From Chitinophagaceae bacterium (GTDB taxonomy: Bacteria; Bacteroidota; Bacteroidia; Chitinophagales; Chitinophagaceae): a stretch of DNA of 38,755 bases. Below the pieces are notes generated by a model. It had not been told where the DNA came from. It ran no database searches and was given only the letters and a program-made list of their open reading frames with translations. Position 1 is the first letter of the stretch; each line of letters starts with the position of its first letter. A program made the translations under genes and the position numbers. Shown here piece after piece: positions 1-38,755 of this stretch. The stretch spans positions 1 to 38,755 of the forward strand of contig JAFMJI010000015.1 in assembly GCA_017853575.1 (NCBI GenBank), in the 5' to 3' direction.

Positions 1-1765
1 TTCCAGTGAAATACCAATCCCCGGTATTATTTGGACAAGCATCGTGCAAGTCCTCGATGGTTTGATAAATCACTTCAACAGACATGTTCACTTCAGGGGG
101 AGTAATCAATTGAGCAATTTTTGCTGAAATTTCCTGTGGAGTAAAGGGCGCATAAATTTGACGTACCAAGTTTTCTGAATGCAGCTGATTATCGCGCTGA
201 AGTTCTTTGCATTTATTATATACATCATCAAGCAAGCCATACTTACCATGGTCTTTCAACAATTCCAATGCTGCTTTGAAGGCAATAAAATCCCCCATTT
301 TACTCATGTCAATACCATAGCAATCAGGATAACGGATCTGTGGTGCGGAAGATACCACAATGATCTTCTTGGGCTCTAACCTAGAAAGCATTCTTACAAT
401 ACTTTCTTTTAAGGTTGTACCTCTTACGATTGAATCATCAATTACAACGATGGTATCAACACCTTTTTCAACGGTTCCATAAGTAATATCATACACGTGT
501 TGCACCATTTCAGATCTGCTTGCGTCCTCAGTTATAAAAGTGCGCATCTTCACATCCTTGGTCGTAATTTTTTCAATACGAATTTTTCTGTTGATCATTT
601 CAGCAAGCTTCTCTTCATCGAAATCCTTGTCCCAAGCCATGATGCGCTGAACCTTGATTTGATTGAGAAAATCTTCCATCCCTTTTAAGAGTCCGTAGAA
701 AGCAACTTCAGCAGTATTTGGGATGAATGAGAAAATAGTATGCTTCAGATCATTGTTGATTGCTTTGAGCACATTATCGCTCAATCGATAACCGAGTCCA
801 ATTCGCTCTCTATAAATTTTTTCATCACTGCCCCTTGAAAAATAAATTCTTTCAAAGCTACAAGCCCTTCTTTCTTTTGGTTCGAGTATCTGCTCAACTA
901 CATAGCTTCCATCACTGGAAACAATCAGTGCTTGTCCGGGCATTAATTCTTTCACTTCATTTTCACCTACATGAAATGTTGTACGAATGGCTGCACGCTC
1001 AGAAGCTGCAACAATGACTTCATTGTTTATATAGTAGTATGAGGGCCGAATTCCATGTGGGTCTCTGATAACAAATGAATCTCCATTACCCAGTAAACCG
1101 CTTACATGATAGCCACCATCAAAATGTTTAAAAGCTTTTTTCAACACTGCTGAAAGCGAAAGTGCGCCAGGATTTGATTCATCTTCCCGTACGATAAAGT
1201 GATGAACCACTTCCATCATGGCAGCCAGATCACTTTGCTTTTGAAAATCACCCGGATTGATATTCACCAATCCAAACAATTCATCAGTATTTACCAAATT
1301 GAAATTTCCGGCCAATGCAAGATTTCTTGCTGGAATGATATCTCTTTTAATGAAAGGATGACAAAATTCAGCATTGTTCTTTCCCTGTGTTCCATAACGA
1401 AGATGCCCCAGCAACAACTCCCCCATAAAATTTAGATGCCCTTTCATCAATCCTGGATGCTTTCGAATCTCAGGTTGAGTTTGTTCCATTTCACTGATTT
1501 CCTTACCTACTTGGGCAAATATATCAGCGATCGCCTGTGTGGCCACACTACGAAGTCTGTGCATGAATGGGTAGCCGGGCTCTGCATTTAATTTAACTGA
1601 AGCGATACCAGCACCATCCTGACCACGGTTGTGCTGTTTCTCCATCAATAGATAGAGTTTGTTTAGACCATAGAGTGCCGTACCCTTTTTTTGCTGGTAA
1701 TAGGAGAATGGCTTTAGAAGCCTGATGTATGCGAGTCCGCACTCGTGTTTGATGGGATCACTCAT
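1..1765 (-). CDS. purF: Amidophosphoribosyltransferase, long Bacteroidota-type variant (3' end outside window)
   Basis: Reading from the ATG at 1765 to the window edge gives 588 residues with no stop, so the C-terminus is missing. The N-terminus reads MSDPIKHECG. Cys9 fits the nucleophile of a class II (Ntn) glutamine amidotransferase exposed after removal of a short propeptide, as in Bacillus PurF. Around residues 436-450 the PRPP-binding signature VVIDDSIVRGTT is visible. The family makes 5-phosphoribosylamine from PRPP and glutamine, the first step of de novo purine synthesis, in the cytoplasm. Usual PurF proteins are about 470-510 residues; this one is already longer, matching the extended form seen in Bacteroidota, whose exact role relative to standard PurF I cannot settle. 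It lies 63 nt downstream of the SurA-like gene and is probably the tail of the same transcription unit. Confidence 0.9.
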   Translation of the reverse strand, partial: MSDPIKHECGLAYIRLLKPFSYYQQKKGTALYGLNKLYLLMEKQHNRGQDGAGIASVKLNAEPGYPFMHRLRSVATQAIADIFAQVGKEISEMEQTQPEIRKHPGLMKGHLNFMGELLLGHLRYGTQGKNNAEFCHPFIKRDIIPARNLALAGNFNLVNTDELFGLVNINPGDFQKQSDLAAMMEVVHHFIVREDESNPGALSLSAVLKKAFKHFDGGYHVSGLLGNGDSFVIRDPHGIRPSYYYINNEVIVAASERAAIRTTFHVGENEVKELMPGQALIVSSDGSYVVEQILEPKERRACSFERIYFSRGSDEKIYRERIGLGYRLSDNVLKAINNDLKHTIFSFIPNTAEVAFYGLLKGMEDFLNQIKVQRIMAWDKDFDEEKLAEMINRKIRIEKITTKDVKMRTFITEDASRSEMVQHVYDITYGTVEKGVDTIVVIDDSIVRGTTLKESIVRMLSRLEPKKIIVVSSAPQIRYPDCYGIDMSKMGDFIAFKAALELLKDHGKYGLLDDVYNKCKELQRDNQLHSENLVRQIYAPFTPQEISAKIAQLITPPEVNMSVEVIYQTIEDLHDACPNNTGDWYFTG

Positions 1766-1828
1766 ATAATAGTGAAGGCAGTAAAAATACAGCTAATTAG
1801 ATAGACCCCGAAATTAAAAAACAGGTTT

Positions 1829-3184
1829 TTACTTGCTGACGAAATTGGGGAATTGCTTTTGGATAGACTCACATTGCTGATAGTCTTTGTCCACCATCAC
1901 ATAGAATGTCGGGAGCTTTTCTGCAAACCATTTATCGACCAGTTTTTCTTTCTTTTCAGCCAGTGCTCTTTGTGCAACCCTGTCGTAGTCATCCCTCAGG
2001 TTCTCCCTGTGGGGTTCTGTTTTGCTTTGGAGGTACACAATTCGAACAGCAGCTTTCTCTTGATCGCCTTTGAATATCATTGGTTGAGAGAATTCACCAA
2101 CCTTGAGTTTATCTAAATATGGAACCAAGTCCTTATCAAGTTCATCAATCGTAACTGAGTTCCCGCTCTGACCTGTAATAATACCAGCAGTAAACTTACT
2201 GTTTTGATCATCGCTGAATTTATCGACCGCTTCGCCAAAGGAGAGGGTTCCTGCAATCAGTTTTGATCGGATTGAATCCAATTTTGCTTTTGAAGCATCA
2301 ATATCTTCATCTAATATTTGTGGAACACGAAGTATATGTCTGATAACTGCGTCATCACCATTTCTGCTGATCATTTGGATGATGTGATACCCAAACTTTG
2401 ATTTGATCACAGGAGAAATCTGACCTTCCTTTAACCTGAACGCTGCGTTCTTAAAATCAGGATCCCATGTTTTTTCGTTCTTGTTGATTTCGTAACGTCC
2501 GCCATTTTGTTTGCTTCCTGGATCTTCAGAATACAAACGCGCCATGGTTTCGAAAGTTTTTTGTCCTGCTTCAATTTGCTTTCTATAATCGGCTAATTCA
2601 TCCTGTGCAAATTTTTCCAGTTCCCGTCCTGCTTTTGGATTCACAACGATCTGACCAATCACCAATTCGGTTTCATAAAAAGGGAGGCTATCCTTTGGAA
2701 TTTTCTGGTAAAAATCTCTTACTTCATTGGGAGTGATCTTAACATTTTCAATGATCTTGGAACGCATGTCTTTAGCCAGCTTCCCTTCTTTAATACTTCT
2801 CCTAAAGTCTTCTTTAACTTGATAGATGGTTCTACCCGCAATTTGTTCGAAAGCCTCTTTACCACCGTATTGCATGATAAAATAACGAACACGTTGATCG
2901 AGTTCAGCTTCAATTTCTTCATCTGATACAGGAAGTGAATCTTTTTCTGCTTGAAGGATCAACGCCTTGTCTTGCATCATCTTTTCCAACAAAACACATT
3001 CTGCATTTGGAGGAACTTCATTGCCTTGGCGCTTGATATCATCAATGTAATTGAGCAGGTCGCTTCTAAGAACAATTTTATCGCCAACAATTGCTACAAT
3101 TTTATCTGCCAGTAATTTGGCAGTTTGTGCATGCAGTGAAACCGCTGCAAAAATCATCAGTGATAAAACGATCAATTTTTTCAT
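1829..3184 (-). CDS. surA: SurA-like periplasmic peptidyl-prolyl cis-trans isomerase
   Basis: The 451-residue product starts with a signal peptide (MKKLIVLSLMIFAAVSLHAQ). A helical SurA_N-type chaperone region follows (about 25-160), with KIVAIVGDKIVLRSDL close to its start. Two parvulin/PpiC domains come next. The first, about 175-280, is well conserved (LYSEDPGSKQNGG and FGYHIIQ). The second, about 285-390, is more divergent. The family escorts outer-membrane proteins through the periplasm and isomerises proline bonds. It starts 72 nt after the infB stop and ends 63 nt before purF, so it probably shares their transcript. The upstream AAGGAA is a weak ribosome-binding match. Orthology to E. 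coli SurA is by domain order only; Bacteroidota often carry several such isomerases. Confidence 0.88.
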   Translation of the reverse strand: MKKLIVLSLMIFAAVSLHAQTAKLLADKIVAIVGDKIVLRSDLLNYIDDIKRQGNEVPPNAECVLLEKMMQDKALILQAEKDSLPVSDEEIEAELDQRVRYFIMQYGGKEAFEQIAGRTIYQVKEDFRRSIKEGKLAKDMRSKIIENVKITPNEVRDFYQKIPKDSLPFYETELVIGQIVVNPKAGRELEKFAQDELADYRKQIEAGQKTFETMARLYSEDPGSKQNGGRYEINKNEKTWDPDFKNAAFRLKEGQISPVIKSKFGYHIIQMISRNGDDAVIRHILRVPQILDEDIDASKAKLDSIRSKLIAGTLSFGEAVDKFSDDQNSKFTAGIITGQSGNSVTIDELDKDLVPYLDKLKVGEFSQPMIFKGDQEKAAVRIVYLQSKTEPHRENLRDDYDRVAQRALAEKKEKLVDKWFAEKLPTFYVMVDKDYQQCESIQKQFPNFVSK

Positions 3185-3256
3185 GGTATAAGTTCCTTCT
3201 CAAAGTTGCTTGAAATCTGTTTCAGACAGAAATCAATACACTTAAACTTTTCTTAA

Positions 3257-5950
3257 TTATAATGTTCTCTTAACCTCGGTCTCTTCAAATGCTTCAATCA
3301 CATCTCCTACCTTGATATCATTGTAATTCTTCACAGTCAGACCACACTCCATACCTGCAGAGACATCTTTCGCATCATCTTTGAATCGTTTCAAGCTGCC
3401 CAACTCTGCACTTTGTCCTTCGCCTTTGGGATATTCAACAATACCGTCGCGGATAACCCTGATCTTATTGTTGCGGCTGATTTTACCATCCAACACATAA
3501 CAACCTGCAACGGTTGCCTTATCAAATTTATATACTTCACGGATTTCAACGTTGGCAACAATTTTCTCTTCAATCTTTGGTTCCAACATTCCTTCCATGG
3601 CACTCTTGATTTCCTCAATCGCATTATAGATGATAGAGTATAACTTGATCTGTACACCTTCTTTTTCTGCAATTTTATTGGCCTGAATAGATGGACGAAC
3701 ATTGAATCCGACGATGATGGCATCAGATGCTGTAGCCAACAATACATCGCTCTCTGTAATTTGTCCAACTGCTTTATGAACCACTTTAATAGCAACTTCT
3801 TGCGTAGAAAGTTTTTGCAAAGAATCACTCAATGCTTCCACTGATCCATCCACGTCACCTTTGATGATGATGTTCAGTTCCTTAAAGTTTCCAAGTGCAA
3901 GTCGACGGCCAATTTCATCAAGTGTGATATGTTTCTTGGTTCTGATACCCTGTTCGCGCATGATCTGTGCTCTTCTGTTGGCAATTTCCTTTGCTTCAGA
4001 TTCGTCTTCATACACTTTAAATTTCTCACCCGCTTGAGGTGCGCCATTCAATCCGAGTATCAATACAGGAGATGAAGGAGGGATAGCATCAACACGGTTG
4101 TTTCTTTCATTCATCATGGCCTTCACCCTGCCGTAGAACTGTCCACTGACAACAAGATCACCTTGGTGCAATGTTCCATTTTGAACAAGGATGGTTGCTA
4201 CATATCCTCTACCCTTATCGAGTGTTGCTTCAATCACAGAACCACTTGCTTCTCTATCTGGATTTGCTTTCAAATTCAGCAACTCTGCTTCAAGAAGAAT
4301 TTTTTCCAGTAATTTATCTACGTTCAAGCCAGATTTGGCAGCGATTTCCTGACTCTGGAATTTTCCACCCCACTCTTCCACCAAAATATTCATTTGTGAA
4401 AGTTGCTCATATATCTTTTGTGGATTGGCTCCATCTTTATCAATCTTGTTTACAGCAAATATCATTGGAACACCTGCTGCTTGTGCGTGGCTGATGGCTT
4501 CTTTTGTTTGTGGCATCACTGCATCGTCTGCAGCTACAACAATCACAGCAAGGTCAGTTACCTTGGCACCTCGGGCACGCATTGCAGTGAACGCTTCGTG
4601 ACCTGGTGTATCTAAGAATGTGATTGATTTTCCAGAAGGCAAATCAACATGATAAGCACCAATGTGCTGGGTGATACCCCCTGCTTCACCTGCAACTACA
4701 TTTGCATTTCTGATGTAATCGAGCAATGATGTTTTACCATGGTCTACGTGTCCCATGATGGTAACAATAGGTGCACGAGGAGAAAGATCTTCTGCTTCAT
4801 CTTCTTCCTCTTCTTCTTCCATCTCCATTTGTTTCTCCATGTCGATGAATTCAACCTGATATCCAAATTCACCTGCAACCAATTCAATTACTTCTGCGTC
4901 CAATCGCTGGTTGATGGAAACCATGATGCCCAGGCTCATACACTTACTGATGATTTCAGCAAAGTTTACATCAAGCAAACTTGCCAATTCACTTACGCTG
5001 ATGAACTCAGTTACCTGTACTTTGTTGGTTGATTCTGCATCTTCTGCACCAGCCTCCATTTCTTCACGCTTTAAGCGACGAAGTTTGGATTTAGTAATTT
5101 TTGCTTTGGAACCACCGCCACCAGAAAGTTTGGCTTGTGTTTCCTTGATCTTATTTTGAATTTCCTTTTCGTCGATTTCTTTTGCCTCAGTTTTTTTGAA
5201 GACACGTGGCCCGCCTGAACGTGGTCCAGCACTTCGTTGAGGTGCACCTCCTCCTCCTTTTTGGATGGATGGCTTTAGACGTTCAGCTTCCTTCTTCTCA
5301 ATCGGTATGCGTTTGCGCTTTCTTTTTTCATCAGCATGATGACTTTTATCATCCGTTTCTGCCGCCAGTTCAATTTTACCAATGATTTTTGGTCCCTCTA
5401 ATTCAGGAGCCTCAATTTTTACACGTTCTATTTCAGGTTCTGAAGGAGCTTTTACTTCCGGCTCTACAGGTTGCACTTCTTCTTTGACTGATTCGGTATC
5501 ATCTTTTTTAGAAGTTGCTTTTTTCTTGGATGTTTTTTTAGGACGTGTGGTGGTGTCTAATGATTCCAGATCAATTTTATCGAGGATCTTCGGACCATCC
5601 AACTCAGGTGCTTCAATTTTTACTTTCTCTACAGGAGGCTCTGGTGCTTTCGGAGTTTCAGCTTTTTTCTTTGTTTCCTTTTTGAAAACAATTTCCTCTT
5701 CATCTTTTTTCTTCTTGGCCTCGGCTGCGGCACCTTTTGGTATTTCGATGGCGTCGCTTTTTGCTTTAGCGGCTTTGTCGGAAGAGAATTCCTGTTGCAA
5801 AGAATAATACATATCCTCCGTCAGTTTAGACGTTGGTTTTAGATCATCTTTACTAAATCCTTTCCCAATAAGGAAATCCACCAACGTGTCTTTACCGATG
5901 TTGAACTCCTTGGCCGCTGCCATTAACCTGGGTGTATTTGATTCTGACAT
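3257..5950 (-). CDS. infB: Translation initiation factor IF-2
   Basis: The 897-residue GTPase delivers initiator tRNA to the small ribosomal subunit. An IF2_N helical module occupies about residues 1-55. A long charged, low-complexity Lys/Glu linker follows (about 55-310), then a second IF2_N-like module (about 313-370). The G domain contains G1 GHVDHGKT (400-407), G3 DTPGHEAF (447-454) and G4 NKID (501-504). Domains II-IV follow to the C-terminus. The linker contains two copies of a KIEAPELxGPKI motif (about residues 111-122 and 178-189). The gene follows nusA by 46 nt in the classical rimP-nusA-infB order. Its start is preceded by a perfect AAGGAGG, the only clear Shine-Dalgarno in the window. 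Confidence 0.97.
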
Positions 5951-5954
5951 TTAT

Positions 5955-5961
5955 CCTCCTT
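5955..5961 (-). promoter_or_regulatory. Strong Shine-Dalgarno (AAGGAGG) before infB
   Basis: On the minus strand the bases read AAGGAGG, then ATAA, then the infB ATG at 5950. The spacer is only 4 nt. No other gene start in the window has such a match. This supports the ATG at 5950 as the true start. Confidence 0.75.
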
Positions 5962-5996
5962 CAGCTTTTTTTATCTAACGATTGTTGGTCCAATGT

Positions 5997-7244
5997 TTAG
6001 TCTTTCTCAAATTCTGCTCTCAGAATTTCACGCACTTCATCAATGGTTTCTTTTTCAAGATCTGTTCTGCGCTCCAATTCAGTTGCAGTGAGATCCAATA
6101 CACTTCTTGCGGTGTCACATCCAATGCGTTTCAATTCTTCAATGATCCATGTTTCAATTTCATCGCTGAATTCATCCAAGTCGATGTCGTATTCAGCCAT
6201 TTCACCTTCATTGTCTCTGTATACATCGATGTCAAATCCAGTGAGATCTTCTGCAAGTTTAATATTCACACCACGTTTACCGATGGCGAGTGAAACTTGA
6301 TCTGGTGAAACAAACACTTCAGCACGTTTGCCTTCATTGTCGATTGTCATGCGGGTGATTTTTGCAGGAGTCAATGAACGTTGAATCAACAACTGAATGT
6401 TATTTGTGAAATTGATTACATCAATATTTTCATTTTTCAATTCACGAACAATGCCATGTATACGGCTGCCTTTCATACCCACGCATGCTCCAACCGGATC
6501 GATACGATCGTCGTAGCTTTCTACAGCAACTTTGGCACGCTCACCTGGTTCGCGAACAATTTTTCTGATAACAATCAATCCATCAAAAATTTCAGGCACT
6601 TCTATTTCAAGCAATTTCGCTAGGAATGAAGGATGCGTTCTTGATAAAATGATCACCGGTGAATTGTTTTTTAACTCTACTTTCTTGATCACAGAACGGA
6701 TGCTTTCTCCTTTTTTAAAGTAATCAGATGGAATTTGTTCAGACTTAGGAAGAATCAATTCATTTCCATCCTCATCAATCAACAATACCTCTTTCTTCCA
6801 TACCTGATAAACTTCAGCACTGATGATATCACCAACACGATCGCCATATTTTTTAACCAGGGCATTCTTTTTCAAGTCTCCGATTCTGCTGGCCAGGGTT
6901 TGCTTGGCAGCAAGAATCGCACGGCGACCAAAATCTTGTATATCCACTTCTTCATACAGTTCCTCACCTACTTCAAAGTCGGGTTCAATTTTGACTGCAT
7001 CGCTGTATTCAATTTCCATCAAAGGATTTTCCATCTTTCCATCCTCCACAATCATCCTGTGGCGAACAATTTCAAGGTCACCTTTTTCAGTATTTACAAT
7101 TACGTCAAAGCTCTCATCTGATCCGTATTTCTTGCGAAGCAGTGTTTTGAATACATCCTCCAAAACTTTCATGAGCGTGGGACGATCGATGTTTTCCGCA
7201 TCTTTAAAATCCTGAAACGACTCGATCAAATTAATACTGGCCAT
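5997..7244 (-). CDS. nusA: Transcription termination/antitermination factor NusA
   Basis: The 415-residue protein binds RNA polymerase and nascent RNA and controls pausing, termination and antitermination. Domain order is a NusA N-terminal domain (about 1-125), an S1 domain (about 130-205), then two KH domains with the loops GMKGSRI (about residue 258) and GKRGVNI (about residue 327). The tail is an acidic and helical segment (about 355-415) with a helix-hairpin-helix-like region (LTATELERRTDLEKETIDEV). It lacks the pair of long acidic repeats found in E. coli NusA, as in most other phyla. It sits 21 nt after rimP and 46 nt before infB. Confidence 0.96.
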   Translation of the reverse strand: MASINLIESFQDFKDAENIDRPTLMKVLEDVFKTLLRKKYGSDESFDVIVNTEKGDLEIVRHRMIVEDGKMENPLMEIEYSDAVKIEPDFEVGEELYEEVDIQDFGRRAILAAKQTLASRIGDLKKNALVKKYGDRVGDIISAEVYQVWKKEVLLIDEDGNELILPKSEQIPSDYFKKGESIRSVIKKVELKNNSPVIILSRTHPSFLAKLLEIEVPEIFDGLIVIRKIVREPGERAKVAVESYDDRIDPVGACVGMKGSRIHGIVRELKNENIDVINFTNNIQLLIQRSLTPAKITRMTIDNEGKRAEVFVSPDQVSLAIGKRGVNIKLAEDLTGFDIDVYRDNEGEMAEYDIDLDEFSDEIETWIIEELKRIGCDTARSVLDLTATELERRTDLEKETIDEVREILRAEFEKD

Positions 7245-7265
7245 ATACTACAATTTAATGTTCTG

Positions 7266-7739
7266 TTATTTAAATATCAGTTTTACAATGGTTGATTTTA
7301 TGTCTTTCAATAATAGAAAGTGTTTAATAATTTCTTTTTTCTTGCCCTTTCCCTTTTCTTCGTCTACTTCAATGGATTGATCATCGGCATTCAAGAGCTC
7401 ACCCTCCAATTTTCTGCCATCCAGCATTTCAACCTCCACATTTCTACCTATGTTTTTAACAAACTGGCGAGGCAAAAGCAATGGTTCGTCTACACCGGGG
7501 GAGGAAACCTCCAATGAAAACTCACCATCCTTACAAACACCGGTTTCTACGATCTTCTTGTACAGGGCCCTGTTTAATTGAACACATTTTTCAATGGTAA
7601 CACCACTGTCTCCATCAATAAAAACACTGATATTATTGATAGGGCGAATGGAGATTTTTACTATAAAGTATTGATTTTCAACACTTAATAATGATTCCAC
7701 CAATTCTTTAACCTGTTCTGTTTTATCCAAGTTTGCCAT
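7266..7739 (-). CDS. rimP: Ribosome maturation factor RimP
   Basis: The product is 157 residues from the ATG at 7739 (MANLDKTEQV). An in-frame TTG six bases upstream would add two residues, but I prefer the ATG. RimP assists 30S subunit assembly. The N-terminal alpha/beta domain carries the family-like stretch VFIDGDSGVTIEKCVQLNR and then the EVSSPGVDEPL motif (about residues 84-94). The C-terminal part (about 97-157) is the small SH3-like barrel with a lysine-rich hairpin (EEKGKGKKKEI). It is the first gene of the rimP-nusA-infB unit. The start codon lies only 14 nt after a strong hairpin at 7754-7777. Confidence 0.93.
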   Translation of the reverse strand: MANLDKTEQVKELVESLLSVENQYFIVKISIRPINNISVFIDGDSGVTIEKCVQLNRALYKKIVETGVCKDGEFSLEVSSPGVDEPLLLPRQFVKNIGRNVEVEMLDGRKLEGELLNADDQSIEVDEEKGKGKKKEIIKHFLLLKDIKSTIVKLIFK

Positions 7740-7753
7740 GTCCAAGAAATAAA

Positions 7754-7777
7754 GAAGGGAACGATTCCGTTCCCTTC
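7754..7777 (-). promoter_or_regulatory. Terminator-like hairpin in the rimP leader (candidate attenuator)
   Basis: GAAGGGAACG (7754-7763) and CGTTCCCTTC (7768-7777) form a perfect 10-bp stem with a 4-nt loop. Read on the minus strand it is followed by TTTATTTCTT, like an intrinsic terminator, and then by the rimP ATG at 7739. No minus-strand gene lies immediately upstream (the next gene, at 8008, is on the plus strand), so it is not the terminator of a preceding gene. A leader attenuator or translation-control hairpin for rimP-nusA-infB is the simplest reading. Confidence 0.6.
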
Positions 7778-7842
7778 AATTGTTTCATTCTGATGCAAAT
7801 ATAGGACAACTGGCACAAAATTCAAAATGGGTGGGGGAATAA

Positions 7843-7998
7843 GTTGACAGTTCACGGTTGAGGGTAGTAAATAAAGAAAATGACCAATATCAGTAATTTA
7901 TGTGAATAGAGAAGATAACTTTATCAAGGTTGTATTACAACTGTCAACCCACAACCGTAAACCGATAACACCAGAACACATAACCCACAACCCAAAAC
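7843..7998. repeat. Array of 7-nt repeats ending in AAC, with an inverted partner block
   Basis: From 7942 to 7998 the plus strand reads as successive units TGTCAAC, CCACAAC, CGTAAAC, CGATAAC, ACCAGAAC (8 nt), ACATAAC, CCACAAC and CCAAAAC. At 7843-7863 there are three inverted units (GTTGACA, GTTCACG, GTTGAGG). The two blocks include a perfect 10-bp inverted repeat (7843-7852 with 7939-7948). About 75 bp of AT-rich sequence separates them. The array ends 9 nt before the ATG of the gene at 8008. Function is unknown. Confidence 0.7.
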
Positions 7999-8007
7999 CA
8001 TTACTGG

Positions 8008-8388
8008 ATGTCTTCAGAAAACCTCGGAGATTTTTATAAAGAGAACAAAAAATTGGTTTCAGAATATATTGATACCAGAATAAAATTGATCAAATTTGGT
8101 GCTATCAAAACACTGGCAAAAACGCTGAGTGCATTGATATTGGTTGGATTGATAAGTTTTATGATGCTTTTCTTTCTACTCTTTGTGGTTATTGCATTCT
8201 CCTGGTATATGGCAGATCAATTGGGAAGTGCGGCACTTGGTTTTCTTTGCGGTGGCGGAGTGTTCATTGCCATTTTATTGCTGTCCATTGTTTTCAGAAA
8301 GGCATTGTTTTTAAACCCACTCATCCGAATTTTTCTTCATGCTTCTACTGAAGAAGATGAGGAATCATCAGACGAAACAGAAGATTAA
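8008..8388 (+). CDS. Phage-holin-superfamily-like membrane protein
   Basis: The 126-residue protein has a basic/amphipathic N-terminal helix (about 5-35), two transmembrane segments (about 38-65 and 73-95) and an acidic tail (TEEDEESSDETED). This layout matches the small inner-membrane proteins annotated as putative holin superfamily III or DUF1469-like in Bacteroidota. No phage genes surround it, so lysis activity should not be assumed. It is first in a plus-strand group of three small genes. The ATG comes directly after the 7-nt repeat array, with no recognisable Shine-Dalgarno. Confidence 0.7.
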   Translation: MSSENLGDFYKENKKLVSEYIDTRIKLIKFGAIKTLAKTLSALILVGLISFMMLFFLLFVVIAFSWYMADQLGSAALGFLCGGGVFIAILLLSIVFRKALFLNPLIRIFLHASTEEDEESSDETED

Positions 8389-8392
8389 GCAC

Positions 8393-8671
8393 ATGAAAAA
8401 ACCGATCAAAAATATACACGCTTTAAATAAAAGAATCAGTGATTTAAAGTTGAAGAAATACAAGCTGGAAAACAAGCTTGATGATAATTTTAACAACCTG
8501 CGTGAAAATTTTCTTGGGATGAGCCTCAACTCAATTTTTGGTAAACGAACACGTGCCAGTAATTTTTGGGCTGAAATTGTTACCCATGTCATGGAAAGCG
8601 AGAAACTACAACAAGGTGTTAAAAACTTTGTTTCAAAAGTAACAGACAAGATTGGCGATGCATTGAAATAA
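8393..8671 (+). CDS. Small basic hypothetical protein in the holin-like/DUF4834 group
   Basis: The 92-residue product starts with MKKPIKNIHALNKR. I chose the ATG at 8393, 4 nt after the preceding stop, rather than an upstream in-frame start inside the previous gene. The sequence has a coiled-coil-like basic helix (KRISDLKLKKYKLENKLDDN) followed by an amphipathic C-terminal region. There is no signal peptide or transmembrane segment. Tight spacing suggests it acts with the holin-like membrane protein at the envelope. I do not recognise a family. Confidence 0.7.
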   Translation: MKKPIKNIHALNKRISDLKLKKYKLENKLDDNFNNLRENFLGMSLNSIFGKRTRASNFWAEIVTHVMESEKLQQGVKNFVSKVTDKIGDALK

Positions 8672-8693
8672 CGAAGTAATATACCTTTACACC

Positions 8694-8921
8694 ATGCTAT
8701 TCAAATATATACTGCTCGGCATCTTCATCTATTTCATGTTCAGATTCCTATTTGACTTCATCATTCCTGTTGTAAAAACAACCAAGCAAGTAAAAAAACA
8801 ATTTGATGCAGTGAGAGAGCAGCAACAAGAATTCAATCAACAGCAACAATCGCAACCATCAACAAAATTTACATCAACAGTTGACAAGGATGATTATATA
8901 GAATTTGAAGAAGTGAAATAG
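8694..8921 (+). CDS. DUF4834 family membrane protein
   Basis: This 75-residue protein has one N-terminal transmembrane helix (about 3-25, MLFKYILLGIFIYFMFRF). A charged and Gln-rich segment follows, then an acidic C-terminus (DYIEFEEVK). The pattern matches the short DUF4834 proteins typical of Bacteroidota; their function is unknown. It is third in the group, 22 nt after the preceding gene. Its stop at 8921 is one base from the stop of the convergent sulfatase gene. Confidence 0.7.
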   Translation: MLFKYILLGIFIYFMFRFLFDFIIPVVKTTKQVKKQFDAVREQQQEFNQQQQSQPSTKFTSTVDKDDYIEFEEVK

Positions 8922-8922
8922 T

Positions 8923-10446
8923 TTATTGCTTCGACAAAATACCAAGTGCCTCAACATCTTTGTATTGCTTTGCCAAATCCATTAACTGTTTTTTTAATTG
9001 AAGAATCTGGTTTTTCTGTGAGGCATCATCAATTAAATTTTTCATTTCATGGGGATCATTTTGAAGATCAAACAATTCCCATTTATTCACTGCACCATAG
9101 AACCTGATTAATTTATACCGATCGGTTCGAATGCCAAGGTGTGGTGCCACTCGGTGAGGTTCTGGATACTCATAATAATGATAATACATTGCTTTCCTCC
9201 AATCCTTCTGAAGAACCGAACTGTTCTCCAGCAATCCTTTAAAACTCTTTCCCTGCATGTCTTTCGGAACAGCGATTCCAGCATAATCGATCAAAGTAGG
9301 AGCAAAATCAATATTGACTACCATCTCATCAACGTGAATTCCTGGCTGAATCTTTCCTGGATACTTCATCATAAAAGGTGTACGCAAGCTTTCTTCATAC
9401 ATAAATCGCTTATCAAACCAACCATGTTCTCCCATGTAAAATCCCTGATCAGAAGTATAAATAACAATGGTGTTTTTAGAGAGTCCGGTTGAATCTAGGT
9501 AATCAAGGATTCTTCCAATATTTCTATCCATTGATCGAGCGGTAGCAAGATAATCGCGCATATAACGTTGGTATTTCCACTTCACAACTTCAATGCTGTC
9601 ATCCTTGATTTTATCATAAGATATTTGAGCACGGTCATAATATGCCTTGTAAGCGGCTTTTTGCTGATCATTCATCCTTCCAAACATTCCACGTTTGGAA
9701 TAGTCAACCCCCATTTTCAAATCATCATGCAACAACATGGTTTTTGAAATGGTCATGTCTTGTTCAGTTGCAGCCTGTCGTTTATCGTAGGTATCAAAGA
9801 AATTTTCAGGCAATGGGAATTCCTGGTTTTCAAATTCAGCCAAATCGTTTGGATCAGGCATCCAGTTGCGGTGTGTAGCCTTCTCACCCACTACCAGAAA
9901 AAATGGTTTATCTGCATTGCGATTTTTCAACCATTGAAGCGAATAGTCACTGATCAAATCGGTAACATATCCTTTCACCCTGACCGTATCTTTATTCATA
10001 TTGATGAAATCGGGCTGGAAGTAATTGCCCTGATCAGGAAGAATATTCCAGTAATCAAATCCGTTGGGCAAACTTTGAAGATGCCATTTGCCAATCCATG
10101 CTGTTTGGTAATTTTTTTGGGACAGAATTTTTTGAATCTGCTGTTGAAGCGGATCGAAGAAACGGTGAGGACCATTGTCTTTCAATCCATTGATATGGCT
10201 GTATTTACCTGTGAGCAGTACAGCTCTACTGGGAGCACAAATAGAATTGGTTACAAAAACATTTTTAAACAACGCACCATCTTTTGCAATTCTGTCGATA
10301 TTAGGAGTTTGCATCAACTTGCTTCCATAGGCACTGATGGTTTGTTGGGTATGATCATCAGAAAATATAACAACAATGTTTGGTTGTTGTGCACTTAGGC
10401 GAGCAATGAATAAAAATGAAGCGATGAAAACGAATAAATTTCTCAT
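8923..10446 (-). CDS. Secreted formylglycine-dependent sulfatase
   Basis: The 507-residue product has a signal peptide (MRNLFVFIASFLFIARLSAQ) and then a sulfatase fold. Metal ligands are visible in IVVIFSDDHTQ (Asp30, Asp31). The C-x-P-S-R core (SICAPSRAVLLTG, Cys70) is the Cys type converted to formylglycine. GKWHLQSLPNGFDYW and YTSDQGFYMGEHGWFDKRF are further family landmarks. The pattern resembles N-acetylglucosamine-6-sulfatase or other host/algal glycan sulfatases, but the substrate cannot be assigned. No maturase gene is in the window. The start is fixed by the signal peptide. A hairpin sits only 5 nt upstream of the ATG, and DUF1080 lies upstream in the same direction. Confidence 0.92.
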   Translation of the reverse strand: MRNLFVFIASFLFIARLSAQQPNIVVIFSDDHTQQTISAYGSKLMQTPNIDRIAKDGALFKNVFVTNSICAPSRAVLLTGKYSHINGLKDNGPHRFFDPLQQQIQKILSQKNYQTAWIGKWHLQSLPNGFDYWNILPDQGNYFQPDFINMNKDTVRVKGYVTDLISDYSLQWLKNRNADKPFFLVVGEKATHRNWMPDPNDLAEFENQEFPLPENFFDTYDKRQAATEQDMTISKTMLLHDDLKMGVDYSKRGMFGRMNDQQKAAYKAYYDRAQISYDKIKDDSIEVVKWKYQRYMRDYLATARSMDRNIGRILDYLDSTGLSKNTIVIYTSDQGFYMGEHGWFDKRFMYEESLRTPFMMKYPGKIQPGIHVDEMVVNIDFAPTLIDYAGIAVPKDMQGKSFKGLLENSSVLQKDWRKAMYYHYYEYPEPHRVAPHLGIRTDRYKLIRFYGAVNKWELFDLQNDPHEMKNLIDDASQKNQILQLKKQLMDLAKQYKDVEALGILSKQ

Positions 10447-10451
10447 AAAGA

Positions 10452-10478
10452 AATATCCCGCATTGAATGCGGGATATT
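10452..10478 (-). terminator. Hairpin between DUF1080 gene and sulfatase, abutting the sulfatase start
   Basis: The sequence AATATCCCGCATT (10452-10464) and its exact complement at 10466-10478 give an 11-13 bp stem. On the minus strand a short T-rich stretch follows (TCTTT). It could terminate the DUF1080 transcript. It also ends 5 nt from the sulfatase ATG at 10446, so it would occlude translation of a read-through transcript. Confidence 0.65.
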
Positions 10479-10486
10479 ATTTGAAT

Positions 10487-11431
10487 TTATTTAGCTGGAG
10501 TAATGATAATGTTTCTGTATTCAACTGGTCCGTGATCTCCTTGAAGGAAGATTGGGCCAGGTTCACCTTCATTGCTATCCAAAGCTCCGCCGGTGATTCC
10601 AGGAATCAGCTGTTTACAAATAACTTCTTTTCCATTAGCAACTACTGTTACTGTTCTTCCGACAAGCGTAATATCATAAATCTGCCATTCACCTGCTGGA
10701 TGTGCAGCCATTTGATTGGGTGTAAGAAATCCATACACTCCACTGAACAAAGTTGATGAAGGTTCTTGACCATAGCTATCTTCCACTTGTACCTCATATC
10801 TTCCTCTTAAATAAACTCCGCTGTTGCTTCCTTTTGGATAACGAAATTCGATATGCAATTTGAAGTCAGTGAACTTCTGATCAGTCATGATATTAGATCC
10901 AGAGCGAGGACTTTTCATGATACCGTCTTGAACAAACCATTGATTGTCTGCTTTTTGGGTATGCCATCCTTTGAGATCTTTTCCATTGAACAACTTGATG
11001 GGAGCTCCCCAAACGGGTGCTTTTTCTCTATGAAGCAAAGGAGCTCTAACTCCGGTAAAAGTATACGTTTTCCCATTGCTTGCATTGATGGTACCAGAAA
11101 GTTTATCATCTTTCAATGTTCCTTCAAATACCATGTCTTTGTCTGATCGATCCCATTGTGGTGGGATGGAGAAACTGACTTTCCCATCATTGAAATTTAC
11201 TTTTGCAATGGGGCGGGCACTTCCGCCATCTGCAACGAAATAACCGACGAGTGTTTTTATTCCTGATAATTTTACTTCCAACCATGAAGGGGCAATTTTA
11301 TCTCCCATATCAACAGTAAGATCCCATCTCCCAATAGCAGCAGCTGTAGGTGCTGGGTCATGTGACTGAGAGAAGGATGCAGAAGAAATTAAACAAAGAA
11401 GTGAGCTTAAAAGTAGAAATGACTTTTTCAT
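10487..11431 (-). CDS. Secreted DUF1080 (3-keto-disaccharide hydrolase family) protein
   Basis: The 314-residue product starts with a signal peptide (MKKSFLLLSSLLCLISSASFSQ). A small beta-rich domain follows (about 30-130, GRWDLTVDMG...). The DUF1080 concanavalin-like domain occupies about 143-314, with LFNGKDLKGWH, GSNSGVYLRGRYEVQVEDSYG and GPIFLQGDHGPVEYRNI. Members of this family act on or bind carbohydrates, and some hydrolyse 3-keto-glycosides. Catalytic activity here is inferred only from the family. Its neighbours (a sulfatase and a giant secreted protein) fit extracellular glycan processing. Confidence 0.88.
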   Translation of the reverse strand: MKKSFLLLSSLLCLISSASFSQSHDPAPTAAAIGRWDLTVDMGDKIAPSWLEVKLSGIKTLVGYFVADGGSARPIAKVNFNDGKVSFSIPPQWDRSDKDMVFEGTLKDDKLSGTINASNGKTYTFTGVRAPLLHREKAPVWGAPIKLFNGKDLKGWHTQKADNQWFVQDGIMKSPRSGSNIMTDQKFTDFKLHIEFRYPKGSNSGVYLRGRYEVQVEDSYGQEPSSTLFSGVYGFLTPNQMAAHPAGEWQIYDITLVGRTVTVVANGKEVICKQLIPGITGGALDSNEGEPGPIFLQGDHGPVEYRNIIITPAK

Positions 11432-11475
11432 ATTGCAATAATTGAACCTACAATTTAAGAAATAAATGAAATAAA

Positions 11476-11501
11476 AAAGGCGGAGTATTTACTCCGCCTT
11501 T
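11476..11501 (-). terminator. Intrinsic terminator of the giant gene
   Basis: AAAGGCGGAGT (11476-11486) pairs perfectly with 11491-11501, an 11-bp stem with a 4-nt loop. On the minus strand it runs into TTTTTTAT. It begins 5 nt after the stop of the 14-kb gene and lies upstream of the DUF1080 start at 11431. Confidence 0.85.
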
Positions 11502-11505
11502 GAAA

Positions 11506-14500
11506 TTATTGCTTGGCAATTTTACCAGTGTAAAGAACTTTGCCGTCTTTCTTCATAACTTTCATCATATAGGTACCTTTCGAAAGATTGGTCAGATTAA
11601 TTATGTTACCGGTTCTGACAGTTTTTCTTTCAAGCACCAACTTACCGTTCATATCAAACAATTGAATACTCATTTCATACATACCTTGAAGATTGTATTC
11701 AACCTTCATTCCATTGATAACTGGGTTCGGGAAGAGTTTGATGAACTGGCCATTTTCCAAGTTCAAAACCGCAGTAGACGCATAATAGTAGTTCGCGGAG
11801 CTTAAACTGGTACATCCATTGATGGTAGTTTTTACAGTAAAGTACCCATTACTTGCTGGACGGAACTTCTGTGAAGTTGCGCCAGGAATTGCTTCACCAA
11901 GACTATTATACCACTGGTTTCCATCGGCGCTGCTTGATACAAGATCTGAAACATCTCTTGTGATTGATGGAGCAGCAGGCAATGGCTTACTGGTAATGGT
12001 AGCATTTGCAGATTTAGCGATACAACCAAATGAATTGGTCAATTGCAACTGATAATTTCCAGTACTTGTTGCACTGTAGTTCACTTCAGTTGCACCATTG
12101 ATTTTCGCTCCATCTTTGAGCCATTGATAAGAAACTCCACCGATTACTTGTCCCATGATCACAACTGATTGACCCTGACAAAGTGCAGTTGCAGTTTGGG
12201 TTAAGACAGGAGATACAGGGTTGGAAGTGGTAGTTATATTTCTGGTTGCTGAATTGGCAATACAACCATTCGCTGATGTTGCTCTTACGCTTATAGTACC
12301 ATTGCCACTAAAATTATAAGAATTGCTATTACCTTGATCTGGTATGCCATTTTTAAACCATTGATAGCTATTCTGACCATCTGGTACTCTTATTTGTATT
12401 GTAGTTCCTTCACAGATGGTTGTATCTGTTTTTTGGTTTAAAGTAACATCTGCTGCTTGAATCACACTCAATACTACTTCTCCTGAAGTTGCGCTACAGT
12501 TCTGACTGTTGGTAACTTTTACTTTGTATTTACCAGCTTCTTTCGCACTATAACTACTTCCAGTTGACCCTGTTATTACTTGATCATTTTTCAACCACTG
12601 ATAAGTATAGCCAGTTGCAGCTGTTGCATTTAGCACTCGTTCAGTATTTGAACAAATGGTTAAGTCGCCAGTATAAGATATCGATGTTACTGGTACACTA
12701 TATTCAACAAATACGCTATCGGTCTTATTTCCACAAACACTGGTTGCATCAGTACTATAGATCGCATAATATTTACCAGGAGCAGTAATACTTACTTTAT
12801 TTGTGTTTGAGGTGGTACTTAATAAGGCATCATCTTTGAAAAGATTTACAGTAACCCCTGTTTTAGCTAGGGTAAGATTTACAACATCCCCTTCGCATAT
12901 TTTATATGATCCAGGTTTGGCATCTGTGAACTTAGTAGATGTGAAATCACATCCAGCATAGATCTTGATTGCTTTTTCATAAGATGCATATCCGTTGAAT
13001 ACTGAAACCCTTACGCGAAGGGTATCTGCAAGTTTCAATGCAACCTTATTATACAATATATTACCATTCTTAATTCCAAACATGCTGTTGTTATTTGCAC
13101 CTGTACCATCAACAAGGGTATAAGTCAATTTATCTGAAGATACCTTGTCGTCGATACCTGTTAGTTGTACATTCAACTTATCGACATCTTTCGCTGTAGT
13201 ATAATTGACAAATGAAGTACTTGCGCCGTCTAACAACAAATTAGTAGGTGCGGCAACTACAATAAAATTGAAATATTTATCATAAGCCAACCCTCTGATA
13301 TCCGTTACTCTCATTCTGATTTTATATGTAGAGTCCTTCGTATAAGCAGATTTGAAATAAAGGTTATTTAATGCAGGGTCGATTGCGAAAATATTTGGAT
13401 TTGAAAAATCATCATCATCATACAATGAGAAGAAATATTTCTTAGCATTCACGCTATCAATAGAATAAGCTGATATTTTATACTTGATTGCGCTGTATAA
13501 TTGACTCTGTGATAAGTAAACCGTATCGCTGGTTGAGCTATTCAGCAAGATATCTGATGGTGCATTACCAGCTACGATTTGATCATTTTGAATGATGATC
13601 GTTGATTCTTGAGAGAATGCGGATCCGGCAAAAGATGCGTCTACAGCTTGAACAGACCAATAATAAGTACCACTAGGAAGTTGAATATCCCACTGTTTAT
13701 TATTTTCTGTATTTCCATCTGTTGGAGTTTTTCTATCGCCATCTTTATTGCTTTCAGCATCAATCACATCAGATTTTCCAGGTTTTCTTCCAATTCGAAC
13801 TGCGTAGGTTAATCCATCAATCGGAGTCAAATCATCTTTGGCAGAACTCCAAGAAAGTTTAACTAGGTTTTTATCGCCAACTCTACTAAGAATGGTTGCC
13901 TTTAAGGTGTCAGGAGAGCTAGGGGGCTTGTTTTCAACAAAAGTCTGATTATCCTTCTGTTGTGCAAGTTCTTGAGTCAATGTTGGTATTGCACCAGGGA
14001 ATGCTTTTGATTCCAATTCGATTTTGGGTACTGATTTTATTTTTCCACTGTTAAGCGAAAGTTGATCAGCAGATACATTGGAACTTGTTGCATTAGGTGT
14101 GAAAGGAATAACTGCAGCACCTTGTACAATTCCATTTTGACCTTGTATTCTAGAACTAAGACCTCTTACGTTTTGAAGAATCTTAAAGGAGCTCGAAACA
14201 GAATTGTTGTATTTTTCTGTTCCCACCAATACGAGTCCTAGTTGACCATCGCCTACCACATCGCCCATCGTTGGGGTCAGTTGCAAATATTCGCCAAATG
14301 GGAAACTTGGAAGCTCAGTATAGTTTACATAACCTTGAGAATCTTGTAATGATGTAGCCATTTTGGTTACATAACCTACTCCAGTTCTGCTTCCGCTGAA
14401 GATTACATCAGGATATCCATCCATGTTAAAGTCACCCCAGGTTGTTTTACCATCCTGTATTGGATAAAGTTCAGATTGAATATCCGTAAATGTATACTTC

Positions 14501-17500
14501 TTTATTTCGAGATCATAATTATTCTGGAATATCTTAAATACCTGCCCAGTTGTGGATCCATAACCTGTCATGGCAATATCTGGATAACCATCTTTGTTGA
14601 AATCTACAACATCCAGTGTGCTATTCTTCAATTTTGGAAGTAGTACATCCGTGTTCTTAATGAATTCACATTTACCAAAAATATCAAGGCTACCATTGTA
14701 CACTTCAATCTTTCTTTGTCCACTGTAATTATCATACAACATTACCATATCAACCCTCTTATCACGATTGAAATCAGTAAACGCCAAATTGATATTTTGA
14801 GCTTCCTCATCATTAAGGATTTTCTTGATATTGGTTTCATAGGTTGAAATTGTAAAGCCATACTGACTACCCGGTGTTGGTGTTCCAGTTTGAGCAACAG
14901 AGTCCAACTTTGTTGGTGTTCCAGTTTGAGCAACAGAGTCCAACTTTGTTGTAAAGAACAACACCTGGCCAACTCCCCTGCTATCTGTACCAGAGTAAAT
15001 CATATCAGGAGTTCCATTGTTATCTAAATCAGCAAAATCAAGTGCTGGGCCTCTTAAATAATCTTGTATAGAGAAAAGACTCGTAACCTCCTGGAAATTA
15101 AATCCTTTCTTATTGATAAATGCCTTGAAAACTGGTCGGTTATCATTGTACTCGCCAGCAACAAAAATATCTACATACCCATCATTGTTAATGTCTTTAC
15201 ACTGAATGTTTATGTTTTTGATATTATCAATGCCATTCAAACCTGAAGTTCCATTCGAGGTATTTTCAACTTTTACGAAAGTTGAAATCGAATTTCGATA
15301 AATCCCCGCTGGTGATTGACCCCAAACACCACTATTGCCCAAGTAGATAAAGTCAGAGAATCCATCATTGTCAAAATCCGCCCAAGCAAATTGACTATTG
15401 TCAATTGGAGTAATTCTGCGATCAACAATACCTCCTTGGTTAATATATTTCCATGGATATTTCAAGATAAATGCCTGTTCGGTAGAGAATTTAGAATTCT
15501 TAAAGTTTCCATCAATTGCCATTACGGACCAATAATATTTACCTGGAAGCAATTCAAGATAATATTCATTGGTACCAACTACAGGTATGGTTGGAGATTG
15601 TAACCTTCCAGCCGAATCTACCTGAACAGTTGATAGATCTCCAGAGCCAGGTTTGGTTCCTATTTTAATCAAATAAGATAAACTTTTGCTTGGGGTATGG
15701 TCGTCTTTTGGAGCATCCCATTTAAGTTTTACTTTACCCTGACCCAAATCAGAAATCGTCAATCCTGTTGGAATTTTTGGTGCAACATTTTTATTAGAGC
15801 CCTGATCATTTACATAGATAACAGTTTCTGTTCCAATTGCTTTAGCGCCCGTAATAACCATATCCATGTTACCGTCGTTATTATAATCTCCCCAACTAAT
15901 TGCAGTATTTCTGAATTGAGGCAGATCTAATGTTTTCAACATAGAGTAGTTGCCAAATCCACCCTGATTGATATAGATTCTGGTTGTTGGATTCTTTTTA
16001 TTATCAAGTCCCGAAATTGATATATCCAACAATCCATCATTGTTGACATCCGCAAACTTCACATCGCCATTGTTCAAACTATCAATAACTACTTCTTGGT
16101 AATTATTATAGATGTTCTGATTATTATAGTTGCCTTGTAATTTGGAATCTGCACTGGTGTTTTTAATCAACTTGGTGATAGGTTTCTCTAATGTATTTTC
16201 AATGTATGTTCCCATCACGATGATATCGAGGTCGCCATCGCTGTCAACATCCCCCAAATCAAATCGGGCATTTTTAAGGTTCAATCCATAATTGAAATAG
16301 AATTGATTGTTCCTTAAACTTTGATCATCCAATAATGAATTCAGCCTGATACCTCCTTGAGGATTTCCATTTCTGTCAATACCTGTAAAGATTAAATCAA
16401 GGTCACCATCCAAATCATAATCGATGAACCTCATATCGGAACTGTATAAATCGGGAACTACATATTTTGTATTGAAATCATTGACGATTTTAAAGTTACC
16501 GCGACCATCATTGTTCAACATATACGTATGGGGTTCACCAACTGCATCTTTACCTGAAATGACCATATCCACAGTTCCATTGTTATCATGATCCCCCATT
16601 GCAATAGTTGAATTTTTCAGTGCAGGAATATTTGTTGGATAAGAAACTTCAAATATTCCCTCGTTATTTTTGAACAATACAGTGTATGGCACAGATCCAG
16701 ACTGACCAGTTGCGATCAAATCCAACCATCCATCTTTATCAATATCCACCCACTTTACATCACCTTCTTTTAATTGTCTATTTTTCAATTCAAGATCTAC
16801 AAGATTTCCTTCATCATTTTTATAGATCTTTAGTACTTGGCCTGTATTTTCATCACCGAGACCAATTACTGCGAGGTCTAACTGTCCGTCGTTGTTGTAA
16901 TCACCCCAAGCAAATCTTGCATTAGTAAGTCCAGGTAAAGTACTGGTCTGCTTTGAAAGTGGGTCCTTCGGTTTAAACGTAATTTGTTTGAAATCACTGC
17001 CTGCTCCCCCTTGTGCTACACCCTGAACTGCAATCACATAAGGATATTTACTGGAGATGTTTGGATCTCTGAAAACAATCGAATCTGAGTAAGCACTTGA
17101 AAATACTTGGTCCAATACAATAGGTATCTGCGGAGCAGATTTTTTATAGTTAAAGCTTGTGTTAAGTATATTATTAATATAAGTAGCAGTAGTATCCACT
17201 TTGAAATTATAAGTCAACCTATTTCCGCTATTGTCTGTAAATCCAGACCATTTTATTTTAACATTATACCCATCGTTTACTGCTTCAACTTTTGCATTTG
17301 CTGCACTAACGGAATTTGGAACAACGAGTTCACCAGGTGTCTGGATAACAGTTTTTACAACTTGTTCTCCGTATGCAGATCCATTATATATCTGCTCCAT
17401 CCAAACAAGGTCTTTAAAACCATCGCCGTTCATATCGATTAGCTTTACTTGATTGATAGACCAAATATTATTATTGCTATAATCGAATGGAATATTATAG

Positions 17501-20500
17501 CGCTTAACCTTAAACCCATTCTTCTGATCATTCAAATAAACATTAATCAGTCCATTCGTTGTAACGGTAACAACATCTAAATAACCATCATTGTTAACAT
17601 CATCAGAAGTGATTTTATTGTCGTCTGAACTAATTGCAAGTACTTTATTGCTTTCTATGAATGAATAATTAGATCCGAGTTCATAAATGCTGTAGTTCTG
17701 TTGATTGATGGACCTACATAAGATATCAGCTCTTCCATCATTATTGTAGTCATTTACAAACATAGAGCTACCCCAATCAATGAAGAGTCCTGTTCTATAC
17801 ATTTCATATTGACCCAATATTTTATTCGAAACGAACACATGAACTGATACGCCTTGTGTATTTGGATAGCCCACTTGCCAGTTATCGCCTGTTACACCAA
17901 CGATATCTTTCAAACCATCTTTGTTAATATCAATGAACTTCACAATTCGAATGCCGTTATTAATACACTGATAACAATTGCCATTGGGTGAGTTAAACTT
18001 AGGGACCCATTTCAATTGACTAATAGAAATAATGTGCTCTTGGGTGCCATCAAAATTTCCATCAATCATATCAAGCGCATCCTTGATGTTAGCCTGGTTT
18101 CTTGACCAGTTATTATAATCAAAATATTTGTCATTGAAACTAAATGTTGGTGTAACTGCAGTATCCACTGACCCTCCACTCTGATTAAATTTCAACGTCA
18201 AACTATCAGGATTTAACGAAAAAGCATTGCCATCAAAGATTAGATTTCCTGCCGAAGATCTAAATCCGGGTTTTTGTATGATGGATGCAAAGTCAAACTC
18301 ATCGTCAAAATTTAAGTTAATAGGACCAAGCACTTGCATCATATCTCCTGCCTGACCTAACGATGTTTGAATGCGTTTATTGAAAGTCAACTTTACTGAT
18401 TGATTGGCTTTGTCCGACTTGGCTGTTCTTAATAAATACACAGAATCATTTGGACTTCTGTTACTAGCATTGGCAGATTTCCAGGTATTGTCAAATAACA
18501 ATACGGAAGGATACTTATAATCAGATCCGTTTAGATTTACAAATGAGAGCGTATTTCCTGCTGCTTTAAATTTAACAGATGCAGTGTCGGACTCAAAAAG
18601 CACATCAGGTACATAGGTTGTATCTATTGTACTTAATATATTACTAATTCCACTTTTTACATCATTCACTACTGCTCTGATACCATAATTCACTATTGAG
18701 CTGGTTGAAAGAGTGTCCACCACACGAATACTATCTGCATTGATGTCTTTCAACGCAATAGATAATGTATCCAACTTCGCAGCACTTGAATCTCTATAAA
18801 GAATAAGCTTAGAAACTTCCAGTGTTTTATCATATTTGAAGTTGATTGTTACTTTATCACCTGACTTCTGCAAACGTGTGATACTTGGTGCAGGGAATGA
18901 GAATGGATTCTCATAAGCACCAAGATCAGGTTTAGTAAGATCTGGGCCAGGACGAGCATTTTTCACTAAATCATTTTCTGGAGAAAGAAGTGTTTGTCCT
19001 GCAACTGTAATGCTTGAAACACCTTTCCCAAGTGCAGGTGAACTATTGCTCAATCTGTAGTCGCCAGTTTCCTCACTTACAAACAAAGGATCAATTCTAA
19101 GGTTGCTATTTTTCTTCGCAAAATTTTGGTATTCAACTATACTATTTCGAATTGAATAATAGTTTGCAGAAATTTGGGAACTTGGATCATTCGCCCAGAA
19201 AATACAATTGACAAAAGGTATCAACGCTTTTTCGTAAGTACCATTGTTGCCCCAATTCTGTGTCTTTGTAAATGTACAATTGATAAATCTTGGCATTTTG
19301 TATTGTGCCGATGTACTATCAAGCCAACCTACATTGAGGAAGTTCCCTTTATTATTGTAAAATAGATTATTGATAAATGTCGGTGAAGATTGGTTGATTG
19401 AAAGTGTTTGGAAATTTTCTACATCACGAATAATATTGTTTTTGAAAACTGGAGAAGTATTATTTACAACAGAAATTGCAGCAGCCCAATCACCACTTCT
19501 CCAATTTTTCATGCCATTCATGGTAAAGCCTTCTACTTGAATGGATTTATAAGGCCTGCTATCATTGTCATTGCCATCCACTCTAACTAGATAATAATCA
19601 GCTTGGCTGGTTGAACTGATCGATGTTTTTGCAGGACCATCTGAAGACTTTACTACAACAGCTTTATTGGCAATTCGGAATGGTGCATACGCTCCAGGCT
19701 TCACCAAAATAGTATCTTCATCCGAAGCAGCATTGATCGCATCTTGAATGGTATTGAATGGTTTCTTTGCTGTTCCGAGCGAGAGATTATTTAAAGTTGT
19801 GTCTACAAAAAGAATATTATTTGTTGTGAGTTTCAAAACATCACTTAATTCACTGGCTGCACCTCCAGCATCTGTAACTTTTATTGCATAATAATAATCC
19901 TTGTTTTTTTCAAGATTTTTATCAACGTAGAAACTTGTATCAATACCTCTTGCTACCACAACAAGTGAATCTGATTTGATTCCGCGATAAAGTGTAAAAC
20001 GACTTGATACATTTGATTTAGTCCAAGTCAATAAGTTTACTCTTGGTCCACCTTCTCCTGCAAATGAACTAACCTTTGCTGGAGGGATATTTGGAATTAC
20101 ATTGAGCTCGTTACTAAATCCACTATACTTTGGTGTAGCGGATGAGTCGTATGCCTTCACTCGATAGTAATACTTTGTACCATTGGAAACAGCATTGTCA
20201 TTAACAAACAAGGAGTCTGGCTTATCTACTGTAGCATATTCAGTCAGTGTTGCATTATCTGAGATTGAAGTAATTGAACGGTATATTTTATACCCTTTGA
20301 TGACCTTACTTGATTTTAACCATGAAACCTTAACCTTGGTGTTTCCTCCTTCCACTTCGTTGAGTGATGGAGCAGGAAATGCATAGCTGGTTTGATGCGC
20401 ACCGATATCTACTTTATCATCAATGCTTGCACCAAAATAATCTTTTCCATTGGCAAGATATATGTCAATACCAGATGTCTTGAACAATTTTGCACCACTA

Positions 20501-23500
20501 GCAATTGCAGTACTGGTTGAGCCTAATTTATATGTTACAGTATCTGCAAAAACAACATTCCCATTCAAAACATTATTGAAGGAATTAGCCTTGTAAGCAT
20601 ATGAATTGATATTGGCATATTTATCCAATGACTGATTGATCAGGTTGTTTGAAATATTTGAGTAACTAAAGACACTGTTATTGCCAGATTGAAACTTATA
20701 AAAATTAAAATCTGCTCGATTGTTATAGAATAAATTATTAACAACAATGGCATTCTTATTATTCGGCATGAACTGAATAGCTACTGCATCATTTGCAATA
20801 AAACTATTATTAGCAATAATGGTGGTATCGCCCCAGCCTTCTAATCTAATAACATCTGTCCTCAGATCATCCCATGGCTGCACATAATAAGTTCCATTTT
20901 TTATAAAATAGTTATTCTCAATGGTCAGTTTTCCTACCCAACCTCCCATCAATGGAGTAGCTTGGTTTATTGAGCCATGGTAGTTATTGATGAATTTATT
21001 TTGACGGAACACATTTTCTCTGTCGTTTAATTGAATAAATCCATAGTTGCCAATGAATGTTGAATTTGTAATGGTAGAATACCCACTGAAACCAATGAAA
21101 TACCTAGATCGGTTGTTTTCCTGACCATTGCCATCGAATACACAATTCTTTACGTTGACATAGTCTGTATTGAAAATCTGGGATGCATTTTTATAGAAAG
21201 TCAATCCGATGAAATTAGCAACTGGTCTTGGCCATAAATCAGTTCTTTGGAAAAGACTTCCTATGTCTGTATTGCTGGTAATTTTTGTTGCTTCAATATC
21301 AGCGGCATCACCGGATAATATCCATGCTGAAGCAAATGTTATATTCTTTGAATATCTAATTGTTTCAGTCATGGTCAGTGTTCCCTTCCCTATAATAATT
21401 GTATCGCCAGCATTTGAAAATGCATTCGCCTCCGTTAAAGTTGTAAATGGATATGACTTTGATCCGTTTTGAATTACCTTACTCGTAGTATCGACATATA
21501 TCAAATTATTTGGTACAACTGATATAACATTACTGATTGGACTCTTCACGTTGAGTGAATCAGTTACTTTAACTCCATAAAAATATTTTTTATTGACAGA
21601 TACATCCGCATCAACATAATAAGATGAATCAATAGGACCAGCAATCAACACCATTGAGTCTTCAGTTGGACCTCTGAAAATGCTGTAAGTATAAACATCA
21701 GCTTTTTTCTTCCACTCAATTGTTGCCTTGCGAGGACCAGCCGCAACTGTGATATTTTCTAATTTATTTGGTACAGTATTTGGACGGAGTAAAACTTCAT
21801 TACTCAATCCACTTCTATTGCTAGCGTTGTCGTATGCCTGTATCCTGTAGTAATACTTTCCTTGATTTACCAAGTTAGATTCTGTCAATGAGAGAGAATC
21901 ACCTCGATTGATTGTTGTGTATGGAGTTGATGCATTATCTGGAATTGGGGCATCACTTCTATATATATAATAACCTGCAATATTAGGATTGCTTTTGTTC
22001 CAATTGATGGTAAGCGACTTATTAGCAGCTTCACCTTTCAACCCAGGAGCAGGAAACTGTTGAGCTGTTTGCTCTGCACCTATATCTGTTTTAGTTGTTG
22101 AGCGAGTTGTTCCATAATAATCGGTAGAAGTTGCTTTAAATATTACAACGGTTCCACTTGATTTACTAATGGTATTTACACCAGCTGCAATGGCTGCACT
22201 TGAGTTACCAAGTCTATAGTTAATGGTGTCTTTAAAGCCATATTCAACATTGTAGATGTTATCTTTTGAATCAGATCTGTATGCATAGCTGCTGATGTTT
22301 TCATTTGATGCCAGATCTTTTGTTAAAATATTATTTGAAATGTTAGAATAAACAAACGCTTGATTATTACCTGAATTATACTTTTCAAAAGAAAAATCTG
22401 CCTTGTTCTTGTAAAACAAATTGTTTACAACGACAGCAGATTTATTTACTTGTGTAAATCCTACTGCAACAGCATCGTTTTGGATAAATGTATTATTGGT
22501 AATGTATGCAGTATCGCCCCAGCCATGTACACCAATGATTGAAGTTTCGACTCCATCCCATGATTGTTTTACATACTCGCCATTACGCAAGAAAATATTA
22601 TTATCTACTACCAATCTTCCAGTCCAACCCCAAAAGAAACGGGAAATTTGATTATTGGCTTTACTTCCAAAAATATTTTCTTGGAAGAGGTTTACTTTGA
22701 AAGTATTTGTTGATCCGCCAAGTTCTATGTATCCATAGTTCTTAATGAATTTAGAGTTCTTTACTTCGGAATTTCCTGAAAACGAAATAAATCTACCGGT
22801 TTTATTTGTTGCACTTCCATTTTGGATGAAATAACAACGATCCACAATAATATTATCAAAATTGAACACTCCATCTTTGTTGTTTTGGAAAGTCAATCCA
22901 ATGAGTGTCTTGTTAACAGAAGTACCGGAAAATACATTTCCGATGCCGGCAGCAGAGGAAATAATGGTTTCTTTGATATCAACTGTATCTTTTGATGCTA
23001 TGTAATTTGATCCTACAACTATATTTTTATTGAATCGTTGAGTCTCTGCAAAAGAATAACTTCCACGTTTTAAGATCACTGTATCTCCACCCAAAGAGGC
23101 TGTGATCGCATCATTGATCGTTGAGAATGGATCATCACTGCTACCAAATGCAGTTTCCTTACCAGTTTTTGCGACATATAAGTACGAAGTAATGACCACT
23201 CCATATGCCTTTGTAAATTCACTTTCAACACCATCAGCATCAATAGACTTCAACTTATAGTAATACGTTTTGCCAATGATCCTGTTGGAGTCGATGTAGC
23301 TGCTATCTCTGTCAGAGATATTTGATAAAAATTTCAAAGATGTAGAATCCAATCCACCAAACAGTTTATACGTACCCGTTCCTTTTTTATCGGTAGTAGG
23401 ATTGGTCCATTTCACCTTTACCATTCTGCCTGCATTGGAAAGCACAATATTAGTTGGAAGTGGATAACCTGCATTGGGTTTTGCACCTTTGGTATTACCA

Positions 23501-25491
23501 AAACCAGAAAGTTGATCTCCAGAAGTAATTTTTGATTTTAACTTATAATAATAGCGAATTCCATTTGCTGCCGTAGTATCGGTGAAATCAACAGATGAAT
23601 TATCTCCGTTTTTATCAATCTCAACAAGGTAATATCGTCCCCAAGAATCAACCCCATCGTTCATTCCATCTTTCCATGCCTCAGCATAATCTTCGGTATC
23701 ACCAGCATTGTTTGGTTCTCCGTAATTGATGCCAAAATTGATCGTATATCCAGCAGAAATATCCATTCCATTCACCCAAACCCAATTGCCTTTGGGTTCA
23801 TTCAACTTGTCTTTTTGATAAAGTCCAATCCACATGGATTCCTGCGTTGTTTTTCTAGCTTCGTTCATCACAAAATCAAACTCAGCTTTGCTTTCGAACA
23901 CAATAAGATCAGCTCCATCAGCTTTTGCACTGGATCTTGAATTCGTCCATGATTTGCGTGCTTTACTCAAATAATATCTAGAATTTCCATAAGTACCTAA
24001 GTCAATGTAATTGACTTCATTGTTGATTTGTCCAGATACTGTTGTTACAACGGTCTCTGGCTTAACTTTTGCACCAATTTTGTCATAATTGGTTCCAAGA
24101 GAATCGGTAGATCTATACACCAAAATCGAATCATAAGTACTCTGATTTACTTTCCAATTCAAATATACTTTTCCATTACCAGCAGTTGCCTTGGTTAAGA
24201 TGGGAACAGCAACTGCATTGCTGTTTTCAAAAGGACCCAAATCAATTTTAGAACCAACAGGAGATGGTCTTGAAACACCATCAAAGTCTTTTTGTGCGAC
24301 TACAAAGACAGTATCGAGTTTAAGTGTGTCAATACCCAGTGAAAATCCATAGCTCGAATCAGCTAAATGATAATCGCCATTGGCAGAATCTTTAAAGATG
24401 ATTTTATTGCTAGCATCGTAGTTGTTTCTAGCATAATAGTTTGAAGAGCTTGACAAATTATTTTGTTTTGCTCTTGACATATCAAGTGGAATATAGTTGT
24501 TGAAAAATCCATAAGTATATGAATTTTCACCACCTCTGTAATTAAAATATTCAGTTCCAGAAAAAGATGCGGAACCATCATTCTTATCAATGATATTGTT
24601 GATGAAATAAAAAATTCCTCCATCTCTTCTCTCCCAAGTCTTAAACATACCAACAGTTGCCTTGTTATTATAAACCAGACAGTTTGAAATAAAAGCACTG
24701 TCATTATTTACTGCACTCGTGCCTGTATTCCCACCTTCACCACCAAAGGTGAAAATATTACCTCCTGTATTTTTATAAAAAAGAGAGTTTTGCACAAAAA
24801 CATCCTGACTGTAGCCGAAGAAAATCAACCCTCCATCAGAATTTGTATTCTGCAAATTATTTTTGAATACTGAGTTTTTGATGATGGTTTTTGCATGAGC
24901 ATTCCATCCATTATAAGATTGAGCAACGATGAGATTACCTGATTTGTTATTTTCAAACGTACAACTGTCAATGATTGTATTGTTAACCCACATGAAATTA
25001 TATCCATAACCTGTTCCGTTGTCTTTAAAAATACATGCCTTGACAATACCTCCATACATGTATAATCCAAATCGCTTTGCACTGGTTAATGTAATACCAA
25101 CAACCTGAACATCTTTTGGATTTGAAGTACTGGTATAGTTGGCAATGATAGCATCATCCCACTCGTTTGTTTGAGATATATCAGATGCATCAATGATGGT
25201 TTTAGCAATATGTGATTTATCGCCATCGATTAAATACTGAGAACCAATTACCAATTTTTTGAAAGTTCCGGTATGACGAAAATTTATCTTCTCAGGATAT
25301 GTACCCTCATAGATAATGACCGTATCACCATCCGTTAAATAAGAGCTTGAAAGCCCTGCTGCAATAGTAGTGAAGGTGCTGTCTGAAGCAGTTGGATTTA
25401 CAATATTTGCTTTTCTAACATACACTCTCCTAGCATAAGAACTTTGCGAAAACACAAGGAAAAGCAGAACAATCGAAAAAATCTTTTTCAT
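11506..25491 (-). CDS. Giant T9SS-secreted modular protein (beta-helix / FN3 / C-type lectin / VCBS / Ig-like)
   Basis: This uninterrupted 4661-residue protein has a signal peptide (MKKIFSIVLLFLVFSQSSYA) and a type IX secretion sorting domain at about 4577-4661 (LFPNPVING ... GTYMMKVMKKDGK). Approximate order: beta-helix 1 (25-420); FN3 split by a C-type lectin-like domain (lectin 500-632); FN3 (674-768); beta-helix 2 (770-1140); two FN3; beta-helix 3 (1327-1700); two FN3; beta-helix 4 (1890-2190); FN3-like; VCBS block 1 (2470-2717, five calcium loops); FN3; VCBS block 2 (2850-3230, seven loops); FN3; VCBS block 3 (3360-3770, seven loops); FN3 (3850-3965); cadherin-like (3975-4150); four to five Ig/PKD-like repeats (4177-4547). 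It is probably exported and surface-attached or released, perhaps as a glycan-binding adhesin or depolymerase. The beta-helices could be enzymatic, but no catalytic residues can be assigned. Confidence 0.93.
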   Translation of the reverse strand: MKKIFSIVLLFLVFSQSSYARRVYVRKANIVNPTASDSTFTTIAAGLSSSYLTDGDTVIIYEGTYPEKINFRHTGTFKKLVIGSQYLIDGDKSHIAKTIIDASDISQTNEWDDAIIANYTSTSNPKDVQVVGITLTSAKRFGLYMYGGIVKACIFKDNGTGYGYNFMWVNNTIIDSCTFENNKSGNLIVAQSYNGWNAHAKTIIKNSVFKNNLQNTNSDGGLIFFGYSQDVFVQNSLFYKNTGGNIFTFGGEGGNTGTSAVNNDSAFISNCLVYNNKATVGMFKTWERRDGGIFYFINNIIDKNDGSASFSGTEYFNYRGGENSYTYGFFNNYIPLDMSRAKQNNLSSSSNYYARNNYDASNKIIFKDSANGDYHLADSSYGFSLGIDTLKLDTVFVVAQKDFDGVSRPSPVGSKIDLGPFENSNAVAVPILTKATAGNGKVYLNWKVNQSTYDSILVYRSTDSLGTNYDKIGAKVKPETVVTTVSGQINNEVNYIDLGTYGNSRYYLSKARKSWTNSRSSAKADGADLIVFESKAEFDFVMNEARKTTQESMWIGLYQKDKLNEPKGNWVWVNGMDISAGYTINFGINYGEPNNAGDTEDYAEAWKDGMNDGVDSWGRYYLVEIDKNGDNSSVDFTDTTAANGIRYYYKLKSKITSGDQLSGFGNTKGAKPNAGYPLPTNIVLSNAGRMVKVKWTNPTTDKKGTGTYKLFGGLDSTSLKFLSNISDRDSSYIDSNRIIGKTYYYKLKSIDADGVESEFTKAYGVVITSYLYVAKTGKETAFGSSDDPFSTINDAITASLGGDTVILKRGSYSFAETQRFNKNIVVGSNYIASKDTVDIKETIISSAAGIGNVFSGTSVNKTLIGLTFQNNKDGVFNFDNIIVDRCYFIQNGSATNKTGRFISFSGNSEVKNSKFIKNYGYIELGGSTNTFKVNLFQENIFGSKANNQISRFFWGWTGRLVVDNNIFLRNGEYVKQSWDGVETSIIGVHGWGDTAYITNNTFIQNDAVAVGFTQVNKSAVVVNNLFYKNKADFSFEKYNSGNNQAFVYSNISNNILTKDLASNENISSYAYRSDSKDNIYNVEYGFKDTINYRLGNSSAAIAAGVNTISKSSGTVVIFKATSTDYYGTTRSTTKTDIGAEQTAQQFPAPGLKGEAANKSLTINWNKSNPNIAGYYIYRSDAPIPDNASTPYTTINRGDSLSLTESNLVNQGKYYYRIQAYDNASNRSGLSNEVLLRPNTVPNKLENITVAAGPRKATIEWKKKADVYTYSIFRGPTEDSMVLIAGPIDSSYYVDADVSVNKKYFYGVKVTDSLNVKSPISNVISVVPNNLIYVDTTSKVIQNGSKSYPFTTLTEANAFSNAGDTIIIGKGTLTMTETIRYSKNITFASAWILSGDAADIEATKITSNTDIGSLFQRTDLWPRPVANFIGLTFYKNASQIFNTDYVNVKNCVFDGNGQENNRSRYFIGFSGYSTITNSTFIGNYGFIQLNDRENVFRQNKFINNYHGSINQATPLMGGWVGKLTIENNYFIKNGTYYVQPWDDLRTDVIRLEGWGDTTIIANNSFIANDAVAIQFMPNNKNAIVVNNLFYNNRADFNFYKFQSGNNSVFSYSNISNNLINQSLDKYANINSYAYKANSFNNVLNGNVVFADTVTYKLGSTSTAIASGAKLFKTSGIDIYLANGKDYFGASIDDKVDIGAHQTSYAFPAPSLNEVEGGNTKVKVSWLKSSKVIKGYKIYRSITSISDNATLTEYATVDKPDSLFVNDNAVSNGTKYYYRVKAYDSSATPKYSGFSNELNVIPNIPPAKVSSFAGEGGPRVNLLTWTKSNVSSRFTLYRGIKSDSLVVVARGIDTSFYVDKNLEKNKDYYYAIKVTDAGGAASELSDVLKLTTNNILFVDTTLNNLSLGTAKKPFNTIQDAINAASDEDTILVKPGAYAPFRIANKAVVVKSSDGPAKTSISSTSQADYYLVRVDGNDNDSRPYKSIQVEGFTMNGMKNWRSGDWAAAISVVNNTSPVFKNNIIRDVENFQTLSINQSSPTFINNLFYNNKGNFLNVGWLDSTSAQYKMPRFINCTFTKTQNWGNNGTYEKALIPFVNCIFWANDPSSQISANYYSIRNSIVEYQNFAKKNSNLRIDPLFVSEETGDYRLSNSSPALGKGVSSITVAGQTLLSPENDLVKNARPGPDLTKPDLGAYENPFSFPAPSITRLQKSGDKVTINFKYDKTLEVSKLILYRDSSAAKLDTLSIALKDINADSIRVVDTLSTSSIVNYGIRAVVNDVKSGISNILSTIDTTYVPDVLFESDTASVKFKAAGNTLSFVNLNGSDYKYPSVLLFDNTWKSANASNRSPNDSVYLLRTAKSDKANQSVKLTFNKRIQTSLGQAGDMMQVLGPINLNFDDEFDFASIIQKPGFRSSAGNLIFDGNAFSLNPDSLTLKFNQSGGSVDTAVTPTFSFNDKYFDYNNWSRNQANIKDALDMIDGNFDGTQEHIISISQLKWVPKFNSPNGNCYQCINNGIRIVKFIDINKDGLKDIVGVTGDNWQVGYPNTQGVSVHVFVSNKILGQYEMYRTGLFIDWGSSMFVNDYNNDGRADILCRSINQQNYSIYELGSNYSFIESNKVLAISSDDNKITSDDVNNDGYLDVVTVTTNGLINVYLNDQKNGFKVKRYNIPFDYSNNNIWSINQVKLIDMNGDGFKDLVWMEQIYNGSAYGEQVVKTVIQTPGELVVPNSVSAANAKVEAVNDGYNVKIKWSGFTDNSGNRLTYNFKVDTTATYINNILNTSFNYKKSAPQIPIVLDQVFSSAYSDSIVFRDPNISSKYPYVIAVQGVAQGGAGSDFKQITFKPKDPLSKQTSTLPGLTNARFAWGDYNNDGQLDLAVIGLGDENTGQVLKIYKNDEGNLVDLELKNRQLKEGDVKWVDIDKDGWLDLIATGQSGSVPYTVLFKNNEGIFEVSYPTNIPALKNSTIAMGDHDNNGTVDMVISGKDAVGEPHTYMLNNDGRGNFKIVNDFNTKYVVPDLYSSDMRFIDYDLDGDLDLIFTGIDRNGNPQGGIRLNSLLDDQSLRNNQFYFNYGLNLKNARFDLGDVDSDGDLDIIVMGTYIENTLEKPITKLIKNTSADSKLQGNYNNQNIYNNYQEVVIDSLNNGDVKFADVNNDGLLDISISGLDNKKNPTTRIYINQGGFGNYSMLKTLDLPQFRNTAISWGDYNNDGNMDMVITGAKAIGTETVIYVNDQGSNKNVAPKIPTGLTISDLGQGKVKLKWDAPKDDHTPSKSLSYLIKIGTKPGSGDLSTVQVDSAGRLQSPTIPVVGTNEYYLELLPGKYYWSVMAIDGNFKNSKFSTEQAFILKYPWKYINQGGIVDRRITPIDNSQFAWADFDNDGFSDFIYLGNSGVWGQSPAGIYRNSISTFVKVENTSNGTSGLNGIDNIKNINIQCKDINNDGYVDIFVAGEYNDNRPVFKAFINKKGFNFQEVTSLFSIQDYLRGPALDFADLDNNGTPDMIYSGTDSRGVGQVLFFTTKLDSVAQTGTPTKLDSVAQTGTPTPGSQYGFTISTYETNIKKILNDEEAQNINLAFTDFNRDKRVDMVMLYDNYSGQRKIEVYNGSLDIFGKCEFIKNTDVLLPKLKNSTLDVVDFNKDGYPDIAMTGYGSTTGQVFKIFQNNYDLEIKKYTFTDIQSELYPIQDGKTTWGDFNMDGYPDVIFSGSRTGVGYVTKMATSLQDSQGYVNYTELPSFPFGEYLQLTPTMGDVVGDGQLGLVLVGTEKYNNSVSSSFKILQNVRGLSSRIQGQNGIVQGAAVIPFTPNATSSNVSADQLSLNSGKIKSVPKIELESKAFPGAIPTLTQELAQQKDNQTFVENKPPSSPDTLKATILSRVGDKNLVKLSWSSAKDDLTPIDGLTYAVRIGRKPGKSDVIDAESNKDGDRKTPTDGNTENNKQWDIQLPSGTYYWSVQAVDASFAGSAFSQESTIIIQNDQIVAGNAPSDILLNSSTSDTVYLSQSQLYSAIKYKISAYSIDSVNAKKYFFSLYDDDDFSNPNIFAIDPALNNLYFKSAYTKDSTYKIRMRVTDIRGLAYDKYFNFIVVAAPTNLLLDGASTSFVNYTTAKDVDKLNVQLTGIDDKVSSDKLTYTLVDGTGANNNSMFGIKNGNILYNKVALKLADTLRVRVSVFNGYASYEKAIKIYAGCDFTSTKFTDAKPGSYKICEGDVVNLTLAKTGVTVNLFKDDALLSTTSNTNKVSITAPGKYYAIYSTDATSVCGNKTDSVFVEYSVPVTSISYTGDLTICSNTERVLNATAATGYTYQWLKNDQVITGSTGSSYSAKEAGKYKVKVTNSQNCSATSGEVVLSVIQAADVTLNQKTDTTICEGTTIQIRVPDGQNSYQWFKNGIPDQGNSNSYNFSGNGTISVRATSANGCIANSATRNITTTSNPVSPVLTQTATALCQGQSVVIMGQVIGGVSYQWLKDGAKINGATEVNYSATSTGNYQLQLTNSFGCIAKSANATITSKPLPAAPSITRDVSDLVSSSADGNQWYNSLGEAIPGATSQKFRPASNGYFTVKTTINGCTSLSSANYYYASTAVLNLENGQFIKLFPNPVINGMKVEYNLQGMYEMSIQLFDMNGKLVLERKTVRTGNIINLTNLSKGTYMMKVMKKDGKVLYTGKIAKQ
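14875..14951. repeat. Perfect 36-bp tandem duplication inside the giant gene
   Basis: Bases 14876-14911 are repeated exactly at 14912-14947. The match extends one base to the left and about four to the right. It encodes two copies of KLDSVAQTGTPT in the loop between calcium repeats 3 and 4 of VCBS block 3. The unit is a multiple of three, so the frame is kept. Confidence 0.95.
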
Positions 25492-25659
25492 AGTAATGAT
25501 AATATGCTAGGAAGGTAGTGTTTTAACTTTTTTTTTCAAAATTTAACTTTTAATAAATTCACTTGGTTCACGTTGATTGTCAATGATTTGAGTATATTGG
25601 AATGGAATGTGAATGACATTGTAAAACCAAATGACAGATTTGTTATAAAAACCGTTTTT

Positions 25660-26115
25660 ATGAAATCGATTCTATTGTCTTTGATTGCTATTACAATCTT
25701 TTCAGTTGCTTTTGCCCAACACCCCTTCATCCGTATCTATAATAGTGAAGGACAAAAATTCGTGAAAGGACGGCTTCAGATGACAAGCGACTCAGGACTG
25801 GTCATCCTAAAAAAAGGAAAGGAATCAGAGGAAATTAAATACAACTTCATCCATAAAATAAGAATGAGAAGATCAGCTGGAATGACTGCTCTGATCGTTG
25901 GCGGAATACCAGCTGTTTGGGGAATGAGCCTCATTAAGCGCGACCAAAACTGGGATGGGTTGGTTGGAATATTATTAATTATGGAAGGAATGGTTGTAGG
26001 ACCAGCTGCAGGTGGAATCAAAGCTATCCTCAACCCGAAACCCTTGATGATACTGGGTGATCAACAAAAATGGATGCAAGCAAAAATGAAACTAGATCAA
26101 AAACTCTCGAAGTAA
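25660..26115 (+). CDS. Hypothetical exported protein with two hydrophobic segments
   Basis: The product is 151 residues from the ATG at 25660, chosen because it opens with a signal peptide (MKSILLSLIAITIFSVAFAQ). The open frame extends 29 codons upstream, but without signal-peptide logic. After a beta-rich part (about 22-65) come two hydrophobic stretches, about residues 72-90 (MTALIVGGIPAVWGMSLI) and 98-118 (GLVGILLIMEGMVVGPAAGG). It is divergent from the giant gene. I do not recognise a family. Confidence 0.65.
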   Translation: MKSILLSLIAITIFSVAFAQHPFIRIYNSEGQKFVKGRLQMTSDSGLVILKKGKESEEIKYNFIHKIRMRRSAGMTALIVGGIPAVWGMSLIKRDQNWDGLVGILLIMEGMVVGPAAGGIKAILNPKPLMILGDQQKWMQAKMKLDQKLSK

Positions 26116-26136
26116 TCATTCCTCTTAACACCCGTC

Positions 26137-26970
26137 TCATCCAAACTTTACGGATGTCATGGTCAACGAACCTCCCATGGCCTTGTCATTAAAAAATTCA
26201 ATCTTGTCTTTTCTATTCGAAGCACCTAGGGTATATAACAATGGTAGATAATGCTCAGGTGTGGGTATGGCCAATTGTCCCGCAGTTCCTAAACGGTCAT
26301 GATGAACCAAATCATCATATAAACCATTCATTATCAAGTTTTTAAATGTAGTATTCATTTCCAAGGCCCAGTCATACCCATAACCAGGCTCACTCAATTT
26401 TGCCCAATCAACCATCCGCAGGTTGTGCACCATGTTCCCACTTCCAATAATTAAAACACCCCTTTTCCTCAACTGCTTCATTTCCTTCGCCAGCTCAAAA
26501 TGAAATTTGCCTTCATGGGTATAATCAATGCTCAACTGCAAAACTGGAATGTTCGCATCCGGATACATATGCCGAATGATGGTCCAGGTACCATGATCCA
26601 ACCCCCAATCATGACTCAATTCAACATCCGTGGAATGAATCATTTCAGCTACATCCCTTGCCAGTACTGGATCTCCAGGAGCAGGATACTGCACCTGATA
26701 CAGCGCTTCTGGGAAGCCACCAAAATCATGAATTGTCTTAGGGAAATCCATCGCAGTAACTTTTGTACCTCGGGTGAACCAATGAGCTGAGACAACAATA
26801 ACAGCCGTTGGAACCGGAATTGTTTCTCCCATTTCCTTCCACCGGCTGCTAAACTCGTTGTCCTCTATCCCGTTCATCGGTGATCCATGACCAATAAAAA
26901 GAACAGGCATCTCCAACCCATTTTCAGACAGGGATGAGGTGAAATTCCTGAGCTCTTGAAAGGTTTTCAT
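26137..26970 (-). CDS. ygiD: 4,5-DOPA extradiol dioxygenase family protein (YgiD/LigB-like)
   Basis: The 277-residue protein has the family's metal-site histidines: GHGSPMNG (His28), SAHWFTRG (His63), HDWGLDHGTW (about residue 120-129), GNMVHNL (about residue 182) and TPEHYLPLLY (about residue 238). The family opens catechol-type rings with a single bound metal (zinc in E. coli YgiD). In bacteria the native substrate is generally unknown. It stands alone, on the opposite strand to the exported protein upstream, with only 21 nt between the stops. Confidence 0.88.
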   Translation of the reverse strand: MKTFQELRNFTSSLSENGLEMPVLFIGHGSPMNGIEDNEFSSRWKEMGETIPVPTAVIVVSAHWFTRGTKVTAMDFPKTIHDFGGFPEALYQVQYPAPGDPVLARDVAEMIHSTDVELSHDWGLDHGTWTIIRHMYPDANIPVLQLSIDYTHEGKFHFELAKEMKQLRKRGVLIIGSGNMVHNLRMVDWAKLSEPGYGYDWALEMNTTFKNLIMNGLYDDLVHHDRLGTAGQLAIPTPEHYLPLLYTLGASNRKDKIEFFNDKAMGGSLTMTSVKFG

Positions 26971-27010
26971 AATTCGAAGTTACAACATTGAATTCAACTG
27001 GACATAAAAA

Positions 27011-27030
27011 AGGGGAAGTGATCTTCCCCT
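27011..27030 (-). terminator. Intrinsic terminator after the small lipocalin-like gene
   Basis: AGGGGAAG (27011-27018) pairs with CTTCCCCT (27023-27030). On the minus strand the stem is followed by TTTTTATG. It lies 10 nt after the stop of the gene at 27040-27429, between that gene and the dioxygenase gene. Confidence 0.8.
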
Positions 27031-27039
27031 ATAATGTAT

Positions 27040-27429
27040 TTACTTGGTCTCTTTCTCTTCCTTCACACGGGTCGCTTCCACATCAAACATATCCATTAAT
27101 GATCCAGTCATGGAATCATCCGTTTTCTTACCCATCACAAATTTCAAATCATAGCCCATGATTACAAATCCCATGATATACTTTTCATTCTCATAATAAG
27201 CTGTATCCATTGGCTTTTCAGCTTTTGATTCCAAATCCGTGAAGTATCCTTTCAATTTTCCTTCTTTCACTTCGAAACGAACCGGCATAGTAACATCACC
27301 TTGTGGTGTACCTTTTACAAATACACTCCACTTACCTTCCAGGAAACTTTCTGGAGTTGATGTTGTTTGTGCATTCAAACCAGTAATGGTGAATGCAACA
27401 GCAAATAATAACGCAAATAATTTTTTCAT
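27040..27429 (-). CDS. Small secreted beta-rich hypothetical protein
   Basis: The product is 129 residues from the ATG at 27429 (MKKLFALLFAVAFTITGLNAQ, signal peptide). An upstream in-frame start adds 13 non-signal residues and is less likely. The mature part is a compact beta-rich domain (EGKWSVFVKGTPQGDVTMPV, then EGKLKGYFT) ending in a charged tail (VKEEKETK). Its spacing of strands resembles the N-terminal domain of the DUF1080 protein at 10487-11431, which begins GRWDLTVDMG. This is a lipocalin-like guess. It has its own terminator and is divergent from the arylsulfatase operon, so it may share the promoter region at 27430-27518. Confidence 0.7.
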   Translation of the reverse strand: MKKLFALLFAVAFTITGLNAQTTSTPESFLEGKWSVFVKGTPQGDVTMPVRFEVKEGKLKGYFTDLESKAEKPMDTAYYENEKYIMGFVIMGYDLKFVMGKKTDDSMTGSLMDMFDVEATRVKEEKETK

Positions 27430-27518
27430 CTTGTTTGATTTTGTATTACAAACATAAGCAAACTTCATTTGCCTCTGCTTGCTGAAATTGATTTAAATTT
27501 AGTTTAACACTCACTGCC

Positions 27519-29291
27519 ATGAAAGGTTCATTTTCCCAGTTGTTGCTTTTATTCTTTTTGTTTCAAGTAGCAAATGCACAACAAAATCATGCTATCAAAA
27601 AACCCAATGTGTTGATCATCATTGCAGATGATCAGGGATGGGGCGACCTCGGATTTACGGGAAATAGATCCGTTTCAACTCCCAACCTCGACCAACTGGC
27701 AAAATCTGGTGTAGTTCTGGATAGATTTTTTGTGAGTCCTGTTTGCTCCCCCACCCGCGCAGAATTTTTAACAGGCAGGTACCACGTAAGAACGGGTGTG
27801 AGTGGTACTTCCACCGGAAGGGTTCGACTGGATTTAGATGAATCAACCATCACAGAAGCGTTTAAACAAGCGGGATATAAAACGGCATTGTTTGGAAAAT
27901 GGCATAATGGAGGACAAGCTCCTTATCACCCGAACTGCAGAGGGATAGATGAATTCTACGGTTTCTGTTCAGGTCACTGGGGAAATTATTTCAACCCTGT
28001 ACTTGAACACAATGGTGAAATTGTAAAAGGAAATGGATTCATTACCAATGACCTCACCGATCATACCATTGATTACCTCAACAAAAAAAATGATCAGCCA
28101 TTTTTTCTGATCATGGCACTCAATACTCCCCACTCACCCATGCAAGTGCCCGAAGAATTTTGGAATAGATACAAAAACAAAAATATTCAGCAACGAGGAA
28201 GCATCCCTGAAAAAGAAGATATTGAACACACCCGAGCTGCAATGGCATTGAATGAAAATATCGATGTAAACATTGGCAGGGTAATGAATACTTTGAAGAA
28301 AAATAATCAACTGGACAATACCATCATTATTTACTTTTCAGACAATGGTCCCAATGGCAATCGCTACAATGGCGGGATGAAAGGCATCAAAGGTTCTGTA
28401 GATGAAGGAGGAGTAAGGGTTCCCTTCATTATTCAATGGAATAAAATCATCAAAGGCGGAAGAACAATTCCAAGCATTGCAGCAAACATAGATTTGTTTC
28501 CAACTTTGATTGACCTTGCTGGCATTGAATGGAAAAATCCAACACCCTTCGATGGAATCAGTTTGAAAAATTTATTGTTGCAAGAAAATTATCAACCCAA
28601 TGATAGAATCATTCCAAGTTTCTGGGCCAATGAAACCAGTGTGAGATCTCAACAATTCAGGTTGTCCAATAAAAATGAATTGTATGATATGTTCCATGAC
28701 CCAAATCAAATAAAAAATGTTGCAAACGAATTCCCAACAGAGTTTCAAAAACTTTCATCGTGGAAAGAAAACTGGTTGAAAACAGTTCGAACTGAACTTC
28801 CAGATCAAGATCTTCGTCCACTGATCGTTGGCAACAAAAAAATGGCACTCACAAAACTTCCTGCATCTGAAGCCGAAGCAAAAGGAAATATCATTCGATC
28901 CAGTAAACACCCCAACGATAGTTATTTCAAAGGATGGAAATCGACCGATGATAAAATTCTTTGGAACATTGAACTTGAGTCTGATGGTTTGTTTGAAGTG
29001 GAAGTTTATTATGCATGCACTGAAAAAAATATTGGCTCAGAAATAGAAATGCAATTCAACGGAGCAAGCATTTCCAATAAAATTCAAACTGCCAACAATG
29101 CACCTGTAATGGGCATGGAGCATGATAAAGTGCTGCGAGAAGAATCCTATGTAAAAGATTTCAAACCCATGAAACTGGGTAAAATCAATTTGAAAAAAGG
29201 AAAGGGTATGATGGAACTATATAGCAAGCATTTAAATACTCCTGATGATTTAGAATGTAATTTGATCACCTTAAGAAGAATTTCTGAATGA
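27519..29291 (+). CDS. Secreted arylsulfatase-type sulfatase with C-terminal beta domain
   Basis: The 590-residue protein has a signal peptide (about 1-20). The sulfatase domain (about 28-440) includes NVLIIIADDQGWGDLG (Asp37, Asp38), the C-x-P-T-R active site in VCSPTRAEFLTGRYH (Cys76), GKWHNGG and YFSDNGPNGNRYNGGMKG. A C-terminal region (about 455-590) looks like a beta-sandwich, possibly carbohydrate-binding. It is the Cys-type enzyme needing formylglycine maturation. Its stop overlaps the start of the acetylesterase gene in ATGA, so the two are translationally coupled. The operon probably strips sulfate and acetyl groups from a polysaccharide. Substrate unknown. Confidence 0.92.
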   Translation: MKGSFSQLLLLFFLFQVANAQQNHAIKKPNVLIIIADDQGWGDLGFTGNRSVSTPNLDQLAKSGVVLDRFFVSPVCSPTRAEFLTGRYHVRTGVSGTSTGRVRLDLDESTITEAFKQAGYKTALFGKWHNGGQAPYHPNCRGIDEFYGFCSGHWGNYFNPVLEHNGEIVKGNGFITNDLTDHTIDYLNKKNDQPFFLIMALNTPHSPMQVPEEFWNRYKNKNIQQRGSIPEKEDIEHTRAAMALNENIDVNIGRVMNTLKKNNQLDNTIIIYFSDNGPNGNRYNGGMKGIKGSVDEGGVRVPFIIQWNKIIKGGRTIPSIAANIDLFPTLIDLAGIEWKNPTPFDGISLKNLLLQENYQPNDRIIPSFWANETSVRSQQFRLSNKNELYDMFHDPNQIKNVANEFPTEFQKLSSWKENWLKTVRTELPDQDLRPLIVGNKKMALTKLPASEAEAKGNIIRSSKHPNDSYFKGWKSTDDKILWNIELESDGLFEVEVYYACTEKNIGSEIEMQFNGASISNKIQTANNAPVMGMEHDKVLREESYVKDFKPMKLGKINLKKGKGMMELYSKHLNTPDDLECNLITLRRISE

Positions 29292-30133
29292 AAATTTACA
29301 TGATCGCTATCTCTCTACTGCTGCTTTCAACAGAAGGATGGTCACAGAATGACAAAGACCGGACCAAGTTTTTCCCAAAAGAAAAATCATACCCAAAGAA
29401 ATTTCCATCAAAAAAAAATACCTGGGTTTTTTTAATGGCAGGACAATCCAACATGGCAGGAAGAGGATGGGTTGAAGCACAGGACACGGTTCCAGACAAA
29501 AGGATCTTCTCTATTGATTCAGACGGAAAATTATTATACGCGAAAGAGCCACTTAATCTTTTTGAGCCCAGTTATGTAGGACTTGATTGCGGAGTTTCTT
29601 TTGCAAGAAGTCTCTTAAAAGAAATTCCATCAAAGATCAATGTCATGATCATACACACAGCAGTGGGAGGAAGCAATATCAGACAATGGATAGATGATTC
29701 AACACATAGAAATGTAAAGTTGCTAACTAATTTCAAGGAGAAAGTTGCCATTGCAAAAAAATATGGAATCATTAAAGGGATCATTTGGCATCAGGGGGAA
29801 GCAGATGCAAATGCAAAAAGAATTCCTTTGTATGAAAAAAATCTTAGCACCCTGTGTACAACTTTTAGATCTATTGTAGGAAATGATCAGCTACCCATCA
29901 TCATGGGCGAATTGGGTGCATTTTCAAAAGAACCTCAGGCTTTTGAAGCCGTCAATAAGATCATCAGAAATTATCCCAACCAAGATCCAAGATCGGATTT
30001 TATTACTACAGCAGACTTACAACACAAAGGTGATTCACTTCATTTTAATTCTGCGGGACAACGTTTGATGGGTGAACGATATGCAAAAATATTTGTAGAT
30101 AAATTTTTAAAATCTATTTACATTCGACCATGA
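29288..30133 (+). CDS. SASA-type sialate O-acetylesterase/carbohydrate acetylesterase
   Basis: The 281-residue protein has a signal peptide (MKIYMIAISLLLLSTEGWSQ). It has SGNH-hydrolase motifs of the SASA family: MAGQSNMAGRG (catalytic Ser in GQSNM, about residue 54), HTAVGGSNI, IIWHQGEADAN and a C-terminal DSLHFNSAGQRLMGERY (Asp/His pair). Such enzymes remove acetyl groups from sialic acids or plant-type polysaccharides. Both ends overlap neighbours by 4 nt in ATGA, typical of a tightly coupled operon with the sulfatase. Confidence 0.88.
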   Translation: MKIYMIAISLLLLSTEGWSQNDKDRTKFFPKEKSYPKKFPSKKNTWVFLMAGQSNMAGRGWVEAQDTVPDKRIFSIDSDGKLLYAKEPLNLFEPSYVGLDCGVSFARSLLKEIPSKINVMIIHTAVGGSNIRQWIDDSTHRNVKLLTNFKEKVAIAKKYGIIKGIIWHQGEADANAKRIPLYEKNLSTLCTTFRSIVGNDQLPIIMGELGAFSKEPQAFEAVNKIIRNYPNQDPRSDFITTADLQHKGDSLHFNSAGQRLMGERYAKIFVDKFLKSIYIRP

Positions 30134-30969
30134 CCTATCCCATTAGTACCTGTCTCTGGTTTGACGGGAAAGCAAAAGAAGCAGCCACCTTTTATCAATC
30201 AGTTTTCGGAGATGACTTTCAACCCATCTCTGAAAATCCACTTGCAGTGAATTATTCCATTGCAGGAAGAAGATTTATGCATCTGAATGGTGGACCAGGC
30301 TTCCCCATCAATCCCTCTATTTCATTTTTCGTGGGTTCAAAAAGTACCGATGAGTTAAATGCTTTGTGGCAAAAGCTTTCAGCAGAAGGCAACGTGTTGA
30401 TGCCACTTAATACATATCCATGGAGTGAGTGGTATGGTTGGTGTCAGGATAAATATGGTGTAAACTGGCAGTTGATGATGGGACATGAGAGTTCTCACAA
30501 AATCATGCCGAACCTGCTATTCGTTCAGCACAACAATGGAAAGGCAAAAGATGCCATCAATTTTTATACATCTATTTTCAGTCCATCTACATTAATTGCT
30601 ATGAGTAACTATGAAAAAGGTGAACCTGATGAAGAAGGTCATGTAAAATATTCTCAATTCAGTTTAAATAATTTACCATTTGGTGCTATGGATAGTTCTG
30701 CACCACATCAGTTTAATTTTAATGAAGGTGTTTCTTTTATCGTAGTGGTTGATACACAAGAAGAGATCGATTACTATTGGGGAAAATTTTCAATGGGTGG
30801 ACAACCAGGTAAATGCGGATGGATAAAAGATAAATATGGAGTGAGTTGGCAAGTGATTCCTTCCGTATTAGGAAAATTGATGAACAACCCTGAAACAGCA
30901 CCCAAGGCCATGTATGCATTCATGCAGATGTCGAAAATGATCATAGCCGATTTAACGGCAGGTCAATGA
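30130..30969 (+). CDS. VOC superfamily protein with two PhnB-like (3-dmu-9_3-mt) domains
   Basis: The 279-residue cytoplasmic protein has no signal peptide. It is a tandem of two PhnB-type VOC domains, about 1-120 (CLWFDGKAKEAATFYQSVFG) and about 125-260 (FVQHNNGKAKDAINFYTSIF). Each half carries a W-x-x-x-KYGVxWQ motif near its end (CQDKYGVNWQLM and WIKDKYGVSWQVIP). Family members include ubiquinone-type methyltransferase relatives and glyoxalase-fold resistance proteins; activity here is unknown. The ATG overlaps the preceding stop, yet the family has no obvious link to sulfate or acetyl removal. Its 3' end overlaps the convergent DUF6090 gene by 7 nt. Confidence 0.88.
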   Translation: MTYPISTCLWFDGKAKEAATFYQSVFGDDFQPISENPLAVNYSIAGRRFMHLNGGPGFPINPSISFFVGSKSTDELNALWQKLSAEGNVLMPLNTYPWSEWYGWCQDKYGVNWQLMMGHESSHKIMPNLLFVQHNNGKAKDAINFYTSIFSPSTLIAMSNYEKGEPDEEGHVKYSQFSLNNLPFGAMDSSAPHQFNFNEGVSFIVVVDTQEEIDYYWGKFSMGGQPGKCGWIKDKYGVSWQVIPSVLGKLMNNPETAPKAMYAFMQMSKMIIADLTAGQ

Positions 30970-31769
30970 TGTGCTATATAAGTTTTTAATTGCACCCCCT
31001 TAATTTTTGCTTGTAGCATAAACTTGATGGTATTCACGATCAGCGCTTGTCTTCTCACTAAATAAGGCATCAGTTTATTTTTTATTTGCTGTAGCTCAGT
31101 TCCGGTAAGTATGACAGGGGAATGAGGAATATTGTTCAATAGTTTTTCTAGAATCATATAATTTGAATCAATCATTGAATTTGCAAATTGGTCATCGTTG
31201 AAAATAACCGAATTGCCACGGCGTGCACGTTGATAATCTTTAATAGCAGAATGCTGCGAAATGAAATTACTCACTGCTATGATCCAATGAGTTGTTGTAA
31301 ATTCAGTTTCCATCAAAGTGCTACGAGATTCAGCAGCTTCAGCGGCACTGCTGTAATCCAAAATCATTTCCAAGAGATGCTGATCTTTTATGTAGCGGAG
31401 AGATCCAGAACTTTTCATTTGTTCGTACGTATCGTTCTTACTTAAAAAACGATAAACATTCACCGGAAGATTTTTATAAAGACTATCTACATCGAGTACT
31501 TGCGAAGATGCTAAATACAAAAATGCGGAATCAAATTTTTGAATCATCTCTTTGTCCCTGGATATCAATGAATCAATAAAATGAATATTGTTGTCGATAT
31601 CAGCCTCAAGATGCGACAAGTATTCATGTGCTCTTTCCTTTTCAATGTACTGATCACGTAAATTCTCTGCAAAAAATCCAAGCGTTACAGCAAGAAAAAG
31701 CATGAGAAATTCTAAAAAATGTTCTTTCCATTTTTTGGGGCCATGATGATGAGGATGATGAACTTCCAT
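30963..31769 (-). CDS. DUF6090 family membrane-anchored protein
   Basis: The product is 268 residues from the ATG at 31769. An upstream in-frame TTG adds only two residues and is not preferred. It begins with a histidine-rich segment (MEVHHPHHHGPKKW), then a hydrophobic helix (about residues 18-36, FLEFLMLFLAVTLGFFAENL) and a long helical, probably periplasmic domain starting RAHEYLSHLEADIDNNIHF. The architecture is typical of DUF6090 proteins, common in Bacteroidota and of unknown function. Related fragments occur at 37186-37524. It is convergent with and overlaps the VOC gene by 7 nt. Confidence 0.8.
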   Translation of the reverse strand: MEVHHPHHHGPKKWKEHFLEFLMLFLAVTLGFFAENLRDQYIEKERAHEYLSHLEADIDNNIHFIDSLISRDKEMIQKFDSAFLYLASSQVLDVDSLYKNLPVNVYRFLSKNDTYEQMKSSGSLRYIKDQHLLEMILDYSSAAEAAESRSTLMETEFTTTHWIIAVSNFISQHSAIKDYQRARRGNSVIFNDDQFANSMIDSNYMILEKLLNNIPHSPVILTGTELQQIKNKLMPYLVRRQALIVNTIKFMLQAKIKGVQLKTYIAHH

Positions 31770-31825
31770 CTGCAAAAATTAAATTGACTTTAAAAATAAG
31801 TCAACTCCATCATTTGAGAGAAAAT

Positions 31826-32242
31826 TTATGCTACCGGAATGGGGACAACCATTACAGAGCAAGTTGACTTCTCCAAGAGATGAATGGTATTGCTACCTAG
31901 ATGGAGGTGTTGGATATTTGAACTTCCTTTTGCTCCCATTACAATCATATAAGGATCCATTTTATTAATATAATCCAACAATCCTTTATATACTGAAGTG
32001 TTCGATTGAATTACCCGCTCAGGAACTGGAATAGGCTCACTGTGCTTAAAGAAATTTTTTATGTACGCATCAAGTTTATGATTGAGCAAATGCAACTGCT
32101 CATCATCTTTTACTTCCACTACATGAATTACTACTAGTCTGGATTGAGGAATGTGTAATAAATCAACTGCGGCTTTAAGTGCATGCAGGGCATTGGCAGA
32201 AAAATCGGTCGCGACAACAATGAGTTTGGTATGGTATTGCAT
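31826..32242 (-). CDS. Universal stress protein (UspA family, single domain)
   Basis: The 138-residue protein consists of one Usp domain. It opens with KLIVVATDFSANALHALKAA (nucleotide-binding Asp region). Near the C-terminus is the G-x2-G-x9-G-S ATP-binding motif (MGAKGSSNIQHLHLGS), followed by STCSVMVVP. Such proteins bind ATP and help cells survive starvation and stress. Many Bacteroidota UspA proteins are tandem doubles of about 275 residues, so this is the short form. It is separated by 53 nt from the gene to its left and 56 nt from the one to its right (both minus strand). Confidence 0.9.
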   Translation of the reverse strand: MQYHTKLIVVATDFSANALHALKAAVDLLHIPQSRLVVIHVVEVKDDEQLHLLNHKLDAYIKNFFKHSEPIPVPERVIQSNTSVYKGLLDYINKMDPYMIVMGAKGSSNIQHLHLGSNTIHLLEKSTCSVMVVPIPVA

Positions 32243-32295
32243 TTACGCAAAATGCAATACAAACGCTGATAAAAAACTGATCTAGTTTATATCAA

Positions 32296-33396
32296 TTAAT
32301 GACTTGAATTATACTTCAGAGGTAATACAATCGGTTCTGCTACGGTATGAGCTGGCTTAAAACTTTCACCAACCAATTTTATAAGTGTTGGCACCAATTG
32401 TTTCTGGTATACTTGTTGGGTATCTTTCATCTCTCCCAAAGGTTTTACGTTGGGACCGATGAATGCAAACCATGTTTCATGTGCATCAGGAATGGACTGC
32501 CCGTGTGATGTCCAGTTTTCTTTTTTTAAATCCCCTCTTCCATGATCAGTTGTGATCAGCAAAGTTGTTCTGTCTTTATAGAAAGGATCTGATTGAACAT
32601 ATTCCCATATTTCTTTGATCCATGCATCAAATTGATGTATGGCTTCCAGGTAAAATTTATACTCCCCATGGTGTGCCCATTCATCGGTATCACCATAAGA
32701 AATATAAAATGCTTTGGGCTTTTGGGTTTTCAGATAAGTGAATGCTTGATAATGGGTGAATACATCCAGGATTTCACTGTTTCCAAATGGACGAAATCCA
32801 TTTATGATCATTTGATGTATCAATTTCATGTCAGGTTGATCAAGTGCAATTTGATTATCATCAAATGCATTAATGACAGGAAAACCACTTCGCTTTTCAT
32901 TGAGAATTCTATCAAATGCATTCCAGGATCCAAATGCAGCAACTCGATTTTTATAGTTTGATTTTTTATTGAAGTGTTCCAGAACATTCTCATAGGGATT
33001 GGGTGGGAAATCATTGGAGTTGATGGAAGTATCTGCTTGAGCAGTTAGCAACTCACAATAACCGGGATAAGAAAACCAATATGGATTGGCGTTGTCAGCC
33101 TTGCTTCCGAGATTGCGGTTTCCATATAATTGTCCTTGTGACTGAATCGTACTCCAGAAAAATGGCATGAGCAAGGCTTTGCGTTGTGAAAGATTGCTGC
33201 TCCAATATTTTTTGAACAATTCCAAACTATCGTCCTGATTGAAACGTGGATCAATGGCAATCATGGAATCCATTCCTTTAAACACTTCATGCCAACGCAA
33301 TCCATCTGTAGTAATGATGATAAATTTTTGATCCGTATCCTGAGAAAAAGATTTCAAAGCAAGTAGACACATTAAAATGGAGACGATCTTCTTCAT
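32296..33396 (-). CDS. Secreted alkaline-phosphatase-superfamily hydrolase (sulfatase-like / phosphoglyceromutase-like)
   Basis: The product is 366 residues from the ATG at 33396, chosen because it gives a signal peptide (MKKIVSILMCLLALKSFSQ). An open frame continues 39 codons upstream and overlaps the divergent matB start, so I rejected it. Superfamily metal-site features are visible: IIITTDGLRW (Asp31), GDTDEWAHHGEY (Asp236, His242/His243), LITTDHGRGD (Asp284, His285) and SHGQ (His298). It lacks the sulfatase C-x-P-x-R motif. The sequence YWFSYPGYCELLTAQADT (about residues 106-123) occupies the nucleophile region. Substrate and nucleophile identity remain open; family members are often phosphatases or phosphodiesterases. 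Confidence 0.82.
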   Translation of the reverse strand: MKKIVSILMCLLALKSFSQDTDQKFIIITTDGLRWHEVFKGMDSMIAIDPRFNQDDSLELFKKYWSSNLSQRKALLMPFFWSTIQSQGQLYGNRNLGSKADNANPYWFSYPGYCELLTAQADTSINSNDFPPNPYENVLEHFNKKSNYKNRVAAFGSWNAFDRILNEKRSGFPVINAFDDNQIALDQPDMKLIHQMIINGFRPFGNSEILDVFTHYQAFTYLKTQKPKAFYISYGDTDEWAHHGEYKFYLEAIHQFDAWIKEIWEYVQSDPFYKDRTTLLITTDHGRGDLKKENWTSHGQSIPDAHETWFAFIGPNVKPLGEMKDTQQVYQKQLVPTLIKLVGESFKPAHTVAEPIVLPLKYNSSH

Positions 33397-33491
33397 ATTT
33401 TGAAATTTTAATGAGATCATGATAATTTCTTGAACCTCTTGATTCTTTTGCTTAAATTGTTTCCAACAATTACAAGTTACATATTCATCTA

Positions 33492-34964
33492 ATGAAAATA
33501 ATTTCTTCTGCAAAATATCACGCTAAAAAAATAGCCATTGTTGAAGGACTTAAAAAATGGTCTTATCAGGATTTGCTCGATGGATCTGTACATTTTGCAG
33601 CCTGTTTACTAGAAACCAAGGAACACCTTCAAGGAGCCAGAATAGCTTTTATGGTTGATCCTGGATTTGATTATGTAAAGGTTGAATGGGCTATTTGGAG
33701 GGCTGGTGGAATTGCGGTTCCACTGTGTTTGACACATCCTTTGCCATCCCTTCAATATGTATTGGAAGATACAGCAGCATCTATCATTGTAGTTTCACCC
33801 CAATATCAATCAATATTAAAAGGATATGCATCAGATAATAATAAACGACTGATCACAACTGAAGAAACTGGCACTGCAAATCAGCCATTGCCTGTGATTG
33901 AGCATTCAGATCCTGCATTGATTTTATATACAAGCGGAACCACCAATAAACCAAAGGGGGTTGTACTAACCCATGCCAATTTGGAGGCACAGATGGAAAA
34001 TCTTGTTGATGCTTGGAAATGGAGTGCTGATGATCATACCCTTTGTGTATTGCCTTTGCATCATGTGCATGGTATCGTAAATGTAATTGGATGTTCAATG
34101 TTGGCTGGTGCAACATGTGAATTCATACCAAACTTTTCAGCAGAAAAAATATTTACATTGTTTCTAGAGAACAGGATCAATGTATTCATGGCAGTGCCAA
34201 CCATCTACTATAAATTGATTACTTACTGGGAAACACTTGCTGCAACTGAACAGGAATCACTGTATGCATCATTGAAAAAATTTCGCCTGATGGTATGCGG
34301 ATCTGCTGCATTGCCTGTTTCAACCATGGAAAAATGGGAGCGAATCAGTGGACACACTCTTCTGGAAAGATATGGGATGACAGAAATTGGCATGGCCATC
34401 AGCAATCCATATGATGGAGAAAGAAGAGCAGGCTATGTTGGAATTCCATTGCCGAATGTTGAAGTACGGTTGGTAGATGAACAATACCAAGACATCCCAG
34501 CTGGTGAGCAAGGTGAAATTTTAGTGAAAGGAGAAAATGTATTCAAAGAATATTGGAGGAAGCCTGAAGAAACAAAAAAAGAATTTACTACAGACGGATG
34601 GTTTAAAACGGGTGATGTAGCCATCAAAGAAAATGATTATTACAGAATTGTTGGGAGAAGTTCAGTAGACATCATTAAATCTGGTGGATATAAAATTTCA
34701 GCATTGGAGATTGAAGAAGTTTTGAGAAATCATGAATGGATAAAGGATTGTGCAGTTGCAGGTATTCCAGATGATGAATGGGGTGAGCTGGTTGTTGCAG
34801 CAGTGGAAGCAACAGATGGCTTTGATGCCTCCATCATCAATCAATGGATTCGAGAGCGAATGCCAGCTTATAAAACGCCCAAGCGATATCTGGTATTAGA
34901 AGCTTTGCCAAGAAATGCAATGGGCAAAGTGGTTAAGAATGATGTAAAAAAATTATTCATCTAA
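33492..34964 (+). CDS. matB: Malonyl-CoA synthetase-like acyl-CoA synthetase (MatB/ACSF3-like)
   Basis: The 490-residue ANL-superfamily adenylating enzyme has the P-loop LYTSGTTNKPKG (about residues 145-156), PLHHVHG (188-194), VFMAVPTIYYKL, and ERYGMTEIGMA (A5-like). The hinge SSVDIIKSGGYKISALEIE and the A10-type ending RNAMGKVVK follow. Several stretches are those of the malonate-specific ACSF3/MatB subgroup as I know it. The reaction is ATP + malonate + CoA to malonyl-CoA + AMP + PPi. The strongest argument is its neighbour pair madL-madM, 9 nt downstream. No signal peptide, so cytoplasmic. No clear ribosome-binding site. Confidence 0.87.
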   Translation: MKIISSAKYHAKKIAIVEGLKKWSYQDLLDGSVHFAACLLETKEHLQGARIAFMVDPGFDYVKVEWAIWRAGGIAVPLCLTHPLPSLQYVLEDTAASIIVVSPQYQSILKGYASDNNKRLITTEETGTANQPLPVIEHSDPALILYTSGTTNKPKGVVLTHANLEAQMENLVDAWKWSADDHTLCVLPLHHVHGIVNVIGCSMLAGATCEFIPNFSAEKIFTLFLENRINVFMAVPTIYYKLITYWETLAATEQESLYASLKKFRLMVCGSAALPVSTMEKWERISGHTLLERYGMTEIGMAISNPYDGERRAGYVGIPLPNVEVRLVDEQYQDIPAGEQGEILVKGENVFKEYWRKPEETKKEFTTDGWFKTGDVAIKENDYYRIVGRSSVDIIKSGGYKISALEIEEVLRNHEWIKDCAVAGIPDDEWGELVVAAVEATDGFDASIINQWIRERMPAYKTPKRYLVLEALPRNAMGKVVKNDVKKLFI

Positions 34965-34973
34965 ATTATTCAT

Positions 34974-35342
34974 ATGAAAATATATGGAGTTGCTGTATTG
35001 GCAGCATGTTTTATAGCAGGACAATTAATAGGTGATTTGCTGGGAATGATTTTTCGATTTGAAGGAAATATTGGAGGAGTTGGATTTGGTATGTTGCTGC
35101 TCATTTTGTTGGGTGATTACATGAAGAAAAAGAATTGGACAGATCACGAGTCTGAATCTGGCATTTATTTTTGGAGCGGGATGTATATCCCAGTTGTGGT
35201 AGCCATGTCATCTATTCAGAATGTAAAAGCTGCTTTGTCTGGGGGATGGGCTGCGTTGATTGTAGGTGTAGTTGCTACTGGCTGTTGTTTTCTATTGATC
35301 CCCTTGGTATCAAAATTTTCAAAATCAACTGAAAACAAATAA
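34974..35342 (+). CDS. madL: Malonate transporter subunit MadL
   Basis: The 122-residue membrane protein has four hydrophobic helices (about 5-27, 33-49, 62-80, 89-112). The family-like segments IAGQLIGDLLGMIF and GNIGGVGFGMLLLILLGDY are clear. MadL is the small subunit of the sodium-coupled MadLM malonate importer known from Malonomonas. It starts 9 nt after matB and ends 2 nt before madM, so the three are one operon. Confidence 0.9.
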   Translation: MKIYGVAVLAACFIAGQLIGDLLGMIFRFEGNIGGVGFGMLLLILLGDYMKKKNWTDHESESGIYFWSGMYIPVVVAMSSIQNVKAALSGGWAALIVGVVATGCCFLLIPLVSKFSKSTENK

Positions 35343-35344
35343 TT

Positions 35345-36094
35345 ATGCAGCCAATTACCCAACTCATTGCCAAACATGATCTGATTGTTGCATTTCTATT
35401 TGTAGGCATTGTGATGTATGTATCATTTTGGTTTTCAAAAAGAATACTAAGAGGAAAGATTCCTGGTGCAGCGATTGCAATAACAGCCGGACTTGTTATA
35501 GCATATTTTGGTGGAAAGAAAGGCATCGCCGACTTCCCCTTGTTCGCAGGTATGGCAGTGCTTGGCGGATCGATGATGCGGGATTTTTCCATTGTATCTA
35601 CAGCCATGGGTGCGAGCATGAGTGAAATCAGAAAAACGGGATGGTTTGGAATCATATCATTGGTGCTAGGCATTTCCACTTCATTTTTTATAGGTGGATT
35701 AATTGGATACTTCATGGGTTACCACGAACTAAAAAGTATTGCAACCATTGGTGCTGGTGCTTGTACATTTATTGTTGGCCCGGTTACCGGAAATGCCATT
35801 GGAGCAAGTTCTGATGTTATAGCGATCAGCATAGCCATTGGTGTAATAAAATCTGTGATGGTAACCATTCTGACGCCCATCATCGCAAAACGCATCGGAC
35901 TTGATAATCCACAAACTGCCATGATATATGGGGGACTGATAGGAACCACCAGTGGGGTTGCTGCAGGCTTGGCAGCTACCGATCCAAAGCTGGTTCCCTA
36001 TGGAGCATTGACAGCTACATTTTACACAGGACTTGCATGTTTGCTTTGTCCTTCGGTATTGTATTTCATTTTAAATCTGCTGGTTGGAGTGTGA
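35345..36094 (+). CDS. madM: Malonate transporter subunit MadM
   Basis: The 249-residue polytopic membrane protein has about seven to eight predicted helices and glycine-rich motifs seen in MadM (GKIPGAAIAITAGLVIAYFG, GAGACTFIVGPVTGNAIGAS, GLIGTTSGVAAGLAATDPKL). It is the larger subunit of the MadLM malonate:sodium symporter and is located in the inner membrane. It follows madL by 2 nt. Together with matB it forms an uptake-and-activation route for malonate. Confidence 0.92.
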   Translation: MQPITQLIAKHDLIVAFLFVGIVMYVSFWFSKRILRGKIPGAAIAITAGLVIAYFGGKKGIADFPLFAGMAVLGGSMMRDFSIVSTAMGASMSEIRKTGWFGIISLVLGISTSFFIGGLIGYFMGYHELKSIATIGAGACTFIVGPVTGNAIGASSDVIAISIAIGVIKSVMVTILTPIIAKRIGLDNPQTAMIYGGLIGTTSGVAAGLAATDPKLVPYGALTATFYTGLACLLCPSVLYFILNLLVGV

Positions 36095-36158
36095 GCGCTT
36101 TTTCTCTAACATTAACAGAAGATGCTCGTTAAATAGATATACTTTAACACTTGATTTT

Positions 36159-37058
36159 ATGAAAAACTTAAATGAGTTGAAATTAGTAATGAATTCGCTG
36201 ATGTCTATGTATGCAGACCGTGTACCAGACGTAAAAAAAATCATCAAGGATTTAATCAGAGAAGATGTTATTAAAAACGAGGATGAAATAAGCAACGACC
36301 ATATTGCGTTCCGCACCATGGGTGTGTCACACTTGGGAATTGCATCCCTCGAAAAAATATTCCTTCATTATGGATATACAAAAAAAGATCATTACAGTTT
36401 CGAAGGGAAAAAATTAGATGCATATTGGTATGCACCCCCTTCTCCTGAATTTCCCAGGATATTTATAAGTGAATTGAGGGTCAAGGATCTTTCTGAAACT
36501 GCCCAACAAATCATATACTCCTATACAAACGAAGTAAAGTCTGACCCTGTTGATGCACTCAACTTGAATGATCCTGTTGAAGTTGGAAATTTCTTGCATA
36601 CATCTTTGTGGCGGATTCCAACCAAAACAGATTACCTCACTCTCTTGAATGAATCCGAATATGCAGCATGGGTTATTTACAATCGGTATTATTTGAATCA
36701 CTATACAATAAGTGTTCATTATTTAAAAGATGGATTCAATACTTTACAACAGTTCAATGACTTTCTTGAGCGAAATGGAATTAAACTAAATGATGCAGGA
36801 GGAAAGATTAAAATCAGTCCGGATGGTTTGCTGCTTCAAAGCTCTACTGTTGCACAAGTAATTGAAGCCAGTTTCGCCAGTGAAGAAAAATATACCATTG
36901 CAGGCAGCTACGTTGAATTTGCAGAACGAAAAGTATTGCCTCAGTTTAGTAGTATTCCAAAAGAAGAAAGAAAACGAGAACATTTGCGTGAAGGATTTGA
37001 AGCAAACAATGCAGATAAAATTTTTGAAAGCACATTTACCAGTCAAATAAATAAATAA
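36159..37058 (+). CDS. DUF1338 protein, 2-oxoadipate dioxygenase/decarboxylase-like
   Basis: The product is 299 residues from the ATG at 36159; the open frame extends 25 codons upstream into madM, but without family-like sequence. Landmarks are NDHIAFRT (His48, Arg52), NHYTISVH (His181) and GSYVEFAER (Glu253). The two His and the Glu match the iron-binding triad of the VOC-fold DUF1338 family (YdcJ/HglS). Characterised HglS converts 2-oxoadipate to 2-hydroxyglutarate in lysine catabolism. That activity is only inferred here. The 64-nt gap after madM leaves open whether it is co-transcribed with the malonate operon. Confidence 0.83.
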   Translation: MKNLNELKLVMNSLMSMYADRVPDVKKIIKDLIREDVIKNEDEISNDHIAFRTMGVSHLGIASLEKIFLHYGYTKKDHYSFEGKKLDAYWYAPPSPEFPRIFISELRVKDLSETAQQIIYSYTNEVKSDPVDALNLNDPVEVGNFLHTSLWRIPTKTDYLTLLNESEYAAWVIYNRYYLNHYTISVHYLKDGFNTLQQFNDFLERNGIKLNDAGGKIKISPDGLLLQSSTVAQVIEASFASEEKYTIAGSYVEFAERKVLPQFSSIPKEERKREHLREGFEANNADKIFESTFTSQINK

Positions 37059-37185
37059 TTTGAGTAGTAGTCTGAAAGAATTGGAAATAAAAAATACAAA
37101 CAATGGTGTATCTACAGGTAACAAATACTGAAAAGATAATTATGACCGGTTCTTTTATGGTGAAGCTGATGGTCCTTGATACTTA
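37059..37185. other. Intergenic DNA with no recognised feature
   Basis: This AT-rich stretch follows the DUF1338 stop and precedes the DUF6090 remnant. I found no gene, hairpin or repeat in it. The adjoining stretch to 37651 is described by the pseudogene and terminator entries. Confidence 0.5.
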
Positions 37186-37439
37186 TTATAATTCTTTTTC
37201 CAAGATTTGAATCAGTTCAGTAGCTTTTTGCTTTTGGATATTCGGGATATTTTGATAAAAAGCAACATAGCCTTTCATTACATTTATATAATTAGAATAC
37301 TCATAAAACGACATTCAGCTCTATATTCAAAATAGAATTCAGACATAAAGCCTAAAAAAACGGCAAAAAACAACATTAAAAACTCAGAAATGTACTCATT
37401 CCATTTTTTGGGATGATGCGAGTGATGATGTACTTCCAT
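37186..37439 (-). pseudogene. Decayed DUF6090 paralogue with internal deletion
   Basis: The ATG at 37439 opens MEVHHHSHHPKKWNEYISEF, then LMLFFAVFLGFMSEF, clearly the same N-terminal module as the intact DUF6090 protein (MEVHHPHHHGPKKWKEHFLE...). This frame stops after 50 codons. Another frame continues with YINVMKGYVAFYQNIP, then QKQKATELIQILEKEL and a stop at 37186-37188, which looks like a DUF6090 C-terminus. The middle of about 160 residues is missing. This is a remnant, not a functional gene. Confidence 0.75.
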
Positions 37440-37452
37440 ACTGAATGAATTA

Positions 37453-37524
37453 TTACTGAAAATAAGCCAATGTTCTCAATTGCACCCTTCCCTCTATCAA
37501 TACATTATTCTTCGCTCTAAATTT
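37453..37524 (-). pseudogene. C-terminal fragment of a second DUF6090 paralogue
   Basis: A 23-codon stretch ends in VQLRTLAYFQ and a stop. The intact DUF6090 protein ends VQLKTYIAHH. The DNA also shares AATTGCACCC with the intact gene's 3' end. It lies immediately upstream (minus strand) of the other remnant, so two tandem copies probably existed. Evidence is short, hence moderate confidence. Confidence 0.5.
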
Positions 37525-37555
37525 TCAAAATCCCGACACAAACTTGACATAAATC

Positions 37556-37591
37556 AAAGACCACTCACGAAAAACATTGTGAGTGGTCTTT
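37556..37591 (-). terminator. Hairpin terminator associated with the left tRNA-end copy
   Basis: AAAGACCACTCAC (37556-37568) pairs perfectly with 37579-37591, a 13-bp stem with a 10-nt loop. On the minus strand the following bases are TTTGATTT. It would terminate transcription of the gene at 37652-37957 and is homologous to the hairpin at 38696-38723. Confidence 0.75.
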
Positions 37592-37619
37592 CTTAGGGGT
37601 GGGCCCACCTAGGCTTGAA
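37556..37619 (-). repeat. Left copy of the tRNA-3'-end/terminator direct repeat
   Basis: The 64 bases match 38692-38755 at 56 positions (about 88 percent). The minus strand reads TTCAAGC-CTAGG-TGGGCCC-A: T-loop, half T-stem, acceptor 3' strand and discriminator base. Upstream of TTCAAGC no pairing T-stem half or tRNA body exists, so this is a tRNA fragment, not a gene. Together with the right copy it resembles an attachment-site pair. Confidence 0.7.
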
Positions 37620-37651
37620 TTAACCCTAGTGTAATTTCAAATTTGTTTAAG

Positions 37652-37957
37652 TTATGCCTTTTTAACTTTTTGAACATCAATGGCGTCGCCATTCAATTCG
37701 CCTTTGATGATCACTTTCTTTCCAACGAAATCTGCCACTTTTTGAGGGTCTGATATCTTGTACATTTTATCCCCTACTACCAGCACTGCCTGCTTACCTC
37801 CAGCAACGCATTTCTTGGCACACTCAGCATGGCTTTCATTTGCTGATTTAACACCACAATGATCATCCGTGATGAAACCTGTCCAGGTACCTTTGTCAGA
37901 AGCGAGGGTGATTGTTGCGAAAAATGCAAAAACGACTGCAAAGAAGTATTTTTTCAT
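37652..37957 (-). CDS. Small exported hypothetical protein with conserved cysteines
   Basis: The 101-residue protein has a signal peptide (MKKYFFAVVFAFFATITLA). The mature domain (about 82 residues) contains GFITDDHCG, then AECAKKCVAGGKQAVLVVG, then a strand-rich part (VGKKVIIKGELNGDAIDVQKV). The three cysteines and OB-fold-like strand pattern recur in small exported proteins of Bacteroidota and Acidobacteriota; function is unknown. It lies inside the interval between the two tRNA-end repeats. The left hairpin is its likely terminator. Confidence 0.72.
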   Translation of the reverse strand: MKKYFFAVVFAFFATITLASDKGTWTGFITDDHCGVKSANESHAECAKKCVAGGKQAVLVVGDKMYKISDPQKVADFVGKKVIIKGELNGDAIDVQKVKKA

Positions 37958-38246
37958 GATGTTTTAATTTATGAAAATTTACGAAATATTTCATTTAGAT
38001 CAATATCAAAGTAGATGAAATATAAAATTTTAGTGACTTGCTAAAAAAACATTTAGAAAAGAATGAAAAATACACATCATTTGAAAAACAATAATATTAT
38101 TGTAAATCAAATTTTTACAGTGAATTTCTTCCTTATGTGAATAGTTTAGATGACAGTGTTATTTATAAAATTCTAGATTAATATTACAGTTCAACAACTA
38201 TGTATTTATAGTTAAATTTTGATTATACTCACAAATCTATTTTATC
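37958..38246. other. Very AT-rich gap, no recognised feature
   Basis: This 289-bp stretch between two divergent genes has very high AT content by eye. It must hold both promoters, but no sequence close enough to the Bacteroidota promoter consensus could be assigned. Confidence 0.4.
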
Positions 38247-38645
38247 ATGAGAGTAAAAGTAGTTTCTATAATTTTCTATTTCGTTTTATTCATTACCGGT
38301 ATTTTAATTTTATTTATCAATAGTAAAATTCAACAAACAGTTATTCCACAACCAGGAGAATACTACTATTCAAATTTTTTGAGGAATAACTATTCTTATA
38401 TTTCTGGAAGTTTACTCTTTCTGACTGGACTTATTTCTGGATATTATTTTAAATCCAACCCTTGGGTTACGGGAATTTCTTTAATTGCAATTTTCCCAAT
38501 TATAGCGATATATGAAGCAACTATTTACAGAGGCAGCCACAACCTGATTCCTCTTGAATTAGCAGTTCATTTTTTATTCGCATTGCCTGCAGTAATTGGA
38601 GCATACTTAGGCAGGTATATTAAAAAAATGAAACCGAGCAATTAA
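38247..38645 (+). CDS. Hypothetical polytopic membrane protein
   Basis: The 132-residue protein has four hydrophobic helices (about 5-25, 48-66, 73-91, 104-124). A positively charged N-terminus (MRVKVV) and C-terminus (YIKKMKPSN) suggest both ends are cytoplasmic. No family recognised. The gene is AT-rich compared with its neighbours, it lies between the two tRNA-end repeats, and it reads toward the tRNA on the opposite strand. This composition hints at transfer. Confidence 0.6.
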   Translation: MRVKVVSIIFYFVLFITGILILFINSKIQQTVIPQPGEYYYSNFLRNNYSYISGSLLFLTGLISGYYFKSNPWVTGISLIAIFPIIAIYEATIYRGSHNLIPLELAVHFLFALPAVIGAYLGRYIKKMKPSN

Positions 38646-38695
38646 AATAATAAGGGCTATAAACTTATCCGGTGAAAACTGATGAGAAATAAAAA

Positions 38696-38723
38696 ACCAC
38701 TCACGAAAAGTATTATGAGTGGT
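38696..38723 (-). terminator. Terminator downstream of the tRNA
   Basis: ACCACTCA (38696-38703) pairs with TGAGTGGT (38716-38723). On the minus strand a run of TTTTTT follows, a classical intrinsic terminator, about 13 nt beyond the tRNA 3' end. Confidence 0.8.
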
Positions 38724-38735
38724 CGTTTTTAGGGG

Positions 38736-38755
38736 TGGGCCCACTTGGGCTTGAA
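38736..38755 (-). tRNA. 3' end of a tRNA gene, truncated by the window edge
   Basis: On the minus strand the last 20 bases read TTCAAGC (T-loop), CCAAG (T-stem 3' half), TGGGCCC (acceptor 3' strand), A (discriminator), with no encoded CCA. The acceptor strand would pair with a 5' GGGCCTA or GGGCCCA. From memory this end is shared by CAU-anticodon (Met/Ile2) tRNAs of Bacteroidota, but identity cannot be determined from 20 bases. It is followed by an intrinsic terminator. Confidence 0.55.

What the first reader, a model, noticed from the sequence alone, without database searches (positions are those of the whole stretch)
11506..25491. A 14-kb T9SS cargo protein combining beta-helices, lectin, VCBS and Ig-like modules
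One uninterrupted reading frame encodes a 4661-residue secreted protein with four beta-helix modules, repeated FN3 domains, a C-type lectin-like domain, three VCBS blocks, cadherin-like and Ig-like domains, and a T9SS tail. I do not recall a described protein with this exact combination. It shares a strand with a sulfatase and a DUF1080 gene, suggesting a surface-glycan interaction or degradation system.
Basis: partly seen in the sequence, partly recalled or inferred. Interest (0 to 1): 0.7.

Follow-up and report, generated by a model that had tools for sequence, protein, structure and literature searches.

The report
Giant surface protein with nested lectin
A bacterium carries one 14-kb gene, not found in the close relatives searched, for a giant secreted protein of repeated surface domains in which a sugar-binding-type lectin domain is slotted inside another domain; it is probably an adhesin, and the slotting trick recurs in related bacteria.

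Summary
The reading frame is real: window 11506-25491, minus strand, 4661 aa. Tools support a T9SS type A tail, a C-type lectin domain (CTLD), FG-GAP ("VCBS") repeats, FN3 and Ig-like domains and beta-helix modules. The cadherin-like part is unproven.

The proposed glycan system with the sulfatase and DUF1080 neighbours is not supported. A strong terminator hairpin separates them. The two sister genomes in which the site could be read keep sulfatase-DUF1080 with only about 55-60 bp where the giant gene sits. Its N-terminal half has no colinear relative in 40 same-genus genomes.

The unexpected part: the CTLD interrupts an FN3 domain. Two uninterrupted copies of the same beta-helix-FN3-FN3 module in the same protein show this directly. 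Nesting recurs in the order: 29 of 53 CTLD clusters (21 of 38 frames examined) split a HYR domain, confirmed with Pfam's HYR model in 3 of 3 such loci tested. It is not universal.

Best explanation: a T9SS-exported, lectin-tipped giant adhesin. Such adhesins are known (RemA, SprB); this mosaic with a nested lectin is a new variant. Function is inferred, not tested.

The parts
11506..25491 (-). giant gene, 4661 aa (P0001)
25432..25491 (-). residues 1-20, signal-peptide-like N terminus
   Evidence: read by eye from the translation; no signal-peptide program was available
24217..25431 (-). residues 21-425, beta-helix module 1
   Evidence: colinear with module 2, E 6e-15
24070..24213 (-). residues 427-474, N-terminal part of the interrupted FN3
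   Evidence: 13.8 bits with an HMM of the protein's other FN3s; 0 of 181 other windows and 0 of 2000 shuffles score as high
23614..24009 (-). residues about 495-626, nested C-type lectin domain; Ca2+-site-like residues E592, N594, E600, N611, D612
   Evidence: Pfam Lectin_C 512-609; phmmer to DC-SIGN 504-622, E 9.5e-10; Foldseek on a model, 50 of 50 listed chains are C-type-lectin-like; residues, their role in animal CTLDs recalled
23476..23595 (-). residues 633-672, C-terminal part of the interrupted FN3
   Evidence: 15.3 bits with the own-FN3 HMM; colinear with modules 2 and 3
23182..23469 (-). residues 675-770, FN3
22057..23181 (-). residues 771-1145, beta-helix module 2
   Evidence: AF2 model, Foldseek
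21508..22056 (-). residues 1146-1328, two FN3 domains (uninterrupted)
20380..21507 (-). residues 1329-1704, beta-helix module 3
   Evidence: 43% identical to module 2 with its FN3s, E 1e-138
19819..20379 (-). residues 1705-1891, two FN3 domains (uninterrupted)
18898..19818 (-). residues 1892-2198, beta-helix module 4
   Evidence: similar to module 1, E 1e-12; choice_anch_Q 17.0 bits, under cut-off
18619..18897 (-). residues 2199-2291, FN3
17362..18084 (-). residues about 2470-2710, FG-GAP block 1
15787..16944 (-). residues about 2850-3235, FG-GAP block 2, seven calcium-type motifs
15460..15783 (-). residues 3237-3344, FN3-like
   Evidence: 35% identical to 3859-3968; fn3 E 0.017
14092..15414 (-). 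residues about 3360-3800, FG-GAP block 3
14875..14951 (-). 36-bp exact tandem duplication inside FG-GAP block 3 (KLDSVAQTGTPT twice)
13588..13917 (-). residues 3859-3968, FN3-like
   Evidence: no Pfam hit on its own
12967..13569 (-). residues 3975-4175, cadherin-like by eye, unproven
   Evidence: Cadherin_3 E 0.089 in one of two segments
11797..12969 (-). residues 4175-4565, Ig-like array
   Evidence: Ig_7, Ig_2, PKD under cut-off; internal repeats
11512..11736 (-). residues 4586-4660, T9SS type A sorting domain
   Evidence: PF18962, TIGR04183
11476..11501 (-). terminator-like hairpin after the giant gene, before DUF1080
   Evidence: -17.8 kcal/mol, z -6.0, 1 of 200 shuffles as good; 12-bp perfect arms
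10487..11431 (-). DUF1080 = PF06439 3-keto-disaccharide hydrolase; kept without the giant gene in relatives
8923..10446 (-). sulfatase (PF00884, SGSH_C)

Best explanation
A very large cell-surface or released adhesin exported by the type IX secretion system. Shown by sequence: type A sorting tail at the C terminus, SprA translocon gene in the genome, tandem beta-helix-FN3 modules, FG-GAP blocks, an Ig-like array, and a CTLD inserted within one FN3. Inferred: Sec export, passage through SprA and hand-over to PorV, which for type A tails gives static anchoring or release (PMC12618676, passages seen). With the C terminus at the cell, the Ig array and FG-GAP propellers would form a stalk and the CTLD, near the N terminus, would sit at the far end. 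The FN3 sandwich would act as a rigid socket that presents the lectin's calcium/sugar loop, so that the cell adheres to a glycan on particles, neighbours or a matrix. The gene is a lineage-specific acquisition placed between DUF1080 and a small unknown gene, transcribed as its own unit.
For: Type A tail; SprA 2471 bits; CTLD by Pfam, PDB phmmer and Foldseek; five calcium-site-type residues E592, N594, E600, N611, D612 present (role recalled). Insertion in FN3: module 1 residues 35-461 match 784-1179 of module 2 (E 6e-15) and 633-773 match 1199-1333 (E 5e-10), so 171 residues in module 1 stand where module 2 has 19; the same against module 3 (E 2e-8 and 4e-11). The N and C parts each score with an FN3 HMM built from the other copies, while the CTLD alone does not, and 0 of 2000 shuffles and 0 of 181 other windows score as high. 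Separate unit and recent acquisition: terminator, short intergenic gap in two sister genomes, no colinear relative in 40 genus genomes.
Against: No experiment. Pfam's own fn3 model does not detect the interrupted FN3 and the AF2 model of residues 420-676 has mean pLDDT 54.9 with the FN3 parts under 60, so closure of the sandwich is not shown by structure. The W of the usual WND motif is M here, and the CTLD has no cysteine, so disulfides of animal CTLDs are absent. Beta-helices often carry enzymes, so an enzymatic role is open. Other T9SS genes (PorV, PorU) were not searched. Whether the sisters lost the gene instead is not excluded.
Confidence: 0.6

Rival explanations
1. A secreted polysaccharide-degrading enzyme: one or more beta-helix modules are lyases or hydrolases (PL6/pectate-lyase-like), and the CTLD and FN3s are substrate-binding parts, acting with the sulfatase and 3-keto-disaccharide hydrolase.
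For: Foldseek on the module 2 model lists PL6 alginate lyases and pectate lyases first; sulfatases, a 3-keto-disaccharide hydrolase and a SASA esterase are neighbours.
Against: TM-scores at most 0.40 and 3 matches at E <= 0.001; no enzyme family hit in Pfam or NCBIfam over cut-off; catalytic residues were not tested; four diverged repeats of one module suit a stalk or binding role; the neighbours are kept without the giant gene and a terminator separates them.
Confidence: 0.2
2. Cell-cell recognition or antagonism: a lineage-specific surface protein at a variable site next to DUF1080, used for kin recognition, contact with prey or phage receptor variation.
For: Genome-specific gene at a site where some relatives hold other large secreted proteins (1174-1914 aa); CTLDs are also common in viral contigs (52 loci).
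Against: No toxin or effector domain found; no diversity-generating element was searched for; the variable-site idea rests on few loci.
Confidence: 0.13
3. Assembly or binning artefact: the gene is foreign to this genome or falsely joined.
For: Draft genome in 40 contigs, the window being one whole contig; no relative in the genus.
Against: Both flanks are syntenic with sister genomes, codon usage fits its neighbours along its whole length, one open frame.
Confidence: 0.04

Closest known systems
RemA of Flavobacterium johnsoniae (T9SS type A, lectin-containing gliding adhesin)
   Same: lectin domain plus type A tail (PMC12618676, passages seen)
   Different: the window protein is a 4661-aa mosaic with beta-helix modules, FG-GAP blocks and a CTLD nested in FN3; RemA's own domains were not compared here
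SprB (giant T9SS adhesin)
   Same: very large repetitive T9SS surface protein (size recalled)
   Different: SprB has a type B tail; the window protein has type A
Order-level proteins with a CTLD nested in a HYR domain (for example L074, L086, L094)
   Same: CTLD inserted into a beta-sandwich domain
   Different: the host domain is HYR, not FN3; no beta-helix/FG-GAP mosaic was looked for there
1026-aa CTLD proteins of the same genus (L002, L004-L010)
   Same: CTLD at the N terminus; nearest in a tree to the window CTLD (95/90, but long branches meet); flanks look like a split Ig domain by eye
   Different: host looks Ig-like; the split is only weakly supported by HMM
PL6 alginate lyases and other right-handed beta-helices (8bwk, 7chu)
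   Same: predicted fold of module 2
   Different: weak match, no enzyme family hit, catalytic residues untested

Membership tests
T9SS type A cargo | C-terminal type A sorting domain (TIGR04183 / PF18962) | tested here: met
   over curated cut-offs
T9SS type A cargo | T9SS in the same genome | tested here: met
   SprA over cut-off; only SprA was searched, PorV and PorU were not
T9SS type A cargo | Sec signal peptide | not tested
   typical N terminus by eye only
T9SS type A cargo | actual export and anchoring or release | not testable with these tools
   needs proteomics or a tagged strain
C-type lectin-like domain | sequence family and fold | tested here: met
   Lectin_C over cut-off; phmmer and Foldseek
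C-type lectin-like domain | calcium/sugar site residues (EPN, E, ND) | tested here: met
   E592, N594, E600, N611, D612 present; W of WND is M. Meaning of the motif recalled
C-type lectin-like domain | disulfides of animal CTLDs | tested here: not met
   no cysteine between residues 272 and 885
C-type lectin-like domain | sugar binding | not testable with these tools
   needs a glycan array
CTLD nested in a beta-sandwich host | host domain continues on both sides of the CTLD | tested here: met
   two uninterrupted paralogous modules, colinear on both sides; own-FN3 HMM with controls
CTLD nested in a beta-sandwich host | closed FN3 fold in a structure | tested here: inconclusive
   AF2 mean pLDDT 54.9, FN3 parts low; Pfam fn3 gives no hit to the interrupted copy
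Glycan-utilisation locus with sulfatase and DUF1080 | co-transcription | tested here: not met
   terminator-like hairpin between the genes; computed only
Glycan-utilisation locus with sulfatase and DUF1080 | conserved association in relatives | tested here: not met
   2 of 2 genomes with DUF1080 and the next gene on one contig lack it
PL6 / pectate-lyase-like enzyme | beta-helix fold with catalytic residues | tested here: inconclusive
   fold predicted for module 2; catalytic residues not tested

The most novel reading that the evidence does not exclude
In this order of bacteria (T9SS-bearing; Bacteroidota by inference) the C-type lectin domain is habitually a plug-in: it is inserted into a loop of a beta-sandwich carrier (HYR most often, FN3 here, probably Ig-like in the genus) instead of being strung in line. 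The carrier works as a socket that presents the lectin loop from a rigid frame, much as loops are presented by antibody folds, and giant surface proteins gain a lectin by such insertions. The window protein catches one case with its own internal control: the same module with and without the lectin.
Probability: 0.55. Interest if true: 0.55.

Novelty: new variant of a known kind. Interest (0 to 1): 0.42.

Why it matters
Giant T9SS surface proteins are usually annotated as strings of domains. If lectins are often nested inside carrier domains, domain annotation misses the carrier (Pfam did here), and the nested units are natural examples of how to graft a binding domain into a stable sandwich. 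The present protein gives a direct with/without comparison within one chain and a readable short-gap site in sister genomes, so both the insertion of the domain and the gain of the gene can be studied.

Tried and rejected
Operon with DUF1080 and sulfatase: rejected because of the terminator and the two sister genomes. Recent foreign DNA: codon usage is native, and no transposase was recognised by eye among the window's ORFs; the only repeats found near the gene's ends are the terminator arms and a 10-bp direct repeat; so the route of gain is unknown. The two ends were scanned apart, so a target-site duplication across them was not tested by program. Colinear relatives: the N-terminal 2477 aa gave local hits only (8 of 36 same-genus genomes to the CTLD, 1 to other parts, 0 of 23 other genomes of the order); the C-terminal 2184 aa matched 60 of 149 order genomes (own included) locally, mainly in the Ig array and tail; the beta-helix/FN3 profile matched 9 of 248 (own included), every match outside the own genome lying in the FN3 part (profile 341 onward); a GTDB scan by short peptides, sensitive to close kin only, gave one FG-GAP hit; plasmids 2 records at 8-9% coverage, phages none.

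Limits of the nesting claim. The 38 frames are the 30 loci kept (best matches, one per genome, a near-identical pair L066/L067 counted twice) plus 8 genus loci, not a random sample. 24 of 53 clusters are not HYR-nested, 8 of them the genus loci. Six of the 29 N-half matches have E above 1 (3.3, 15, 9.5, 15, 18, 1.4) and count only through position; reversed sequences gave 0 such partial matches against 32 forward, though 10 reversed matches of any kind passed E < 1. The HYR HMM was built from intact HYRs of the same frames; Pfam's own model agreed in 3 of 3 HYR-type loci tested. In the phylum-wide sample (12 of 296 genomes with a CTLD) no frame of 28 showed a HYR or FN3 split on both sides; two loci that look like a split pre-peptidase domain by eye (L163, L177) got no Pfam support, and in L157 the Big_5 domain ends before the CTLD. 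The Ig-like split in the genus is weak: N parts E 1.2 to 19, C parts mostly not found.

Alignments A3, A5, A6 and A7 misplaced the FN3 rows and were not used for folding. The tree that puts the window CTLD with the genus CTLDs warns of long branches and is only a lead. Literature: no paper on nested CTLDs in these bacteria in searches (0 papers each) or in the listings of searches (in 77 'hyr' mostly matched Hyriopsis); searches were on other points. Subscription journals are mostly not in that library.

Full report
The frame and its modules. A single frame of 4661 aa lies on the minus strand at 11506-25491. From the N terminus: a signal-peptide-like start (by eye), beta-helix module 1, an FN3 that carries the lectin, a second FN3, beta-helix modules 2 and 3 each followed by two FN3s, beta-helix module 4 with one FN3, an unassigned stretch (2292-2470), three FG-GAP blocks (2470-3800) separated by FN3-like domains, a stretch that may be cadherin-like, an Ig-like array and a T9SS type A tail. 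FG-GAP, tail and lectin pass curated cut-offs; fn3, Beta_helix and Ig families do not, but are backed by internal repeats and, for one beta-helix, by a partly confident model. The cadherin-like claim is not supported beyond E 0.089.

The lectin is nested. Module 1 aligns with module 2 in two colinear pieces: residues 35-461 with 784-1179 (E 6e-15) and 633-773 with 1199-1333 (E 5e-10). Between the pieces module 1 has 171 residues and module 2 has 19. Against module 3 the pieces are 40-468 with 1349-1746 (E 2e-8) and 638-773 with 1765-1896 (E 4e-11). The extra residues are the C-type lectin domain (Pfam 512-609; about 495-626 in all). An HMM built from six other FN3s of the protein scores the N part at 13.8 bits and the C part at 15.3 bits, the lectin alone at -0.9; none of 2000 shuffled stretches and none of 181 other stretches of the protein reached 13.8 bits (best 10.2 and 6.3). 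Against this: Pfam's fn3 model does not see the interrupted copy, and the AF2 model, which recovers the CTLD, leaves the FN3 parts at low confidence (mean 54.9).

Is this peculiar to one protein? A search for Lectin_C in 248 genomes of the order found it in 46. In 38 frames (30 loci kept from that search, 8 from the genus) there were 57 CTLDs in 53 clusters; 29 clusters in 21 frames had the first part of a HYR domain before and the last part after. No split HYR without a CTLD was seen beside 47 intact-type HYR matches. Pfam's HYR model confirmed this in the three HYR-type loci I gave it, with two flanking stretches in L086. The rest are not HYR-nested: the genus proteins look Ig-nested by eye with weak HMM support, family f8 proteins and others show no host, and none of 28 frames from the phylum-wide sample shows a two-sided HYR or FN3 split. 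So nesting is recurrent in the order, not a law.

The gene's place. In sister genomes G013 and G024 the order rimP, sulfatase, DUF1080, small gene, small gene, sulfatase, SASA is kept, but the giant gene (and the LigB gene at 26137-26970) is missing. In G013 DUF1080 starts at 14091 and the next gene at 14035, leaving 55 bp; G024 is similar by the printed sequence; in the window the same two genes are 14.2 kb apart. No GIANT match appeared in any of the 20 fetched loci at E 1e-8. The N-terminal 2477 aa find no colinear relative in 36 same-genus genomes or in four more plus the two sisters again (the same query finds itself). Several of these genomes are incomplete. The nearest genome by NusA (G185, 84% complete) has a contig that ends inside the sulfatase gene, so its site cannot be read. 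Gain in this lineage is the simpler reading; loss in the sisters is not excluded. Codon usage is native.

No operon with the sulfatase. A hairpin of 12 perfect pairs with a U tract follows the giant gene's stop codon, -17.8 kcal/mol against -4.0 for shuffles, z -6.0, 1 of 200 shuffles as good. DUF1080 (PF06439, 3-keto-disaccharide hydrolase) has relatives at 57% identity or more in 32 of 41 genus genomes, own included. The proposed glycan-degradation system therefore does not include the giant gene on present evidence.

Mechanism. Shown: a type A tail and a SprA gene, 13 type A tails in the genome. From the literature: type A tails are taken by PorV, and tail swaps in F. johnsoniae gave static anchoring or release, while the type B tail of SprB gives movement (PMC12618676, passages; the SprA pore and PorV with a RemA-like substrate in PMC10994853, passages). 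Inferred: the protein is anchored or released as a long rod with the lectin near the far end. The five residues of the calcium site are present, no cysteines are. I therefore favour an adhesin (0.6) over an enzyme (0.2) or a recognition/antagonism protein (0.13).

Comparison with what is known. It works like RemA and SprB, and is a T9SS type A cargo by the features that could be tested. It differs in architecture and in the nested lectin. Searches of the open library gave no paper on CTLDs nested in HYR, FN3 or Ig domains of these bacteria (searches: 0 papers; 28, 58 and 77: listings only). In PMC10769870 (passages) a Bdellovibrio fibre protein uses a C-type lectin fold, described as a terminal domain, and PMC7824862 (one passage) speaks of that fold in phages; neither passage describes nesting. 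I file it as a new variant of a known kind.

Noticed in passing
L045 13583-15038, L046 about 5289-6730 versus window 11431-25657: Sister genomes show a short-gap site: DUF1080 and the next small gene about 55-60 bp apart, where the window has 14.2 kb.
   Followed up: yes
L048, L049, L055, L057: In other genus members large secreted-type proteins (1174-1914 aa) sit beside DUF1080; the two tested have T9SS type B tails (L055 1421 aa, L049 1914 aa). The site may be a hot spot for surface genes.
   Followed up: partly
window 26137-26970: A LigB-type dioxygenase gene is also absent from both sister genomes at this place and has the poorest codon-usage fit of the window genes (0.031).
   Followed up: no
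window 14875-14951: Exact in-frame 36-bp tandem duplication inside FG-GAP block 3, a possible length-variable site.
   Followed up: no
L079 40-395 (aa): Two CTLDs in tandem appear inside a single split HYR domain.
   Followed up: no
L095-L146: 52 environmental viral contigs encode CTLDs with a conserved EPNNAGNEDY stretch; their host proteins were not examined.
   Followed up: no
G488:C263 and G557:C15 (L161, L169, L175-L185): Proteins with many CTLD copies alternating with sandwich-like segments; by eye the CTLDs may split pre-peptidase-like domains, but Pfam gave no support.
   Followed up: partly
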